In this document: positions 1 through 64,000 of the stretch, piece after piece | Layout of the letters: each line of letters opens with the position of its first letter | How positions within the stretch are numbered: position 1 is the stretch's first letter | Source: Lachnospiraceae bacterium | GTDB lineage: Bacteria > Bacillota > Clostridia > Lachnospirales > Lachnospiraceae | Length of the DNA: 64,000 nucleotides | Assembly (NCBI GenBank): GCA_024696005.1 | Contig: JAILHF010000052.1 | Location: forward strand, 248,001 to 312,000 | Direction of reading: 5' to 3' | Position numbers and translations under genes: made by a program | Notes under the pieces: generated by a model | What the model saw: the letters and a program-made list of their open reading frames with translations, nothing else | Database searches by the model: none | What the model was told of the DNA's origin: nothing

Positions 1-1250
1 GGATGCGTGAGCAGCCATCTTGCAAGGATCACCTTCTGCTGGTTTCCGCCGCTCAAAGAACCGATCGGCGTCTCACGGCTTGCCGTTTTGATGTTCAGCG
101 CCTTGATGTATTCGTCCGCGAACGCTTCGGACTCACTGCGGCTGATGGGCTTGAAAAAGCCGTTCATGACCTGCAGGGCCAGAATGATATTCTCACGTAC
201 ACTGAGATCGGCGATGATGCCGTCGCGCTTTCTGTCCTCCGCAAGGTAACCGATGCCGTGCTTCATTGCTTCGATGGGTTTCGTGATCTTCACGGCCTCG
301 CCTTTGATCTTTACCTCACCGCCGCCTATCTTATCCGCTCCGAAGATCGCCCTCACGCTCTCGCTCCGTCCCGAACCCAGAAGCCCCGTGAAACCATTGA
401 CCTCGCCCTTGTGAATCGTAAAATCAAAGGGCAGCGCATCGCTGCTGGAAAGGGAAGATGCCTCGTAAAAGACCTCTCCGTTCTGCGTCTTTTTTTCTTC
501 ATTTTCTCCGAGGGAATTCAGTTCATCCAGTTCTTTTCCCATCATCCGGGCAACCAGCTCCACCTGGGGCAGATCTTCCGTCAGGTATTCCCCTACCAGT
601 TCCCCGTTCCGAAGGACCGTGATGCGGTCGCTCACTTCATAAACCTGCTCCAGGAAATGCGTGACAAAAATGATGCCGACGCCCTGACTTTTCAGATTCC
701 GCATCAGCTCGAACAATAGATTGACTTCTTTGTCATCCAGTGACGACGTGGGCTCATCCAGGATAAGCACCTTGCACTGCATGTCCACGGCACGCGCGAT
801 GGCAACCATCTGCTGAACGGCCAGCGAGCAGCTTCCCAGGATCTGACGGCTCCTTGCCGGGATGCCCAGGTTCCCGAGGATCTCATCCGCGCGTTTTTCG
901 TATTCCTTCTGCTTTACCAGAAGGTCTGCCCCGCGGCCGATGAACATGTTCTCGGCAACCGTCAGGTTCGGGCAGAGCGTGATCTCCTGATAAACCGTGC
1001 TGATCCCCGTATTCTGGGCATCCTGCGGCGAACGGATGACGGCCTTCTGTCCGTCCACGATGATCTCGCCCTCGTCCATCTGGTAAACACCGGTCAGGAC
1101 CTTGATCAAGGTGGATTTTCCCGCTCCGTTCTCTCCCATGAGCGCATGGATCTCTCCCTTGCGAAGGGTAAAATCAACACCGCCCAAAGCCCGGACACCG
1201 GGAAAACTCTTCTCTATGTTACGCATCTGCAGTATGACGTTATCCTGCAT
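1..1250 (-). CDS. Sugar ABC transporter ATP-binding protein (MglA/YtfR type), partial
   Basis: This protein would power import of a monosaccharide at the cytoplasmic membrane. About 416 codons are present; the family is usually near 500 residues, so the last 80-90 lie beyond the left edge. It has the double-ATPase layout of the MglA/RbsA/YtfR family: Walker A GENGAGKST at residues 39-47, a Walker B region with LDEPTSSLDD, then a second half with the degenerate P-loop GLLGSGRSE and the signature LSGGNQQKV close to the edge. The ATG at 1250 follows a strong AGGAGGGAAGG ribosome site. It lies 88 bases after the binding-protein gene, with a terminator-like hairpin between them. Permease genes are expected just outside the window. 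The exact sugar cannot be read from the sequence. Confidence 0.93.
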   Translation of the reverse strand, partial: MQDNVILQMRNIEKSFPGVRALGGVDFTLRKGEIHALMGENGAGKSTLIKVLTGVYQMDEGEIIVDGQKAVIRSPQDAQNTGISTVYQEITLCPNLTVAENMFIGRGADLLVKQKEYEKRADEILGNLGIPARSRQILGSCSLAVQQMVAIARAVDMQCKVLILDEPTSSLDDKEVNLLFELMRNLKSQGVGIIFVTHFLEQVYEVSDRITVLRNGELVGEYLTEDLPQVELVARMMGKELDELNSLGENEEKKTQNGEVFYEASSLSSSDALPFDFTIHKGEVNGFTGLLGSGRSESVRAIFGADKIGGGEVKIKGEAVKITKPIEAMKHGIGYLAEDRKRDGIIADLSVRENIILALQVMNGFFKPISRSESEAFADEYIKALNIKTASRETPIGSLSGGNQQKVILARWLLTH

Positions 1251-1265
1251 TTCCTTCCCTCCTGT

Positions 1266-1313
1266 CTAAAAGGCGCAGCTGAAACTGCCTGTTACGTACA
1301 GCTCAGCTGCGCC
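1266..1313 (-). terminator. Terminator-like hairpin between binding-protein and ATPase genes
   Basis: On the minus strand an 11-bp perfect stem (arms 1303-1313 and 1272-1282, GGCGCAGCTGA with TCAGCTGCGCC) encloses a 20-base loop and is followed by TTTTAG. It sits between two genes of one operon, so I read it as an attenuator or mRNA-stabilising 3' structure that lets the binding protein be made in excess, not as a full terminator. Confidence 0.6.
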
Positions 1314-1338
1314 GATCGGTCAGCATTTCATTCGATTC

Positions 1339-2340
1339 TTATTCGCCCAATCCGTAAGTGTCGATGTCGGCCTGGGTGATGTTCTTGGCGTCAAAGCCCT
1401 TCTCCTCGTTGATGATCTTCTTGGAGGAAGCGGTGGTCTTGCCCTGGATCAGATCGCTGATGATCTGTGCCTGGAAAGGACTGCACTGTCCGTCATAGTT
1501 CCACTGCTTTGCAAGAAGCTCTCTGAGTGCCCACTTGTTGCAGTCAAAGCCCATCACGATAACCTTGCCGTCCACACCGTGGGTGATGCCGTGCTCGTCG
1601 AGTGCAGCTACAGCACCCTTAGCCATGCCGTCGTTCTCAGCGTAGATCACGTTGAAGTCGTCGCCGCTGTTGATAACGGATTCCACGATGTTCTTGGCTT
1701 CCGCTTCGTCCCAGGTAGCGGTCTGCTGAATGACCTTCGTCATCTTGCCGGATGCGAACTGCTCATCAAGGGCAGCGGTACGTCCGATCTGTGCGTCGGA
1801 ACCCATTGCGCCCTGGATATGGATGACCTTGTACTCGGGCAGGTTCTGAGCCAGCAGCCAGTCAACTGCGGTCTTTCCTTCTGCGCTCATGTCGGATACG
1901 ACCGCCGCCTCGTAAAGGCTCTCATCCACGTCGATCATGCGGTCGAAGAGATAAACCTTGATACCTGCTTCCTTAGCGCTCTTGAGGACCTCGTCCCAGC
2001 CGGTGGTCTCGGCTGCGGAGATCAGGAGGTAGTCAACGCCTTCGGTGATGAAACCCTGTGCTGCCTGAAGCTGGTCGTCATTCTTCAGACTGTAAGCGGT
2101 CTTCAGATCGTAGCCGTTCTCCTTCGAGAAAACAGCTTCCATGTCCTTCACGTTTGCTTCGCGGTAACCGGACTCCGAAGGGGGATTATTTACCACGCCC
2201 ACCTTGATGGTGCCGCCGGAGCTCGTGCCGCCTGCCGGGGCGGTATCCCCGCCGGTGCTCCCACCGCCATTGGTGCAGCCGCCGAATACCATGCTCATCG
2301 CAAGCACACCGGTCAGTAACAATGCTTTTAACCTTTTCAT
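1339..2340 (-). CDS. Sugar ABC transporter substrate-binding lipoprotein (YtfQ/RbsB family)
   Basis: A membrane-anchored extracellular receptor that delivers a sugar to the ABC transporter. The 333-residue product starts MKRLKALLL, followed by a hydrophobic stretch and a lipobox ending FGGC, then a Gly/Ser-rich linker typical of Gram-positive lipoproteins. The mature part matches the type I periplasmic-binding fold: a VGVVNN first strand, TGWDEVL, AGIKVYLFDR and a late ISDLIQGK segment resemble YtfQ-like pentose/galactofuranose binders. The ATG at 2340 was chosen because AAGGAG lies 8-9 bases upstream and it begins the signal peptide; an upstream in-frame start would add 17 residues. It is followed by the ATPase gene. 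Ligand specificity is not visible. Confidence 0.92.
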   Translation of the reverse strand: MKRLKALLLTGVLAMSMVFGGCTNGGGSTGGDTAPAGGTSSGGTIKVGVVNNPPSESGYREANVKDMEAVFSKENGYDLKTAYSLKNDDQLQAAQGFITEGVDYLLISAAETTGWDEVLKSAKEAGIKVYLFDRMIDVDESLYEAAVVSDMSAEGKTAVDWLLAQNLPEYKVIHIQGAMGSDAQIGRTAALDEQFASGKMTKVIQQTATWDEAEAKNIVESVINSGDDFNVIYAENDGMAKGAVAALDEHGITHGVDGKVIVMGFDCNKWALRELLAKQWNYDGQCSPFQAQIISDLIQGKTTASSKKIINEEKGFDAKNITQADIDTYGLGE

Positions 2341-2386
2341 ATTCCACTCTCCTTCTTTCGTTTGTGCAGACTTATCGTCTGAACCT

Positions 2387-2415
2387 ATCATAGCTCAGAA
2401 GGACCATGGGGTAAA
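2387..2415 (-). promoter_or_regulatory. Candidate promoter of the sugar ABC transporter operon
   Basis: On the minus strand TTTACC (2410-2415) and TATGAT (2387-2392) are separated by 17 bases, upstream of the binding-protein gene and downstream of the response-regulator gene. The poor -35 fits an activator-dependent promoter. Two copies of GTTTTGA (plus-strand 2425-2431 and 2481-2487) lie just upstream and could be regulator half-sites; that is speculative. Confidence 0.45.
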
Positions 2416-2448
2416 TCAAGCATCGTTTTGACATGGTTGAATATCATA

Positions 2449-2462
2449 CCGCGTTTCCGCGG
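2449..2462 (-). other. Small GNRA-type hairpin after the response-regulator gene
   Basis: CCGCG-GAAA-CGCGG on the minus strand forms a 5-bp stem with a GAAA tetraloop just after the response-regulator stop codon. No T-run follows, so it is more likely a transcript-end stabiliser than an intrinsic terminator. Confidence 0.35.
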
Positions 2463-2492
2463 CAGGATCCCAAACGGTTTGTTTTGATCCTG

Positions 2493-3752
2493 TTACGGTT
2501 GATTTTGATACTGCGCCCGATATTCCGAGGGCGTAAGACCTGTGTTTTTCTTGAAGATATAACTGAAATAGTGAGAATCGTTGTAACCGACCTCCCGGGC
2601 GATCTGGGAGCTCTTCGTTGCGGTTTCCCGAAGCAGTTCTTTCGCCTTGTTCAGGCGCAGATAGATCAGATACTCGGTAAAGGTCTGGCCGTTCTGCTGG
2701 GAAAATACGGTGGAAAACCTGCTCTTGCTCATGTTCACCGCGTTTGCGACATCCTGAAGCATCAGGTTCGGATTCGTGTAATTCTGGGACATGTAGAGCT
2801 TGGCCTCCCCGATGATGGCCGAGACCTGCGAATCGTCAGCCACATCCCCCATCTCCCGCACGCCCAGTATCATCGTCTGCTCCTCCTTGCGCTCGACCAG
2901 AAGATGCCGGATATGCCTGGCCGTCTTAAAACTGCGGTAGATCTCTTCCGGCGTTTCCACGATGTCGCCGATCCCGATGCGGATCGCTTCGCATTCGCAG
3001 CGTTCCAGCTCGCGTGCCAGCGACGAGGAAAAGCCATAGGCCATTTCTTCCGCGTCTTCCTGCGTATTTCCCAGGACCAAAAGCCTCGTTCCCGTCCGGC
3101 TGGACGAAGTGTGCACGATGCCGCCGCTGGTCTCGGCCAGGGAAGATGCCGCTTCCTGCCCGGTCCCGATGGGTGTGAACGCCGCATCCACAACGGCATA
3201 AAAAGGAGAAGGAACGGGACAGCCCATGCCCGCAAGCTCCCTGATCACGTTTCCGGCATCCTCCTCCGCCGATTCATCCGAAAAAAGCGAGCCGATCAGC
3301 TTCTCCTTCAGGAACTTTCCGCCGCTCTCCATCCGCGCCCGCAGGCTGGCCGCGTGTTCCAGCGCCTTGCGCTCCTCCAGGATCTGTCCGCTCACCTTGT
3401 CAAGGACCGTGCGCAGATCCGTGGCATTGATCGGCTTCAGCAGGTATTCCCGCACGCCAAGCTGGATGCACTGGCGCGCATATTCAAACTCGTCGTAGCC
3501 GCTCAGGACGATGATCCCGATCCAGGGCATCTGGGTGCAGAGCGTTCTGCAGAGCTCCAACCCGTCCATGAAGGGCATGCGGATATCCGTGATCACGATA
3601 TCCGGGTTGGTATCCCGTATCATCGGAAGCGCCATCTCCCCGTCCGGGGCCTCCCCCACCAGGGTATAGGGCGTCTCCTCCCAGGGGAAGGATTCGCGTA
3701 TGCCTTCCCTTACCACGATCTCATCATCAGCCAGAAATACTTTCATGTTCAT
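2493..3752 (-). CDS. Response regulator with AraC-type DNA-binding domain (YesN family)
   Basis: A cytoplasmic transcription factor, probably activating the sugar transporter genes that follow it. Residues 1-120 are a receiver domain with the acidic pair D9-D10, the phospho-acceptor D56 (VITDIRMP) and K106 (LKPI). A middle region of about 180 residues resembles the linker of YesN-type regulators. The last 100 residues are an AraC/XylS double helix-turn-helix ending near GYNDSHYFSYIFKK. ATG at 3752 and ATG at 3746 are both possible starts; GAGGAG lies 4 or 10 bases upstream respectively. The gene overlaps the end of the histidine kinase gene by 26 bases, so the pair is probably translationally coupled. 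Confidence 0.92.
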   Translation of the reverse strand: MNMKVFLADDEIVVREGIRESFPWEETPYTLVGEAPDGEMALPMIRDTNPDIVITDIRMPFMDGLELCRTLCTQMPWIGIIVLSGYDEFEYARQCIQLGVREYLLKPINATDLRTVLDKVSGQILEERKALEHAASLRARMESGGKFLKEKLIGSLFSDESAEEDAGNVIRELAGMGCPVPSPFYAVVDAAFTPIGTGQEAASSLAETSGGIVHTSSSRTGTRLLVLGNTQEDAEEMAYGFSSSLARELERCECEAIRIGIGDIVETPEEIYRSFKTARHIRHLLVERKEEQTMILGVREMGDVADDSQVSAIIGEAKLYMSQNYTNPNLMLQDVANAVNMSKSRFSTVFSQQNGQTFTEYLIYLRLNKAKELLRETATKSSQIAREVGYNDSHYFSYIFKKNTGLTPSEYRAQYQNQP

Positions 3753-5196
3753 CGATCTCCTCACGCGTCCTGCAGGGCACCCGGAAGCTCACCTCGGTGC
3801 CTTCCGCCCCGCTCTTGATCATCAGGCCTTCCGGCCGGTTATAATACAGACGGATCCGCATGTTCACATTCACCAGGCCGAAACCGCCGCCGCCGACACT
3901 CACGCTGGGCTGCCCCTTCTTCATCCGCTCGTTCAGCTCCTCCAGCTGTTCTGCGCTCATGCCGGCCCCGGTATCCTGCACGGAAAATTCCAGCTCCCCG
4001 TTTTCCAGTTCCCTTCCGGAAACCCGTATCCTGCCACCGCCGCGCTTGATCTTGATCCCGTGATACAGGGCATTTTCCACCAGGGGCTGCAAAAGAAGCT
4101 TCAGGATATAGCGATCCCCGATCTCGTCGGGGATGTCGATCTCGTAACGCAAGATATCGCGGTAGCGCGTCTGCTGGATCTTCAGATAGCCTTCGATGTG
4201 TTTCTTCTCCTGGCTGATGGGGATCCAGTCCGCACCGGAAGACAGGCTGATGCGGAAGAAATCGCTTAAGGCGCTGGTCAGCTGGATGACCTCATCCTTC
4301 TCGCCGGCCTCCGCCTTCCAGACGATGGCATCCAGGGTATTATATAAGAAATGGGGATTGATCTGGGCCTGGAGCGTCCTTAGTTCGGCCTTTCGCAGTT
4401 TCTTGCCGTCCTGGGTGCTCTTGTACATCATCTCTTCCAGGCGGTCCGCCATGGTATTTACCTGGAGGGTAAGGTTTCTTAGCTCCGTCACATCCGTATC
4501 CGTAAGCCTTGCATCCAGTGTCCCCTCCGCCAGCAGCGCGGTGACCTCTTCCAGACGGTCGATGGGGCGTTTGACAAAGCGGGCGGTGGCCTTCACGCTC
4601 CGCCTTTTATACCACACGGCGGCGATCACGATCAGGATCTCGATGGCGGCCGTCACGATGATGACGACCCACAGCCCGGCGCTCATGCGCGCTGCGGACT
4701 TGATCTCACCCGCTATGTACTCGTTCAGCATGCTGTCCACAAGGGACGCGACCCCGCGCACCTCGGCAAGGATCTCTTCGTTTTCCACCACGGGGACCTG
4801 CTCCGTGATATTGTCCCGGATATGATCCACATAGGTTTCGAGCGTCTGCATCGTGCGGGCGGCAACGATCAGGGACAGGCTGTTTTCCTGCCCGCTCCTC
4901 TCCACGATGTATTCGATGGTGGAATCCACCTCGTGCATCTTCGGATAGATGCCGCTCTCCCGGACGGTTTCCTGTCCGCTCACGATGTTCCAGGCGCTGC
5001 CCGGGATCTCCTCCGCCACCACGGTCTTCAGATCGGTGATGGTCTCCATGCGCACGATGGAGCTGTGATATTTCCAGGCATAGAAGAGCATCAGCAAAAG
5101 GCTGATGATGATCGGAAATACCAGCAGCATGACCAGCTTATGGCTCAGGTCGTTGATCCGCCCGAGTATGCTTTTTTCCTTCTTGATCCTCTCCAT
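3727..5196 (-). CDS. Sensor histidine kinase, YesM/LytS type
   Basis: Membrane sensor kinase partnered with the downstream response regulator. The 489-residue chain has two membrane segments (about 20-40 and 175-196) flanking an extracytoplasmic loop of about 135 residues, a HAMP segment (about 200-256), the His_kinase dimerisation motif QINPHFLYNT with the probable phospho-acceptor H282, and an ATPase domain with LLQPLVENALYHG, DTGAGM and GGFGLVNV motifs. ATG at 5196 was chosen; a TTG at 5205 overlapping the upstream stop codon is an alternative. The order binding lipoprotein, kinase, regulator, transporter matches clostridial systems in which a sugar-binding protein controls a LytS-type kinase. 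The signal is inferred, not seen. Confidence 0.92.
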   Translation of the reverse strand: MERIKKEKSILGRINDLSHKLVMLLVFPIIISLLLMLFYAWKYHSSIVRMETITDLKTVVAEEIPGSAWNIVSGQETVRESGIYPKMHEVDSTIEYIVERSGQENSLSLIVAARTMQTLETYVDHIRDNITEQVPVVENEEILAEVRGVASLVDSMLNEYIAGEIKSAARMSAGLWVVIIVTAAIEILIVIAAVWYKRRSVKATARFVKRPIDRLEEVTALLAEGTLDARLTDTDVTELRNLTLQVNTMADRLEEMMYKSTQDGKKLRKAELRTLQAQINPHFLYNTLDAIVWKAEAGEKDEVIQLTSALSDFFRISLSSGADWIPISQEKKHIEGYLKIQQTRYRDILRYEIDIPDEIGDRYILKLLLQPLVENALYHGIKIKRGGGRIRVSGRELENGELEFSVQDTGAGMSAEQLEELNERMKKGQPSVSVGGGGFGLVNVNMRIRLYYNRPEGLMIKSGAEGTEVSFRVPCRTREEIDEHESISG

Positions 5197-5201
5197 CCGC
5201 C

Positions 5202-6254
5202 TCAATATCCTCTCGGAGGGATCTCCGAAGTGTCCTGTTCGTCACTGAAAACCTGCTCTTCGGGATGGATCACGGTACTGACGCTCAGCCCGGCTTTCAG
5301 CCGGTAGGCGGTTTCCATCAGCTCCCGCCCCAGCTTCGGGGTGCATTCCACGACGCAGTTGATCCGTCCTTCCTTCAGAACATCGATGGCCTTCTGCCCG
5401 CCGTCTATGGAGATGATGATCATGTCCTCCCCGGGAAGATAGCCCGCCTCTTCGATCTCGGGCAATGCTCCCAGCGTCATCTCGTCGTTGTGGCTGAACA
5501 CCACGTCGATCCCGTCTCCGTATTCTTCCAACAGAGCACGCATGCATTCGGCCCCGCGGCTTTTCAGAAAGTCCCCGTCGATGCTCTTTAAGACCGTCAT
5601 GCGTTCGTCGCCGGCGATGGCGTCCATGAAGCCCGCCTGGCGCTGGAGCATGGGCGTGGAATTCTCCGTGCCCGTGATCTCCACGATGTTCACCCGGTTC
5701 ATGCTCAGGCTGTCCGCTTTCCGGATCAGGTACTCCCCTGCCATGACGCCTTCCTTATAAAAGTCCGCCCCGATCACACAGCTGGTCAGGCCTTCCTTCT
5801 GCGTGCTGATGTCACGGTCCACGAGGATCACCGGAATGCCGGCATTCTTCGCCTCCAGGAGCACATTATCCCAGCCGTCCTCCACGATGGGCGAAAAGGC
5901 GATCACATCCACCTTATAGGCGATAAAGCGGCGGATGGCCGCGATCTGGTTTTCCTGCTTCTGGTTCGCGTTTTCCAGCATCAGGCTGACATCGAATTTG
6001 GCCGCCTGATCCTCGATATCACGGGTATTGCCGATGCGCCAGGCGCTTTCCGAGCCTATCTGGCTGAAGCCCAGCAACAGCTTGGGCGCGTTATCCTGTT
6101 CCGCAGCCTTTTCGCAGCCGCCCACCGCAAAGATCAGCAGCAGGAGCGGCAGGATGCGAAGGAGCGACCATGCAAAAAAGGAACAACGCCGCTGCTCCTC
6201 TTTTGCCACATCCCTGCTGTTTTTCGGACTGTTTTTTCTCTTAAGCCACGTCAT
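5202..6254 (-). CDS. Sugar-binding lipoprotein, probable sensor partner of the kinase (XylFII-like)
   Basis: A 350-residue type I periplasmic-binding protein with clear YtfQ-like motifs (GFSQIGSESAWR, ANQKQENQI, IPVILVDRD). It is not next to permease genes; it sits directly before the histidine kinase, one base or so apart. In Clostridium, a membrane-tethered xylose-binding protein (XylFII) docks on LytS to control a YesN-type regulator, so I infer a similar sensor role. A hydrophobic segment ending AVGGC gives a lipobox, but about 45 residues precede it, which is long for a signal peptide. The true start is uncertain: ATG 6254 (GGGAG 12 bases upstream) is preferred to ATG 6281. Either start overlaps the end of the dehydrogenase gene. 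Confidence 0.85.
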   Translation of the reverse strand: MTWLKRKNSPKNSRDVAKEEQRRCSFFAWSLLRILPLLLLIFAVGGCEKAAEQDNAPKLLLGFSQIGSESAWRIGNTRDIEDQAAKFDVSLMLENANQKQENQIAAIRRFIAYKVDVIAFSPIVEDGWDNVLLEAKNAGIPVILVDRDISTQKEGLTSCVIGADFYKEGVMAGEYLIRKADSLSMNRVNIVEITGTENSTPMLQRQAGFMDAIAGDERMTVLKSIDGDFLKSRGAECMRALLEEYGDGIDVVFSHNDEMTLGALPEIEEAGYLPGEDMIIISIDGGQKAIDVLKEGRINCVVECTPKLGRELMETAYRLKAGLSVSTVIHPEEQVFSDEQDTSEIPPRGY

Positions 6255-7227
6255 TTCCGGTACGTTCTCCCGCTTTTGCATCCGTCAGGTTCTTAAGAGT
6301 CGTTTCCGCGATCGCTTCCAGCGCTTCCATGGTGTAAAAGCCCTGGTGCGACGTGATCATCACATTCGGGAAGCTTAAAAGCCTGGCCGTCACGGAATGG
6401 GCCATGATCTCGTCCGAGCGGTCCTCGTAAACATTTCCGGTCTCTTCCTCGTATACGTCCAGTCCCACCCCGAGGAACTTGTTCAGACGTATCCCCTCGA
6501 TCAGCTCGTCCGTATCCACGAGCGCTCCGCGGGAGGTATTGACCAGGATCACGCCGTCCTTCATCTTTTTGATGCTCTCGATGTTGATCATATGATAGGT
6601 GGAATCCAGCAAAGGGCAGTGCAGGGAGATCAGGTCGCTCTGCGCCAGAAGCTCATCCAGGCTGACGTATTCCACAAAATCCAAGGAAGGATTGGGGTAC
6701 ATGTCGTAGCCGATCACCCGCATGCCGAAGCCGCGGCAGATCCTTGCCATGGCAGCACCGATCTTTCCGGTCCCCACGATGCCGGCGGTCTTGTGATAGA
6801 AATTCACGCCCCGCAGGCCTTTTAAGCTGTAATCGTTTTCCCTTACCTTATTGTAAGCCTTGTACAGCCGACGGTTAACGGCCAGGGCCAGGCCCATTGC
6901 CAGTTCCGCGACCGCCTCGGGTGAATAGCCCGGCACGATCTTGACCGTGATCCCCAGCTCTTTCGCCTTTTCCACATCCACGTTGTTGTAACCCGCGCAG
7001 CGCATCAGCACGACGGAAACGCCCTTCTCCTTCAGGATCGCCAGGGTCTCGGCTCCCACATCCGCGCTCACGAACGCGCAGATCGCATCATAGCCTTCGG
7101 CCAGGGCAGCGGTGCGGGGCTCCAGTTCATGTTCGATGTAATCGATGGTGATCCCGGGGAATCGCTCCAGAACAGGGTCAAAAGACTTGCGGTCGTAGAT
7201 CTTTGCGGCATAGAACAACAGTCTCAT
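6241..7227 (-). CDS. ldhA: D-2-hydroxyacid dehydrogenase, D-lactate dehydrogenase type
   Basis: Reduces pyruvate to D-lactate with NADH, a fermentative end reaction in the cytosol. The 328-residue length and motifs match the E. coli LdhA subfamily: NAD-binding GIVGTGKIG, the substrate Arg in NTSRGALVDT, the Glu of the catalytic relay in DVYEEE, and the catalytic His in ITSHQGFYT. The MRCAGYNNVD segment is also typical of D-LDH. The ATG at 7227 has a strong AAGGAGGGAGACAAG ribosome site. It follows a 72-codon gene by 15 bases and overlaps the sugar-sensor lipoprotein gene, so it appears co-transcribed with the sensor genes. Another 2-hydroxyacid substrate is possible. Confidence 0.93.
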   Translation of the reverse strand: MRLLFYAAKIYDRKSFDPVLERFPGITIDYIEHELEPRTAALAEGYDAICAFVSADVGAETLAILKEKGVSVVLMRCAGYNNVDVEKAKELGITVKIVPGYSPEAVAELAMGLALAVNRRLYKAYNKVRENDYSLKGLRGVNFYHKTAGIVGTGKIGAAMARICRGFGMRVIGYDMYPNPSLDFVEYVSLDELLAQSDLISLHCPLLDSTYHMINIESIKKMKDGVILVNTSRGALVDTDELIEGIRLNKFLGVGLDVYEEETGNVYEDRSDEIMAHSVTARLLSFPNVMITSHQGFYTMEALEAIAETTLKNLTDAKAGERTGNDVA

Positions 7228-7242
7228 CTTGTCTCCCTCCTT

Positions 7243-7461
7243 TTACGGCATATCCTTTAAATGAAGATCCGAATACATATCCAGCTCTCCGACCATGCGG
7301 GTGGCATCCCGGCCGTAGATCCTGCAGCAGCTGTGGGAGACCTTCTCCGCTTCCTCCTGTTCACTGTCATACTCCACGCTCATGCGGACGCTTCCGTTTT
7401 CCACCTCGGCATCCAGACGCGCCATGACCGCTTCGATCAGTTCCCGGTTTGCTTCTTCCAT
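7243..7461 (-). CDS. Small acidic protein of unknown function (72 aa)
   Basis: I do not recognise this family. The product is 72 residues, rich in Glu and Asp, with a probable amphipathic helix at residues 1-20, a strand-like segment near SVRMSVEYD and a pair of adjacent cysteines (HSCCRIYG). There is no signal peptide or membrane segment. It is judged real because of a very strong GGGAGGTGAT ribosome site before ATG 7461 and its position 15 bases ahead of the lactate dehydrogenase gene in the same direction. It would be the first gene of that transcript. Confidence 0.65.
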   Translation of the reverse strand: MEEANRELIEAVMARLDAEVENGSVRMSVEYDSEQEEAEKVSHSCCRIYGRDATRMVGELDMYSDLHLKDMP

Positions 7462-7578
7462 GGCAGATCACCTCCCGTTGTTGGTTTCGATACTGTGAAA
7501 ATTGTACCATAAATCCCCCTCTCCCGCCACCGCTTTTTATGACAAATCCTAATTTATCCCATCCTTGCACGAAAAGCA

Positions 7579-7607
7579 TTGCGTAATCGGATTCTCTGTT
7601 GTATACT
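7579..7607 (+). promoter_or_regulatory. Promoter of the RND exporter gene
   Basis: TTGCGT (7579-7584) and TATACT (7602-7607) are 17 bases apart, 85 bases before the exporter start. The sequence fits a sigma-A promoter well. Confidence 0.7.
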
Positions 7608-7691
7608 GTGCTATGTGTTTTTCGGGGGGGAACGAGAGCAGCCGGTGTCAGAAACAAGCAGGCCGTTTCCGCGGTCCGGGAGATATGAATT

Positions 7692-10600
7692 ATGGAAAAG
7701 ATCAGTGTTAAGAAACCTTTCACCGTACTCGTCGGCGTGATCATCGCCGTTGTTCTGGGAATCGTAAGTCTGACCAACATGCAGTTGGATCTTCTGCCGG
7801 AAATATCACTACCCTATCTGATGGTCCTTACCACCTATCCCGGCGCAAGTTCCGAAAAGATCGAATCCGAGATCTGCATGCCCATGGAAGCCTCCCTGGG
7901 TACGATCAACGGCGTCAAAAACGTCTTCAGTGTCTGTAACGAAAACTATGGCATGGTGCAGCTGGAATTTGTGGATGACACGGATCTGGACAGTGCCATG
8001 GTCAAGGTATCCAGCGCGCTGAATACCCTGCAGCCCTATCTGCCGGAGGACGCGGGCACGCCCTCCATCATCGAGCTCAGCACGGACATGGTCGCAAGCG
8101 TCTATCTGGCCGTCAGCGTGGAAGGCATGGAGATGGATATGCTTTCCCAAACGGTCCGCGACAGCGTCACTCCCTTTTTCGAAAAACAGAACGGCGTTGC
8201 TTCCGTCACGACCCTCGGTCTGGTCGACAAGAGCGTGGAAGTAAAGCTCAACCAGCAGAAAGTCGATGATCTGAACGACCGCATCCTGGCCACCGTGGAT
8301 GACAGCTTTGCAAGCGCCATGGAGCAGCTCGACGACGCCAAGAAACAGCTGAACGACTCCCAGGATACCCTGGACGAAAACCGTGAAAAGTTCGACGATT
8401 CCAAAAAGGATCTGGAAGACGGCAAGCAGGAGCTCCGCGACTCCCAGAAAGAGCTGGATGACGGCAAAAAGGAACTGGAGGAGAACCGGGATAAGCTGAC
8501 GGACAGCATCAGCGATCTGGAAAAAGGAGAACAGGAACTCAACGACAAGAAGGACGAGTCCAACCGCAAGCTCGCCGAACTGAGCTATCAGCTGGACCAG
8601 GCTTCCGCCTCTCTCGCGGTCTTAAAGACCCAGCTTACGCAGAACGAAGCACAGATCCCTACCTTAAAGAATGGCATCAAAAAGCTCCAGGAAGGGATCG
8701 ATGCCATCGACAAGGCCCTGGCGATCATCGAGGAAGCCGAAGCCACGGATGCCGTAAATCTGCTGAAGCAGCAGATCGCCTATCTGGAAGGCCTCCTGGC
8801 GGAAATGGATCCCTCCACCCCCGGTTACGACGAATACGTTAAGCAGCTGGAAACAGCCAAAGCACAGCTTGCCGAACTGGAAGCCCTGCTCGCGCAGAAG
8901 GATACCCTGCGCACACAGAAAAGCGATCTGGAAAGCCAGAAAGCCACGCTGGAACTGCAACTCACCACCGCCCAGGCCACGGTCAAGGCCCTGAAGGGCG
9001 CGGTCGCCGATGCGGAAGACCAGGTGGAAAAAGCATACACGGACCTGGAAGTCGGAAAACTGGAGGCCTCCCAGACCATCGGCAGCGCGGATGCACAGCT
9101 CGCCATTGGCCGCAGCCAGCTGGAAAGTGCCGAATCGCAGCTCGACAGCGCCAAGGACCAGCTGGAGAGCGCCCAGGAACAGATCGACAGCGGCTGGGAC
9201 CAGATCAAAGACGGCGAAAAGCAGATCCTGGAAGGCCTGGACCAGCTCGATGACAGCCAGAAGCAGATCGACGACGGCTGGGCCGACTACGAGGACGCAC
9301 TGGAAAACTTTGAAAAAAAGAAGGCCGACGCGATGCTGACCGCCAATGCCGACCAGCTGCTGACACTGGATGCGCTGAGCGGCCTGATCTATGCACAGAA
9401 CTTTGAGATGCCCGCCGGCTATGTGGACGATACCAAGGACAGCTCCTGGCTTGTCAAAGTCGGACAGAACTACGAGGAGATCAGTGAGCTCTCCGACATC
9501 GTTCTGACCAATATCAATAAAGTAGGCGATGTCCGCCTCGGTGACGTAGCGGATATCCGAGTGATCGACAACGCCGACGAAAGCTATGTCCGCCTGGGCA
9601 ACGACAAGGCGGTGATCCTTTCCATATTCAAGAGCAGCACTGCGGGAACCAACGACCTCTCCCACACCATCGAGGACGCTGCCGCCGAGCTGACGGCGGC
9701 TCATCCCGGCATGCACGTCACCACCCTTGTGGACATGGGTGACTACATCGACCTGATCGTCAAGAGCGTGATGCAGTCCATGATCATCGGCGCCCTTCTG
9801 GCCATCGTCATACTGGCCGTATTCCTGAAGGATGTAAAGCCCACCCTGGTGGTGGCCATCAGCATCCCCGTTTCCGTCCTTGCCGCCATCATCTGCATGT
9901 ATTTCTCCAAAATCTCACTGAACATGCTGAGTCTGTCCGGCCTGGCTCTGGGCATCGGCATGCTGGTGGATAACTCCATCGTGGTCATGGAAAACATCTA
10001 CCGGCTCCGGGGATACGGCATCGATGCGCCCCGGGCAGCCGTACAGGGTACCCGGCAGGTGGCCGGTTCCATTATCGCATCCACCCTGACCACGGTCTGC
10101 GTCTTCCTGCCCATGATCTTTACCACCGGTCTTGTCCGGGATCTGATCGCACCCATGTGCCTGACCATCGTCTTCTGTCTGATGGCCTCGCTCTTCATCG
10201 CCATGACCGTGGTCCCGGCCTCGGCTTCCACCCTGCTGCGCAATGCGAAGCCCAAGGAGCATCCACTCTTCGATAAAGTGATGGTCCTTTACGAAAAGAT
10301 CCTGCGCTTCTGCCTGAAGGTCAAGGTCGTTCCCATCGGCGTGGCCCTGGGACTGCTCGTCTTCTCGGCCGTGATGATCCTTCGGATGGGCATCGTGATG
10401 ATCCCTCCGCTGACCATGAACCAGATGCAGGCCAATCTGAGCTTTTCCGATGAAATTACCCGCGAGGAAGCCTATAAGACGACGGACCTGGTGCTGGAGC
10501 GCATGATGAAGATCGAAGGTATCGGCACCATCGGCGTGCTGGCCGGGGATGACAGCGCCCTGCTGGTATCCGAGGCGGCCGGCAGCTCCGATACGTTCCG

Positions 10601-11924
10601 CAACATGTCCTTCATGATGATGACCGAGGATGAAAATGCCGGCGAAGCCGAGATCCAGCGCATCACACGCGAGATCGAAGCTTCCGTTGCGGATCTGGAT
10701 GTGGACCTCAGCTTAAGCTCCATGTCCTCCGAAATGGACCAGCTGACCGGCGGTTCCGGTCTTTCCCTGAACGTTTACGGTCCCGATACCGATGAACTGA
10801 CCCGCATAACTTCTGAGATCTGCGAGATCGTCGCCGGGATCGAAGGCTTTGAGAACATCTCCAACGGCACGGAAGATGCCGGGAAGGTACTGCACCTTAC
10901 CATCGACAAGAACAAAGCCATGAGCCTTGGCCTGAACGTGGTCCAGATCTATCAGGATATCAATCGGAAGCTCACCCACTCCAAGAGCGCGCTGACCATA
11001 ACGGTGGACGGCATCGACATGGATATCGTGGTGGTGGACGACCTGGATCCTCTTACCTATGAAAACATCCTGGACTACGGCTTCATCGTCCAGAAGACGG
11101 ATGACAATTACGAAACCTTCCACGAAGAGCACAAACTGGGAGAATTTGCTTCCATTGAAGTGCGTGACGAAGTAAGCAGCATGAGACGTGAGAACCAGAG
11201 CCGCTACATGACCGTATCGGCCACGGTGGGCGAGGGTTATAACACCACGCTCCTGACCAGAAAGCTCGAGCCCCTGCTCAAGGACTATCAGCTGCCCCAC
11301 GGTTATTCCATGGAACTGGGCGGCGAATACGATTCGGTGCAGACCATGCTGGAACAGATGGCTCTGGTCATGCTCTTAGGCCTCCTGATGGTGTATCTGG
11401 TCATGGTGGCACAGTTCCAGAGCCTGCTGAGTCCCTTCATTGTGCTCTTTACGGTTCCGCTGGCCTTTACCGGCGGCTTCCTGGTCATGTGGTTTGCGAG
11501 GGAAAATCTCTCCGTCATCAGCATACTGGGCATCATCGTGCTGATGGGTACTGTGGTCAATAACGGTATCGTCTTTGTCGACTATGCCAACCAGCTGCGA
11601 AAAGGCGGCCTTGATCGCACGACCGCTCTGATCGTCACCGGAAAGACGCGCATGCGCCCGATCCTGATGACCGCCCTTACCACCATCCTGGCAGAATCCA
11701 GCCTGATCGTCGGCGACGACATGGCTGCCCAGCTCGGACGCGGCATGGCCCTGGTCATCGCCGGAGGCCTTGCATATGCCACATTGATGACGCTCTTCAT
11801 CATTCCCGTCATGTATGACATCCTGTTCAAGAAACAGCCTCTGGACGTGGATACCGGAAGTGAAAACCTGGATGATATCCCCGACGATGCCGCGGAATAC
11901 CTGAAGAGTCAGGAAGAAGGCTGA
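7692..11924 (+). CDS. RND-family efflux transporter with large coiled-coil insertion
   Basis: A proton-driven exporter of the AcrB/SwrC superfamily in the cytoplasmic membrane. At 1410 residues it is longer than the usual 1030-1070. The excess is explained by residues about 205-545, a Gln/Asp/Lys/Glu-rich coiled coil with a repeating QLDDGK-like pattern placed in the first extracytoplasmic loop. The rest is standard: N-terminal membrane helix, LDLLPEISLP, TTYPGAS, the proton-relay region VDNSIVVMENI, and a second membrane bundle near the C-terminus. The coiled coil may replace a separate membrane-fusion protein. The gene stands alone under its own promoter and overlaps the convergent ABC permease gene by 16 bases. 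The substrate is unknown. Confidence 0.92.
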   Translation: MEKISVKKPFTVLVGVIIAVVLGIVSLTNMQLDLLPEISLPYLMVLTTYPGASSEKIESEICMPMEASLGTINGVKNVFSVCNENYGMVQLEFVDDTDLDSAMVKVSSALNTLQPYLPEDAGTPSIIELSTDMVASVYLAVSVEGMEMDMLSQTVRDSVTPFFEKQNGVASVTTLGLVDKSVEVKLNQQKVDDLNDRILATVDDSFASAMEQLDDAKKQLNDSQDTLDENREKFDDSKKDLEDGKQELRDSQKELDDGKKELEENRDKLTDSISDLEKGEQELNDKKDESNRKLAELSYQLDQASASLAVLKTQLTQNEAQIPTLKNGIKKLQEGIDAIDKALAIIEEAEATDAVNLLKQQIAYLEGLLAEMDPSTPGYDEYVKQLETAKAQLAELEALLAQKDTLRTQKSDLESQKATLELQLTTAQATVKALKGAVADAEDQVEKAYTDLEVGKLEASQTIGSADAQLAIGRSQLESAESQLDSAKDQLESAQEQIDSGWDQIKDGEKQILEGLDQLDDSQKQIDDGWADYEDALENFEKKKADAMLTANADQLLTLDALSGLIYAQNFEMPAGYVDDTKDSSWLVKVGQNYEEISELSDIVLTNINKVGDVRLGDVADIRVIDNADESYVRLGNDKAVILSIFKSSTAGTNDLSHTIEDAAAELTAAHPGMHVTTLVDMGDYIDLIVKSVMQSMIIGALLAIVILAVFLKDVKPTLVVAISIPVSVLAAIICMYFSKISLNMLSLSGLALGIGMLVDNSIVVMENIYRLRGYGIDAPRAAVQGTRQVAGSIIASTLTTVCVFLPMIFTTGLVRDLIAPMCLTIVFCLMASLFIAMTVVPASASTLLRNAKPKEHPLFDKVMVLYEKILRFCLKVKVVPIGVALGLLVFSAVMILRMGIVMIPPLTMNQMQANLSFSDEITREEAYKTTDLVLERMMKIEGIGTIGVLAGDDSALLVSEAAGSSDTFRNMSFMMMTEDENAGEAEIQRITREIEASVADLDVDLSLSSMSSEMDQLTGGSGLSLNVYGPDTDELTRITSEICEIVAGIEGFENISNGTEDAGKVLHLTIDKNKAMSLGLNVVQIYQDINRKLTHSKSALTITVDGIDMDIVVVDDLDPLTYENILDYGFIVQKTDDNYETFHEEHKLGEFASIEVRDEVSSMRRENQSRYMTVSATVGEGYNTTLLTRKLEPLLKDYQLPHGYSMELGGEYDSVQTMLEQMALVMLLGLLMVYLVMVAQFQSLLSPFIVLFTVPLAFTGGFLVMWFARENLSVISILGIIVLMGTVVNNGIVFVDYANQLRKGGLDRTTALIVTGKTRMRPILMTALTTILAESSLIVGDDMAAQLGRGMALVIAGGLAYATLMTLFIIPVMYDILFKKQPLDVDTGSENLDDIPDDAAEYLKSQEEG

Positions 11925-13936
11925 GCCTTCTTCCGAAGCAGCAGAAGACCTGCCGAAAGCAATACAAAACCGGCCATAAACAGCCCTGCCGCCGTCGCGG
12001 CACCGGGCTGTTCTTCTTTCAGGAAGGGAAGAACGTCCTGAAGGCTCTCGCCGTACTGTTCCAGCAGCAGCGAACTCAGATTATTCAGAAAATGGATCAG
12101 GATCGAAAGAACGATCCCACCCTCTTTCCATACCACATAACTCAAAAGGATCCCCAGCGGCGCGATCAGCAGGAACTGGAGCAGGCTCATATGATACGCT
12201 CCGAAGATCAGGCCCGTGAACACCACCGCCACGGCTCCTTTGTATTTATGCTCCAGCGCGGACAAAAGGAAGCCGCGGAAAGCCGCCTCCTCACAGACGG
12301 CGGGGAACACCGCCACCACCAGCACCAGAAGCCAGATCGGCTTTCCCTGCCAGAGCGCCACCAGATTCTCCGCATTCTCCGTAGAAAGCCCCGGAAACAG
12401 GGAGGTCAGGAGACTGCCGAAGAGCTGGATCAGGAAAAAGCTTCCGGCCCAGCACAAAAAGGCGGAAAGCACGGCTACGGGCCGTACCTTTCGCAGATGA
12501 AGGACCTTGCCGAAATCCGCCCGGATATACCAGGCATAGAGCAGCACCAGCAGAAGGATCAGCCCCTGCTCGATCATCAGACCGTAGAGTCCGAAATGAA
12601 GGACAGCCGTGCTGCCCACGAAAAGCACCACGATCAGGAGAGCCGAAAAAAGCAGGATCACATCCCCGATCCCCGGGATCTGGCCAGGCTTCATGTGCTT
12701 CCTGGATTCCAGAAGCCTGAGGCTTGCCGCCGCATCCCCGAAGAGGATGTTTTCGGAGGAAAAGAGCCTCCCCATGATCACAACGGCGATCCCGGTATAG
12801 GCCAGGTTGGCAAAAAGCACCGTGGCGATCTGGGACAGATTGTAGTGGAAATGGAACAGCTCCGAGATCAGCAGGACCACATTCACCACCGGCACCATTA
12901 TGGTCACCCGGTTCAGGGAAAGCTGCGGGATCATGCCCGCCATTCCCCCGATCATGAAAAGGAGCAGCAGCGGTGTCGTGTAGTTCTGGGCCTCCTTGAA
13001 GCTCCTGGCAAAGATGCAGGCGCAGAGGCACACCGCCGATACGAACATCGCGAATACGAACACGCACAAAAGCATGATCAGGGCGGCCGGGATAAAGCTG
13101 CGCAGGTCCAGACTGCCGCCTCCTCCCGCCAGTTTCATCGTATCTCCCATATAGATGGCAAGGAAGCCCATGGACAGGATGTTTAAAAGCGCCGCTGCCA
13201 TGGCGATGGTCGAGGTAGCCAGGAATTTGGCCGCGATCAGCTCCAGATTGTTCACGGGCAGCGTAAGGAGGGTCTCCAGCGTCCCTCTCTCCTTCTCTCC
13301 CGCCGTGGTATCGATGGCGGGATACAGCGCTCCCATCAGAATGCTGGTGATCATGAGAAAGGGAACGATCAGCCCCACCAGATAACCGGCATTTTCCTCA
13401 TTGGAGGAGTAGTCCTTTCTGCCATAGAGGATGGGCCTGAGCACCGTATCCGGATCCAGTCCGGCTTCGCTGATCTCGTTTCGCCTCAGCTCATCCCTGT
13501 AATCCTCTAAAATGGTCTCCACCATTCCCGCCGCCGTCTGGGAATCCGTGTCGGAAGCCCGGTAGGCGATCTCGTAGTAAGGCCGGTTCTCCGAAACGCT
13601 CTCCCGCAGTACGGCCTGCACGCGGTTGTCCCTAAGCATCTCCTCGCTGTCTTTTTTTTCGGGAGGGGAATAGAAATAGAAGGTGTAATGGTGCTCTCCT
13701 TCCCTTTCCTTCATGAAGTCCTTCATCGCCTGCTCGTCCCGCAGGCCTTCAAAGCCTACGATATAGCCCTTGCTCGTGGGCGCTGCCAGGATGCTTCCCG
13801 CCAGATAGATGCTGCCCACAAAGATCAGGGGATACAGGATCAGGGGGACCACGATCATCATCAGGATGGTCTTCTTATCCCGCAGGATATCCAGGATCTC
13901 TTTCCGATAGAGCGAACCCACAACCGACTTACGCAT
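11909..13936 (-). CDS. ABC-2 permease fused to CPBP intramembrane protease
   Basis: A 675-residue two-part membrane protein. Residues 1-400 resemble NatB-type ABC-2 permeases: an N-terminal helix after KEILDILRDKKT, a long extracytoplasmic segment and a TTAGEKERGTLETLL motif before several helices. The C-terminal 250 residues form a CPBP (Abi/type II CAAX-like) glutamic protease domain with its three motifs intact: EEAAFRG, FGAYH and HFLNN. Such fusions are known in Firmicutes; their substrate is generally not. The gene starts 8 bases inside the ATPase gene, so subunits are likely coupled. The pair sits at the end of the ribosome/SRP operon, which is an unusual location for an exporter. Confidence 0.9.
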   Translation of the reverse strand: MRKSVVGSLYRKEILDILRDKKTILMMIVVPLILYPLIFVGSIYLAGSILAAPTSKGYIVGFEGLRDEQAMKDFMKEREGEHHYTFYFYSPPEKKDSEEMLRDNRVQAVLRESVSENRPYYEIAYRASDTDSQTAAGMVETILEDYRDELRRNEISEAGLDPDTVLRPILYGRKDYSSNEENAGYLVGLIVPFLMITSILMGALYPAIDTTAGEKERGTLETLLTLPVNNLELIAAKFLATSTIAMAAALLNILSMGFLAIYMGDTMKLAGGGGSLDLRSFIPAALIMLLCVFVFAMFVSAVCLCACIFARSFKEAQNYTTPLLLLFMIGGMAGMIPQLSLNRVTIMVPVVNVVLLISELFHFHYNLSQIATVLFANLAYTGIAVVIMGRLFSSENILFGDAAASLRLLESRKHMKPGQIPGIGDVILLFSALLIVVLFVGSTAVLHFGLYGLMIEQGLILLLVLLYAWYIRADFGKVLHLRKVRPVAVLSAFLCWAGSFFLIQLFGSLLTSLFPGLSTENAENLVALWQGKPIWLLVLVVAVFPAVCEEAAFRGFLLSALEHKYKGAVAVVFTGLIFGAYHMSLLQFLLIAPLGILLSYVVWKEGGIVLSILIHFLNNLSSLLLEQYGESLQDVLPFLKEEQPGAATAAGLFMAGFVLLSAGLLLLRKKAQPSS

Positions 13937-14762
13937 CCTGTCCCTCCTCCTTTCTCACCTCCGTCTCCTCTGCCCGCTCCCTTGTCCCGGCATCCAGCAG
14001 GGCCCGGAAACAGTCACGCAGATTATCCGTCGCGGTCTGCTCCATCAGCCGCTGCGGCGTATCTTCCGCTATGATCCGCCCCTCCCAGAGCATGACGATG
14101 CGGTCACAGAGGTATTGTGCCTCTTCCATGTAATGTGTGGAATAGAGGACCGTGCGCCCCTGCTCCCGCTCTCCTTTCATGAAGCTTACAATGGATTCGC
14201 TGCTGATGATATCGAGCCCCAGCGTAGGCTCGTCAAAGATATAGATCCCCGGGGAATGGATCAGGCAGCGCGCGATATTGGCACGCTGGGTCTGCCCCGT
14301 GGAAAGCCGTTCGATGCGGTTATCGATGAATGCGGAAAGATTAAGAACCTCCGTGATCTGCTCGATCCTTTCGTCACGGACTTCCGGTGTCAGGCCGTAG
14401 ATGGAAGAGATGGTATGCAAAAGCTCTCTGGTGGAAAAGCGCCCGTAGAGGTGGGTATTCTCGGAAAGATAGCCGATGCAGCTTTTGACCGCGATGGGAT
14501 CACTGATCACTGCTCCGTCCTCCCCGACAACGGAGACCGTCCCCTCGTCCGGGGCCAGCAGGGTTCCCATCATACGAAGAAGTGTGGTCTTTCCGGCACC
14601 GTTCGGCCCCAGAACGCCAAGGATCTCCCCCTGTCTGGTAGACAGGTCCACATGGTCCACCGCCAGAAACTCTTCTTTGCGGCTGCTGCGTCTGCCCTTT
14701 GTTTCCCCATCCGACACGAGCCGGCTGAAACGCTTGCAAAGCCCTTTCACTTCAATATTCAT
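13929..14762 (-). CDS. ABC transporter ATP-binding protein (NatA type)
   Basis: ATPase partner of the downstream permease-protease fusion, acting at the inner face of the membrane. The 277-residue chain contains Walker A GPNGAGKTT, signature LSTGQTQRANIARC, Walker B IYIFDEPTLGLD and the switch His (YSTHYMEEAQYL). The ATG at 14762 was chosen because it begins the conserved MNIEVKGLCKRF segment and lies after AAAGGAGCAGGGCGG; upstream reading-frame extension would run inside trmD. Its ATG overlaps the trmD stop codon (ATGA), so it is probably translated from the same message. The transported molecule is unknown; NatA-like systems export Na+, drugs or peptides. Confidence 0.92.
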   Translation of the reverse strand: MNIEVKGLCKRFSRLVSDGETKGRRSSRKEEFLAVDHVDLSTRQGEILGVLGPNGAGKTTLLRMMGTLLAPDEGTVSVVGEDGAVISDPIAVKSCIGYLSENTHLYGRFSTRELLHTISSIYGLTPEVRDERIEQITEVLNLSAFIDNRIERLSTGQTQRANIARCLIHSPGIYIFDEPTLGLDIISSESIVSFMKGEREQGRTVLYSTHYMEEAQYLCDRIVMLWEGRIIAEDTPQRLMEQTATDNLRDCFRALLDAGTRERAEETEVRKEEGQDA

Positions 14763-15571
14763 CCGCCCTGCTCCCTTTTCCTTCTGCGTTCTTCCCGCTC
14801 CCGTTCCTTCTTCTTTTTCTTTTCCAGTGCCGCCAGCACATCCGCATGGGAAAGCGCGTAACTCTCGTACAGCTCGGGCCTGCGCTCCATGGTGCGCGCC
14901 AGCGACTGTTCCAGTCTCCATTGCTCCACTTTGCCGTGATCCCCGGAGAGAAGCACCTCCGGAACACGCTTCCCCATCCATTCCTCGGGACGGGTGTACT
15001 GCGGGTATTCCAAAAGGCCGTCCGTAAAGCTCTCGGTCATGGCCGATTCATCGTTATTCAGCACTCCGGGGACCAGACGCGAGATGCAGTCCATCATCAC
15101 GAGGGACGGAAGCTCTCCGCCCGTCAATACATAGTCCCCGATGGAGACACAGTCCGTGACCACTTCCTCCAGCACACGCTCGTCGATCCCTTCGTAATGC
15201 CCGCAGAGAAAGACCAGGTCCTCCTCTTTGGACAATTCCTCCGCCATGGCCTGGTCAAAAACGCGGCCCTGGGGCGTGAGATAGATCACCCTCGTCTGTT
15301 TCGGCGTCCGGCCTTCCGCTTCGGCATGCTCCTTTATCCGCGCCTGCACCGCTTTGTAACAGTCCCAGATGGGCTGGCAGGCGATCAGCATCCCGGCACC
15401 CCCGCCGTAGGTATAATCGTCAACGCGCTTGTGCTTGTTCTCCGTATACTCCCGGATATGAAAACATTCCAGCGACAGGAGCGCATTCTCCTGCGCCCGC
15501 CAGAGCACGCCGGTGTTCATTCCCTTTTCGATCAGCTCCGGAAAGAGCGTCATCACATAATAGCGCATCAT
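14759..15571 (-). CDS. trmD: tRNA (guanine-N1)-methyltransferase TrmD
   Basis: Methylates G37 of tRNAs reading CNN/GNN-type codons, using S-adenosylmethionine, to prevent +1 frameshifting. The knotted-fold core is intact: GMNTGVLWRAQEN, the GGGAGM loop, FLCGHYEGIDERV and SIGDYVLTGGELP. At about 270 residues it is some 25 longer than usual; the excess is a highly charged Lys/Glu/Arg C-terminal tail (last 26 residues). The start is ATG 15571 or the next codon ATG 15568, both overlapping the rimM stop. It ends on the start of the ABC ATPase gene, where most Firmicutes would have rplS. Confidence 0.96.
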   Translation of the reverse strand: MMRYYVMTLFPELIEKGMNTGVLWRAQENALLSLECFHIREYTENKHKRVDDYTYGGGAGMLIACQPIWDCYKAVQARIKEHAEAEGRTPKQTRVIYLTPQGRVFDQAMAEELSKEEDLVFLCGHYEGIDERVLEEVVTDCVSIGDYVLTGGELPSLVMMDCISRLVPGVLNNDESAMTESFTDGLLEYPQYTRPEEWMGKRVPEVLLSGDHGKVEQWRLEQSLARTMERRPELYESYALSHADVLAALEKKKKKEREREERRRKREQGG

Positions 15572-16122
15572 AGGCCTTCCATCACAGCCACATCCATGCG
15601 GCCCCCCTTCACATCCACCTTCAGCACGCACTCGCGTATGGCCGGCAAAAGCAGCTCGCTCCCGTCCGTCCTGAGGATCTGGTAGACATCGTTTGCCCCC
15701 GTCTGCAGCACGTCCTTTACGGTTCCGATCTGTTCATCGTTTTCATAGACCGCAAGTCCGATCAGATCCGAGATGTAATACTCGTCTTCCTCCAGAGGCA
15801 CGGCATTCGCGCGGTCCACATAGAGCTCACACTTGCGGAACTTCTCCGCAAGGTCACGGTCCGCGATCTCCTTAAACTGCAGGATGATGCGGTCCTTTGT
15901 CTGCTTCATGCCCAGACAATGCAGGACTGCCATGCGCCTGTCCCCGTTCTCGACGCTCTCCGCGACAAAACCTTCCGGGAGCCTGCGCTCCGGAAGCAGG
16001 TAAAACTCCTTTACTTTTTTCAAATGCATCGGATCGTCGGTGGTAGGATATACCTTTACCTCACCGCGTACCCCGTGAGGCTCGGTGATCACACCGATCC
16101 GGAAATATTCTTCTTCGTTCAT
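15568..16122 (-). CDS. rimM: Ribosome maturation factor RimM
   Basis: Assists assembly of the 30S head through binding S19. The 184-residue protein has the N-terminal RimM domain (FRIGVITEPHGVRGEVKV) and the PRC-barrel domain beginning near EDEYYISDLIGL and ending with PAIRECVLKVD. ATG 16122 is preferred because it directly precedes the conserved start; the frame stays open a further 16 codons upstream but those run through a hairpin. It is preceded by a terminator-like structure and followed by trmD with overlapping codons. Confidence 0.96.
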   Translation of the reverse strand: MNEEEYFRIGVITEPHGVRGEVKVYPTTDDPMHLKKVKEFYLLPERRLPEGFVAESVENGDRRMAVLHCLGMKQTKDRIILQFKEIADRDLAEKFRKCELYVDRANAVPLEEDEYYISDLIGLAVYENDEQIGTVKDVLQTGANDVYQILRTDGSELLLPAIRECVLKVDVKGGRMDVAVMEGL

Positions 16123-16130
16123 GTTCTCCC

Positions 16131-16160
16131 AAAAACAAGACCGCAGCCTCGGCTGCGGTC
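16131..16160 (-). terminator. Terminator-like hairpin between khpA and rimM
   Basis: On the minus strand a stem GACCGCAGC/GCTGCGGTC with loop CGAG (16139-16160) is followed by TTGTTTTT. This is an intrinsic-terminator shape inside the operon, so partial termination may lower rimM-trmD expression relative to ffh-rpsP-khpA. Confidence 0.65.
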
Positions 16161-16166
16161 TGCGAT

Positions 16167-16397
16167 TCATTCAACGATATCTACATCCACGTACAGATCG
16201 TCTTTGGTGGAGGCCGCCTTCACTACCGAGCGGATCGCCTTGGCGATGCGGCCCTGCTTTCCGATGACCTTTCCCATATCCGAAGGGTCCACCCTGAGCT
16301 TGACCGTCACGTGCTTTCCGTCGGATTCCTCAGTGACCTCCACGGCTTCCGGTTTTTCGACCAGAGCCTTTGCGATCACTTCAACCAATTCTTTCAT
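16167..16397 (-). CDS. khpA: KH-domain RNA-binding protein KhpA
   Basis: Small cytoplasmic RNA-binding protein that pairs with KhpB in Firmicutes and influences cell elongation and division through RNA control. The 76-residue product is one KH domain with the GxxG loop as GKQG (VIGKQGRIAKAIRS) and an ending typical of the YlqC/UPF0109 family. It follows rpsP by 17 bases as in many Firmicutes. khpB is not in this window. Confidence 0.95.
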   Translation of the reverse strand: MKELVEVIAKALVEKPEAVEVTEESDGKHVTVKLRVDPSDMGKVIGKQGRIAKAIRSVVKAASTKDDLYVDVDIVE

Positions 16398-16414
16398 TCA
16401 GACACCTCCCGGCC

Positions 16415-16660
16415 TTACTTTTCAATATTAGCCAGCTTGAGGAGCTTTCCTACGGTTTCGGTGGGCTGAGCGCCGTTTGCAAGCCACTTCTTAGCCTTTT
16501 CCTCATCAAGCTTGAACGAAGAAGGCTCGGTGTTGGGATCATAGGTTCCGATCTCGTCGATCACCTTTCCGTCGCGGGCATTGCGGGAATCCGCTACCAC
16601 TACACGATACTGAGGCTTTTTCTTCTTGCCCATTCTTGTCAATCTGATCTTTACTGCCAT
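16415..16660 (-). CDS. rpsP: 30S ribosomal protein S16
   Basis: Structural protein of the small ribosomal subunit. The 81-residue product starts with the family signature [24 protein letters not shown] (in shortened form [17 protein letters not shown]) and has the expected length. It lies between ffh and khpA, the standard Firmicutes order. Confidence 0.98.
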
Positions 16661-16702
16661 TTTCTTTTCCTCCCGAAAAATATTTATAAAATGTTTGTTA
16701 TA

Positions 16703-18058
16703 TCAGAACGGAAAGCGAAAGCCCCCGCGTCCTTTCTTTCCCATGCTGCCCATCATACCGGGCATCTGCTTCATCATCTTCTGGCTCTGCTCGAACTGCT
16801 TGATGAAGCGGTTCACGACCGCGATATCCACTCCAGCGCCCTTTGCGATGCGGAATTTCCGCTGGGGATTCAAAAGCTTGGGATTGGCCCGCTCCTGCGG
16901 CGTCATGGAGAGCACGATCGCCTCGGTCTGCTTCAGCTGCTTATCATCGATCATGGAGCTGATGTCGCCGGCTTTCGAACCGATCCCGGGCAGCATGGAC
17001 AGGATGCTTCCGATCCCGCCGAGATTGCGCATCTGCTTCATGGACTCGAGAAAATCATTAAAATCGAACTTGCCCTTTTTCAGGCGTCCGGCCATTTCCT
17101 TTTCGGTATCGGCGTCCATCGAAAGGCTCTGCTCGGCCTTTTCGATCAGGGTCAGCACATCGCCCATTCCGAGGATGCGCCCCGCCATGCGGTCCGGATA
17201 AAACTGCTCCAGATCCGACAGCTTCTCGCCCATGCCGACATACAGGATCGGCTTTCCGGTCACGGCCTTTACGGACAGGGCAGCACCGCCCCTCGTATCA
17301 CCGTCCATCTTGGACAGGATAATGCCCGTCACGCCGACTTTTTCATCAAATTCCTTCGCAACGTTCACCGCGTCCTGACCGGTCATGGCATCCACGACCA
17401 GAAGCGTCTGGTGAACCTCGATCTGCTCCTTGATGGTCTGCAGCTCTGCCATCATGTCTTCATCAATGTGAAGACGTCCCGCGGTATCGATAATGACCAC
17501 GTTGTGGCCGTTCTTTTCGGCATGCGCCAGAGCCGCCTTTGCGATGTCCACGGGCGGATGGCCGGTTCCCATCGAGAATACATCGACTTCCTGCTTTTTC
17601 CCGTTGATCTCCAACTGCTCGATGGCAGCGGGACGGTAGATATCGCAGGCGACCAGCAGGGGCTTCTTCCCCTTGAGCTTGAGTTTTCCGGCGATCTTGG
17701 CCGTGGTGGTCGTTTTACCGGCACCCTGAAGACCGCACATCATGATCACGGTAATGGCTTTGCCCGGCTGGAGCGTAAGCTCCGTGGTTTCGCTGCCCAT
17801 GAGCCTGGTCATCTCTTCGTTAACGATCTTGATGACCATCTGTCCGGGATTGAGTCCGCTCATCACGTCCTCACCGACGGCACGTTCCTCCACGCTCTTT
17901 ACAAACTGCTTGACCACGCGGAAGTTGACATCGGCCTCCAGAAGCGCCATCTTTACTTCCTTCATGGCGCCGCGCACATCCGCCTCCGTCAGCTTTCCCT
18001 TGCCGCGGAGTCCTTTGAAGATGTTCTGTAATTTATCACTCAGGCTCTCGAATGCCAT
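16703..18058 (-). CDS. ffh: Signal recognition particle GTPase Ffh
   Basis: Binds signal sequences and the SRP RNA, targeting membrane and secreted proteins to FtsY and the translocon. The 451-residue chain has the N domain, the GTPase P-loop GLQGAGKTTTTAK, DTAGRLHIDE, TGIILSKMDGDTRGG, and a methionine-rich M domain with GSILSMLPGIG and the C-terminal MMKQMPGMMG. It follows ylxM by 14 bases, whose product is thought to assist SRP function. Confidence 0.98.
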   Translation of the reverse strand: MAFESLSDKLQNIFKGLRGKGKLTEADVRGAMKEVKMALLEADVNFRVVKQFVKSVEERAVGEDVMSGLNPGQMVIKIVNEEMTRLMGSETTELTLQPGKAITVIMMCGLQGAGKTTTTAKIAGKLKLKGKKPLLVACDIYRPAAIEQLEINGKKQEVDVFSMGTGHPPVDIAKAALAHAEKNGHNVVIIDTAGRLHIDEDMMAELQTIKEQIEVHQTLLVVDAMTGQDAVNVAKEFDEKVGVTGIILSKMDGDTRGGAALSVKAVTGKPILYVGMGEKLSDLEQFYPDRMAGRILGMGDVLTLIEKAEQSLSMDADTEKEMAGRLKKGKFDFNDFLESMKQMRNLGGIGSILSMLPGIGSKAGDISSMIDDKQLKQTEAIVLSMTPQERANPKLLNPQRKFRIAKGAGVDIAVVNRFIKQFEQSQKMMKQMPGMMGSMGKKGRGGFRFPF

Positions 18059-18072
18059 CTTTTCCTCTTCTT

Positions 18073-18429
18073 TTATAAACTGTCCAGCAGACGGTCCACA
18101 TCTGCCAGCAGGCTGTCAGCTTCTTCCCGGCCCAGGAGCATCCCTCCGTCCGCCTGCCGCTGTGTCAACAGCTTCTGCATGGCTTCCAGACACTGCTGCT
18201 GTTCCCGGAAGCGCCCGATCAGTCCCAGGCGATCTTCATAACTCTTCAGGATCCTGTCACAGCGTCTGAGCAGATCATGCACGCCCTGCCGGCTGATCCC
18301 GAAGCGTTCCGCCGCTTCCGAAAGGCTTAAGTCCTCATATACGCAGGCCTCGTAGATCTCCTGCTGGTGCTCCGTCAGAAGCGGTCCGTAAAAGTCATAC
18401 AGGATCCCCTGCTCAACGATCTTTTCCAT
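18073..18429 (-). CDS. ylxM: YlxM family helix-turn-helix protein (UPF0122)
   Basis: A 118-residue sigma-70 region-4-like protein conserved upstream of ffh. Related streptococcal YlxM has been reported to bind SRP components and modulate Ffh GTPase activity. The sequence shows the family start (LYDFYGPLLTEHQQE) and a helix-turn-helix near DLSLSEAAERFGISRQGVHD. It is the first gene of the ffh-rpsP-khpA-rimM-trmD operon, under the promoter at 18463-18491. The ribosome site before ATG 18429 is weak. Confidence 0.94.
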   Translation of the reverse strand: MEKIVEQGILYDFYGPLLTEHQQEIYEACVYEDLSLSEAAERFGISRQGVHDLLRRCDRILKSYEDRLGLIGRFREQQQCLEAMQKLLTQRQADGGMLLGREEADSLLADVDRLLDSL

Positions 18430-18462
18430 AATAATTCCGCAAGCCTTTCCGTACAGAAAGCT

Positions 18463-18491
18463 ATTATGCCAAAAGAAGTGTTTGCTGTCAA
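18463..18491 (-). promoter_or_regulatory. Promoter of the ylxM-ffh operon
   Basis: TTGACA (18486-18491) and CATAAT (18463-18468) lie 17 bases apart on the minus strand, about 34 bases before ylxM: a near-consensus sigma-A promoter. Confidence 0.85.
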
Positions 18492-18537
18492 GTATTTTTT
18501 CTTTACACTTGACGGTCTCACAAAACCTTTCGGGAAA

Positions 18538-19380
18538 CTATGCCTGTTTCACGGCCGCCAGCATGTCGAGTGCCCGGCGGTTCGACCTTACGTTGTGCAC
18601 GCGAACGAAACTGTATGCGGTCTGTGCGGCAAGGATCGACGTGACGATCGTTCCCTCCTCACGTTCCGCCACATTGCCTCCCAGGACATCCCCGATCACG
18701 CGCTTTCGGGAAGCTCCCAGCAGAAGGGGATAGCCCAGATCGCGCAGCTCGCCCAGGCGATTCAGAATGCCGAGGTTCTCCGCCGTATCCTTGCCGAAGC
18801 CGATCCCGGGATCCAGGATGATCTGTCCGGGCTTTACGCCCCGTTCCAGCGCCAGATTCAGGCTTTTTGCAAGCCCGGCCCTTACTCTTTCCATGATGTC
18901 CGCAGGCTCGCTCTTCCGCTGCGAACGCTCGATGGGTTCAAAATCATTGTGCATGATCACCACGGGGGCCCCGCTCTCTGCGATCAGCTCCGCCATCCCG
19001 CTCTCACTGCCGTCCGGCAGAAACAGGCCGTTCACATCGTTGATCAGATCCGCTCCGAGCTCCAGAGCTGCCCGGGCCACCTCCGGTTTGTAGGTATCCA
19101 CGGAGATGGGGATATCGAATTCCTCACGGATGATGCGGATCACCGGCAAAAGTCTTCGCTTCTCCTCTTCCGCATCCACATAAGACGCTCCCGGCCTGGT
19201 AGACTCTGCCCCGAGGTCAATAAGGTCCGCCCCGCATTCGATCAGATGCTCCGCGCTCTTCAGCGCCCCTTTTTCCAGATACTTTCCCCCGTCCGAAAAG
19301 GAATCCGGCGTCAGGTTCAGGATCCCCATCACATATGTTTTGCTGCCATCCGTAACAAATTCCTTTTCTCCGATCTTCAT
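18538..19380 (-). CDS. folP: Dihydropteroate synthase
   Basis: Joins p-aminobenzoate to dihydropterin pyrophosphate in folate synthesis; the target of sulfonamides. The 280-residue TIM barrel has both family signatures, GILNLTPDSFSDGG and IDLGAESTRPGA, plus NDVNGL, DPGIGFGK and the late GASRKRVIG. It follows the ftsZ terminator by about 45 bases and I found no convincing promoter in that gap, so it may depend on read-through. No other folate genes are nearby. A GAGAGG ribosome site lies upstream of ATG 19380. Confidence 0.97.
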   Translation of the reverse strand: MKIGEKEFVTDGSKTYVMGILNLTPDSFSDGGKYLEKGALKSAEHLIECGADLIDLGAESTRPGASYVDAEEEKRRLLPVIRIIREEFDIPISVDTYKPEVARAALELGADLINDVNGLFLPDGSESGMAELIAESGAPVVIMHNDFEPIERSQRKSEPADIMERVRAGLAKSLNLALERGVKPGQIILDPGIGFGKDTAENLGILNRLGELRDLGYPLLLGASRKRVIGDVLGGNVAEREEGTIVTSILAAQTAYSFVRVHNVRSNRRALDMLAAVKQA

Positions 19381-19424
19381 GCTTTTGTTCCTCTCTTCCC
19401 TCTTTGCCCCGGGGCAATGACCTT

Positions 19425-19451
19425 AAAAAGCCCCCTGGATTCCAGGGGGCT
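19425..19451 (-). terminator. Intrinsic terminator after ftsZ
   Basis: AGCCCCCTGGA and TCCAGGGGGCT form a perfect stem with a minimal loop on the minus strand, followed by TTTTT, 12 bases after the ftsZ stop codon. Confidence 0.85.
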
Positions 19452-19463
19452 CTTCCTCGTTTC

Positions 19464-20804
19464 TTATTCGTCCTCGTCTTCCTGACGGTTCGTCCGGATG
19501 AACTTGGGGATCACGTACTGTTCCTTCGGCTTGGTCGTCCGGATGGTCCCGGTCGGGGCCGACGAATTGAAGCCGCCCGTATAACGGGGAAGCCCGCTCG
19601 TGCCCGTGGTCACCGGGGAAACAGGAGCACCCTGCTGTCCGTCTGCCGCTCCCTGCTGACCCTGGAAGATGCTTCCGGTTCCCTGAGGAACACCCGCTCC
19701 TGCCTGATAGGGCGAGACCGGCATGCGCGCACCGCCCTGCATCCGGTTCGGCATCTGGCTCACATTGCCCTGACCCATCGGCCGTCCGCCGCCCTGGCGG
19801 TAATTGCCGGGGTTCACCATGCGTCCGCCGCTGTGGCTCATCGGCTCGTCGATGCCGGTTGCGATCAGCGTCACACGGCAGCTTTCCTTCATGTCCGGAT
19901 CATCCACTTCCTTGGTACCGATGATCAGGTTCACGTTACGGCCGGTCAGCGAAATGATGTACTCGTTGATGGACTGCTCGTCATACATCGTGTAATCATC
20001 GGGCGCATGCGTCACGGTAAGCAGTACTCTCTGGGCATGCTCGATATTGGTCTCGAGCAGCTTGTTGTCCACGGCCTGCTTCACGGCATCCGCACCCTTT
20101 TCGTCACCGCTGCCGAAGCCGGTACCCACATAAGCCACGCCGGCATTGCACATTACGCGCTTTACATCCGCAAAGTCGATATTTACTTCCATTGCGGTAT
20201 TGATCACGCCGGTGATATTCTGTACGATCTGCTGCAGGATCTCATCGGCCTTCTTGAATCCGTCTTTCTTGGTCATCCGGCGATCCGCGATCTCGAGGAT
20301 CTTGTCATTGGGGATGATCACGATGCTGTCGACATTGGGGCGAAGTGCCTCGATGCCGTTGATGGCGTTCTGCATGCGGAAATCGCCTTCATAACTGAAG
20401 GGCTTCGTTACAACCGCAACCACCAGACAGCCCATTTCCTTTGCCGCCTTGGCTACCACAGGTGCCGCACCGGTACCCGTACCGCCGCCCATGCCGCAGG
20501 TGATGAAGACCATGTCCGCACCCTGAAGGGCTTCATGGATCTCGTCAATGCTTTCTTCCGCCGCCTGACGCCCGATCTCGGGATCCGCACCGGCCCCAAA
20601 GCCCTGCGTCGTCTTTTCACCGATCTGCAAAGGAATGGCCTTGGTATTCAATAATGCCTGCTTATCGCAGTTCACACCATAATACTCTACTCCCGCGATG
20701 CCTTCGTCTATCATCCGGTTCACCGCATTATTACCGGCACCACCTACACCCATTACTTTGATCTTTACGATCACACTAGCTTCCGCATCATTGACTTCTA
20801 ACAC
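19464..20804 (-). CDS. ftsZ: Cell division GTPase FtsZ
   Basis: Tubulin-like protein that forms the cytokinetic ring. The 446-residue product has [13 protein letters not shown], the GTP-binding signature [18 protein letters not shown], and the C-terminal partner-binding peptide [12 protein letters not shown]. Between the globular part and that peptide is a disordered Gly/Gln/Pro-rich linker of about 100 residues. The start is a GTG at 20804, preceded by TTAGGAGGAAG. It has its own promoter at 20890-20918 although it follows ftsQ, so it can be transcribed independently of the rest of the division cluster. Confidence 0.98.
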
Positions 20805-20889
20805 TGTATCTTCCTCCTAACTGGTGATGCTGCACAAGATATAGTGAAGAAATTATGTCACCCACCACCATATCTCGTAATGCCTACTT

Positions 20890-20918
20890 ATCATATTATG
20901 ATTTTTTTTACTTGACAA
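20890..20918 (-). promoter_or_regulatory. Promoter of ftsZ
   Basis: TTGTCA (20913-20918) and TATGAT (20890-20895) are separated by a 17-base A-rich spacer on the minus strand. The transcript would have a leader of about 80 bases before the GTG start. Confidence 0.75.
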
Positions 20919-20997
20919 GCGATTTGGAACAGAAAAGCAGGCCTAATTTCAGACCATTGACTGATGTGGTCATTTTTATATCCCGCATCCGGAATGT

Positions 20998-21738
20998 TCA
21001 GCGGTCTTCCTGAAAGCTTATGTTTACGGCATTGCTCTGGTACGCGCTCATGTCCAGTATGCCGCTCTTCCCTTCCAGGGAAGGAAGGATCCCGTCGACC
21101 TGCTGCAGCTTCTCTTCCAGCAGATCACCGCTGCCCATCAGCACCCTGATGTCACCGAAATAGATCGTCATGTCCCCCGCATCGTTGAAAAAGATGCGGT
21201 CTGTCTGCAGTTCGTATTTCGAAAGGATCTTGGTCGTATCCAGGATCAGCTGGAACACCCCCGGATCTTCCACCGGCAGGGGTTCATACATGGTCAGGCT
21301 TTCAAACTTCAGTCCGGATACGAGCGGAAGGTCCGGTGTCGCCACCTCGGAATTCTCCACAATGATCCCGTCCTTGTCAAAATACATGTAACGGTCCAGA
21401 TAACGCAGATATCCGGCCATGCTCTTTTCGAATACCACGATGCGGACGGTGTTCTTGTCCTCGATGCGCACATCCATGGTCTCCACAAAGGGAACATCCT
21501 CAACGGCACGGTTTTTGTATTTGAGGGACAGCATGACCGTATTGTTCCCGAACCACCCACGTTCCACCATGCTGCGGATCTGTGCCGAGGTATAATGCCT
21601 GCTTCCCTCCACGTACACGTTCCGTACCTTGTATTCCCGCAGGATATAGCAGAAAGCGAGCAACAGAGCGGTGATCAGGACCAATATGACCAGGATGATG
21701 ACCCTGAGCCGGATCGAACGCTCTCCTTCCTCCCTCAT
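20998..21738 (-). CDS. ftsQ: Cell division protein FtsQ/DivIB
   Basis: Single-pass divisome protein that forms a complex with FtsL and FtsB/DivIC. The 246-residue chain has a short basic cytoplasmic N-terminus, a membrane helix (about residues 12-31), a POTRA domain beginning KVRNVYVEGSRHYTSAQI, and a FtsQ beta domain. Length and layout fit DivIB. Its ATG overlaps the ftsW stop codon (ATGA). Confidence 0.9.
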   Translation of the reverse strand: MREEGERSIRLRVIILVILVLITALLLAFCYILREYKVRNVYVEGSRHYTSAQIRSMVERGWFGNNTVMLSLKYKNRAVEDVPFVETMDVRIEDKNTVRIVVFEKSMAGYLRYLDRYMYFDKDGIIVENSEVATPDLPLVSGLKFESLTMYEPLPVEDPGVFQLILDTTKILSKYELQTDRIFFNDAGDMTIYFGDIRVLMGSGDLLEEKLQQVDGILPSLEGKSGILDMSAYQSNAVNISFQEDR

Positions 21739-22904
21739 GCCGCATTTTCCCTCGCCACACGCAATACCAGCCCCACCTCAGCCAGGATAAAGACCGCGGA
21801 GGAACCGCCGTAACTGATAAACGGAAGACTGACGCCGGTATTCGGCATCGTATTGGTCACGACCATCACGTTCAGGATGACCTGCAGCCCGATATGGACC
21901 ATCACGCCCAGGCAGATCAGTGTCCCATAAGAGTCCTTGGCCCCCAGCCCGATCGCCAGGCAGCGGAACAGCAGCACTCCGAAAAGGAAAAAGATCGCAA
22001 CCACTCCGAAAAGCCCGAGTTCTTCACAAAGAACCGAGTAGATCATGTCGTTATGCACCTCGGGAATGACATCCAGCTTCTGGACACTTTTCCCGATGCC
22101 CTTGCCCTGCGGTCCGCCGGAGCCGATCGCATAAAGCGCCTGCATGGTCTGATAGCCGCCCACCTGCAAAAACTGAGGATCGGACGGGTTCTCCCAGATC
22201 AGGATGCGCTTGTAGCGGAACTTGAGGTTTTCCACCGCCTCCGGTCCCTTGGCCTGCGCCGCGTGCGCTTTTCCCATCGCGTATATGACGATCAGGACAA
22301 CGCCGATCGAATAAACCAAAAGCTGCAGGATCCATTTATTCGAGGCAGCCATGATCATCGCAACACCGATGGCCGCGATGATGATCGCGCTCGAAAGATT
22401 GTTTGAAATACCATATACAAGCCCGGCAAAAAGCGCCACCATGCCGAAGGACCAGCCAAATCCGAACTTCGTGTTGATCGTATTGGGATGATCCGAAAGG
22501 AAGCCCGCTGCAAAGAAGATGATCGCGATCTTGATGAATTCGGCCGGCTGGATGTGGAGCGGGCCCACCGAGATCCAGCGTGTTGCTCCCTTGGCGGAAT
22601 GCGCCAGCGGAGTGAACAGAAGCAGGAGGCTTACGAACGCGATCACGAGGATGACATAGCGCGCGGGCTTTTTTCCCAGCCAGCGGAAGAGCTTATAGGG
22701 CAGCGCATAGATGATCACTACTCCCACCACTCCGATGAATTCCGCAAGGAGCTGGATCTGCACGTTGGACAGATGCCCCTCCTCGACCGGGATCCTCGAG
22801 GTCGTGGAATAGATCATGATGATCCCAAGCGTCATGAGTGCCATGCAGCTTAAGATCAGCGGCAGATCCAGCGATGCTTTTTGTCTTCTCGTCGTATCAC
22901 TCAT
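21735..22904 (-). CDS. ftsW: Peptidoglycan glycosyltransferase FtsW (SEDS family)
   Basis: Polymerises lipid II at the septum together with the class B PBP. The product of about 389 residues has the ten-helix SEDS layout, with WISVGPLHIQPAEFIKI, the catalytic-loop region, GNGxxG-equivalent GSGGPQGKGIG, VHNDMIYSVLCEELG and the final PFISYGGSS. ATG 22904 overlaps the mraY stop codon and starts the conserved frame; an upstream extension would lie within mraY. Its position in the division cluster supports FtsW rather than RodA. Confidence 0.95.
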   Translation of the reverse strand: MSDTTRRQKASLDLPLILSCMALMTLGIIMIYSTTSRIPVEEGHLSNVQIQLLAEFIGVVGVVIIYALPYKLFRWLGKKPARYVILVIAFVSLLLLFTPLAHSAKGATRWISVGPLHIQPAEFIKIAIIFFAAGFLSDHPNTINTKFGFGWSFGMVALFAGLVYGISNNLSSAIIIAAIGVAMIMAASNKWILQLLVYSIGVVLIVIYAMGKAHAAQAKGPEAVENLKFRYKRILIWENPSDPQFLQVGGYQTMQALYAIGSGGPQGKGIGKSVQKLDVIPEVHNDMIYSVLCEELGLFGVVAIFFLFGVLLFRCLAIGLGAKDSYGTLICLGVMVHIGLQVILNVMVVTNTMPNTGVSLPFISYGGSSAVFILAEVGLVLRVARENAA

Positions 22905-23887
22905 GCGCCCGCATTCCCTCCAAGGATCAAGACTGCCAGAAGGCAGGCTAGGATCGTTATCACGGTAAACACCGTCACAACCCTGCTCTCCGACCAGCCG
23001 CATTTCTCAAAATGATGATGGATCGGGGCCATCTTGAAGATCCGCTTTCCGTGCGTGAGCTTGAAGAACGAAACCTGAAGCATCACGGAAAGCACCTCGA
23101 TCACGTAAATGACGGCGATCAGCAGAAGAAAGAGCTGCAGATGCAGCATGTAGGCCGTTGCCGCAACAAAACCGCCAAGTGCCAGGGAACCGGTATCTCC
23201 CATAAACACTTTGGCCGGATAGGAATTAAAGAGCAGGAAGGCCAGGAGCCCTCCGAGCACCGCCGCCGAAAGGATGGCGGCATCCGCTCCTTCGTTTCCG
23301 CAAAGGCCGGTAACGGCCACGATGGCAAAAAACGCGGCGATCACAGCCGTCACACTCGAGCAGAGCCCGTCCAGGCCGTCCGTGAAATTCGATCCCGTAT
23401 CGGTGCCGAGCACCACGAAAAAGAGGAGCGGCAGCCCCAGCCAGCCCGGATCGACGAGCTTGTCGCAAAACGGAACCGCCATGTCCAGGCTGATCCCCTC
23501 AAAGCGGACCAGAAACCAGGCAAACGCGGCCGTGACGAGCAGCTGAAGCACAAATTTCTGCCAGGCCAGCAGGCCGGTGGAACGCTTCAGCACCACCTTG
23601 ATGAAATCGTCGATAAAACCGATGACTCCGAAGCTGACCGTCAGAAACAACACCGGCGTGATGCCGCTGTGCTTCCCGATAAAGATGAACGAAGCAAGCG
23701 CGATCCCCAAAAGAAAGATCACGCCGCCCATCGTGGGTGTCCCGCTTTTCTTCAGATGCGTCTCCGGGCCGTCCGCGCGGACCGTCTGGCCGATCTTTAA
23801 GCGCCTGAGCGCCGGGATCACAAACGGACCGGCAGCCGCCGAAACGCCAAACGATATCAATGCTGCCAGTATGCTGTCTCTGATCAT
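22901..23887 (-). CDS. mraY: Phospho-N-acetylmuramoyl-pentapeptide-transferase MraY
   Basis: Makes lipid I by moving phospho-MurNAc-pentapeptide onto undecaprenyl phosphate. The 328-residue integral membrane enzyme shows GTPTMGG, IGFIDDFIKV with the conserved Asp pair, NFTDGLDGL, and the MAPIHHHFE loop. Its start overlaps the ftsI stop (ATGA). In most relatives murD would follow; here ftsW follows directly. Confidence 0.97.
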   Translation of the reverse strand: MIRDSILAALISFGVSAAAGPFVIPALRRLKIGQTVRADGPETHLKKSGTPTMGGVIFLLGIALASFIFIGKHSGITPVLFLTVSFGVIGFIDDFIKVVLKRSTGLLAWQKFVLQLLVTAAFAWFLVRFEGISLDMAVPFCDKLVDPGWLGLPLLFFVVLGTDTGSNFTDGLDGLCSSVTAVIAAFFAIVAVTGLCGNEGADAAILSAAVLGGLLAFLLFNSYPAKVFMGDTGSLALGGFVAATAYMLHLQLFLLLIAVIYVIEVLSVMLQVSFFKLTHGKRIFKMAPIHHHFEKCGWSESRVVTVFTVITILACLLAVLILGGNAGA

Positions 23888-26130
23888 TCCCTGGGATCCT
23901 CTTTTCCTTCGTCTTCTCCGTTCAATACCCTGATCTCGATCGGCTGTCCCGTCGCATCCTGGAAGATGCTCGAATTGTCATCGATCGGTGCCCCGGTAGC
24001 CGGATCCAGCCTCTCTCCGTTGATGGGATCGATCGCGTATCCGGTCTTGTTATCGATCAGGATCCTGACGTCCTCCGGCTTTTCCGTCGATTCCTGCGTC
24101 ATCGCATTGTCCGAAACACTGTTTGCGGAAAGGCTCTCTTCATCGAGTGTAAGCTTCTTGCCTTTTTCCTCAAGTTCTTCCTTTTCCGCAGCCGTAAGGG
24201 GCTCGGTCATGAAAATGTGCATGTAGGGAAGCACATCCGTCAGGATATCCCTGCAAAGCAGGCAGGCGTAACGGGTTCCGTTTTCCTGCGAGGCCGTATT
24301 CGGTCTGTCGATGACCACATAAACGGCGATCTGCGGATCATCCGCGGGCGCAAAGCCCATGAACGAGACGGTATAGTCCCGCTTTCCCTGTCCGGAACGC
24401 TCCGCAGTGCCGGTCTTGCCGCCGATGCGGTAGCCGGCCGGACGCGCCCTCACGCCGGTACCTTCATCCACAACGCCGATGCAGTAATCGACCATCAGCC
24501 TGGATACGCTCTCCGATACCACCTGGCGCATCAGCCTGGGCTCGATGTTCTCCACCACCGCCCCGTTGCTGTCCTGGATCTGCTTTACCAGATGCGGCTG
24601 ATAGTAATATCCGCCGTTCACCAGGCTGGCATACGCGCTGATCGTCTGGATCATGGTCACATTGAAGCCCTGTCCGAAGGTAGAGGTCATCAGCTCCGTG
24701 ATGCCCATGTTGTTCTCGTTAAAGACCAGTGACGAGGTCCGCATCTCTCCGGCCAGGTCGATGTTGGTACGCAGGCCGAAATTAAAGCTGCGCTGGTATT
24801 TCAGGAAGCGTTCCTTGGTCAGCTTCTGTCCGATCAGCATCAGCGCAACGTTGCAGGATTTCTCCACCGCCTGCTTGACCGTTACCATCCCGTCGCCGTA
24901 ACGCTGGTGGCAGCGTATCGTCGTTGCATGCTCGCCTTCACCAAAGGTAAGATAACCCTTGCAGTCAAAGGAATCCCCGTCGCTGATCGCCCCGCAGTCC
25001 AGCGCAGCAGCCACGGTAAAGGTCTTGCAGACCGATCCGGGCTCATAGGACTGGGAGATGCAGAAATTCTTCCAAAGGAACTGGCTTGCCTCTTCTTCCC
25101 CGCCTTCGCGCTCGATCAGCTGTGCAACCTGCGCATCGCTGTACATAGACAGATCCTTGGGATCGTTCAGGTTGAAATACGGATAAGAGGCCATCGCCAG
25201 GATCTCTCCGCTGTGGATATCCATCACGATCACGCCGGTATTGTCCGATCCCATCTCGCCTTCACGGAACTCTCCGGCATGAGCCTCATCATAGGCTTTC
25301 AGGTTGTCCTCACAGACCTTCTGGATATGGGAATCGATCGTCGTCACGATGGTGTTTCCGTTCTGTGCGGGCACCACCGTGCGCTCGAGAGCATTCTCCG
25401 CGGTAAGATAGCCGTATTCACGGCCGTCCCTGCCGGTCAGGGTATCGTTGTAATACTCCTCCAGGCCATACTGTCCGCGGCCGTCGCCCGTTGTAAAGCC
25501 GATCACGTCACAGGCCAGGCTGTCACCGGGATACACGCGCTTGAAGCGGTCCTCGAACCAGACCGCCTTGTCATAAGCCCTGGGAAGCTTCTCCTCCCGG
25601 TTTTTGTTTTCCGAATTGATCGTGGTGTTGTAATTCTCGATGTATTCCTGGTAAGCGAGCATCTCATCATAGCTCACTTCCTTTTTCAGAATATGATAAC
25701 GCGTATCCGGGTTTGCCGCAACATAAGCCCTGAGCTCCTGGACATCCAGGCCGAAACAGCTGTTGAGCGCCGCGATCGTCGGCGTGATCCCCGCGCCGTC
25801 GTCATTGGAATGGTTCATCACGTAGCAGTCCAGGATCACGTTATAGACACGCTCGGAATAAGCAAGGAGCGTGCCGTTCCGGTCCTTGATCGCCCCCCGC
25901 TGGAACGGGATCGTGACGGAATCGTATTTCTGCTGGGACAGTACCTGCTTCTTGTACTTGTCCCCGTTGTCGCGCATGATGGTATAGGTTTTTCCGATCA
26001 GAAAACAAAAAGCAGCCCCCATGACCAAAGCCATGAGGATCATCTTATTGCCGATCTTCTGTTGAAGGGCCCTGTCGGCCTCTCCCTGTTTTCCCGATTG
26101 TTTTCCCGATTGTTTCTTCTTAGCGCTCAA
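23884..26130 (-). CDS. ftsI: Division-specific class B penicillin-binding protein (FtsI/PBP2B)
   Basis: Septal peptidoglycan transpeptidase. The 748-residue chain has a basic start, one membrane helix (about 30-48), the pedestal region with RGAIKDRNGTLLA, and a transpeptidase domain containing all three motifs: SVCK (SYEPGSVCK), SCN (EKSCNVAL) and KTG (GGKTGTAE). The C-terminal 120 residues are an acidic extension ending DEGKEDPRE, without PASTA domains that I can recognise. The start is a TTG at 26130 with CTGAGGA 8 bases upstream; no ATG lies suitably nearby. ftsL is 11 bases before it. Confidence 0.95.
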   Translation of the reverse strand: MSAKKKQSGKQSGKQGEADRALQQKIGNKMILMALVMGAAFCFLIGKTYTIMRDNGDKYKKQVLSQQKYDSVTIPFQRGAIKDRNGTLLAYSERVYNVILDCYVMNHSNDDGAGITPTIAALNSCFGLDVQELRAYVAANPDTRYHILKKEVSYDEMLAYQEYIENYNTTINSENKNREEKLPRAYDKAVWFEDRFKRVYPGDSLACDVIGFTTGDGRGQYGLEEYYNDTLTGRDGREYGYLTAENALERTVVPAQNGNTIVTTIDSHIQKVCEDNLKAYDEAHAGEFREGEMGSDNTGVIVMDIHSGEILAMASYPYFNLNDPKDLSMYSDAQVAQLIEREGGEEEASQFLWKNFCISQSYEPGSVCKTFTVAAALDCGAISDGDSFDCKGYLTFGEGEHATTIRCHQRYGDGMVTVKQAVEKSCNVALMLIGQKLTKERFLKYQRSFNFGLRTNIDLAGEMRTSSLVFNENNMGITELMTSTFGQGFNVTMIQTISAYASLVNGGYYYQPHLVKQIQDSNGAVVENIEPRLMRQVVSESVSRLMVDYCIGVVDEGTGVRARPAGYRIGGKTGTAERSGQGKRDYTVSFMGFAPADDPQIAVYVVIDRPNTASQENGTRYACLLCRDILTDVLPYMHIFMTEPLTAAEKEELEEKGKKLTLDEESLSANSVSDNAMTQESTEKPEDVRILIDNKTGYAIDPINGERLDPATGAPIDDNSSIFQDATGQPIEIRVLNGEDEGKEDPRE

Positions 26131-26141
26131 CGTAGCTTTCC

Positions 26142-26567
26142 TCAGGGTTCCGGCACATCGGTAAACTGCTTTACATAATCGTCGATCTGGCCGGAATAGG
26201 AAACGATCTGGCCCTTGCCGGCCGCCTTCATCCCAAGCTCTTCTTCCGCGATCCGTGCCACTTCGCCCATGTCTACCTTGCTGATGATCCGTTCCTCGTA
26301 CAGATCGTTCGCACGCTTCTGCTCTTCATATTCGGCCTGCAGTCCCGCATATTCCTTTCTTGCGAGATTCAGCTCGGTCTGCAGACGGATGGTCGTAAGT
26401 GCAGCAAAGATCATCAGCCCGAGGCACAGCAGAACAACCGCCATGTCCGAGACCGACAGGCGTCTGTGTTGTTTTGCTCTTCTGCGCTCCTCGCGGATCG
26501 GATGGATCTGCGTATCGTTCAGTCGTTTTCTTGCCGCGCTGCCGATCACTACTTCTTCCCTTCTCAT
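26142..26567 (-). CDS. ftsL: Cell division protein FtsL
   Basis: Small bitopic divisome protein. The 141-residue product has a basic cytoplasmic segment, a membrane helix (MAVVLLCLGLMIFAALT) and a Leu/Glu-rich coiled coil before a conserved MGEVARIAEEELGM segment, the usual FtsL/DivIC-like layout. The sequence itself is weakly conserved, so placement between rsmH and ftsI carries most of the identification. ATG 26567 begins just after the rsmH stop; an ATG at 26591 inside rsmH is an alternative. Confidence 0.88.
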   Translation of the reverse strand: MRREEVVIGSAARKRLNDTQIHPIREERRRAKQHRRLSVSDMAVVLLCLGLMIFAALTTIRLQTELNLARKEYAGLQAEYEEQKRANDLYEERIISKVDMGEVARIAEEELGMKAAGKGQIVSYSGQIDDYVKQFTDVPEP

Positions 26568-26568
26568 C

Positions 26569-27510
26569 TCAGTTGCTCTCCCCTTTTTCAAATATCCTCA
26601 GTTTTGCGGGCTTGGACCGCGGATTTTCCTCCGCCTCTTCCGCCCCGGCCGTTATCGGCCTCTTTCCGATGCATTTCCCTTTCGGCTTTCTTCCGCAAGC
26701 GCATTGCGGAAAGCCGGGCGGGCAGATGCAGGGATGTTCCGCGTTTCGGAAGGCCTCCTTCACGATGCGGTCTTCCAGCGAATGGAAGCTGATGATGCAC
26801 AGCCTCCCGCCCTCCGCCAGCATGTCGATCATCGGTGTGATCGCATTTTCCAGCACGTCCAGCTCCCTGTTGCAGGCGATCCGGATCGCCTGGAAGCTTC
26901 TTTTGGAGGGATGGCCGTCCTGCCGCATCCTTGCCGGCATGGAGGCCTTTATGATCTCATTCAGTTCAAATGTGCTTTCTATGGGCTTTTCCGCCCTTGC
27001 TTTCACGATATTCTTTGCTATGTTCTTTGCGAATTTCTCTTCCCCGTAGTCCCTGAGGATCCTAAAGAGCTCGTTTTCCTGGCTTTGGTTGACCACTTCC
27101 CATGCGCTCAGCTTCTGTTCCCGGTTCATCCGCATGTCCAGCGGCGCATCGTAGCGATAGGAAAAGCCCCGTTCGGCGTTATCCAGCTGGTAAGAGGAAA
27201 CTCCCAGGTCCAGCAGGATCCCGTCCACCTCTTCCACGCCTTCTTCTTTAAGCCGCCTGACTGCGTTTTCAAAGTTGTCATGGAAGAAAACGACCTTGTC
27301 TCCGTACTCCGCCAGCCTTTCTTTCGCTGCCGCCAGCGCTTCCGCGTCCTGGTCAAAGCAGAAGAGCTTTCCTTTCTCTCCGAGCCTCTCAGCGATCCGG
27401 CTGCTGTGTCCGGCTCCGCCTGTCGTGCCGTCCACATAACGTCCGTCCGGCCTGACCGCCAGCCCTTCCAGCACCTCCGCAAGCAGGACCGGTGTATGAC
27501 GGAATTCCAT
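26569..27510 (-). CDS. rsmH: 16S rRNA (cytosine-1402-N4)-methyltransferase RsmH
   Basis: SAM-dependent methyltransferase acting on the ribosomal decoding centre. The 313-residue product shows the opening FRHTPVLLAEVLEGL, the SAM motif DGTTGGAGHS, DGILLDLGVSSYQLD, the RMRQDGHPSKRSFQAIRI region and LCIISFHSLEDRIVK. The ATG overlaps the mraZ stop (TGATG), the classical mraZ-rsmH arrangement. Confidence 0.97.
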   Translation of the reverse strand: MEFRHTPVLLAEVLEGLAVRPDGRYVDGTTGGAGHSSRIAERLGEKGKLFCFDQDAEALAAAKERLAEYGDKVVFFHDNFENAVRRLKEEGVEEVDGILLDLGVSSYQLDNAERGFSYRYDAPLDMRMNREQKLSAWEVVNQSQENELFRILRDYGEEKFAKNIAKNIVKARAEKPIESTFELNEIIKASMPARMRQDGHPSKRSFQAIRIACNRELDVLENAITPMIDMLAEGGRLCIISFHSLEDRIVKEAFRNAEHPCICPPGFPQCACGRKPKGKCIGKRPITAGAEEAEENPRSKPAKLRIFEKGESN

Positions 27511-27950
27511 CAGCTCTCTCCCCTCTTCATCGGTGCTATCTCGTTCAGGCGGGCTGTCACATCAGCAATGTCAAAGTCGCTTCCGGCACCGCCGTCAAAG
27601 TTTTCACTGTCCCAGATCTCCACGTAATCCACGCCCGCGTTAAAGACCACATCCTTTGTCAGTCCCGCGTACTCTCGCAGGTTGGGCGGGATCAGGATCC
27701 TTCCCTGTTTGTCCGGCTCCACATGGCAGGTCCCGCCGAGCACGAAACGCGCATACATTCGGGCTTCCGGAATGTTGTGGTCCAGGCTGCGGATGTAGTC
27801 CTCCGTTGCCTGCCACTCGGCGCGGCTCTGCAGCCACAAACAGCGGTCCAGGCCCTTTGTCAGGATAAAATCCTCACCCAGAGCCTCTCGGAAACCGCTG
27901 GGGATCGTCACCCTTCCTTTCGCATCAACGGAATGGCGAATCTCTCCCAT
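27510..27950 (-). CDS. mraZ: Transcriptional regulator MraZ
   Basis: DNA-binding protein that controls the division cluster it heads. The 146-residue product begins MGEIRHSVDAKGRVTIPSGF and has the second AbrB-like half with PDKQGRILIPPNLREYA. ATG 27950 matches the family start and is preceded by GGGGAAG; the frame is open for 16 more codons to a GTG, but these are not conserved family sequence. It is expressed from the promoter at 28017-28045. Confidence 0.95.
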   Translation of the reverse strand: MGEIRHSVDAKGRVTIPSGFREALGEDFILTKGLDRCLWLQSRAEWQATEDYIRSLDHNIPEARMYARFVLGGTCHVEPDKQGRILIPPNLREYAGLTKDVVFNAGVDYVEIWDSENFDGGAGSDFDIADVTARLNEIAPMKRGES

Positions 27951-28016
27951 ATATGTTTCTTCCCCACAATTAGGGTTTATCTTGCCACCCATCGACACAT
28001 TTCTCCCTTTTTTGAC

Positions 28017-28045
28017 ATTTTACCCTTTGCGCGCACAAAAATCAA
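28017..28045 (-). promoter_or_regulatory. Promoter of the mraZ division cluster
   Basis: TTGATT (28040-28045) and TAAAAT (28017-28022) are 17 bases apart on the minus strand, giving a leader of about 60 bases before mraZ. Confidence 0.7.
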
Positions 28046-28124
28046 GTGAAAATCCGCTAAAATACTATCTTTTTTCGTGAAAAATCCTTATGATTATTGA
28101 AAAAGAGGAAAGGAGAAGGAAAAG

Positions 28125-28844
28125 ATGAGCAAAACCGCTTTGATCACCGGCGCATCAAGAGGGATCGGGGCTGCGATCGCGGAAGCGCTGGCCGCAGACG
28201 GCTATGACCTGTACCTCTGCTGCCGGGAGAACCATACCCTTTTAAGCTCCGTTGCACTGGATCTGGGCATACGTTATTCCGTTACCGCGCGCCCCCTGAT
28301 CGGTGATGTCGGAGACCCGTCCTTTTCCGAAAAAGTCCTGTCCGAGATCCCCACACCGGACCTTTTGGTGAACAATGCCGGGATCGCCCATTTTGCCCTG
28401 CTGCAGGATACCCGGAACGAAGACTGGAAGCGCCTGATGCAGGTAAATCTGAACGGCCCCTTCTATTTTTCCCGTGCCGTCGTTCCCGGGATGATCGCAA
28501 GGCAGAGCGGACGCATCATCAACATCTCTTCCGTCTGGGGAGAACGCGGAGCCTCCATGGAAGTCGCCTATTCGGCGAGCAAAGGAGCCCTGAACGCCTT
28601 TACCAGAGCTCTCGCCCGGGAGCTGGCGCCCTCCGGGATCGCCGTGAATGCCCTGGCCTGCGGCTATATTGACACGGAGATGAATGCCAGATTATCGGAA
28701 GACGAAAAAAAAGCCCTCGAGGATGATATCCCCGCGGGCCGTGCCGGCAGGCCGGAGGAGGTCGCGCGCTGCGTCTCACTCCTGGCACAATGTCCGGTCT
28801 ATCTTACCGGTCAGGTAATAACCGTTGACGGAGGCTGGACTTAA
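28125..28844 (+). CDS. Short-chain dehydrogenase/reductase (FabG-like)
   Basis: NAD(P)H-dependent oxidoreductase of the classical SDR family. The 239-residue product has the cofactor motif TGASRGIG, NNAG, the catalytic Ser in INISSVWG and the YSASK tetrad motif, and ends with a FabG-like YLTGQVITVDGG. It could be a 3-oxoacyl-ACP reductase, but no other fatty-acid genes are nearby, so the substrate is open. A GGAAAGGAGAAGG ribosome site precedes ATG 28125. It is divergent from mraZ and convergent with the next gene, overlapping its stop codon by four bases. Confidence 0.9.
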   Translation: MSKTALITGASRGIGAAIAEALAADGYDLYLCCRENHTLLSSVALDLGIRYSVTARPLIGDVGDPSFSEKVLSEIPTPDLLVNNAGIAHFALLQDTRNEDWKRLMQVNLNGPFYFSRAVVPGMIARQSGRIINISSVWGERGASMEVAYSASKGALNAFTRALARELAPSGIAVNALACGYIDTEMNARLSEDEKKALEDDIPAGRAGRPEEVARCVSLLAQCPVYLTGQVITVDGGWT

Positions 28845-31800
28845 TCCGGGTCCGCCTCCAGTTCGATTTCCGTTTCGTTGATGATGACTTTCCGCCTGCC
28901 ACCCTTGATCAGCAGGTGATTTTTCTTTACTCCCAGATGGTGGGGATCTCCGACGCGCATCGTCAGATCCAGCCTGCTCCGCAGCAGACTGATATCCCCT
29001 TCTTCATCCACGGTTCCCAGTCCCACCGCAAAATTGCCTTCCGCAAGCAGTTCCAGATTGCTGTTGGCGACCGCGATCCCAAGCTGTCCGCTGCGCGCGC
29101 CCAGAAGAAAGATCTCCCGGCCGTTGAAACGGATATGCACTCCGGCATTGTTGATCCTTATGCTGCCGCCGCTCTCTCCGCAGCCGCCGACGCCGACCAG
29201 GCTGCTCCCGGAACCTTCGATCGTCAGGGACGCATCCCTGATCTCTATGTTCTGGCGCCCCTTCAGCGCACCGACCACCACACCGGAACCGATCCTCGCA
29301 TCTGCCGCGACACGCGAGTTCGCCAGCGTGATCGAAACCTCTCCCTCGAAGCTTCCGATGCCGACGCAATCCGTTCCGGCCATTCCCAGCTCATATGCTC
29401 CGGACAGGATGCGTATCCCCTCGCCGGACTGGCAGCGCCCGCCGCCGATGCCCACGCAGGTCGAACCCTCCATCTTCAGGATGATGGTTCCGCTCTGTGC
29501 ACATTCGATCCTGCCGAACGGGCTGTCCGCCTCGGCTCCGATGCCGTACGGTTTGGACAGAACAGGCGAGATCGTCAGGTTTCCGTTGCCCTCGATCCGA
29601 AGCGAAGCATCCTCCGGCACATGGATGCCGTTTCCGTCAAATTCGTTGTTCCCGTCAAGGACCAGGGTCAGCGACGCCCCTTTCCCGATATCGATGCAGG
29701 GCGTGCTGTCCACATCCCCGAGCCTTACGTTGCTGATCCTGAGCCTGCAATTGCAGCCTTCTTTTACACGCACGGTGATCCCTGCCATGAAGTCGGGATT
29801 TCCGTGCAGGGTCAGGTCGGGCTGCGAAAGGATCAGGCCGGTATAACGCTCCATCGCAAGCTGCATCAAGAACAGCTCCTTTTCCCGGTTCACCAGATAG
29901 ACCTTCTTGGAGCGTTCGTGGCTCTCATCAAAATTCGCTTTCACGATCTCGTCACGCACCGATACGGAGATGGCCTCCGTCAGACCGAAGGCCGGCTTGG
30001 CCGTGTAATACCCCTGGACCAGATCGATCCCCATGCGGATCACGGCCTGCAGCTCCCGTGAGGTCTCCACGCCTTCCGCCAGTGCCTGGAAGCCGTTGTC
30101 GTGGGCAAACTCTATGATCGTCTTGACGAAATGCTGCTTCTTGGGATCCTCCTGCACATTTTCGATCAGGGTGCGGTCCACCTTCACGTAATTCGGAAGA
30201 AATTTCAAAAGGTTTGACATGTTGGAATAGCCGGTCCCGAAATCGTCAACCGCAACCTCGAAATGATCCTCCCTGCACCTGTCGCGGAGGATGTCGAGGG
30301 ACGATCCCTCCAGATCCGTTTCTTCCGTGATCTCCACCACCAGATGGGAAAACAGATCCTTGTAACGGTGGCGGATCTTGCGGTAATCCGTGTCCGAGAG
30401 ATAATGCCCCGGGATGGAATTGATAAAGATCTTCTTGTCCCCGAGGCTGTCCCTGATCTGTTCCACATAGCGCAAAACATTGTTGAACGTGGAAAGCTCG
30501 ATATCATACAGCCTCTCATCCATGGTAGCGTATTTCAATATCGTAAGAGGAGAAAGCTTCGGCTCCTGCATCGTGCGCATCAGCGCCTCGTAAGCCACCA
30601 CTTCACCGGTACGCGCCGAGATGATGGGCTGGAACGCATAGCGGAAGGCGTTTTCATCCATGATATCCCGTACCACGCCGTGCTCTCTCTCGTCATCCGT
30701 TCCGCCCTCCGGGTGAAACGCGCCGCGGCGGCTGGAGCGGCTCTCCTTGAGCATGCGTTTTTTGGTGAACGCCTCATCAAGGATATCCTCCACTCCGGTC
30801 CTGGCATCCAGCGTGATGCTCAGGAAGCTCATGTTTGCCTCCAGGGTGTATTCCTTCCCCGAAATGCGGTTATAAGTGGAAAGCCTGTTCCTGAGATGCT
30901 CCATGAACTCTTCGGCATATTCGCCGTCATCGTTCATGGGCGAGAGGATGATGAATTCATCCGAACCCAGCCTGGCCGCCAGATCGTTCTGGCCCACGCT
31001 GTCCGCGATGATCTGCGCAAGCATCTGGATCGCGATGTCCCCTTCCAGATGTCCGTAAATGTCATTGATATTTCCAAGCCGGTCCAGATCCACACAGATC
31101 GAACCGATCCTGCGCCCTGCCGCACGGCAGCGCCCCAGCATGTCCTTTGCATCCTTCATGAAGCCCATGCTGTTTCGCAATCCGGTAAGGACGTCCGTTT
31201 CCTGAAGCCGCTGGACGTTCTCGTTGGCGCTTAACAGTTCGTGATTCGCAAAACGGAGCTTCCTCTCCGTGATATAACGCGCGATGATCAGATCCATCTC
31301 CACGGCACTGAGCTCCATGGCCGCTCCGAGCGCATCAAGGCGGTCCGACGAATGGACCAGATAACCGAAATACGCCTGTCTGCAATGTACCGGGATAATG
31401 ACCGTGACCGGCATCTGCTTAAGGATCTCCCGCGCATCCGGAAACAGCTCGTTCATGGAAAAGCCCTGCCAGCAGCAGCCGTCCGCGCGCTTGTCCGCCA
31501 GGACATAGAATTTCTCGTATCCCGCCGGGACAAGCCCGCGGTCCATGTACAGATCCTGCAGGAAGCTGTCGCGCATGCAGAAAAAGCTCTCCTCGGGAAG
31601 CATTTCGTTCACCGCTTCGGAGATCTGTTCCACATGATCCGAAGCCAGGATCCTCTCGACGAAGGAAAAGATCTGCCCGCCCGTGCTCTCATTGATCAGC
31701 ACCGTCTGCCTGAGCCAGTCATCCGCCCTTCTTTCTTCCTCCTGCGTCGTTTCCGGGATGTCTTCCGCTTCCAGAATGGTGAAGGGGATCTTCCACTCCT

Positions 31801-32059
31801 CCATCTTGTTGCGAAGGGCCGAAAGAAAGACCAGGTCCAGGCTTTCCCCGGGCACGGCAATGCATTCGTCCACATGGCCACCCCCCAGGAAATAAAGGAA
31901 ATCCGCCTTGTTTTCCGCCTTGAGTGCCCGCTTCGACATTCCGATCGGCAAAAAGAGCACATGCTCTCCTTCCCGGACGCGGCTGTTCACAAGCCTGTCT
32001 GCCAACAGGAACTTCTCCCTGTCAAATATGCTTCCCATGCAGATCGCTGTTATCTTCAT
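28841..32059 (-). CDS. Cytosolic GGDEF/EAL protein with C-terminal beta-helix domain
   Basis: A 1072-residue probable c-di-GMP phosphodiesterase. Residues 1-280 are an unidentified sensor region; 140-265 looks GAF-like. The GGDEF domain (285-440) has GSDEF at 365-369, so cyclase activity is doubtful. The EAL domain (465-700) keeps its signatures: EAL 491-493, NSIPG, VEITEE, DDFGTGYSN, VKVDRT and AEGVET. Residues about 735-1072 are a repetitive Gly/Ile/Asn-rich region with recurring VGIGG- and SLTIEG-like rungs, resembling right-handed beta-helix carbohydrate-binding domains. No signal peptide or membrane helix is visible, so the beta-helix would be cytosolic, which is odd. GGGAG precedes ATG 32059. 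It follows the amidase gene by 85 bases. Confidence 0.88.
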   Translation of the reverse strand: MKITAICMGSIFDREKFLLADRLVNSRVREGEHVLFLPIGMSKRALKAENKADFLYFLGGGHVDECIAVPGESLDLVFLSALRNKMEEWKIPFTILEAEDIPETTQEEERRADDWLRQTVLINESTGGQIFSFVERILASDHVEQISEAVNEMLPEESFFCMRDSFLQDLYMDRGLVPAGYEKFYVLADKRADGCCWQGFSMNELFPDAREILKQMPVTVIIPVHCRQAYFGYLVHSSDRLDALGAAMELSAVEMDLIIARYITERKLRFANHELLSANENVQRLQETDVLTGLRNSMGFMKDAKDMLGRCRAAGRRIGSICVDLDRLGNINDIYGHLEGDIAIQMLAQIIADSVGQNDLAARLGSDEFIILSPMNDDGEYAEEFMEHLRNRLSTYNRISGKEYTLEANMSFLSITLDARTGVEDILDEAFTKKRMLKESRSSRRGAFHPEGGTDDEREHGVVRDIMDENAFRYAFQPIISARTGEVVAYEALMRTMQEPKLSPLTILKYATMDERLYDIELSTFNNVLRYVEQIRDSLGDKKIFINSIPGHYLSDTDYRKIRHRYKDLFSHLVVEITEETDLEGSSLDILRDRCREDHFEVAVDDFGTGYSNMSNLLKFLPNYVKVDRTLIENVQEDPKKQHFVKTIIEFAHDNGFQALAEGVETSRELQAVIRMGIDLVQGYYTAKPAFGLTEAISVSVRDEIVKANFDESHERSKKVYLVNREKELFLMQLAMERYTGLILSQPDLTLHGNPDFMAGITVRVKEGCNCRLRISNVRLGDVDSTPCIDIGKGASLTLVLDGNNEFDGNGIHVPEDASLRIEGNGNLTISPVLSKPYGIGAEADSPFGRIECAQSGTIILKMEGSTCVGIGGGRCQSGEGIRILSGAYELGMAGTDCVGIGSFEGEVSITLANSRVAADARIGSGVVVGALKGRQNIEIRDASLTIEGSGSSLVGVGGCGESGGSIRINNAGVHIRFNGREIFLLGARSGQLGIAVANSNLELLAEGNFAVGLGTVDEEGDISLLRSRLDLTMRVGDPHHLGVKKNHLLIKGGRRKVIINETEIELEADPD

Positions 32060-32104
32060 AAAAAATCTCCCGGTCAGATCGGCAACAACACACTTATCTA
32101 CAAA

Positions 32105-32113
32105 ATTATACCA
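32105..32113 (-). promoter_or_regulatory. Extended -10 element before the GGDEF/EAL/beta-helix gene
   Basis: TGGTATAAT on the minus strand matches the extended -10 consensus TGnTATAAT, about 45 bases before the start codon. No good -35 is present, which extended -10 promoters tolerate. Confidence 0.5.
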
Positions 32114-32144
32114 TAACAGGACCGCAAAGCCTATATTGATTCAT

Positions 32145-33362
32145 TCACTTTTCTTTATGATTCGAGTTGCTCAGGACGGTTCCGCATATCAAAAGAGCCG
32201 CCAGAAGGAGCACTGCGAAAATGATTCCGCCGAGCAGTTTGCGCTGCCCTTCCTCCGGATCATCCGCTTCCGCAGGCTCCGCGGGGCTGCGGGGCGCTTC
32301 CTCAGTCACAGCCGCATAAGGGGTCGGTTCTGCCTCCTTTTGCACGCCGGTCTCCGCTTCCGCGGAAGAGACGGACGCGCGGGCTTCTTCCTCCGCTTCT
32401 GCCGCAAGCGTGGGCACGGCGCCGCTCACATCTTCCTTTGCCTCCCCGGATTCCTCTTCCTCTTTTGCCTTCTCGAACAGGCTGTCCAGCTCGTGATTCT
32501 CCTCCCCTTCTGCCAGAGGACCGGGCGGCGTGCTCTCCCCGGCATTCGGGTCATAATGCGCTTCACCGTACAGGGCATCGGGATCGACCTCCGGCAGGAG
32601 GTAGGACGCATGGTCCACTCCGAGCGTGGTGCTGTGCAGTCCGAAATATCTCGCGACTGCCGTGGCATCGATATGCCCGAAAGTCAGATTATCCGCATCA
32701 TCATCGCACCAGGGACGGTCATTCGGATGGTCCATGTGGCAATGCTCTATGATCACCGCAGGGATCCCGTAATAAGCCGCCTCCCGGAGGATCCCGTAAT
32801 AATCTCTTCCCAGGCCGTTGATCCTGGTCTTTGTGCCTCTGTCGACGATCCCCAGTTCCGTGATCTGCGAGCTCCAGGCCCGCGCAAACTGGTAACACCA
32901 GGCATTGGCCGGGGCCGCACAGGGGATCCAGATCTCTCCCCCGTACTGGCTGTGATCTGCGCTGGCGTTGTAATGAATGCTCACCAGAAGATCCGCCTGC
33001 ACGGACGCCGCAAATTCCGCCCGTTCCTTCAGGGTAAGCTCACAGTCCTCCGTTCTGGTCAGATAGACCTTCACGCCTTCGTACTGCGAGAGCTCATTGG
33101 CGAAAGCGATCGCCGTGGAAAGATTGCGCCACTTTTCACAGGGCTCGCTCCCTTCCGTGCCGCTGTCCACCCCGCCGTGTCCGGGATCGATCACAACAAC
33201 GATCTCCTTTCCCGGATCCTGCAGGCGTCCCTGCGCAAACACCCTGAGCGGAAGCAGAGCGAAAAGCAGCAGCAAAAGGAAAACGCCCGCCCGAAGCTCA
33301 GAGGTTCTGCCAGGCTTGCAGGCGCGCGTCAAACTGTTCGTAAAAATCTTTGTCCGTTTCAT
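32145..33362 (-). CDS. N-acetylmuramoyl-L-alanine amidase (Amidase_3), doubly membrane-anchored
   Basis: Zinc-dependent peptidoglycan hydrolase that would cut the amide bond between muramic acid and the stem peptide outside the cell. The domain at about 54-250 shows DPGHGG (H62), the metal Glu in CEKWRNLS, VSIHYNAS and the catalytic Glu in VIIEHCH. After it comes a Glu/Ala/Pro-rich linker of about 120 residues and a C-terminal membrane helix ending HKEK. The N-terminus has a hydrophobic segment preceded by about 26 polar residues, so it may be an uncleaved anchor. ATG 33362 (or 33374) overlaps the end of the preceding gene by about 65 bases, so the start is uncertain. Confidence 0.88.
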   Translation of the reverse strand: MKRTKIFTNSLTRACKPGRTSELRAGVFLLLLLFALLPLRVFAQGRLQDPGKEIVVVIDPGHGGVDSGTEGSEPCEKWRNLSTAIAFANELSQYEGVKVYLTRTEDCELTLKERAEFAASVQADLLVSIHYNASADHSQYGGEIWIPCAAPANAWCYQFARAWSSQITELGIVDRGTKTRINGLGRDYYGILREAAYYGIPAVIIEHCHMDHPNDRPWCDDDADNLTFGHIDATAVARYFGLHSTTLGVDHASYLLPEVDPDALYGEAHYDPNAGESTPPGPLAEGEENHELDSLFEKAKEEEESGEAKEDVSGAVPTLAAEAEEEARASVSSAEAETGVQKEAEPTPYAAVTEEAPRSPAEPAEADDPEEGQRKLLGGIIFAVLLLAALLICGTVLSNSNHKEK

Positions 33363-33951
33363 ATTCCTTCTCATAAAACATCCGCAGGAGCATTATGTTG
33401 AGCTTCCTCTTCGCTTCCACGGGATTGTCTTCCTTCATGAATTCCCGCCAGGTGCGGATCAGATCATGCCAGCGAAGCACATAATCCTCATAACGTTCCA
33501 GATCTTCGATCTCCAGCCAGTCACGGATCCGCTTTTTGCTGCGTTCCTCCACCCTGCATTCTCCTGTCTGCAGGATGTAGGAAAAGCCGTCATCGTGGTA
33601 GTACCGCCCCAGCGGGAAAAGCCGGCATATCCCCGGCCGTGAGGCATGGATCCCGCAGCGCTTCTCCTTCGTCAGGAAGCCGCAGCCTTCTCCCGCATCC
33701 CGGATATTGGGCAGGGTGAGCAGATCATGAAGACCGATCTCGATATACCCTTCCGTCAACAGCGCGGCAAAGTTCTTTCCGAGACAGGCGGAAAGATGAA
33801 AGATGTCCCAGGGATCCAGGACGATGGTATCACACATGTTCTCGCAGCAAAAAGAACAGCCGTGACAACCGTTCGCGTCAAGACGCACCGGATCATCACG
33901 GCCATACAGCTGCCCGTCCGAGATCTCATCGATCATCACAAAACGTTCCAT
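33298..33951 (-). CDS. YkgJ-family cysteine-cluster protein
   Basis: A 217-residue protein of the zinc/iron-chelating YkgJ (CxxCxxCC) family, whose function is unsettled. Visible cysteines are GCHGCSFCCENMC near the N-terminus, CGFLTKEKRCGIHASRPGICRLFP in the middle (as separate C-x and RPGICR motifs) and TGEC, enough to bind a metal cluster. No membrane segment is seen. ATG 33951 overlaps the stop codon of the C39-like gene (TGATG), and the gene's 3' end overlaps the amidase start, so the three are probably co-transcribed. Confidence 0.85.
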   Translation of the reverse strand: MERFVMIDEISDGQLYGRDDPVRLDANGCHGCSFCCENMCDTIVLDPWDIFHLSACLGKNFAALLTEGYIEIGLHDLLTLPNIRDAGEGCGFLTKEKRCGIHASRPGICRLFPLGRYYHDDGFSYILQTGECRVEERSKKRIRDWLEIEDLERYEDYVLRWHDLIRTWREFMKEDNPVEAKRKLNIMLLRMFYEKEYETDKDFYEQFDARLQAWQNL

Positions 33952-34325
33952 CAGCCTTCTCCGTCTTCCAACGGCCAGACCTGCAGATAAGCCACAGCCT
34001 TGCCGTGCGGATACTCCTTTGCAAAGATGCCGAACTTCGGATCGTAATACTTGCCGTGATACAGAAGCACCCAATGCGAGAAATTGTAGTTTGTCTCCAC
34101 GTGAAGGATCGCCACTCCGTCCGGCAGCGGATTGCGCCTGGAAATGCGGACAAAGCCCTCGCCCCGGCGGATCCCGTAATGATCCAGGCCCTCCAGAAGC
34201 TTGTCGGGCGGCATTCCCTTATCCCAGTTCAGTTCGGCGATCACCTGCTCCACGGTTTTGGCCGTCAGCATGGCGATGCAGGACTGCCCGCAGGTTATCG
34301 CTGTAGGTTGATTGACTAATTCCAT
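33951..34325 (-). CDS. Small C39/papain-like cysteine peptidase homologue
   Basis: A 124-residue protein that looks like a minimal C39-type domain. The N-terminus TAITCGQSCIAMLTA fits the catalytic-Cys motif with a preceding Gln, and NYNFSHWVLLYHGKYYDPKFG carries the expected His and Asp. C39 domains usually cut double-glycine leaders within ABC exporters; here the domain is alone, without signal peptide or transporter, so it may instead process a cytosolic target or be inactive. A very strong TAAGGAGGTATGT ribosome site precedes ATG 34325. It lies directly after a repeat element. Confidence 0.6.
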   Translation of the reverse strand: MELVNQPTAITCGQSCIAMLTAKTVEQVIAELNWDKGMPPDKLLEGLDHYGIRRGEGFVRISRRNPLPDGVAILHVETNYNFSHWVLLYHGKYYDPKFGIFAKEYPHGKAVAYLQVWPLEDGEG

Positions 34326-34352
34326 GAGACATACCTCCTTAATTGGGAAGTG

Positions 34353-34577
34353 TGAAGGGATATCTGCGATGGCCCCGGTGGGCCGACGAACCGCTCCGCG
34401 CTTCGCAGATAAGCCACATCCATATCTGCGATGGCCCCGGTGAGCCGCCGAACCGCTCCGCGCTTCGTCGGCCCATCGGGGTCATCCAATGATGACATCT
34501 CTGTGTACGGATACGGCGACATGCAAGCAAGCTTGCTGTCGCCGTATCCGTACACAGATCTGCCATCGCAGATATGA
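34353..34577. repeat. Composite repeat element with nested inverted and direct repeats
   Basis: Almost the whole gap between rpsI and the next gene is structured. A 45-base unit (34361-34405) recurs at 34423-34467 with two differences. GATGGCCCCG near 34431 pairs with CGGGGTCATC near 34477, and GTCATC/GATGAC forms a small stem (34481-34496). A 22-bp perfect stem lies at 34500-34558. ATCTGC/GCAGAT makes another (34558-34573). The ends are complementary: 34422-34434 with 34563-34575 (13 bp). No protein family is recognised in any frame. It resembles a non-autonomous mobile or REP-like element. Confidence 0.75.
34500..34558. repeat. 22-bp perfect inverted repeat with 15-base loop
   Basis: Arms 34500-34521 and 34537-34558 are perfectly complementary; the loop itself contains GCAAGCTTGC-type symmetry. 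It is the strongest stem in the composite element. No T-run follows on either strand, so it is not an ordinary terminator. Confidence 0.9.
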
Positions 34578-34979
34578 TTATCTCTTGCTGAACTGCGGCG
34601 CTCTTCTCGCACCCTTCAAACCGTACTTCTTACGCTCCTTCATACGAGGATCACGGGTAAGGAATCCTTCCTTCTTCAGAACCACGCGGTTTTCCTCATC
34701 AGCCTTGACCAGTGCGCGGGCGATGCCGTGTCGAACAGCACCTGCCTGGCCGGTAAAGCCGCCACCCTTTACGGTCACATATGCGTCGTACTTGCCTGCC
34801 GCATCCAGAGCCGCAAGAGGCTGCTTGACGATCACCTTCAGCGTCTCCATCCCGAAGTACTCGTCGATGTCACGCTTGTTGATCGTGATATTTCCTTTGC
34901 CCGGGGTAAGAAAAACTCTGGCCACAGATTTCTTTCTTCTGCCGGTTCCGTAAAACTTTTCACTTGCTTTCTTTGCCAT
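34578..34979 (-). CDS. rpsI: 30S ribosomal protein S9
   Basis: Small-subunit protein whose C-terminal tail reaches the P-site tRNA. The 133-residue product starts [15 protein letters not shown], contains [19 protein letters not shown] and ends with the conserved RRAPQFSKR. It follows rplM by 17 bases. The stop codon abuts the composite repeat element. Confidence 0.98.
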
Positions 34980-34996
34980 CTCTTATCTCCTCCCGA

Positions 34997-35425
34997 TCAA
35001 AAGGTCAATGCTTCGGGCTTCTGAGCAGCATGCTTGTGCTCGGGCCCCGCATATACGAAGAGCTTCTTATACATCTCACGGCCCAGAGGTCCCTTGGGGA
35101 GCATGCCCTTGACAGCAAGCTCGATCACCTCTTCCGGCGCATTCGCAAGCTTCTCGCGAAGCGTGAACTCCTTCATGCCGCCGATGTAATCCGAATGTCT
35201 GTAATACATCTTCTGATCCAGCTTCTTGCCGGTCACTTTAACCTTGTCCGCGTTGATCACGATAACGTAATCACCGGTATCCACATGGGGGGTGAAGGTC
35301 GGCTTATTCTTGCCGCGCAGCACCTTGGCGATCTCGCTCGCCAGACGCCCCAGAGTATATCCGCTCGCATCAACCACATACCACTTGCGCTCGATGGTTG
35401 AAGGAGAAGCCATAAATGTCTTCAT
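34997..35425 (-). CDS. rplM: 50S ribosomal protein L13
   Basis: Early-assembling large-subunit protein. The 142-residue product contains [34 protein letters not shown] and the late [14 protein letters not shown] motif, all typical. A TCAGGAGG ribosome site lies before ATG 35425. It is transcribed with rpsI from a consensus promoter and a leader of about 160 bases. Confidence 0.98.
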
Positions 35426-35587
35426 TCTGCATACCTCCTGATTTTGCTTACAACTGCTGCTTCCCTAGCCTTTGAAAAACGCCGTATCGGTGATGTCCGG
35501 GCACCGCAGGGCCTTCTCCGGCCATGGACACCGCTGCCCATGGGGAACGTGACAAACGTCGACTGCTGATCGGACGCACTGCCACGG
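35426..35587 (-). promoter_or_regulatory. Structured leader of rplM, candidate L13 autoregulatory element
   Basis: The transcript from the upstream promoter has a leader of about 160 bases. It can form a stem TGTCC...GGACA enclosing GGCC-GGAGAA-GGCC, plus CCATG/CATGG pairing. Many Firmicutes regulate rplM-rpsI through an L13-bound leader; I infer this here from position and structure, and have not matched the known consensus. The rest of the 342-base gap up to 35767 holds the two promoters listed and nothing else I recognise. Confidence 0.45.
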
Positions 35588-35593
35588 AAACAA

Positions 35594-35622
35594 ATTATAA
35601 TATAGGCGCGCGGATCTGTCAA
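35594..35622 (-). promoter_or_regulatory. Consensus promoter of rplM-rpsI
   Basis: TTGACA (35617-35622), 17 bases, TATAAT (35594-35599) on the minus strand: an exact sigma-A consensus, as expected for ribosomal protein genes. Confidence 0.92.
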
Positions 35623-35679
35623 ACGTTTTTTCGGGAATGAACAGCATCTTTTTCCGCACTTCATTTTTGCGTTCTTCTG

Positions 35680-35688
35680 TGTTAGAAT
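35680..35688 (+). promoter_or_regulatory. Extended -10 element before the ABC-2 exporter
   Basis: TGTTAGAAT fits the extended -10 pattern TGnTANAAT; a weak TTCATT lies 17 bases upstream of the hexamer. It is about 80 bases before the exporter ATPase start. Confidence 0.4.
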
Positions 35689-35767
35689 AGCGCTTGGCAT
35701 ATTATATGGAAAGATTCGCCCGAATGCAAGAGGCCGGGCGAGACGAATCGCAAAGGAGACGATCACT

Positions 35768-36553
35768 TTGGATGCATCGACCGTCAATAACGAAAAGATC
35801 TCTGTCCGGAACGTGGATTTTTCCTATCGGAAGCACCATGTCCTGGATCATCTGGAATTCGACCTCCCCCTGGGCGAGAGCATCGCGGTCCTCGGGGCCA
35901 ACGGCAGCGGGAAATCCACGCTGCTTTCCATCCTTTCCGGCGTGCGGCGCTGCCACGGAGCAAGCATGGAGTACCGCGGGCACGACCTTACCCGGGACAA
36001 AAAGCTTCGCAACCGCCTGATCGCCTATGTGCCGCAGACCGATCCGCTCCTGCCCGAGCTCTCGGTATGGGACAATCTGCTGCTCTGGTTCCACGGTCCC
36101 GCGTCCGGTCTGAAAGAGGCCCTGACGCTCCCTTCCGTGGAAATGCTCCGGATCGACGAATTCATAAAAAAACCGGTACGCGCCCTCTCCGGAGGCATGC
36201 GCAAACGCGTCAGCCTTGCCACCGCCCTCATCAACGATCCGCAGATCCTGATCATGGACGAACCGGCCGCCGCGCTGGACCTGTGCTATAAAGCCGAGAT
36301 CCGGGAATTCCTCTCCCGCTTCCATCAGAGCGGAAAAACCCTGATCCTCACGACGCACGATGAGGAAGACCTTTCCATCATCACGCTGCTCTATCTTTTG
36401 AAGGATGGCCATCTGTACCGTTCCCCGCGCGTGCTGCGGGGCGATGAACTGGTATCGGTGATCCGCGGCGATATCGACATCTCCCGGATCATGACGGGCG
36501 CTCCGGCAAACGCCGGGGACGCTTTCCCCACGGGAGGCTCCGATGTTTCTTAA
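35768..36553 (+). CDS. ABC transporter ATP-binding protein (ABC-2 exporter)
   Basis: Cytoplasmic ATPase of a three-gene exporter. The 261-residue product has Walker A GANGSGKST, a Q-loop YVPQTD, signature LSGGMRKRVSLA, Walker B ILIMDEPAAALD and the switch His in LTTHDEED. The start is a TTG at 35768 with AAAGGAGACG eight bases upstream; no nearby ATG in frame keeps the first strand. It overlaps the following permease gene by 11 bases. The cargo is unknown. Confidence 0.9.
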   Translation: MDASTVNNEKISVRNVDFSYRKHHVLDHLEFDLPLGESIAVLGANGSGKSTLLSILSGVRRCHGASMEYRGHDLTRDKKLRNRLIAYVPQTDPLLPELSVWDNLLLWFHGPASGLKEALTLPSVEMLRIDEFIKKPVRALSGGMRKRVSLATALINDPQILIMDEPAAALDLCYKAEIREFLSRFHQSGKTLILTTHDEEDLSIITLLYLLKDGHLYRSPRVLRGDELVSVIRGDIDISRIMTGAPANAGDAFPTGGSDVS

Positions 36554-37736
36554 GCTGCTCCGTCTGGAACTGAAGAAAAGCCTGTGCTGCATCCCGGTCC
36601 TTTTGGCCGGAACGCTGCTCTTCGGCGTGCTCTTTTCCCTGGTGGGCCTGGGGCTTTCCCGGGTGATCTACTCCAGCGAAGCCATTGCAAGAGCCAGCGT
36701 GGCCGTGGTCTCCAAAGACGAAGACAACCGCTATATCGACATGGCCATCGATTACGTGGGCGGCATGGAATCGGCTGCCCTGGCCCTCGATTTCGAGATC
36801 ATGGAGGAGGAAGAAGCCATGAACGCCCTCTCCCGCGGCCGGGTCATCGCCGTGATGCTGCTGCCCGAGCATGTGGTCGAAGGCATCCTTTACGGGGAAA
36901 ACTATCCGGTGCGCATCCTTTTTTCCAATGAAAGCGCCCTGGCCTCCGTATTCCTGACCGAGCTCACCCGCTCGAGCATGATCATGCTGTCCGCAGCCCA
37001 GGCTTCCACCTATACCGCTGCCGAGCTTTATTACAACAGCGACCGCGCCTCCGAGCTGAATGCGGCCTACAACGACATCGATCTGATGAATTTCAGTTAT
37101 GTGCTCAGCCGGGAGCGCCTCTTCGTTGACGAGGATGCCCTGCCGCCCTTCATGAGCTTTGTGGCCACCGGCATCCTGCTCCTGCTCTGTTTTTCCCACA
37201 TCTGCTATGCGCCGGCACTGCGAAGGGAGGATACTTCCTTTTACCAGCTGCTCTTCACAAGACAGGTCACTCCGGAGCTCTATCTGTGCGTGAAATATCT
37301 CGTCAACACGCTTTGCTGCTTTGTGCTGCTATTCGCCGCATTCCGGATCGCCGGATCGCTGGACCTTCCCCTGGACGGACTTAAGATCCACATGGGAGGC
37401 GGAGCCGCGCTGCTCCTTCTGCTGTGCGCCGCCCTGCTCACCTCCTTCGCCCTGCTCCTGGAACAGATCTTTTCCGATGCGGGCGCCGTAATGATGGAGA
37501 TCATCTTCAGCATTGCCATGCTGTTTGCCGGCGGAGCCATCCTTCCGGCGGCCTTCCTGCCCTCCGGGCTGTTAAAGGTCGGAAGATTTCTTCCTTATTC
37601 CCTCCTGCACGGCGAATTCCTGAAGCTCCTGACGGGCAGCTACGAGTTTTCCGTGCTGCCGCTCGCGCTTTACAGCCTGGGCTTTTTCGCGGCAGCCGCC
37701 CTGCTCTTCAGGCTTCGAAAGGAGGCACGCGCATGA
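36543..37736 (+). CDS. ABC-2 type permease subunit (first)
   Basis: A 397-residue membrane protein with one N-terminal helix, an extracytoplasmic domain of about 170 residues, and five or six C-terminal helices, the usual ABC-2 exporter layout. The soluble part includes GRVIAVMLLPEHVVEGIL, typical of YhgE/ABC-2 ectodomains. It starts inside the ATPase gene and ends overlapping the next permease gene (ATGA), so the three genes are coupled. It probably forms a heterodimer with the next product. Confidence 0.88.
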   Translation: MFLKLLRLELKKSLCCIPVLLAGTLLFGVLFSLVGLGLSRVIYSSEAIARASVAVVSKDEDNRYIDMAIDYVGGMESAALALDFEIMEEEEAMNALSRGRVIAVMLLPEHVVEGILYGENYPVRILFSNESALASVFLTELTRSSMIMLSAAQASTYTAAELYYNSDRASELNAAYNDIDLMNFSYVLSRERLFVDEDALPPFMSFVATGILLLLCFSHICYAPALRREDTSFYQLLFTRQVTPELYLCVKYLVNTLCCFVLLFAAFRIAGSLDLPLDGLKIHMGGGAALLLLLCAALLTSFALLLEQIFSDAGAVMMEIIFSIAMLFAGGAILPAAFLPSGLLKVGRFLPYSLLHGEFLKLLTGSYEFSVLPLALYSLGFFAAAALLFRLRKEARA

Positions 37737-38848
37737 ACCCTTTCCGTCTGTTATTCTTCCGGACAAGGCAGCTGCTCTGCCACCCCTTCTTCCTTCTGCT
37801 GCTTTTGCTGATCCCCGTCGTGGCTCTCTTAAACGGCGCGGCCGGCCCCGTCGAGGAAAAGGACGACACGATCGCAGCCGGCTTCTGCATCTGCAGCCCC
37901 GACCTGTCGGAGGGCAGATCTTTTGAAGACGAAGCCGAAGGGGAACCTCCTGCCGGCGAATACCTGGCCGACATGGAAAAACTGCGGGATGCTCTCTGCA
38001 AAAGCGATTCCGTGTTCCGTTTCGTCCCCTACGATTCCCTTTCGGAGATCAAGGCCACGATCGCCTCGGAAGAGATCGAATGCGCCTATCTGATCCCCGA
38101 GGATCTGTTCGAATGCCTGGCAGACGGCAAAAAAAAGAACCTCGTGGAGGTCCTTTCTTCTCCGAAGAGCACCATGGTCCCCGTGGTAAACGAGGAAGTG
38201 TATGCCCTGATCTTCCGTCAGCTGGCTCCCGTGATCCTTGCGAATTATCTTTCGGACCGAAGCGCGATCGCCGATCTGATCCCGGATCCCATCGAAGAGG
38301 AACAGATCTTTTCCCTGCATGAGACCCTGCTCGGCAACGGTTCCACCTTCGCGATCGAATTCGACAACGCCCCGAAGGATTATGTGATCCGCAAGCAGTC
38401 GGTACTGCTCTCTCCCTTAAAGGGCCTGTTTGCGCTGCTGATCCTGCTTTCGGGCTTCACCGGAGCCCTGACCTATTACCGCGCGGCGGAGCATCCCATT
38501 TACGCCAGGCTCTCCGTCCGCATTGTGATGATCCTCTCCCCGATGCTGCTCGCGGCCCTGCCCGTCCTGCTGTGCATGATCCTGCTGCCGGGCATTCCCG
38601 GTGTGGAACGCAGCATCCCCGGCATTGCTGTGGAACTGGCACGCATCCTGCTCTATCAGCTGCTGTGCCTGGCTTTCCTGCTCCTTCTGACTGCCCTGAT
38701 CCGCAGCCGTGCGCTGATCTATGCTTTCCTGCCGGTCTACCTGCTCTCCTGCCTGATCTTCTCGCCCATCTTCGTGAACGCGGGACAGTTCATGCCCTTC
38801 CTCGGAAAACTGAGCTGGTTCTTTCTGCCGACGTATTATCTGCTGTAA
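37733..38848 (+). CDS. ABC-2 type permease subunit (second)
   Basis: A 371-residue membrane protein of the same layout as its neighbour: an N-terminal helix (FFLLLLLLIPVVALL), an acidic ectodomain of about 190 residues with EIECAYLIPEDLFECL, and a C-terminal helical bundle. Sequence similarity to the first permease is low outside the fold. ATG 37733 follows AAGGAGGCACGCGC; the reading frame is open further upstream but that part lies inside the preceding gene. A bidirectional terminator follows directly. Confidence 0.87.
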   Translation: MNPFRLLFFRTRQLLCHPFFLLLLLLIPVVALLNGAAGPVEEKDDTIAAGFCICSPDLSEGRSFEDEAEGEPPAGEYLADMEKLRDALCKSDSVFRFVPYDSLSEIKATIASEEIECAYLIPEDLFECLADGKKKNLVEVLSSPKSTMVPVVNEEVYALIFRQLAPVILANYLSDRSAIADLIPDPIEEEQIFSLHETLLGNGSTFAIEFDNAPKDYVIRKQSVLLSPLKGLFALLILLSGFTGALTYYRAAEHPIYARLSVRIVMILSPMLLAALPVLLCMILLPGIPGVERSIPGIAVELARILLYQLLCLAFLLLLTALIRSRALIYAFLPVYLLSCLIFSPIFVNAGQFMPFLGKLSWFFLPTYYLL

Positions 38849-38878
38849 AAAACCGGCCGGGAATCCCCGGCCGGTTTT
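38849..38878. terminator. Bidirectional intrinsic terminator
   Basis: A 13-bp stem AAAACCGGCCGGG/CCCGGCCGGTTTT with loop AATC has a T-run on both strands. It ends the ABC exporter (plus) and the FliD-like gene (minus). Confidence 0.9.
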
Positions 38879-38900
38879 CATCACTTGACTGGAATCTCTT

Positions 38901-39848
38901 TCAGTTTTCTCCGTTCAGCTCCGCGATCTGACGGTTCAGCTCCGCGATCTGCTTGTCGTAATCCCGGATCTTGTCCACGCTGTCAAGCTTCTCATACTCT
39001 TTGCTCAGCTTGTCTCTCTGCTCCTGCAGGGAACGGATCTTATCGGCATCCGTTTCGCTAAGTGTCACCTTGTCCTGCTTCTCTTCGCTCTCCGCGGACT
39101 TTTCCTCTTCCGCACCCGTCACACGGGCGATCGTTTCCTCTGCAAGCGACTTCGTCTGCGGCGTCCATCTGGCATCCCGGCCATAGATCGCCTCGGTATT
39201 CTGCGTGGCCCTGCTGATGCTGCCCGCTTTGGCGCTCACCTGGGACGCATAGGAATTCACGCCCCGGAATACACTCTTTACCGTAGCGGTATTGGCAGTC
39301 TTGAAAGCCTCTTCATCAAAGCTTAACTTGTCGTCCGCGCCGATGCTGATGCCCACTTCCTTCAGCACGTTGCTGTTCTGGCGGCTCATGCCTGCCATCC
39401 AGCTTCCGGTGCGGAGCACACTCTTCGTCTCCGACTCTCCGGCCGAATCGATGGCGGCATTGTAGGCTTTCACAAAGTCCTTTACCGCTCCCGCGAGCTT
39501 GTCCCGGTCCGCGAATTCTTCCTTCGGCCGCCCGTTTTCATCCTTTGTCTCTTTTGTCTCAAAAAGCTTGTCGTTTTGGAACGCGTCCGCGGCTGCTCCC
39601 AGCTTGTCCGCATCCTCCTTGATGGACGTGAGCTTGGCATCGGTATCGCCGTCTACCGCCTTTGCTCCCGCCTTCTCTTTCGCATAATAGTTTTTCAGCA
39701 GCTTTCCGTAGCTGCCGTTGCGCACGGAGGCCACATCCGAAAGATCCAGCCCCAGTATGCTGCTGTAATCCACACCCGACTTCTGATTGGAAGTCCCGAA
39801 CAGAGCGGAATAATCCACTCCTCCTCCTAATCCGCTGATTCCCGCCAT
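38901..39848 (-). CDS. FliD-like protein of unknown role (315 aa)
   Basis: Not firmly identified. The middle region resembles the C-terminal domain of flagellar cap proteins: FVKAYNAAIDSAG, LKEVGISIGADDKLSFDEEAF, then a predicted coiled coil at the C-terminus rich in Lys, Glu and Gln (last 60 residues). The N-terminus is Gly/Ser/Tyr-rich with a twice-used GVDYS motif (GVDYSALFG, GVDYSSILG). No signal peptide is visible, as expected for axial proteins exported by a type III system. At 315 residues it is shorter than most FliD, and no flagellar gene is nearby. GGGAGGAGAAGG precedes ATG 39848. It has its own promoter and a terminator. Confidence 0.6.
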   Translation of the reverse strand: MAGISGLGGGVDYSALFGTSNQKSGVDYSSILGLDLSDVASVRNGSYGKLLKNYYAKEKAGAKAVDGDTDAKLTSIKEDADKLGAAADAFQNDKLFETKETKDENGRPKEEFADRDKLAGAVKDFVKAYNAAIDSAGESETKSVLRTGSWMAGMSRQNSNVLKEVGISIGADDKLSFDEEAFKTANTATVKSVFRGVNSYASQVSAKAGSISRATQNTEAIYGRDARWTPQTKSLAEETIARVTGAEEEKSAESEEKQDKVTLSETDADKIRSLQEQRDKLSKEYEKLDSVDKIRDYDKQIAELNRQIAELNGEN

Positions 39849-39894
39849 AGCCTTCTCCTCCCTGATCTGCATGACAAACTGCGGTTACAGACAA

Positions 39895-39923
39895 ATTATA
39901 GCATAAAAACAGGGCAGCGGCAA
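39895..39923 (-). promoter_or_regulatory. Promoter of the FliD-like gene, overlapping a terminator
   Basis: TTGCCG (39918-39923), 17 bases, then TATAAT (39895-39900) preceded by TGC, an extended -10. The -35 lies in the loop and arm of the upstream operon's terminator hairpin. Confidence 0.7.
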
Positions 39924-39934
39924 GCTGCCCTGTT
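39905..39934 (-). terminator. Intrinsic terminator of the GGDEF/EAL-queH-argS-hydrogenase operon
   Basis: ACAGGGCAGC/GCTGCCCTGT stem with a five-base loop, followed by TTTTT on the minus strand, 27 bases after the stop codon of the hydrogenase-like gene. Confidence 0.85.
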
Positions 39935-39960
39935 CTCACAAAAAACTTCACTGTTCCGTC

Positions 39961-42558
39961 TTACGACAGCGCCGGCTGAAAGACGATGGCCTCCTCCGGC
40001 GGTATCGGCCGGCTGAAATAGTAACCCTGTATCGTATCGGCTCCGAAATCCTTCAGACGGCGGTACTGCGCGGCTTCTTCCACGCCCTCCACCGTCATCT
40101 CCTTGTCCAGATCGTGGACCAGGCGGATCACGTCATTGATGAAAGCCTCTTTCCCCTCCACCAGGTAATTGTCCACAAAGGACTTGTCCAGCTTGACCAC
40201 ATCCACGGGGATGTAAGACAGTGAACCCAGCGAGGAAAATCCCGTGCCGAAATCGTCCATGAGCAGGCGTATCCCCAAGTCCTTCAGACGGGCAAAAAAC
40301 ATCTCGGCCTGCGAGCTCCGCTCCAGGAAAAGTCCTTCCGTGATCTCGATCTCCAGGTATTTCGCTTCCATATCGTATTTTTTCAACAGCTGATGCAGGA
40401 ATTCCACATAACCGCCATCCGAAAGCTGCATGCTGGAATAGTTGACGGAAACCGGGCAAAGCACATGCCCGGCATCCCTCCAGGCCGCCAGTTGTTTCAC
40501 CACCATCTCGGTGGTGATCCGTCCGATCCGCCAGATCCAGCCGTTCTTTTCTGCGACCGGGATGAACTGTCCGGGATAAAGCCCCGGCTCCCTCATGCGC
40601 ACCAGTGCCTCATAACCCGTAAGTTTCAGGGTCTTTACATCCACTTTCGGCTGATAGAGCATGTAGAAACCGTCGTTATCAAAGGCTTCCAGGATCTTGC
40701 CGCGGATGCGCTTTTCTTCAGCCGCTTTTTCCTGAAGCTCGCTGCCGTAGAAAACGGTCCGGTTCTGTCCCGCGGCTTTCGCCGAAAACATCGCTTCTTC
40801 CGCGTTGTTGATATGGTCCTCCACACCGAGAACGCCGTCCGCATTGGTCACCCCCATGCTCACGGTGATCTCCAGATGGATGTTTCCGATATCGATGGGC
40901 TGTGTCGCCACCTCACGGATCTGCGCCAGGGCAGGATGGTCCTCCGAAAGAGGCGTATCGAGCATCAGAAGGAACTGGTCGCCTCCGTAACGCGAAAGAA
41001 GCCAGCGGTTTTCCAGTGCCAGCATCTTCAGCCCCAAAGCCACGTGCTTTAACACCTCATCCCCGAATTCATGCCCGTAGGTCGCGTTGATGCCCTTGAA
41101 GCCCTCGATGTCGAGCATGATGAAGGAATTGCAGTCCCAGGATTTCTTCGCTTTTGCAAGGAATTCCAGGGCATAGTGACGATTATAGATATCCAGCAGT
41201 TCATCGTGCTGGGCCTGATAGATCAGGCTCTGCTGTTCCGTTTCCACCGTGCTCTTCAGATAATGAACACAGTTTTCCCTGTGATTGAATCCGTTATGGA
41301 TCGCAACGGCCATCTCCCTGCAGGAATTGTAGCCGCAGCTGCTGCAGTTGATCGAACGGGAGACCTTCGTGTCCTTCCCCATGGACTGGAAGACCTTTTC
41401 CATTTCATTCCAGTCGGGGATGCGGATCGCGCATTCCCCCGAGCGGTCCGAGTAATGCCGCAGATAATCGGAAAGTTCCAGATCCGCAAACTGCCTGTTG
41501 AGGGCATCCAGGCGCTCTGCGGGCGTCAGCTTTCTCGATACCGCATCCTCCCCGTCATCTTTTTTCACGCTTTCCCGGATCTTCAAAAGATTGAACAGCG
41601 CCCGGTCCGTGGACGACAGTTCCGGATCCGTGGCCGTGCCGCAAAGACAGCCCTTCTCACAGTTCAAGGCATCGATGAACAAAAACGGGATCTCCCGGTC
41701 CTTAATGCTCTTTGCATGAGCCTTCAGATATTCATACATGTGGCGTTCGCCTTCGATCTGCCGGATAAAAGCCCCGTCTCCCAGAAGCCATTTCGCATAA
41801 TCCCTGAGGCCGCCGGGCATGGGATAGATGGAGCCGAGACCATATTCCACCTCGTCCCCCGTGGGAGCGCCGTACAGCTGCTCCGCGCGCACCCTTTTCA
41901 TGAAGTGATCAAACGTGACGTTATAGGAAACCAGTCCGGCATTCTCCGGATCATCGATCTCGATTTTTTTTGCGATGCAGGGACTTAAAAAAGCGAAACG
42001 GTCCGTGATGCCCAGCTCTTTCCTGGCGTAGATCGCCGCGCACATCAGCGGGCTCTGTACCGGAAACAGGCTGGGGATCAGTTCCGGCAGATACTTTTCG
42101 ATATAAGAGACTACCGCGGGACAGGGCTGCGAGATCCCTCCCTTGAAGCCCGCCTCCTGCATGTAGCGGATGTAGCCCCAGGTAGTGATGTCCGCGCCGA
42201 AGGATACATTGATCAGATGCTTCACCCCCAGTGCCTTCAGGCCACCGAGGACGCGGTCGTATTCCTCCGGATAATTTGCCCGGAATGCCGGGGCGATCAG
42301 AAGGGAGATCTCTTCTCCCGCGGCCAGATCCGAAAGGAAGCGGTCGGTATCGTCATTGTATTCCCTCGCATCGTGCTCACAGGCATCAAAACAGGCCCCG
42401 CAGCCGACGCAGCGCGCCGGATCCACGTTGATGCGGGAACGCCCTTCGGCATCCGCTTCCGTGGAAATGCAGGCGCCCATTGCACTGCAGACATTGATGC
42501 ATTTATTGCATCCCACACAATTCTCATTCGTATAGATCAGGCCTTGTTCCTGGATCAC
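39961..42558 (-). CDS. [FeFe]-hydrogenase-like sensor fused to GGDEF and EAL domains
   Basis: An 865-residue fusion. Residues 11-65 hold two 4Fe-4S ferredoxin motifs (CVGCNKCINVC, CVGCGACFDAC). Residues 80-320 match the H-cluster domain of sensory-type [FeFe] hydrogenases: QPCP (C146), SPCIAKKIE (C194) and ALNCEKGC (C300, C304). An extra Fe-S motif follows, C405, C408, C413 and C430 (NCSSCGYNSC). The GGDEF domain (445-600) reads GGDQF at 525-529, so it is probably not a cyclase. The EAL domain (615-860) has EAL 650-652, VNYSS, EIEITEG, DDFGTGFSS, VVKLDKS and VEGVEE, so it is probably an active phosphodiesterase. No membrane helix. The start is GTG 42558 with CCGGAGGAAG upstream. I infer H2 or redox control of c-di-GMP breakdown. 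Confidence 0.9.
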   Translation of the reverse strand: MIQEQGLIYTNENCVGCNKCINVCSAMGACISTEADAEGRSRINVDPARCVGCGACFDACEHDAREYNDDTDRFLSDLAAGEEISLLIAPAFRANYPEEYDRVLGGLKALGVKHLINVSFGADITTWGYIRYMQEAGFKGGISQPCPAVVSYIEKYLPELIPSLFPVQSPLMCAAIYARKELGITDRFAFLSPCIAKKIEIDDPENAGLVSYNVTFDHFMKRVRAEQLYGAPTGDEVEYGLGSIYPMPGGLRDYAKWLLGDGAFIRQIEGERHMYEYLKAHAKSIKDREIPFLFIDALNCEKGCLCGTATDPELSSTDRALFNLLKIRESVKKDDGEDAVSRKLTPAERLDALNRQFADLELSDYLRHYSDRSGECAIRIPDWNEMEKVFQSMGKDTKVSRSINCSSCGYNSCREMAVAIHNGFNHRENCVHYLKSTVETEQQSLIYQAQHDELLDIYNRHYALEFLAKAKKSWDCNSFIMLDIEGFKGINATYGHEFGDEVLKHVALGLKMLALENRWLLSRYGGDQFLLMLDTPLSEDHPALAQIREVATQPIDIGNIHLEITVSMGVTNADGVLGVEDHINNAEEAMFSAKAAGQNRTVFYGSELQEKAAEEKRIRGKILEAFDNDGFYMLYQPKVDVKTLKLTGYEALVRMREPGLYPGQFIPVAEKNGWIWRIGRITTEMVVKQLAAWRDAGHVLCPVSVNYSSMQLSDGGYVEFLHQLLKKYDMEAKYLEIEITEGLFLERSSQAEMFFARLKDLGIRLLMDDFGTGFSSLGSLSYIPVDVVKLDKSFVDNYLVEGKEAFINDVIRLVHDLDKEMTVEGVEEAAQYRRLKDFGADTIQGYYFSRPIPPEEAIVFQPALS

Positions 42559-42590
42559 GTTTCTTCCTCCGGCAAATGCAAACTAATTCT

Positions 42591-42812
42591 TCAGATGTCC
42601 ACGCTTCCGCTGATGCTGCCGTCATTGGCCGTATAGTATGCCTTGCCGTCCTCGGGCTTTACATAGATCTTCAGATCCTTCAGTTTCTCCTTGTGAGAAG
42701 CCTTGTAAGCCGCCTTCACCTTTTTGCCGATCTCATCCATGTTATACTGCCGCTCATCCAGCTCCAGAAAGATCTTCGTTTTCCCCGTGTACTCCCCTGT
42801 TTTGTTTTCCAT
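42591..42812 (-). CDS. DUF6465-family small protein
   Basis: A 73-residue protein of a family found in Lachnospiraceae and relatives, with no assigned function that I know of. It has KIFLELDERQYNMDEI, a basic AYKASHKEKLKDLKIYVKPED stretch and a C-terminal AYYTANDGSISGSVDI segment. No signal or membrane segment. ATG 42812 follows AGGAGG by eight bases; a longer reading from 42857 lacks a ribosome site. It lies between argS and the hydrogenase-like gene in the same direction. Confidence 0.75.
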   Translation of the reverse strand: MENKTGEYTGKTKIFLELDERQYNMDEIGKKVKAAYKASHKEKLKDLKIYVKPEDGKAYYTANDGSISGSVDI

Positions 42813-42860
42813 CTCATGAACCTCCTGACTGTATTGCTCGTATGTGTTCCGTCCCAAGTC

Positions 42861-44684
42861 TTACATGCGCTCCGGTGCCGAAAAGCCCAGCAGACCGATG
42901 CATTCCTCCATCACCGCCAGTACCGCCCGGATCAGGCCGATGTAGCCTGCCTGCTTCTTCTCATCCGGCTCCGCAAGGATCTTTGTCTCATGATAAAAGC
43001 TGTTCAGATCGTTTGCCATCTGATACAGGTACGCACAGACCTTGTGGGGAGCCCTCTCCGCAAAGGCCTCATCGATCATGCGGATAAAGCCGCTGATGTC
43101 CTGACAAAGCGCCTTCATGGCCTTCCCTTCGGGTATCGGGAAGGAAGCCGCAAGCTCCGCCGGCAGGGAAGCCCCTGCCTTCTCCTCATATTTCCGAAGG
43201 ATCGACTTGATGCGGGCCATGGTATAGAGCAGATAAGGTCCCGTATCTCCCTCCGACGCGGTAAAGCGCTCCACGTCAAAGATATAATCCTTGGCTGCCT
43301 GATTGGAAAGATCTCCGTATTTCAGGGCTGCCAGCGCCGTGATCCGTGCCGTCTGCCAGGCCTCTTCCTCGCTCATGGGCGCATCCGCATTCTCCGTCTC
43401 CCGGATCTTGGTATGCATCTTCTCTGCGATCTCATCAAGCAGTGCCTTCAGCTGCAGCACGCCGCCGTCCCTGGTCTTGAAGGGCTTGCCTCCGGGCCCG
43501 TTCATGGTACCGAAGCCGATGAACTCCAGCCCGGTCTCTTCCCGGACCAGACCGCATTTTCTCGCACAGCGGAACACCTGGACAAAATGCAGTTCCTGCC
43601 GCTTATCCACGACATACAGGATCTTATCGGGCTTTAACTCCTTCTCTCTCCAGAGGATCGTGGCCAGATCCGTGGTCTCATAATTGGCCGCACCGTCACT
43701 CTTGAGGATCATGCAGGGAGGCAGCTCCTTTTTGTCGCTCTCCTCCTTCACATCCACCACCAGCGCCCCTTCGGATATGTGCGCCAGCCCCTTTGCCTTC
43801 ATGTCATCGACCATGGCCGGGATCAGATCGTTCACATCGCTCTCTCCCATCCACAGATCGAATTCGATATCCATCTTCCGGTAGTTTTCCTTCAGATCCG
43901 GCAGCGACACCGCCATGATATGCTTCCAGAGCGCCCGGTATCCCCGTCTTCCCTGCTGCATCTCGCGCGTGGCCTGAAGCGCCCTGGCATGGTATTCCTT
44001 CGCCGCCTGCTTCACTTCTTCCGGATCATCCTCCTTCGACTTGCTCTTCGCGCTGGCCGTGGGATAGATCTCCTCCAGCTCCTTTAAGCTGAAGGGCGGC
44101 TCCTCGGGATACTCGCCCTCGTAAGCCTCGTCAAAATACGGCAGATCGGGCTGCCGCTCTCCAAGCTCCACGATCACCAGTCCCATCTGCAGGCCCCAGT
44201 CCCCCAGATGCACGTCTCCGGTCACATCGTGCCCGGCAAAACGCGCGATGCGCTTGATGCTCTCGCCGATCACCGCCGGGCGCAGATGCCCCACATGCAG
44301 GGGCTTCGCCACATTCGGCCCGCCGTAATCGATCACGATCTTCAGGGGCTTTTCGGGTGCTTCCACGCCGAATTTATCACTTGCAAGCATTTCCCGTACA
44401 TAAGCTGCCAGATACTCCTCGTTCACATTCAGATTGAGGAAGCCCGGCATCACGGCCTCCACGGAAGAAAAGGTCCCGGAGGCTTTCAACTCCTCCGCCA
44501 CCGCATTGGCGATGTCGATCGGCTTCTTTCCGTATTTCTTCGCCCCGGCCATGGCGCCGTTGCACTGGTACTCGCACAGATCCGGGCGGTTGCTGATCCC
44601 CACCCTGCCAAGGGCAGCATCAAAGCCCGCCTTTTCAAAGGCAGCGCCCATCTCCTCACTCAACTGATCCAAAAACTGTTTCAT
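42861..44684 (-). CDS. argS: Arginyl-tRNA synthetase
   Basis: Class I synthetase charging tRNA-Arg. The 607-residue product has the HIGH motif as HVGHLR after GGPNVAKPLHVGH, the LGDWG motif, and lacks a canonical KMSKS, as is normal for most ArgRS. The C-terminal helical anticodon-binding domain ends with IGLLGFSAPERM. ATG 44684 starts the family sequence MKQFLDQL; it overlaps the 3' end of queH by 29 bases. Confidence 0.97.
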   Translation of the reverse strand: MKQFLDQLSEEMGAAFEKAGFDAALGRVGISNRPDLCEYQCNGAMAGAKKYGKKPIDIANAVAEELKASGTFSSVEAVMPGFLNLNVNEEYLAAYVREMLASDKFGVEAPEKPLKIVIDYGGPNVAKPLHVGHLRPAVIGESIKRIARFAGHDVTGDVHLGDWGLQMGLVIVELGERQPDLPYFDEAYEGEYPEEPPFSLKELEEIYPTASAKSKSKEDDPEEVKQAAKEYHARALQATREMQQGRRGYRALWKHIMAVSLPDLKENYRKMDIEFDLWMGESDVNDLIPAMVDDMKAKGLAHISEGALVVDVKEESDKKELPPCMILKSDGAANYETTDLATILWREKELKPDKILYVVDKRQELHFVQVFRCARKCGLVREETGLEFIGFGTMNGPGGKPFKTRDGGVLQLKALLDEIAEKMHTKIRETENADAPMSEEEAWQTARITALAALKYGDLSNQAAKDYIFDVERFTASEGDTGPYLLYTMARIKSILRKYEEKAGASLPAELAASFPIPEGKAMKALCQDISGFIRMIDEAFAERAPHKVCAYLYQMANDLNSFYHETKILAEPDEKKQAGYIGLIRAVLAVMEECIGLLGFSAPERM

Positions 44685-45321
44685 CTTCTGTCTCCTTTTT
44701 CTGCCTTTCCCGCTCTGCCTTGCTGAATGCGCAGCCGCAGTAATCCTGACGGTAGAGGCCGTATTTTTTTGATAATTCAATGGAACGCTTGTAACCGTTC
44801 CGTTTCTTGAAATCGGATGTCAGGTATTCCAGGCCGAAGCCCTCCGCGATCCCGCATCCCAGCGTATTCAAAAGCTCCGCGTTTTTCAGCGGAGAGATCG
44901 TAAGCGTCGTCGTAAAAAGCCTGAAGTCGTGTTCTTTCGCATGGCGCGCCGTCTCTTCAAGCCGCAGTTCAAAACATTTTTCACAGCGTTCTCCTCCCTC
45001 GGGACAGGTCTCCAGCCCCTTCGCTCTTTCCAGAAAGCGCTCCGGTTCATAATTCCCTTCCGCAAAGCCAAAGCTCACCCCGAGCTCTTCGCCCATCAGA
45101 CGCAGAAGCTTCTGCTGCTCCTTCACACGGTGTTCGTATTCCCCGCGCTCCGTGATATTGGGGTTATAGTAGAAAACGGTGATATCGAAATAAGCCGAAA
45201 GATACTCCAGGCAATAACTGCTGCAGGGTCCGCAACAGCTGTGGAGCAGCAGCCTCTCTTTTCCCGTCCTGCCTTCGATCCTCTGTTCCAGTTCTTTCTG
45301 ATAATTACGCTTTGTCCCCAT
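44656..45321 (-). CDS. queH: Epoxyqueuosine reductase QueH
   Basis: Metal-dependent enzyme that performs the last step of queuosine synthesis in tRNA, replacing QueG in many anaerobes. The 221-residue product contains LLLHSCCGPCSS, the ERCEKCFELRLEETA region and QDYCGCAFS, the conserved cysteines of the family. ATG 45321 was chosen because it begins the family sequence; the upstream open stretch lies in the previous gene. It overlaps the preceding GGDEF/EAL gene and argS, implying coupling. Other queuosine genes are not in the window. Confidence 0.93.
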   Translation of the reverse strand: MGTKRNYQKELEQRIEGRTGKERLLLHSCCGPCSSYCLEYLSAYFDITVFYYNPNITERGEYEHRVKEQQKLLRLMGEELGVSFGFAEGNYEPERFLERAKGLETCPEGGERCEKCFELRLEETARHAKEHDFRLFTTTLTISPLKNAELLNTLGCGIAEGFGLEYLTSDFKKRNGYKRSIELSKKYGLYRQDYCGCAFSKAERERQKKETEDETVFGSVE

Positions 45322-47578
45322 GTCCGTAATAACGTGTGATGAAATCGGGCTCCGGTACCGGGCGCGAGAAATAGAAGCCCTGCACGATGTTGCAGCCGAT
45401 CTCCTGCAGGAACTGCACCTGTTCCTCGCTTTCCACACCCTCGCAGATGATCTCCATCCCCAATCCGTGCACCAGTTCGACGATCTTTCGGATAACAAGC
45501 CTCTCCTTCTCATTGGAGCTGCTGTGCGCAAAGAATTTACCGTCGATCTTGATCACATCAAAGGGCACTTCCGTCAGCATGTTCAGCGAAGAATACCCCG
45601 CGCCGAAATCGTCCATGGCCAGGCTCACACCCAAAAGCTTCAGCCGCCGCACGATCCCGATCATCTCTTCCTTTTCATTATCAAAAACGCTCTCCGTGAT
45701 CTCCAGCTCGATCATATTGCCCGGGATGGAATACTGCTTCAGGATCTTTTCGACATTCTCCACGTAATCCGGGCTGTGAAGGAGCAGGCGGGACTGGTTC
45801 ACGGAAACGGGCAGCACCTCGATCCCCTCGTCCATCATCTCCCGCATGCGCATGCATACCGATTCCAGCGTGTAGAAATCCAGCTGTTCGATAAAACCGT
45901 TGTTCTCAAAGATGGGGACAAAACTGTCCGGCTGGATCACGGTCCCGTCATTCCTCATCCAGCGGACCAGGGCCTCGGCGCCTTTCACGGCATTGTCCCT
46001 GATATCCAGCTTCGGCTGCAGAAAGACTTTGAATTCGTTTTCCGCCAGAGCCTTCTGCATGGAGGATTCGATGTGATCCACCTTGCGCATGTCATCCACG
46101 ATGCTCTCGGAATAGACGGCCTTCATCTCTTTCCCGTCGCTGCTCAGGGTCCTCCTGGCCACATTCGCGTGATCGATCATCACATCGATATCGTGATCGT
46201 GCTTTTTGATCGGGTAGATCCCGTATTTAAACCGGACCGGATACTTGATCCCGTATCCGCGGGCATCTGCATTCACGCCCGCCGTGAAATCGTCTATGTG
46301 CTTTTCCTGCCTGGAGTCGTTGACCAGAAGCGCCAGGAACTGGTCCGCGTCCATGCGCACGCAAAGCTCCCTCGCGGAAAAGATCTGCCGGAAATTGCTG
46401 ATGCAGCTGACCAGCACCTTGTCCGCCCTCAGATGGCCGTATGACTCATTGATATAGCGGAAATTCATGATATCAAAACGGTAGATGACAAACGGCACCT
46501 CCGGCGAATTGATCATGATCCCCGGCGCATGCTCCCGGAAATAGTTCAGATTATGTCCCCCGGTAACGGGATCCTCGTACGCCAGCCGCTCCACGGTCAG
46601 GTTGGTGCGCTTTGCCGTGGCCCATACATAGGTCAGGGCCCCGATCATCAGGAACATGATGATCATGCAGGCCAGGACACTGCGGAAGATCAGGGGACGG
46701 ATCTCGGCATCCACCAGATCGTCCTTATAGCAGCTCACAAAGAATTCATGTGATGCGTTGCGCAGCGGCGAATAACTGATCTGTATCCGGTAACCGTAAC
46801 TCGTGGTAAAGGTCACGTAACCGCTCGCCTTCTTGGAAAAATCATAATTCAGCTCCTGGATCGCCCGCCGGCTGTTCTCCTCGCCCTTCGAATACGCAAG
46901 GATCCCCAGCTGGAAGCTTTCCGCATTGCTGTCCACGATCACATAATCATCATTATAGGCAATGATCTCGCCGACATCGCTGACGACCAGGCACTCGCCC
47001 TTTTCAACCTGGTAACGGAAGCCTTCCATGTCGAAAAGCGCTTTGGAATCCATGGCCGCGAAAAGATAGCCGTCCTGTTCTCCTCCCCGGCTTACGGGCA
47101 CGGCGAGCATTTCCCTGGTCCCCAGGAAGACCTTGACCGAAACGGGCGCAAGGCCTGCAAAAAAGCCCTGTTCATTCATCTCGAGCCCGTCCAGCTGCGT
47201 TACGATCCGTTCATGGTCTTCCTCTTTGCCGAGCGCGCCGAAAACCGTCCCGTCCTTCCGGACATAACGCAGATCCAGATACGGCTGCAGCTCCTCAGCC
47301 GAAACAATGGCTTCCTGCAGCTCTTCATCGGGAAGCCCGGTCAGCCTCTCCGCCACAGCCTTCATGTATCGTCCCCGTTCCAATAAAAGACTGTCGAAGA
47401 AATCCCCGACATTCAGATGCTGCTGATGAAAATCTTCCGCAACTTGTTCGCGGAAAGAGTTCTGAAGGCCCAGAACCAGCGTAATGCAGGTCATGATACA
47501 GATAAATAACAGCGAAAATCCAACCCACAGGATATCAGCAACCGCTTTTTCCTTCCCGGATCGTCCTTTTACCGGCAT
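45305..47578 (-). CDS. Membrane GGDEF/EAL protein, probable c-di-GMP phosphodiesterase
   Basis: A 757-residue membrane sensor. Two membrane helices (about 15-38 and 300-319) flank an extracytoplasmic region of about 260 residues, Cache-like in layout. The GGDEF domain (325-490) reads DADQF at 410-414, which should abolish cyclase activity. The EAL domain (500-750) is intact: EAL 535-537, VSVNQSR, ELEITES, DDFGAGYSS, VIKIDGKF and CEGVES. ATG 47578 follows TAAGAGGG closely. It heads an apparent operon with queH, argS, the DUF6465 gene and the hydrogenase-like EAL protein. The ligand is unknown. Confidence 0.92.
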   Translation of the reverse strand: MPVKGRSGKEKAVADILWVGFSLLFICIMTCITLVLGLQNSFREQVAEDFHQQHLNVGDFFDSLLLERGRYMKAVAERLTGLPDEELQEAIVSAEELQPYLDLRYVRKDGTVFGALGKEEDHERIVTQLDGLEMNEQGFFAGLAPVSVKVFLGTREMLAVPVSRGGEQDGYLFAAMDSKALFDMEGFRYQVEKGECLVVSDVGEIIAYNDDYVIVDSNAESFQLGILAYSKGEENSRRAIQELNYDFSKKASGYVTFTTSYGYRIQISYSPLRNASHEFFVSCYKDDLVDAEIRPLIFRSVLACMIIMFLMIGALTYVWATAKRTNLTVERLAYEDPVTGGHNLNYFREHAPGIMINSPEVPFVIYRFDIMNFRYINESYGHLRADKVLVSCISNFRQIFSARELCVRMDADQFLALLVNDSRQEKHIDDFTAGVNADARGYGIKYPVRFKYGIYPIKKHDHDIDVMIDHANVARRTLSSDGKEMKAVYSESIVDDMRKVDHIESSMQKALAENEFKVFLQPKLDIRDNAVKGAEALVRWMRNDGTVIQPDSFVPIFENNGFIEQLDFYTLESVCMRMREMMDEGIEVLPVSVNQSRLLLHSPDYVENVEKILKQYSIPGNMIELEITESVFDNEKEEMIGIVRRLKLLGVSLAMDDFGAGYSSLNMLTEVPFDVIKIDGKFFAHSSSNEKERLVIRKIVELVHGLGMEIICEGVESEEQVQFLQEIGCNIVQGFYFSRPVPEPDFITRYYGHGDKA

Positions 47579-47613
47579 CCCTCTTACCCCCGTTTGAAAA
47601 ATACCTAAGTGTC

Positions 47614-47622
47614 AGTATAGCA
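47614..47622 (-). promoter_or_regulatory. Extended -10 promoter of the GGDEF/EAL-queH-argS operon
   Basis: TGCTATACT on the minus strand is a good extended -10, 36 bases before the start codon; the -35 region (TGGAAC) is weak. Confidence 0.55.
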
Positions 47623-47660
47623 CATCGAATGTCTCAGTTCCATAAAACTTCACAAAAAAC

Positions 47661-47689
47661 TTGCGTTTCTTTTCACAATTATATAAAAT
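47661..47689 (+). promoter_or_regulatory. Promoter of the MoxR/DUF58/transglutaminase operon
   Basis: TTGCGT (47661-47666), 17 bases, TAAAAT (47684-47689), 28 bases before the moxR-like start codon. Confidence 0.7.
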
Positions 47690-47717
47690 TAGAGAAATCT
47701 CATTCGGAGGCATTCTG

Positions 47718-48650
47718 ATGTACGATATTCCTGAAAAGATCACAAGCGAGATCCGGAAAGTCATCCACGGAAAGGATGAAGTGATCCGGATGACCCTGTG
47801 TGCCATCCTGGCCGGAGGACACGTTCTTCTGGAGGATATCCCCGGCGTCGGAAAGACTACCCTTGCCGTAGCCTTTTCCCGCGCCCTTTCGCTCTCTTAC
47901 CGCAGAGTACAGTTCACCCCCGACGTTCTTCCGTCGGATCTTCTCGGTTTCAAGCTCTATGACAAGGCAAGCGGCGAATTCCGTTTCCAGGAAGGTTCCA
48001 TTTATACCAATCTGTTCCTGGCCGACGAGATCAACCGCACCTCGCCCAAGACGCAGTCCGCTCTCCTGGAAGTCATGGAAGAGCGCCATGCGACGGTCGA
48101 AGGCGAAACGCGAGAGCTTCCGAAACCTTTTTTTGTTTTGGCAACACAGAATCCCTTCGGTTCTTCCGGCACGCAAAAGCTTCCGGAATCCCAGCTTGAC
48201 CGTTTCATGATCTGTCTGAGCATGGGATACCCGGCTTTCCACGATGCCGTCTCCATCCTGAAAGGCGACTCCAGCGTGGATCTGCAGAGCGTGCAGCCCG
48301 TGATCGGCGCCGAGGAACTGATCGCCATGCAGGCTGTCGTCCATGACCTCTATGCGGACGACCAGCTGTTCGAATACGTGGTCCAGCTCAGCGAACAGAC
48401 CAGGGTCCCCGAATTCTTCTCTCTCGGCTTAAGCCCCCGCGGCTCCATCGCCCTGATCCGGATGGCACGAGCGCGTGCGTTCTGCTGCGGGCGCAATTAT
48501 GTGCTGCCCGAAGACATTCATGATGTCTTCTATGCCGTGGCCGGACACCGCGTGCATCTCAACGCCCGCATGAAAGCCGAGGGCGTCACGCTTCCCGACA
48601 TGCTCTGGCGTGTCCTTCACCAGGTCAGCATTCCCAAGGTGGGCGCATGA
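47718..48650 (+). CDS. MoxR-family AAA+ ATPase
   Basis: A 310-residue AAA+ protein thought to act as a chaperone for the neighbouring DUF58/VWA protein. It shows Walker A DIPGVGKTTLA, Walker B FLADEINRTSP, the sensor segment LATQNPFGSSGTQKLPESQLDRF and a C-terminal lid domain with SPRGSIALI. ATG 47718 follows TTCGGAGG by eight bases. It overlaps the DUF58 gene by four bases. The MoxR, DUF58, transglutaminase order is widespread and usually uncharacterised. Confidence 0.93.
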   Translation: MYDIPEKITSEIRKVIHGKDEVIRMTLCAILAGGHVLLEDIPGVGKTTLAVAFSRALSLSYRRVQFTPDVLPSDLLGFKLYDKASGEFRFQEGSIYTNLFLADEINRTSPKTQSALLEVMEERHATVEGETRELPKPFFVLATQNPFGSSGTQKLPESQLDRFMICLSMGYPAFHDAVSILKGDSSVDLQSVQPVIGAEELIAMQAVVHDLYADDQLFEYVVQLSEQTRVPEFFSLGLSPRGSIALIRMARARAFCCGRNYVLPEDIHDVFYAVAGHRVHLNARMKAEGVTLPDMLWRVLHQVSIPKVGA

Positions 48651-49669
48651 GGAAACGCAACCTCGTCTATATCATCACTTACAGCCTGGCCGTCTTCCTC
48701 ATTCTGCTCGGAACGGTCTTTTACCGGCAATCCCTGCTGACGGTCCTTCTGCTTCTTTTGCTCCTGCTCCCGGTGATCTCCATCTCGGCCACGGCCGCCG
48801 CACTCCGGAAACTGACCATCACCGTTGAAATGCACCAGGCCGAGATAACGGCCCCGAACGAACTGCGGGTCCTTTTCCGCCTGAAGAACGATTCCATCTT
48901 TCCGCTGCTCAACCTGGATTTCCTCTTCACCTTCGGAAACGGCTTTTTCCCGTCCCTTCCGCCGCAGGAGCTCACCCTCTTCGCCGAAGGGCGTCGCACG
49001 CGTGAATATACGCTTCCTTTCGAAGTTGCCGCCGCCGGAATGTTCTCCATTCACATAGACGAAGTCTATGCCACGGATTTTCTTCACTTTTACAGTTTCC
49101 GCCTTCCTTTCCGCTACTCCGCGGAACTTCCCGTCCTGCCGCCCACGCTCGAGCTGCCTCCCATCACTCTGGGCAAGGCCCTGATCGAGAGCGAGGACAG
49201 CGAGCCCTCTCCGGACGGCGATCTGACGCAGGATCTTCTGGAGATCCGTGAATACCGCCCCGGAGACCGTCTGAAGGACATCCACTGGAAAATGACCGCA
49301 AAGACAGACGAACTGAGCGTCAAGGAATATGAACGCGCCAGGGACCTGTATTTCCTTCTGCTTCCCGAACTGGAGGGAAACTTCCTGCAGCGAAACCTTT
49401 CCCTCTTTTTCAGCATCGGGAAACGGCTCCTGAAGGAACAGGAGCGTTACCGTGTCGCGATCTACCACAGCGGAGACCGCAGCTTCGAATTCCTCCGTGT
49501 CGGCAATGAGGAGGACCTTTTGCAGGCCCTCTACCGCCTGTATCTGGAGCCCTCGGAGCGCATTTCAACGGCTTACGAATCCCTCTCCGAGCAGTATCCG
49601 GACATGCAGGGCGTGATCCGCATACACGGCGGACAGATCCTGTCATCGGAGCTTTCGGGAGCCGCTTAA
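48647..49669 (+). CDS. DUF58 domain protein
   Basis: A 340-residue membrane protein with two N-terminal helices (about 5-45), a beta-rich middle, and the DUF58 signature IREYRPGDRLKDIHWKMTAK near residue 200, which resembles the start of a von Willebrand A fold. It probably works with the MoxR ATPase on assembly or maturation of an extracellular or envelope component; its direct role is unknown. It overlaps moxR by four bases and is followed after 62 bases by the transglutaminase gene. Confidence 0.9.
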   Translation: MRKRNLVYIITYSLAVFLILLGTVFYRQSLLTVLLLLLLLLPVISISATAAALRKLTITVEMHQAEITAPNELRVLFRLKNDSIFPLLNLDFLFTFGNGFFPSLPPQELTLFAEGRRTREYTLPFEVAAAGMFSIHIDEVYATDFLHFYSFRLPFRYSAELPVLPPTLELPPITLGKALIESEDSEPSPDGDLTQDLLEIREYRPGDRLKDIHWKMTAKTDELSVKEYERARDLYFLLLPELEGNFLQRNLSLFFSIGKRLLKEQERYRVAIYHSGDRSFEFLRVGNEEDLLQALYRLYLEPSERISTAYESLSEQYPDMQGVIRIHGGQILSSELSGAA

Positions 49670-49731
49670 GCGTTACGGTTCGGCTTCCGACGGCCACCGG
49701 ACGGCAAGCCGGCAAATGATAAAGGATAGTC

Positions 49732-52422
49732 ATGGCAAGAACGATCACCGTCAACACAAAACAGAAAAAGCTGAGTACCGCGGAACGCCGCGAAGCCGAA
49801 AAGCGCGCCGAGGAACAGGCCCGTTACGGGGTAACGCTCGGTGACATCAGCATCGGCCGCAAGCCCGGCCGTTTTTACCTTTGCTTCATCCGCGCCATCC
49901 TGATCTTCATGGCCTGTTTCGGCATGCTGGGAGCCCTGGTCAGTTCCTTCAACCTGAGCTTCTCGCTCCCTCTCGTGGCGGGCAGCCTGTTCGCCCTGTC
50001 CTTTCTGACCGCGTTTCTGTACTATAACAAACTGACCTTTTATGTCGGCTATTTTCTGATCTTCGCGGGATTCATCTTCTTCTCGCAGGCCCTGTACTGG
50101 TACATAAACTCCGGTTATCAGGCCTTCATGAACGAAGTCTTCAACGCCTATTCCGATTATTTCCGCCTGCTCTCCACCCGAGAGGCGACCGAGTTCATCG
50201 AAAACCGCTATATCACCGTTTCCGTTGCCATGATCTTCATGGGCTGGTTTTTCTGCATCCTCTTAAACATCTCGATCTCGGGCTACATGAACATGCCCGT
50301 AACCTTCCTGCTCACCTTCCTGCCCCTGCAGATCGCATTCTACATCGACATCGTGCCTCCGCTGCCCTATCTCTGCCTTTTGCTTGCCACATACATCTCC
50401 GTCACCCTGTTGGGACGCAGCGGACACTTCACGCTCCCTTACCGTCAGGAACGCCTTCACTTTTTCCAACGCAAGCGGAAGAAAAAAAGTCACATCCATG
50501 TTTACCAGGCGACCTCGGGCGGGATGCTTCAGGTAAGCGCTTACAGCATAGGGTTTTCTGCCATCTTTCTTCTGCTGACGGCAGGCATTTTCGCAAATGA
50601 CTTAAACAGCCGCTATATCTCCAACACGGTAAAGAATTCGACGGACCGCATCATAAAAGCCGTTGTGCAAGGCGGCATCTATTCCCTTTTCAACCGCTAC
50701 AATGCCACCGGCGGGCTGGCACGCGGCCAGCTGGGCGGGATCGGCAACGTGAACCCCGATTACCAGACCGACCTGATCGTCCGCTTCGTCCCTAACAATT
50801 CCGACGGCGTCTATCTGCGCTCCTATATCGGCGCATACTATGAGGGAAGCAGCTTCCAGGCTTTCATCCCCGGTGACGGGGAGACGCCCGGCACCACGGC
50901 AGAAGAGCTGCTGGAAGCCGAGAACTATCTTCCCCGTCTGGCACTTCCCGAAGACCCGGACTTCGATGACATGTATAACAACGACAATTATACGAGCAAG
51001 ATGTGGGTCGCCAATCTGGACGCGGATCCCGGCAGTGACTACCTGCCGTATTTTTCCGTGCAGAGTTCGACAAAACGCAGCGGGATCGCCTCCGGTTTTT
51101 CCGACGAATTCAGCCGCCGGGTAGAAAAGGGCCTCCCCGAAGAAGGCCGGCTCCCTCTCGGCACATCCGATTTCGGAGACGAAGAGGATTACGACGAATG
51201 CTACGAAGTACTCTATCTCCCCTACGAATCCCTGGTCAGCTATAATCCGAACCCGGATCCCGAGCTGGAAGAATACCAGGACTTTGTCTATGAACACTAT
51301 CTGCAGGTACCGGAAGAGCTGGAGGAAGTCCTGGACGACTTCTGCGAAGAAGCTGATCTGGATCCCGCCCTCACAAGGTCGACCAAACGCATGGTCGCTC
51401 CTTCCGATGCGGCAGAGCTTGACGAATACAAACGGCTGCAGCAGATCCGCCTGGGTGCGGCCGCTTCCTTGAAGCGTTACTTTGCCACCAACTTTGATTA
51501 CACCATGTCACCCGGTACCACGCCCCGCGGCACCGATGTGGTCGAGTACTTCCTGCAGAACCAGAAGCGCGGGTTCTGCGCACACTTTGCTTCCAGCTCC
51601 ACGCTGATCCTGCGCCACCTCGGCATCCCGACCCGCTATGTGGAAGGCTATGCCATGACCGTCAGCGAGATCATGGACGGTACTCCCTTAAGCAACAGCA
51701 CCGAAGGCTGGCAGTCGGAAACGCCCGAACACCCCGGCAGCGGTATTGTTGAGGTTGAAGTCACCGACGGTTCCGCCCATGCCTGGATCGAGATCTGGCT
51801 GGACGGCTACGGCTGGATCCCTTATGAGATGACGCCTCCCTCCAGCGAAGAGCCCATGGTCAATCTGGATCTTTTCAGCCTCTTTTCCGGGATCTTCAAC
51901 ACCAGACCGCGAAACGTCGGAAACACGACCACGACCACGACGACCACCACCACGAACAACGGCTCCCTGCTGAGCGGACTCGGTTCCCTGTCCTTCCTTC
52001 TGCGCCCGCTTGCGATCCTGAGCGCAGCCCTGGTCCTGTTTCTGGTCAGTTTTTCGATCTTCCGCGCCCTGCGGGAGGAATGGCGCCTGCTCATGGCCCT
52101 TCACAGCGGAGATTACGCTTCAAGCCTGTTGATCCGCTACCGGCGTTTTGTGAGAAAAATGAGATCACGCGGACGGCTCATGCAGGACAATCCCACCGTG
52201 CGCGATTGCGTGAACGCCCTGCTCCTTTCCGGTCCGGATGATAAGCCCCTCCCGAAGGAAGAAAGCGATCTGCTCGGCAGCTGCGTCAGCCGGGCAGCCT
52301 TCAGCAAAGAAGGCATCAGCCCCGCGCAATACAAAGAATGCAAAACGCTGATCCGGAAACTGGGACAGCGCCTGAAGAGAGCAAAAAAGCCAAAAACGAA
52401 GAAAAAACAGAAATCCATTTGA
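49732..52422 (+). CDS. Membrane transglutaminase-like protein
   Basis: An 896-residue protein with a basic N-terminus, about six membrane helices (residues 50-300), an extracytoplasmic transglutaminase-like domain, a further helix near 770, and a basic cytoplasmic tail. The catalytic residues are visible: Cys in KRGFCAHFASS, His in GSAHAWIEIW and an acidic residue in WIPYEMTPP (Glu where Asp is also common). A run of ten Thr (NTTTTTTTTTTNN) follows the domain and may be a linker. It could be a protease or crosslinking enzyme acting on envelope proteins. AAAGGATAG precedes ATG 49732. Confidence 0.9.
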   Translation: MARTITVNTKQKKLSTAERREAEKRAEEQARYGVTLGDISIGRKPGRFYLCFIRAILIFMACFGMLGALVSSFNLSFSLPLVAGSLFALSFLTAFLYYNKLTFYVGYFLIFAGFIFFSQALYWYINSGYQAFMNEVFNAYSDYFRLLSTREATEFIENRYITVSVAMIFMGWFFCILLNISISGYMNMPVTFLLTFLPLQIAFYIDIVPPLPYLCLLLATYISVTLLGRSGHFTLPYRQERLHFFQRKRKKKSHIHVYQATSGGMLQVSAYSIGFSAIFLLLTAGIFANDLNSRYISNTVKNSTDRIIKAVVQGGIYSLFNRYNATGGLARGQLGGIGNVNPDYQTDLIVRFVPNNSDGVYLRSYIGAYYEGSSFQAFIPGDGETPGTTAEELLEAENYLPRLALPEDPDFDDMYNNDNYTSKMWVANLDADPGSDYLPYFSVQSSTKRSGIASGFSDEFSRRVEKGLPEEGRLPLGTSDFGDEEDYDECYEVLYLPYESLVSYNPNPDPELEEYQDFVYEHYLQVPEELEEVLDDFCEEADLDPALTRSTKRMVAPSDAAELDEYKRLQQIRLGAAASLKRYFATNFDYTMSPGTTPRGTDVVEYFLQNQKRGFCAHFASSSTLILRHLGIPTRYVEGYAMTVSEIMDGTPLSNSTEGWQSETPEHPGSGIVEVEVTDGSAHAWIEIWLDGYGWIPYEMTPPSSEEPMVNLDLFSLFSGIFNTRPRNVGNTTTTTTTTTTNNGSLLSGLGSLSFLLRPLAILSAALVLFLVSFSIFRALREEWRLLMALHSGDYASSLLIRYRRFVRKMRSRGRLMQDNPTVRDCVNALLLSGPDDKPLPKEESDLLGSCVSRAAFSKEGISPAQYKECKTLIRKLGQRLKRAKKPKTKKKQKSI

Positions 52423-52447
52423 CAAGTGCAAACTTATCTGCTAAAAT
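52419..52447 (+). promoter_or_regulatory. Promoter of tRNA-Leu(AAG)
   Basis: TTGACA (52419-52424), 17 bases, TAAAAT (52442-52447) with a preceding TGC. The -35 overlaps the stop codon of the transglutaminase gene; the hexamer ends 11 bases before the tRNA. Confidence 0.85.
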
Positions 52448-52458
52448 ATCGTTTGTTT

Positions 52459-52542
52459 GCGGGAATGCTGGAATTGGCAGACAGGCTAGACTAAGGATCT
52501 AGTGGATGTATTTCCGTGAGGGTTCAAGTCCCTTTTCCCGCA
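52459..52542 (+). tRNA. tRNA-Leu (anticodon AAG)
   Basis: An 84-base class II tRNA. The acceptor stem is GCGGGAA/TTCCCGC, the anticodon stem CTAGA/TCTAG encloses loop CTAAGGA with anticodon AAG, there is a long variable arm, and the T loop is TTCAAGT. The 3' CCA is not encoded. It has its own promoter and a terminator. Confidence 0.93.
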
Positions 52543-52544
52543 GC

Positions 52545-52580
52545 AAAAAACCGTCTATGATATATGGGCGGTTTTTTTTT
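52545..52580 (+). terminator. Terminator of tRNA-Leu(AAG)
   Basis: AAAACCGTC pairs with GGGCGGTTTT (one G-T pair) around a 9-10-base loop, followed by a run of nine T. Confidence 0.8.
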
Positions 52581-52631
52581 CAAACTTTTCGCCCTCGGGC
52601 AGAGCCATCATCAAACACAGGAGGAATCAGC

Positions 52632-54647
52632 ATGCAGAACAAAAAACGAAAATCCCTCAAGAAAACTCTTCTGAGCAAGATCATCATCTATGTGGCGGTC
52701 ATCATCATCGTGATCACCCAGATCTCGATCAAGATCGCTGCAGATAACATTCAGGATCTGACCAACAACATCCTCGCCAGGGAATCGGCGACGTATGCGA
52801 GCGAGATCCACAGCTGGTGGAACAGCATTGAGGAAAGGGTCGGGCAGACCGCGGACATGATGCGCAATACGCCCGAGCTCTCCTACGACGATGCCCGTGA
52901 GATGCTTCTGAAGCTCACCGAGATCGATCCGGATTCCCAGGACATCTATCTCGCCTACGGAGATACGGGTGTATTTCTGGACGGATCGGGCTGGATCCCC
53001 GACGATACCTTCGTCTTCACGGACCGTCCCTGGTATCTCGGTGCGGTAGCCGCAAAAGGGGAGCTCTATTCCTCCGAACCCTATGTGGATGCCTCCACGG
53101 GCAAAACCTGCCTGGCCTGTGCCGTAATGCTCAGCGACAATGTCGTCCTGTCGAGTGACATCAATTTCGACAAGGTGGCGGACAAGGTCAAAGCCTTTGA
53201 TTCCCTCTCCTCCGATGCCAAGTATTTCATCATCAACAAAGAAACAAAGGATATCCTGATCAGCAATGTGGAAAGCAGCGTGGGCCAGAACCTGTCGTCC
53301 GCTTCGGACCCGGTGGCTGCCGGTCTTTTCCCGGTGTTTGACTCTCTGGACAAAAACGCCAAATCCGGCGGCAGCAAGGTCGTGACCGCCAAGACATCCT
53401 CCGGCGCTCACATGTATACCGCCACGGACATTGATGGCACTTCCTGGACGATCGTCAGCGCCGTGCCTTCTTCGATCCTCAGCAATCCGATCCTGAAGGT
53501 CATGATCATCACCTTCATCAGCGCGATCATCCTTCTGGCCATCCTCTCGGCCGTGATGTATGTCATAATCAGCCGCGCGATCAACCCCGTGACGACCGCG
53601 ACGGAACGCATTACCGACATCAGCAAGGGCGACTTTACCGTAAAGATCGTTCCCGAGGGAAATAACGAGATCACAACGCTTTCCGAAAGCCTGAAAGCTT
53701 ATATCGAAAAGATGCGCACCACGCTGAACTCCCTTTCCGGCATTTCCGGAGAGATGAACAGCCGCGCCGGGGAATGCTTCGACATCTCCCACGCCCTTTC
53801 CGATGCCAATAACAACCAGGCCGAATCGATCGGCAAGCTGAACGCTACCCTGAATGACATGAACGCCTCCATAGAGGAGATCGCTCAGGCCGCAACCGAG
53901 CTTGCTTCCACCTCCAGCGACCTCGCAGACGGTGCGGAAAACGTGAAAAACCTCTGTGATGAGACCCTCGCTGCTTCCACCAAGGGCAAGGACGAAATGC
54001 AGGGCATGACCAGGAATGTGGAAACCCTGAACACAACGATAAGCGAGCTCACGGCGCTCATCATGGATACATCCAACTCCATCAAGGAGATCACCGGCAT
54101 AACGGATACGATCAATGCCATTTCGGAGCAGACGAACCTTCTGTCGCTCAACGCTTCCATCGAAGCGGCCAGAGCCGGCGAAATGGGCAAAGGCTTTGCC
54201 GTGGTCGCGTCCGAGGTCGGCGCCCTGGCAAACCAGTCCTCCGAGGCTACCGAAACGATCCGCAAGCTGATCGAAGGCGTGACCAAGAACATCACCGACA
54301 TCAGCCACAAAGCGGAAGTCTGTCTCGGCGACATGGAAGCCTGCCTGAAGGCTGTGGGCGGCGCAAACGAATCCTTCGAAACGATCTACGTTGACGTGGC
54401 AAAAGCCACCGACGGGATCAGCCGCATCACGAACGGTGTGGAAAGGATCAACGAAGTGGCTTCGCACAACGCGGCCACGACCGAGGAACAGGCCTCGAAC
54501 ATTTCCGAGGTGCTGGGCCTGAGCAACATGATCGTCACGGAAAGCGACAAGCTGCGTGCGGAAACCGAAAGCATCACGCGCATTTCGGAAAGCCTGAACC
54601 GCTATTCCGACGAGATCACGACCGATCTGTCACAGTACACGGTCTGA
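52632..54647 (+). CDS. Methyl-accepting chemotaxis protein
   Basis: A 671-residue chemoreceptor. A membrane helix near residues 14-36 and another near 290-315 flank a dCache-type ligand domain with [27 protein letters not shown] (seen as the PWYLGA and SEPYVDA motifs). A HAMP segment follows ([11 protein letters not shown]), then a signalling domain with the highly conserved hairpin tip [22 protein letters not shown] 52632 follows CAGGAGGAATCAGC; an upstream in-frame ATG lies inside the tRNA. No che genes are nearby, and no clear promoter was seen in the 50 bases between the tRNA terminator and the start. Confidence 0.95.
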
Positions 54648-54690
54648 AAAACGAGCTGCAGCCACGCAGGAAGCCGCGCGGCTGCAACCC

Positions 54691-54772
54691 GAATAAAAAA
54701 CCGGAGACCTGTCCTGCGTTCCTCCCAAAAGGAGGATGCCGCGGGAACAGACCCCCGGATCTTTTTTATTTC
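54691..54772. terminator. Large bidirectional terminator region
   Basis: AAAAAACCGG at 54695 and CCGGATCTTTTTT at 54755 are complementary ends around a CTCC-CAAAA-GGAG hairpin (54721-54735). T-runs occur on both strands, so it can end the chemoreceptor gene (plus) and tldE (minus). Confidence 0.7.
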
Positions 54773-54787
54773 CGACGAGCGCTTTTC

Positions 54788-56086
54788 TTATTTGCCCGAG
54801 ATCACGATCCCGTCAACCGCAATATAAGGCACAACGCTGCTTCCGTCGCAGAGCACGTCCTTGGAGATGCCGCGGATATGAAGGAACGCCTCTCCGAGAT
54901 TGCCGTTTACCATGGTCTCGCTGACGGCACGCGTGACCTTCCCGTTCTCGATCAGGAAGCTGTTCTTTGCCACACCGGAGAATTCTCCGTTCGTGCCCGG
55001 CTGTCCGCCGGAAAAGCCGCCCATGAGAAGCCCGCGGTCGACAGACGCGATCAGCTCTTCCAGGCTCCTGTCTCCCGCTTCCACCACCATGTCGCCTCCC
55101 GTGTTTTTGACCAGGGGACGTCCCGTCTTGTTTGCGCCGTAAAGGGAAAGCCTGTGGGCCTTCAGCACACCCTTGTCGATGATCGTCACATCCTCCGAAC
55201 GGAAACCGTTTGCGGTGCCGCGCTCTCCCATGACGATGCGCTCATCATAGGGCTTAAAAGATACGGTCAGCTGCTCGCTTGCAACCTTCTCTCCCACCTT
55301 GTCCAGCCACTGGCTGGTCCCGTCGATCACCACTCCCTCGCCGGCATAATTCGACAGCGTGATGCCGATCAGGGTTTGCGCGCAGCCCGGCGTGAGGATC
55401 ACAGTCCCCTCAAACTTGCCTTCGAGTGCAAGGGGATCCAGCCTCTTTCGCACCTCCTCCAGATGACGGCGCATCTCTCCCATTTCGATAAAGGGCTTGT
55501 CCAGATCAGCCGTGATAAAGGAAGAATAATCCAGTCCCGTGCTCTTGTCCCCGTCCGTTGCGCAGATCTCGATCATGAAGCCGTACTGACCCGCAAAATC
55601 CTCAAATTCCGTGCCGTTTGTGTTGCGCGAGATCCAGGTCCAGCGGTCAAAGGAGCCTATGGCATTCATGATCTTCACTTCCGGATAATCCTTTTCCACC
55701 GCATCGAGGAATTCCCGGATCCGCATCATGAGGCGGTCCATGTCAGGCTCGGTCACCCCCTGACGAAATACATCCTTTCCCTGATCGGGCGCAATGTCAT
55801 GGCAGGGATCCTCCGAAGCCGACTCGGCGGCAGCCACGGCCGCCTTTGCAAGCTCCCTGAGCCCCTCCTCGCTGATATCGTTTCCGCTTGCGGATCCCAT
55901 GCGCTCATCCATAAATACCCGCATCGATGCCGAATTGTTGAATACCGTGCGCATCAGCTTGAAATCGCCGTTCTCGATGTTGATCTCCTGCTTCTCCGAA
56001 CGCGAAAGCGTATAGGTATACTTTTTGATCTCCTGCTCCCCGAGGATCCTGTCCGCAAGATCCGCAGTCTCTCTTAATCCTTTCAT
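54788..56086 (-). CDS. tldE: TldE/PmbA-like subunit of the TldD/TldE protease
   Basis: Structural partner of TldD in a cytosolic heterodimeric metalloprotease known to process peptides such as microcin B17 precursor. The 432-residue product has the U62-family layout with NTNGTEFEDFAGQYGFMIEICATDG and a C-terminal GGFSGGQPGTNGEFSGVAKNS (quoted in part as GGFSGG, GEFSGVAKNS). It lacks the HExxxH zinc motif, as TldE does. It follows tldD by 21 bases. No peptide precursor gene was seen nearby. Confidence 0.9.
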   Translation of the reverse strand: MKGLRETADLADRILGEQEIKKYTYTLSRSEKQEINIENGDFKLMRTVFNNSASMRVFMDERMGSASGNDISEEGLRELAKAAVAAAESASEDPCHDIAPDQGKDVFRQGVTEPDMDRLMMRIREFLDAVEKDYPEVKIMNAIGSFDRWTWISRNTNGTEFEDFAGQYGFMIEICATDGDKSTGLDYSSFITADLDKPFIEMGEMRRHLEEVRKRLDPLALEGKFEGTVILTPGCAQTLIGITLSNYAGEGVVIDGTSQWLDKVGEKVASEQLTVSFKPYDERIVMGERGTANGFRSEDVTIIDKGVLKAHRLSLYGANKTGRPLVKNTGGDMVVEAGDRSLEELIASVDRGLLMGGFSGGQPGTNGEFSGVAKNSFLIENGKVTRAVSETMVNGNLGEAFLHIRGISKDVLCDGSSVVPYIAVDGIVISGK

Positions 56087-56107
56087 TTATCAACCTCCGT
56101 TCTGCTC

Positions 56108-57493
56108 TTATCGTCCGCCGATCATGATCTGACAGCGCATGTGCGGTCCGCCCATTCCGACTGCCATGGGCTGCTTCTTCCCGCAGAATCCGCTGGAATT
56201 CCATTCCACCTCATCCGATACCATGTCAACAGTCTTGAGCATCTCAAAGGCAATGCCGCTGACCGTGGTATCCAGAAGCGCACGACCAAGCTTTCCGTTT
56301 TTGATCTCATAGCCACAGGTCACACCGAACATGAACTCACCCGTCAGATCCGCCTCACCGTTTCCGGTCTCGATCAGATAATAACCGTCTTCCACCGAAG
56401 CGATCAGCTCTTCCACACTGTTCTTTCCGGGCAAAATGCAGGTGTTGCGCATGCGGATGATGGGCTCGTCCGCAAAGCTCCATGCCCTGGCATTTCCGGT
56501 AGGCTGCATACCAAATTCTGCCGCCGTCTCCCGGTCATTCATGTAACCGGTCAGGATCCCGTCTTTTATCAATACGTCGTCAACGGCCTTCGTTCCCTCA
56601 TCATCCATAAAGACCGGAAGCGGAGCCGGCTGGCCGTTATAGCTGTGCGCAAAATCGACCATCGTTACCAGTTCCGAAGCCACCTGTTTGTTCAGGCTCG
56701 GTCCGGCCACACTGCCGCCGCGTACCAGGTCGGCTTCCACGGTATGTCCCACCGCTTCGTGGGCAAGCATTCCGCCCAAAATCCCGCCAAGCACCACGGT
56801 CTTCAAGCCTGCCTCGGCATGGACGCCTTCCTTTTTATCCATGAGCTTTTTGTACAGCTCGTCGATCTCGGGATAATACTTCCCGGGGTCGGAAAAATTG
56901 TCCGCGAAGTTTCCGAAACCGCCGAGAGCCTTGAAGAGCTCAACCGGGGCACCATCCGCTCCCTCCGCGCTCATGATGACATAAACATAGCAGCGCGGCG
57001 TGACCAGATGACCGCTGCAGGCGTCGGAGCTGTACAGGATACGGTCCTGGGAATCCTCGTGGTATACGATCGTCCGGCTGGCCAGATCCGGATACTTCTT
57101 TACAATATAAGAATCAAAGGTCTGACAGAGTTCGATGATGCGCTTCTGCTCCGTGTCGACGATTCCGTAATTGATCGGGATGCTGCCGCTGCAGGTGGAA
57201 GCCGGAAGGATGAGCTTTTTCTCCGTATGCTTCCCGAGAAACAGGGCATTTTCCGTGGCGGCCCGCAGTACTTTTTCCGCGGCCTCCGGAGAATACTCCG
57301 CGATCGACGCAAAGCCGTAGGTTCCCGCATTGTTGACACGTGCGCTGATCCCGCGGCTCTCACTGCGGGAATTCTGTACCAGATTGCCTTTCAAAAGGAC
57401 CACTCTGCGGTTTCTGTTTTCATGTCCGCGCAGAACGGTCTGCACCCCGTCGGCAAATAAGTCTTTTTTTGCTGCGATAACGTCTTCTAACAT
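56108..57493 (-). CDS. tldD: Metalloprotease TldD
   Basis: Catalytic subunit of the TldD/TldE protease. The 461-residue product carries the zinc motif HEAVGH in GGMLAHEAVGHTVEADLV, plus the conserved DDEGTKAVDD and NARAWSFADEP segments, and ends with GKKQPMAVGMGGPHMRCQ-like residues binding substrate near the active site. ATG 57493 follows ATGGGAGGAATGAA. The frame is open upstream, but that part crosses the tRNA-Leu terminator and tRNA and is not coding. Confidence 0.93.
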   Translation of the reverse strand: MLEDVIAAKKDLFADGVQTVLRGHENRNRRVVLLKGNLVQNSRSESRGISARVNNAGTYGFASIAEYSPEAAEKVLRAATENALFLGKHTEKKLILPASTCSGSIPINYGIVDTEQKRIIELCQTFDSYIVKKYPDLASRTIVYHEDSQDRILYSSDACSGHLVTPRCYVYVIMSAEGADGAPVELFKALGGFGNFADNFSDPGKYYPEIDELYKKLMDKKEGVHAEAGLKTVVLGGILGGMLAHEAVGHTVEADLVRGGSVAGPSLNKQVASELVTMVDFAHSYNGQPAPLPVFMDDEGTKAVDDVLIKDGILTGYMNDRETAAEFGMQPTGNARAWSFADEPIIRMRNTCILPGKNSVEELIASVEDGYYLIETGNGEADLTGEFMFGVTCGYEIKNGKLGRALLDTTVSGIAFEMLKTVDMVSDEVEWNSSGFCGKKQPMAVGMGGPHMRCQIMIGGR

Positions 57494-57554
57494 TTCATTC
57501 CTCCCATAATGGATATGCGCTGCAAGGATATAGTAACATATAATGCGGCTCAGG

Positions 57555-57591
57555 AAAAGAAAAAAGAGTGTGAACCTGTCACACTCTTTTT
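57555..57591 (-). terminator. Terminator of tRNA-Leu(CAG)
   Basis: A 13-bp perfect stem (57561-57573 with 57579-57591) and a five-base loop, followed on the minus strand by a T-rich run, directly after the tRNA. Confidence 0.88.
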
Positions 57592-57596
57592 CTTCC

Positions 57597-57680
57597 TGCA
57601 GGAAGGGGGACTTGAACCCCCATGAAATTGCTTTCACACGGACCTGAACCGTGCGCGTCTGCCAATTCCGCCATTCCTGC
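57597..57680 (-). tRNA. tRNA-Leu (anticodon CAG)
   Basis: An 84-base class II tRNA on the minus strand. The acceptor stem is GCAGGAA/TTCCTGC, the anticodon stem CACGG/CCGTG encloses loop TTCAGGT with anticodon CAG, there is a long variable arm, and the T loop is TTCAAGT with a GGGGG/CCCCC stem. No CCA is encoded. Confidence 0.94.
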
Positions 57681-57691
57681 ACAACAATGAT

Positions 57692-57720
57692 ATATTACAA
57701 CCTTTATCCCCTCTTGTCAA
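57692..57720 (-). promoter_or_regulatory. Promoter of tRNA-Leu(CAG)
   Basis: TTGACA (57715-57720), 17 bases, TAATAT (57692-57697) on the minus strand, 11 bases before the tRNA. It may also serve tldD by read-through. Confidence 0.75.
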
Positions 57721-57741
57721 TCTTTTTTTTCATCCGGGCAC

Positions 57742-57773
57742 AAAAAAACCGGGGATTCCCTTCCCCGGTTTTT
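57742..57773 (-). terminator. Terminator of rny
   Basis: ACCGGGGA/TCCCCGGT stem with a six-base loop followed by seven T on the minus strand, about 25 bases after the rny stop codon. Confidence 0.88.
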
Positions 57774-57792
57774 CTTTTTTGTTCACAGACTG

Positions 57793-59349
57793 TTATTTTG
57801 CATAATCCACAACGCGGGATTCGCGGATGACATTGACCTTGATCATGCCGGGATATTGCATCTCGTCTTCTACCTTCCGCGAGATATCCCTGGCCAGTAT
57901 GACCATGTCGTCGTCCGAGACCTGCTCCGGAACTACCATGACCCGTACTTCCCTTCCGGCCTGTATTGCAAAAGATCTGTCTACTCCCTTGAAAGAATTG
58001 GTGATCTCTTCGAGCTGTGTCAAACGATTGGTATAGGTACCGAGTGTTTCGCGTCTCGCACCCGGACGGGCTGCCGAAATGGCATCCGCCGCCTGGACGA
58101 TGACCGCGATCAGCGACTGCGGCTCCACGTCTCCGTGATGCGCCTCTACCGCATTTACCACCACCTGCGACTCCTTGTACTTCCGGCACAATTCCGCACC
58201 GAGCTGTACATGCGAGCCTTCCATGTCATGGTCGATGGCTTTTCCGATATCATGCAGCAGGCCGGCTCTTCTTGCCAGTCTGGCATCCAGCCCCAGCTCG
58301 GAGGCGAGATGTCCTGCCAGCTGCGATACCTCTACCGAATGGATCAGCGCGTTCTGGCCGAAACTGGTCCTGAACTTCAGGCGTCCGATCAGTCGTGTCA
58401 GCTCGGGATTCAGGCCGTGCACACCGCATTCGAGCAATGCCGCTTCGCCTTCTTCCTTCATGATGCTGTCCACTTCCTTGCGGGCTTTGTCGACCATTTC
58501 CTCGATCCGCGCCGGATGAATGCGTCCGTCCACGATCAAGCGCTCCAGCGCGATCCTTGCCACCTCACGGCGAACCGGATCGAATGCGGAAAGCACGACT
58601 GCTTCCGGCGTGTCATCCACGATGAGCTCCACACCCGTCATCGTTTCCAATGTACGGATATTGCGCCCTTCACGGCCGATGATGCGACCCTTCATCTCAT
58701 CACTGGGCAGCTGCACCACCGAGATGGTCGTCTCGGATACATGATCCGCCGCACAACGCTGTATGGCCGTGATCACGCATTCCTTTGCCTTCTTGTCCGC
58801 TTCTTCCTTAGCACGGGTTTCCGCCTCTTTGATCTTCATGGCGGTCTCGTGCTTCACCTCTTCTTCCACGGATTTCAACAGGTATTCTTTTGCCTGGTCG
58901 GAGGTAAGACCCGAGATCCGTTCCAGTTCCTGTACCCGTTGAGCAGTGAGCTTTTCAACCTCTTCCTTCTTCTTGGCGAGGTTTTCTTCCCGCTGTGACA
59001 GACTCTGTTCCCTTCTCTCGATCGCTTCCGTCTTCTTGTCGATAGACTCTTCCTTCTGCTGTATCCTGCGTTCCGTACGCGTCTGTTCGTTTCTGCGTTC
59101 CTTCAGCTCTCGGTCCAGTTCGTTCTTGGCCTTGATCGTCTCTTCCTTGACTTCGATCATGCTTTCACGTTTCTTTTCCTCAGCAGTCTTCAGAGCATCG
59201 TCAATGATGGCACGCGCCTTTTCCTCCGCATTCCCGATCTTGGCCTCCTCTTCCTTCCTGTACTTATTTACGGAAACTTTGGCCGTAAGCGGTATCGCGA
59301 TGATCAGCGTAACCACGACTGCGATCACTGCGCCTATTACATACTCCAT
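57793..59349 (-). CDS. rny: Ribonuclease Y
   Basis: Membrane-bound endoribonuclease that starts decay of many mRNAs in Firmicutes. The 518-residue product has an N-terminal membrane helix (residues 3-23), a long Lys/Glu coiled coil (35-190), a KH domain with [15 protein letters not shown], and an HD phosphohydrolase domain with [12 protein letters not shown] and EAHHGDVEP. Length and order are typical. The start codon lies beside a hairpin that holds the ribosome site. It is monocistronic, with a consensus promoter and terminator. Confidence 0.97.
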
Positions 59350-59352
59350 AGG

Positions 59353-59382
59353 TGCACCTCCTTATGAAATTTTCATGGTGCA
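59353..59382 (-). promoter_or_regulatory. Hairpin holding the rny ribosome site
   Basis: In the rny leader TGCACC and GGTGCA pair, as do ATGAAA and TTTCAT inside them, leaving the AAGGAGG ribosome site in a bulge and one arm. This could limit translation of rny; regulation is inference. Confidence 0.45.
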
Positions 59383-59414
59383 AACAAAAAAACTGTTGAC
59401 ATCACAACGTTCAT

Positions 59415-59444
59415 ATTATAAAGTACCTTTCCACATTATGTCAA
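59415..59444 (-). promoter_or_regulatory. Promoter of rny
   Basis: TTGACA (59439-59444), 18 bases, TATAAT (59415-59420) on the minus strand: both hexamers are exact consensus. Confidence 0.88.
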
Positions 59445-59492
59445 GCAAAAACACGTACGGCCCGGCGCGCCTCAGCCGACGGACAGCACCCG

Positions 59493-59519
59493 AAAACAAA
59501 CCCCGGGACAAGCCCGGGG
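59493..59519 (-). terminator. Terminator of recA-recX
   Basis: CCCCGGG/CCCGGGG stem with loop CTTGT, followed by TTTGTTTT on the minus strand, just after the recX stop codon. Confidence 0.82.
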
Positions 59520-59527
59520 CATTTTCA

Positions 59528-60154
59528 TCATCCTGCTTCCCTGAAAAGCACCGCGGTAATGTCGCTGCCGCGAAAGCCTCTCCGTGCCAGAAAAGCGTAT
59601 TGTCTCTGTTTCTCCTTTGCATCCGCCGTCTGCGGATCGTAATGCCTTTTCTGCAGCAGTTCCTCTATCATCTCCTGCTCGGAACGCAATGTTTCTCCCT
59701 CGTCCTCTTCCCACTCGAGCAGGGCCTGTTCCACAAGCTGACGCGGTATCCCCCTCTGCAAAAGCTGCTGTTTCATGCTGCCCCGGCTCTTCCTGCCCTG
59801 ATAGCAGCTCAGATAGCGGCGCGCATAGTCCGCATCGTTCACGTATCCGAAGCCTTCCAGCGCTTGGAGCGCTCCTCGGATCACCTCTTCCGGATAAAGC
59901 CCCCGCGTGAGCTTTTCTTCCAGCTGCTTTTCGGTATAGTCCTTCCTTTGCAGAAGGTAGAGCAGACGCTTGACCGCCCGCGGAAGAAGGATCTCCCGCC
60001 GGATGCGCTCGCACTCTCCGGCCGTCAGCTCCTTTCCTTCCTCGATCGCAAGACGGGCAATTTCCCCTTTGTAGAGCACAAAGGCCGCTTCGCCGTCCAG
60101 CTCAACCTGCACACAGGCTTTTCTCACATTCCGCAATGCCGTGACTTCGGGCAT
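59528..60154 (-). CDS. recX: Regulatory protein RecX
   Basis: Modulates RecA filament activity. The 208-residue product shows the family's three-helix repeats: LLQRKDYTEKQLEEKL, ALEGFGYVNDADYARRYL and the SMKQQLLQRGIPRQLVEQAL segment. An N-terminal beta region of about 50 residues precedes them, as in Firmicutes RecX. It begins five bases after the recA stop, so it is expressed with recA under LexA control. Confidence 0.94.
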   Translation of the reverse strand: MPEVTALRNVRKACVQVELDGEAAFVLYKGEIARLAIEEGKELTAGECERIRREILLPRAVKRLLYLLQRKDYTEKQLEEKLTRGLYPEEVIRGALQALEGFGYVNDADYARRYLSCYQGRKSRGSMKQQLLQRGIPRQLVEQALLEWEEDEGETLRSEQEMIEELLQKRHYDPQTADAKEKQRQYAFLARRGFRGSDITAVLFREAG

Positions 60155-60159
60155 GGGTC

Positions 60160-61248
60160 TTACTCTCCGTCACCCGCGAGATCTTCCGAACCGCGGCTCT
60201 TTCTTGTTGCCTTTGCCGGCTTGGGCGGCGCGATGTCGATCTCGGAGGGAGTGCCGCCGATATTGTAATGCTCACGGACCTTGCGGTCGATTTCCGCGCA
60301 GATCTCGGAATGCTCCTGCAGGAAGATCTTGGCATTTTCACGGCCCTGACCGATCTTGTCCCCGTTATAGGCATACCAGGCACCGCTCTTGTTGATCACA
60401 TCGATATCCGTGGCCAGATCCAGCAGATCCCCGACATAGGAGATGCCCTGACCGAACATGATGTCAAACTCGGCCTCCTTGAAAGGAGGAGCCACCTTAT
60501 TCTTCACGATCTTGGCACGGGTGCGGTTTCCGATGAACTCACCGCCGTTCTTCAGCTGTTCCACACGCTTGATCTCCATGCGGACGGACGCGTAATACTT
60601 CAGCGCGTTACCGCCTGTGGTCACCTGCGGATTGCCGTAAAAGACGCCGACTTTTTCACGCAGCTGATTGATAAAGATCACCGTGCAGTTGGATTTGCTG
60701 ATGGCACCCGCCAGCTTGCGCAGTGCCTGGCTCATCAATCTGGCCTGCAGACCCACATGGGCATCGCCCATGTCGCCTTCCAGTTCGGCCTTGGGCGTGA
60801 GTGCCGCCACCGAGTCCACGACCACGATGTCCATGGCACCGCTGCGGACCATGGTCTCGGCGATCTCCAGTCCCTGCTCGCCCCAGTCCGGCTGGTTGAT
60901 ATACAGGTTGTCCACATCCACTCCGATATTAGCCGCATATACGGGATCCAGCGCATGCTCCGCATCGATGAAACCCGCGATGCCGCCGCGCTTCTGCACT
61001 TCCGCTATCATATGGAGCGTGACCGTGGTCTTACCGGAAGATTCCGGTCCGTAGATCTCGATCACGCGGCCCTTGGGGATTCCTCCCAGACCAAGGGCAA
61101 TATCAAGACTCAGGGAGCCGGTGGGGATCGTTTCCACATTCAGCTTGGATGCGGGATCGCCAAGCTTCATCATGGCACCCTTGCCGAACTGCTTCTCCAC
61201 CTGCATCATTGCTGCTTCCAATGCTTTCAGTTTTTCATCTCTTTCCAT
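60160..61248 (-). CDS. recA: Recombinase RecA
   Basis: DNA strand-exchange protein and LexA coprotease. The 362-residue product has Walker [10 protein letters not shown], the MAW-like IDAEHALDP, Walker B region [13 protein letters not shown], the [14 protein letters not shown] stretch, and [19 protein letters not shown] 61248 was chosen because it starts the family sequence after AAAGGAG; the reading frame runs upstream through the promoter and is not coding there. A LexA box lies at 61270-61283. Confidence 0.98.
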
Positions 61249-61269
61249 TTTTTTTCTCCTTTTCGCCCC

Positions 61270-61283
61270 CGAACATTTGTTCG
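61270..61283. promoter_or_regulatory. LexA (SOS) box of recA
   Basis: On the minus strand CGAACAAATGTTCG matches the Gram-positive LexA consensus CGAACRNRYGTTCG exactly. It lies just downstream of the -10 hexamer, near the transcription start, well placed for repression. Confidence 0.92.
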
Positions 61284-61291
61284 CTTTACAT

Positions 61292-61320
61292 AATATAAAA
61301 CAAACATCCGGCTTTGTCAA
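61292..61320 (-). promoter_or_regulatory. Promoter of recA-recX
   Basis: TTGACA (61315-61320), 17 bases, TATATT (61292-61297) on the minus strand, followed by the LexA box. Confidence 0.85.
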
Positions 61321-61486
61321 CTGTTTATTTCATTTCATCACGGATCTTAACAAACTATCTGTCCAATAAAATTACCTCCTTTCTTCGAAATTCGGCGTTT
61401 GGAAATGCGGCCGCACGGCCCGGGGAGATCCCCTTTTGATGCGGGACGAGACCCGCTCGACAGGATTAGCTCCTGAAGATAGCACT

Positions 61487-61514
61487 ATTATAACACAGAT
61501 CACAGACAGGTCAA
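61487..61514 (-). promoter_or_regulatory. Second promoter upstream of recA, reading into a gene-free stretch
   Basis: TTGACC (61509-61514), 16 bases, TATAAT (61487-61492) with TGT before it, an extended -10. The 331-base gap 61249-61579 holds this promoter, the recA promoter, a terminator, a stem GCGGG/CCCGC (61441-61456) and an orphan AAAGGAGG (near 61374-61381) with no sizeable open frame behind it. It could make a long-leader recA message or a small RNA. Confidence 0.55.
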
Positions 61515-61525
61515 GCTGTTTTTTC

Positions 61526-61555
61526 CAAAAAAGAGCCCGCCTTTGCAGGCGGGCC
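61526..61555 (-). terminator. Terminator of the sugar permease operon
   Basis: GCCCGCC/GGCGGGC stem with a six-base loop, followed by TCTTTTTT on the minus strand, about 25 bases after the last permease stop codon. Confidence 0.85.
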
Positions 61556-61579
61556 CGAAATACTTTTTCCTGTTCGTCC

Positions 61580-62746
61580 TTACTTGGTAGCGTTCTTCTT
61601 GGATGCGATGATGTCAAACACAACCGCCCCGAGAAGGACACCGCCCTTGACGATCTTCTGCCAGTCGGCATCCACGCCCATCAGGTTCATGCCGAGGTTG
61701 ATGACACCGATCAGGGTAGCACCGATGACCATTCCGAAGACCGTACCGGCGCCGCCGTATGCAGACACACCGCCCACCACGCAGGCTGCGATGGCATCCA
61801 TTTCGTAGTTGGTTCCGGCCTGTGCATTGGCTGCCTGGGTACGGGAGATCGTGATGAACGAAGTGATCACCGTCAGCATCGCCATGTTCAGATAGGCCAG
61901 AAACATGATCTTTCTGGTATCCACACCGGACAGTCTCGTGGTCTCGCGGTTATCGCCGATGGTGTAGAAATATCGGCCCAGTGTCGTCTTTGCCGTTATG
62001 AAGCTGTACAAAAGGACGATGGCCACCACCCATACCAGGGCCGTCGGGATGCCGCCCGCATGCGCAAGCTTGACGGCAAAGAGCATGATCACGGCTACGG
62101 AAAGCACGCATTTTACGATCATTCCGATCAGGGAGCCTGCTTCATAGCCCTTCTTCAGCTTGTTGATCCTTCCGATCACATTCACAAGGACCACGATCAC
62201 ACAGGCTGCGATGCCCACTCCCAGGCAGACCAGATTCAGCTGCTTATTGCTGGTCGAAAAGATCTTGCCTGCAAAGATCTTCCGGAAAGATTCCGGAAAC
62301 GGGATCGAGGAAGTGTCGCTGTTTGCCGAAAGCAGCTCCGTGCCGAGTCCGCGGAAAGCCAGATAACCGGCCAGGGTCGCGATCCAGGGCGGGATATCGA
62401 CATATGCCACCAGAAAGCCCAGCACACTGCCGTAAACAAGGCCGATCAGCAGCATGCCACCGATGGACATCGCCGTGCTCCATTTATAGATCTCCAGCAT
62501 GATACCGCCCATGGCGCCGAGGAAACAGACGAAGGAGCCGCAGGACAGATCGATGTTACCGCCGGTGAGCATGCACATCAGCATGCCGGTTGCCAGGATG
62601 AAAACGTAAGCGTTCTGCGTGATCAGTGCGTTAAAGTTCAAGGGCGAGAACATCAGGCCTTTGGTCATTACGGTAAAGAAGACATATACCAGGACGAGCA
62701 CGATCAGCATCGCATATTTTTTTAACAGATCAAGATATTTAGTCAT
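61580..62746 (-). CDS. Sugar ABC transporter permease (GguB/MmsB type), second copy
   Basis: A 388-residue permease of the branched-chain/sugar type II family (XylH, GguB). It has about ten membrane helices, the TGGNIDLSCGS motif after helix 3, and the EMDAIAACVVGGVSAYGG signature near the C-terminus. It is clearly related to the preceding permease over its whole length. It follows that gene by 13 bases, with AAAGGAGAG before ATG 62746, and is the last gene of the operon. The two probably form a heterodimeric channel served by the double ATPase. The sugar is not determinable. Confidence 0.92.
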   Translation of the reverse strand: MTKYLDLLKKYAMLIVLVLVYVFFTVMTKGLMFSPLNFNALITQNAYVFILATGMLMCMLTGGNIDLSCGSFVCFLGAMGGIMLEIYKWSTAMSIGGMLLIGLVYGSVLGFLVAYVDIPPWIATLAGYLAFRGLGTELLSANSDTSSIPFPESFRKIFAGKIFSTSNKQLNLVCLGVGIAACVIVVLVNVIGRINKLKKGYEAGSLIGMIVKCVLSVAVIMLFAVKLAHAGGIPTALVWVVAIVLLYSFITAKTTLGRYFYTIGDNRETTRLSGVDTRKIMFLAYLNMAMLTVITSFITISRTQAANAQAGTNYEMDAIAACVVGGVSAYGGAGTVFGMVIGATLIGVINLGMNLMGVDADWQKIVKGGVLLGAVVFDIIASKKNATK

Positions 62747-62759
62747 GGTTCACTCTCCT

Positions 62760-63923
62760 TTACTTCTTCTTGTTGGACAGCACATCAAAGATGATGGCTA
62801 CCAGCACTACGATGCCCTTAACGACGCTCTGGTAATTGGGCGATATTCCCATGATGCTCATGCCCTGGTTGATGACACCCATCAGCAGAGCACCGATGAT
62901 CACGCCGCTGATCTTTCCTTCACCGCCGTAAGCGGAAGCGCCGCCGATGAAGCAGGCTGCGATGGCATCCATTTCATAGCCCTGTCCGAACGTGGGCTGT
63001 GCGTTGGAAGCTCTCGCGATGGTCAGGATGCCTGCCAGTCCGGCCATCAGTCCCATGTTGATATAGGCGAAGAAATACACCTTGCGGGAATCGATACCGG
63101 AAAGCCTTGTGGCCTTCTCGTTACCGCCCACGGCGTAAAGGTTTCTGCCTGCCGTGGTCTTGGTCGTAACATAGCCGTATACCAGGAGCACCAGGGCGAT
63201 CCAGAGCAGTCCGGTAGGAATGCCCTTATGCTGTGCCAGTTTGTAGAAGATCCAGAGGATGGCCGCACTGATGACAACGAGACGGAACAGCACCGTATAG
63301 AGCGGATCCACGCTGTAGCCTTTTGCATTTGCGCTGATGCGCTTTTTCAGCGTGAGTCCCACATAGATCAGCACTACCACTGCGCCTGCGACCATGCAGG
63401 TGATATTGAAGCTGCCTCCGCCAAAGAAATCGGGGATGTAGCAGTTCGCGCCACCGCCGAACACGTTCAGGAAGGTTTCGTTACGGACACCCACCGCATA
63501 CCCCTGCATGACAACGTTTGCCAGGCCGCGGAAGGCATACATGCCTGCCAGTGTTGCGATGAAAGGCGGAACCTTGACATAGGCGATCCAGAAGCCCTGC
63601 CACACACCTACCAGCACGCCGCCTACCAGCATGACGATCACGGCGACCCACACGTTGATGTTTCTGTCCATCATCACGGCACCGATGCCGCCGACGAAAC
63701 AGATGACCGAGCCAACGGCCAGATCGATGTTACCGCCGGTCAGGATGCAGAGCAGCATGCCGGCTGCCAGCACGAACACGTAGGCGTTCTGTGAGATCAG
63801 GCTGTTGATGTTCATCGGGAAAAGGATCTTTCCCTCCGTCGTAAAGTAGAAGAAGACAAGCACGACGATCAGGGCAAGGACCATCGTATACTTCTTTATT
63901 ATATCCTGAAATTTGAGACTCAT
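62760..63923 (-). CDS. Sugar ABC transporter permease (GguB/MmsB type), first copy
   Basis: A 387-residue permease with the same layout as its downstream paralogue: TGGNIDLAVGS, VPPFIATLAGMYAFRGLAN and EMDAIAACFIGGASAYGG. It starts one base after the stop codon of the ATPase gene at the right edge. The order ATPase, permease, permease matches chvE-gguA-gguB type multiple-monosaccharide transporters, except for the second permease. The start ATG at 63923 is preceded by GGGAGGGGC. Confidence 0.93.
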   Translation of the reverse strand: MSLKFQDIIKKYTMVLALIVVLVFFYFTTEGKILFPMNINSLISQNAYVFVLAAGMLLCILTGGNIDLAVGSVICFVGGIGAVMMDRNINVWVAVIVMLVGGVLVGVWQGFWIAYVKVPPFIATLAGMYAFRGLANVVMQGYAVGVRNETFLNVFGGGANCYIPDFFGGGSFNITCMVAGAVVVLIYVGLTLKKRISANAKGYSVDPLYTVLFRLVVISAAILWIFYKLAQHKGIPTGLLWIALVLLVYGYVTTKTTAGRNLYAVGGNEKATRLSGIDSRKVYFFAYINMGLMAGLAGILTIARASNAQPTFGQGYEMDAIAACFIGGASAYGGEGKISGVIIGALLMGVINQGMSIMGISPNYQSVVKGIVVLVAIIFDVLSNKKK

Positions 63924-63924
63924 A

Positions 63925-64000
63925 TTATCTGCCCCTCCCTGACTGTAAGATGCAGGCCATGATATTCTCCTGCGTTGCTTCTTCCGCCTTCATCTCACCC
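63925..64000 (-). CDS. Sugar ABC transporter ATP-binding protein, C-terminal end only
   Basis: Only the last 25 codons are inside the window. They read GEMKAEEATQENIMACILQS and a few more residues, matching the conserved C-terminus of MglA/GguA-type ATPases (EEATQEKIM). With the two permeases after it, it belongs to a complete sugar importer whose binding protein is presumably further right. Confidence 0.8.
   Translation of the reverse strand, partial: GEMKAEEATQENIMACILQSGRGR

Follow-up and report, generated by a model that had tools for sequence, protein, structure and literature searches.

The gene at positions 39961..42558 on the reverse strand of the window (the 64,000-nucleotide stretch of DNA analysed here) raises the question of whether hydrogen, sensed by a hydrogenase-like module, can set the turnover of c-di-GMP within one polypeptide. 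With a GTG start and a single open frame, it encodes an 865-aa fusion of an H-module with GGDEF and EAL domains. We therefore asked what each part has kept, how the fusion is distributed, and which function fits it best.

Domains and cluster ligands of the fusion protein

All features described here lie on the reverse strand. From the N-terminus, two [4Fe-4S] ferredoxin motifs (residues 13-64, 42367..42522; Pfam Fer4_7, 3.2e-07) are followed by the H-cluster domain Fe_hyd_lg_C (residues 84-307, 41638..42309; 3.7e-24, 86.2 bits against a cut-off of 22.1), which was aligned in part to solved hydrogenases, and by the C-terminal Fe-S domain PF04060 with Cx2Cx4Cx16C spacing (residues 403-431, 41266..41352; 5e-06). 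The GGDEF domain (residues 449-600, 40759..41214; 1.4e-25) and the EAL phosphodiesterase domain (residues 621-851, 40006..40698; 6e-59, 199.7 bits against a cut-off of 31.3) complete the protein. Given these E-values, the domain matches are beyond chance. The cysteines within residues 1-440 include eight in the ferredoxin part (14/17/20/24 and 50/53/56/60), those at 146, 194, 300 and 304 in the H-cluster domain, and 405/408/413/430 in the Fe-S domain. A first-pass annotation had described two ferredoxin motifs, an H-cluster-like domain with these four cysteines, a further Fe-S motif, a GGDEF motif altered to GGDQF and an intact EAL domain, and each of these was recovered at the correct residues.

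Sequence alignment places Cys146 (42121..42123) in the L1 motif QPCP and Cys194 (41977..41979) in the L2 motif SPCIAK, and both match hydrogenase cysteines of chain 7p5h_A. Since this local alignment stops before the third motif, the L3 ligands Cys300 (41659..41661) and Cys304 (41647..41649) were assigned from the Pfam match and the family alignment. In the H-module alignment (143 rows retained from 163 matches after removal of partial and near-identical ones), the four ligand columns are Cys in 133/133 rows not labelled group A. The annotation had named misalignment of these cysteines with hydrogenase positions as grounds for dropping its reading; they do align with hydrogenase ligands, so this objection falls. 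In CpI numbering, Ser192 is the equivalent of M353, Leu298 of M497 and Lys197 of K358, the last being Lys in 129 of the same 133 rows. Pro145 stands at the position of the proton-relay Cys, C299, whose loss is seen in sensory hydrogenases; this change and the exact Cx2Cx4Cx16C agree with how sensory groups C and D have been described (PMC8163306). The same genome carries the HydE, HydF and HydG genes.

A catalytic hydrogenase of group A or B was ruled out, as the NCBIfam models scored far below their cut-offs (TIGR02512 for group A, 85.7 against 405.95 bits; TIGR04105 for group B, 115.7 against 450 bits) and the proton-relay Cys is lost. Elsewhere in this genome, a separate group B enzyme scored above the cut-off (587.9 against 450 bits). 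Within the sensory types, the assignment is mixed. The first-pass annotation had called the module HydS-like, of group C, and its two N-terminal [4Fe-4S] motifs, four ligand cysteines, C299 loss and C-terminal Cx2Cx4Cx16C are all those of group C. In a tree of H-modules with classes labelled by proxy, including no named HydDB reference or TamHydS sequence, it adjoins MCP-linked proteins, in a wider branch that also includes PAS-kinase types (group C-like by the proxy label), and the rows labelled group D-like by proxy only (L159, L177, L164, L165, L131 and L160) form a separate starred branch. Against group C, Ser and Leu at the M353 and M497 positions match what has been reported in TamHydS, an enzyme of group D, and group D (M2e) is described by replacement of M353 with Ser or Thr and by the lack of PAS (PMC8163306). 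The window protein has Ser192, and no PAS domain, which the M2f definition places after the Fe-S domain, was found by Pfam at E 0.001 in the 865 aa. Close relatives mostly carry an MCP domain after the H-module. The HydS-like character stands, and the group C label is supported in part, by proxy placement in the tree.

Comparison with two sensory enzymes shows the same mixture. TmHydS of Thermotoga maritima (group C), as described in PMC8163306 and PMC10055695, shares the two N-terminal clusters, an H-domain without C299 and Cx2Cx4Cx16C, but it ends in PAS, which the window protein lacks, and has Gly/Ser rather than Ser/Leu at the M353/M497 positions. TamHydS (group D, M2e) shares M353 to Ser, M497 to Leu, the lack of PAS and the C-terminal Fe-S motif (PMC8163306), but has no fused output (PMC13104023), whereas the window protein carries GGDEF-EAL.

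The two halves of the tail differ in what they have kept. E650, N706, E741, D768, D769, K789, E824 and Q844, which we take to be the EAL catalytic positions, are present in the window protein and in 20/20 aligned rows (8 window-type fusions, 2 fusions of a second type and 10 unfused proteins). The GGDEF domain has GGDQF at residues 525-529 in place of an intact GG(D/E)EF active site. The motif is intact in 9/9 unfused tail relatives (L012 left out) but in 2/8 window-type fusions, the other six having [GS]GDQF. The catalytic Glu is thus lost in 6/8 fusions, and the window domain keeps its metal and GTP residues. Because L183 and L185 keep GGDEF, we discarded the idea that this domain is always degenerate in the fusion clade. 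The annotation's suggestion of an allosteric GTP-binding module that feeds the EAL domain would fit the kept residues, though two of the eight fusions retain an intact GGDEF motif. Of the solved chains, DosP comes close to this half, behind 4rnh/4rnf and 5m3c. The window also encodes two other GGDEF-EAL proteins.

Spread, origins and constraint of the fusion

The same architecture was found at eight distinct loci (the window, L004-L006 and L182-L185), so an assembly chimera was ruled out; a further contig, G709:C133, shares an identical 500-base stretch with L004 and was counted with it as one sequence. Occurrence is patchy, with window-type fusions in 5/35 genomes of the genus. The junction lies at residues 439-445 (41224..41244), where identity switches between two sets of relatives: identity to MCP-linked proteins falls from 0.61 at 433-438 to 0.28 at 439-444 and 0.03 at 445-450, and identity to unfused GGDEF-EAL proteins is 0.45 at 445-450 and 0.65 at 451-456. 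Among relatives, the H-module is joined to MCP (the commonest output), histidine kinase, sigma-54 activator, GGDEF alone, GGDEF+HD-GYP and GGDEF-EAL. That one module has been exchanged between so many signalling outputs supports a sensor role.

The H-module probably met GGDEF-EAL at least twice, though modules may instead have been swapped on an older fusion. A single clade of GGDEF-EAL-linked H-modules was rejected (p-AU 0.0047, for a group named after a quick tree had been seen and with L086 and L087 as long branches), but a single clade, and so one origin, of the tails was not (p-AU 0.135, in a tree that left out the window's other two GGDEF-EAL proteins); one origin is thus rejected for the H-module only. 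The second GGDEF-EAL clade is eroded, with Arg (L081, L086) or Ile (L087) at the Lys358 position and a degenerate EAL domain in L086, so H2 sensing need not hold for every fusion. By its tail, L012 nests among window-type fusions, yet it has no H-module within the 8.5 kb examined.

In pairwise comparisons among the window gene, L004, L005 and L006, the H-domain was more constrained (dN/dS 0.060-0.101; 4/6 pairs, two being saturated) than the EAL (0.108-0.180; 6/6 pairs) or GGDEF domain (0.192-0.316; 6/6 pairs), and the ferredoxin part (0.047-0.136; 5/6 pairs) was about as constrained as the H-domain; these values are rough because dS was mostly >1. No conserved neighbour was found on either side by tblastn of 13 genes of the window (35768-54647) against 11 loci, so an operon partner was rejected and we propose no accessory gene. 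Across the genome there are 57 GGDEF matches (55 above the cut-off) and 3 flagellin-type matches. A search for c-di-GMP-I riboswitches gave 0 matches in this genome, but also 0 in the control genomes, and so carries no weight.

Sensor, catalyst or relic

The sequence evidence supports the fusion, proposed in the first-pass annotation, of a HydS-like H-module to a predicted c-di-GMP phosphodiesterase, and we consider it probable that the protein is a soluble, cytoplasmic, H2/redox-gated enzyme of this kind. The strongest competitor, which we regard as unlikely but worth keeping in view, is a redox or iron-sulfur sensor without H2, in which the phosphodiesterase would be set by [4Fe-4S] clusters only or by an H-cluster that reports the ferredoxin redox state (or CO/O2 damage). 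The eight ferredoxin and four Fe-S-domain cysteines would allow three clusters besides the H-cluster, redox-gated c-di-GMP enzymes are well known according to PMC8846402, and electrons in TamHydS have been proposed to travel mainly through the N-terminal clusters (PMC13104023). Against this competitor, the L1-L3 motifs and the equivalent of Lys358, features associated with the 2Fe subcluster, are kept in 8/8 window-type fusions; HydEFG is present, and the H-domain has diverged less than the EAL and GGDEF domains.

That the H-module is a true catalyst, with the EAL domain merely localizing or regulating it, seems very improbable to us. Its complete ligand set and ferredoxin relay would suit catalysis, and TmHydS and TamHydS are described as keeping low H2 turnover (PMC8163306, PMC10055695), but Pro145, the low group A and B scores, the group B enzyme already in the genome and the occurrence of the same H-module on many signalling outputs argue against it. 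We give equally little credit to a relic, in which H2 gating was lost and the module serves as a structural scaffold or dimerization cap for a constitutive phosphodiesterase. The eroded second clade and the lack of the module in L012 point that way; in window-type fusions, however, no cysteine of the H-cluster or of the C-terminal Fe-S domain has been lost (8/8), the eight ferredoxin cysteines are retained in 4/4 checked (of 8), and constraint on the H-domain is stronger than on EAL or GGDEF.

For the H2/redox-gated phosphodiesterase, the domains with their ligands and catalytic residues, the genes for maturation, the repeated swapping of modules and the junction were read from the sequence, whereas we infer solubility, cofactor loading, H2 as the signal, the coupling route and the sign of the effect. 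HydE, HydF and HydG would supply the [2Fe] unit to the cubane that Cys146/194/300/304 hold. H2, by binding or being turned over, or a redox equivalent through the two ferredoxin clusters, would then alter the H-domain. With Pro in place of the proton-relay Cys, slow turnover and a persistent reduced state are to be expected, as would suit a sensor. This alteration may travel through the C-terminal Fe-S domain, probably acting as a structural coupler, and a short, presumably helical linker (about residues 433-450) into the GGDEF-EAL pair. There, the GGDEF half should have lost c-di-GMP synthesis but could retain GTP binding and control the EAL half, where c-di-GMP would be hydrolysed. By analogy, our guess is that reduced, H2-rich conditions turn the phosphodiesterase on, giving low c-di-GMP and motile cells. 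Reduced-state-active phosphodiesterases (Bhr-HD-GYP, PdeC and CdgF) are listed in PMC8846402, but RmcA, in the same table, is activated by the oxidized state and counts against this sign.

Hydrogen and c-di-GMP signalling in fermenting bacteria

Kinase-, MCP- and phosphatase-linked sensory [FeFe] hydrogenases have already been proposed, as C1-C3 in HydDB, whose table has no c-di-GMP subtype among [FeFe] enzymes (PMC5037454); fusion to a c-di-GMP enzyme would add a further output to these. The nearest relatives carry the same H-module (~65% identity) on an MCP domain and presumably belong to the putatively chemotactic C2 of that table, and the genome itself encodes a paralogue of this kind (L002; 56% identity). 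The window output differs from C2 in being GGDEF-EAL, so the signal would reach a second messenger, not CheA. Putative [NiFe] group 2c, as listed in PMC5037454, shares the idea of tying H2 sensing to c-di-GMP, but with an unrelated hydrogenase linked to a diguanylate cyclase rather than a fused phosphodiesterase. DosP/PdeO and Bhr-HD-GYP likewise join a gas or redox sensor to a phosphodiesterase in one chain, but their sensor is heme or hemerythrin, according to PMC8846402, instead of an H-cluster module. We found no report of an H-module fused to a c-di-GMP enzyme in the open-licence literature, and no characterized member of this fusion type in the accessible text of the literature searched. 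The accessible sections of PMC12727194, PMC3543383 and PMC4510573 contain no such fusion, and the mention of EAL in the first concerns [NiFe] neighbourhoods.

The existence of sensory [FeFe] hydrogenases has long been suspected, and a 2026 paper on TamHydS calls identification of the signalling partner critical (PMC13104023). A one-chain fusion with a measurable output, c-di-GMP hydrolysis, makes the partner question directly testable in vitro. If our reading is right, the H-cluster would be added to the sensors recognized in c-di-GMP networks; in a 2022 census, the terms hydrogenase, molecular hydrogen, iron-sulfur and Fe-S occur 0 times in the main text (PMC8846402).

We see even chances for the broader proposal that H2 sets c-di-GMP turnover directly through an organometallic H-cluster in one polypeptide, that the module is wired into many output classes (chemotaxis, kinases, sigma-54, cyclases, and EAL and HD-GYP phosphodiesterases) in Lachnospiraceae and other families of the phylum, and that H2 thereby acts as a general signal inside the cells of fermenting communities. 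Loss of GGDEF activity after fusion would in that case be a specialization into a pure H2-gated phosphodiesterase. The level of H2 shapes rumen fermentation and methane formation, and through such a fusion it would also be tied to the motility or attachment of fermenters. H2 or redox state could thus directly set the choice between swimming and sticking in a fermenting gut-type bacterium.

Domain order and H-cluster positions

The gene at 39961-42558 on the minus strand is a single frame encoding 865 amino acids, in which Pfam places a dicluster ferredoxin domain (residues 13-64), Fe_hyd_lg_C (residues 84-307, 3.7e-24), a FeS domain (residues 403-431), GGDEF (residues 449-600) and EAL (residues 621-851, 6e-59). 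The first-pass annotation had placed the cysteines of a hydrogenase-like H-cluster domain at residues 146, 194, 300 and 304, and these positions were confirmed. When aligned with the solved hydrogenase chain 7p5h_A, C146 and C194 correspond to the second Cys of TSCCP and the Cys of MPC, respectively, and Pro145, just before C146, takes the place of the proton-relay Cys. Since this local alignment stops ahead of the third motif, C300 and C304 were assigned by matching to the Pfam model and by aligning the family. Spacing in the last Fe-S motif is exactly Cx2Cx4Cx16C, as described for groups C and D by Land et al. (PMC8163306).

These positions were examined in aligned rows picked for coverage of the H-cluster motifs L1-L3 (143 kept of 163 hits). 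Among the 133 rows not labelled group A, the four H-cluster columns were Cys in all 133 and the K358 column (CpI numbering) was Lys in 129, while the columns of C299, M353 and M497 held Pro in 96, Ser in 88 or Gly in 36, and Leu in 111, respectively. All four cysteines of the Fe-S domain stood in the right columns in 115/133 rows, with gaps in 17 and one cut row. The ten group A-labelled rows (L097-L105, L158) had Ser in the C146 column, which may reflect a true variant of the motif or an effect of the alignment, and gaps at L3 in five.

In the six pairs among the window fusion and its relatives L004, L005 and L006, dN/dS was 0.060-0.101 for the H-domain (four pairs; two saturated), 0.047-0.136 for the ferredoxin part (five pairs), 0.108-0.180 for EAL and 0.192-0.316 for GGDEF (all six pairs each), values that are good for ranking only, since synonymous change was near saturation. 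Judged by this ranking, the H-domain is not in decay. We call the protein a putative HydS-type module with c-di-GMP output. In HydDB (PMC5037454), putative [FeFe] enzymes are kinase-linked (C1), chemotactic (C2) or phosphatase-linked (C3), and a putative cyclase-linked class is [NiFe] group 2c; H2 sensing by a PAS-type group C enzyme was proposed in Ruminococcus albus (PMC6776011). Among the open-licence PMC papers listed, none was seen to describe the fusion of an [FeFe] H-domain with EAL, GGDEF or HD-GYP.

The hydrogenase-like module as a portable input

Using residues 1-440 as query (E <= 1e-60), at least 63 of 299 family genomes and at least 24 of 398 phylum genomes were matched, both being lower bounds with no more than five (family) or four (phylum) candidates scored per genome. 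Output domains were scanned by Pfam in 30 H-module proteins; for the remaining rows, as for the window-type fusions L004-L006 and L182-L185, labels came from motif and alignment only, and the trees use proxy group labels. The chemotaxis signalling domain (MCP) was the commonest label by motif, in 55 of the 127 rows of the H-module tree. By Pfam, the outputs were MCP (L002, L119, L147, L148), MCP with receiver (L047), histidine kinase (L051, L079, L112, L114, L115, L117), HATPase with CheX (L150 659-4054), sigma-54 activator (L113, L134, L167, L168, L170, L171, L178), intact GGDEF alone (L144 418-2253), GGDEF with HD-GYP (L169 636-3092) and GGDEF-EAL (L078, L080, L081, L086, L087); L120 had PAS only, and L121, L123 and L159 had no output domain. 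For L151 460-3864, the HATPase and CheX order is presumed only from its place beside L150 in the tree. The sigma-54 fusions, some of which contain PAS, are candidates for one-chain H2-to-transcription control, and L169 and L144, both from genomes outside the host family, are possibly an H2-gated HD-GYP phosphodiesterase and an H2-gated cyclase, respectively.

Assembly of the GGDEF-EAL fusions

Three named full-length relatives were found, all of them MAGs: L004 (Lachnospiraceae, water buffalo rumen), L005 (titled Ruminococcus sp., Tb.RUG.21) and L006 (Lachnospiraceae, RUI362), where we take RUG and RUI to denote rumen sets. Within the genus, the whole-protein query matched 25 of 35 genomes by any part of it (E <= 1e-100), and the window-type fusion was present at near full length and 73-100% identity in five (the own genome, G701, G704, G707 and G709); two more (G712 and G716) carry a type of fusion at 33-35% identity. 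In G701 (L189 3702-12568), about 4.3 kb separates the gene for the GGDEF-EAL fusion from that for the MCP fusion, and the MCP fusion gene immediately follows one for a membrane-type MCP that is 69% identical to the window MCP at 52506-54647.

In the 127-row tree, starred branches force both of the two changes that the nine GGDEF-EAL rows require; L169 stands apart from these rows, grouped with L121 and L136 (99*), and L144 lies in a weakly resolved fork. A more careful 47-row tree rejected a single clade of GGDEF-EAL H-modules (p-AU 0.0047, for a group chosen with the quick tree already seen and with L086 and L087 as long branches), whereas a single clade of tails was not rejected in the tail tree of 24 rows (p-AU 0.135). 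The trees thus indicate two or more encounters of the H-module with GGDEF-EAL, but the tails may nonetheless share a common origin.

The junction was profiled with four fusions against ten MCP-linked and eight unfused proteins. Likeness of the window-type fusions to MCP-linked relatives extends through residue 438, with identity of 0.61 at 433-438, 0.28 at 439-444 and 0.03 at 445-450, and identity to unfused GGDEF-EAL proteins is 0.45 from residue 445 and then 0.65. Identity to the unfused tail relatives was 53-58% for records from Butyrivibrio, Treponema and Lachnospiraceae, 48-50% for Oribacterium and 65% for L012. The seven of ten with a full N-terminus have a long N-terminal part that reads like a membrane-anchored receptor; Pfam scans of L026 and L032 assigned it no name at 1e-4.

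GGDEF was intact in 9/9 unfused relatives, with L012 left out, and in the window-type fusions L183 and L185, the other six of eight carrying [GS]GDQF. L012 is nested by its tail among the fusions and carries GGDQF, with no H-module in the 8.5 kb of its sequence covered. The simplest order is loss of the cyclase site after the fusion event. The EAL positions were conserved in 20/20 compared rows; among five second-type fusions compared, they were lost in L086. The window GGDEF half retains Asp483, Asn491 and Asp500, presumably metal and GTP residues by PleD, and because these remain, the idea that it may act as an allosteric GTP site is kept alive.

Proposed signal transfer and the host genome

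Groups C and D lack the proton-relay Cys, and the characterised enzymes of these groups, TmHydS and TamHydS, show low activity with reduced states stabilised (PMC8163306, PMC10055695, PMC13104023). TamHydS has Ser at M353 and Leu at M497, the same pair as the fusion. Because its C-terminal cluster is reported to show no reduction at 1 atm H2 (PMC13104023), we prefer a conformational path, in which the signal would pass via the Fe-S domain and linker, over an electron relay. The sign of regulation leans by analogy on Bhr-HD-GYP, PdeC and CdgF, phosphodiesterases active in the reduced state, although RmcA, in the same table, has the opposite direction (PMC8846402).

The genome around the window is 3.75 Mb and has three Fe_hyd_lg_C proteins: the group B enzyme L001 (587.9 bits against a cut-off of 450), L002, in which an H-module of the fusion's kind is joined to an MCP signalling domain, and the fusion itself. 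The HydG, HydE and HydF genes are all above cut-off and grouped on contig C59, and there are 57 GGDEF matches (55 above cut-off) and three flagellin N-domain matches. The window has two further GGDEF-EAL genes (28841-32059 and 45305-47578) on the same strand as the fusion, the nearer about 2.7 kb upstream of it. On contig C48, a CheC-like gene lies 43 bases after the group B [FeFe] hydrogenase gene (L001 871-3058) on the same strand, and this neighbourhood is a further hint of a tie between chemotaxis and H2 metabolism in this organism.
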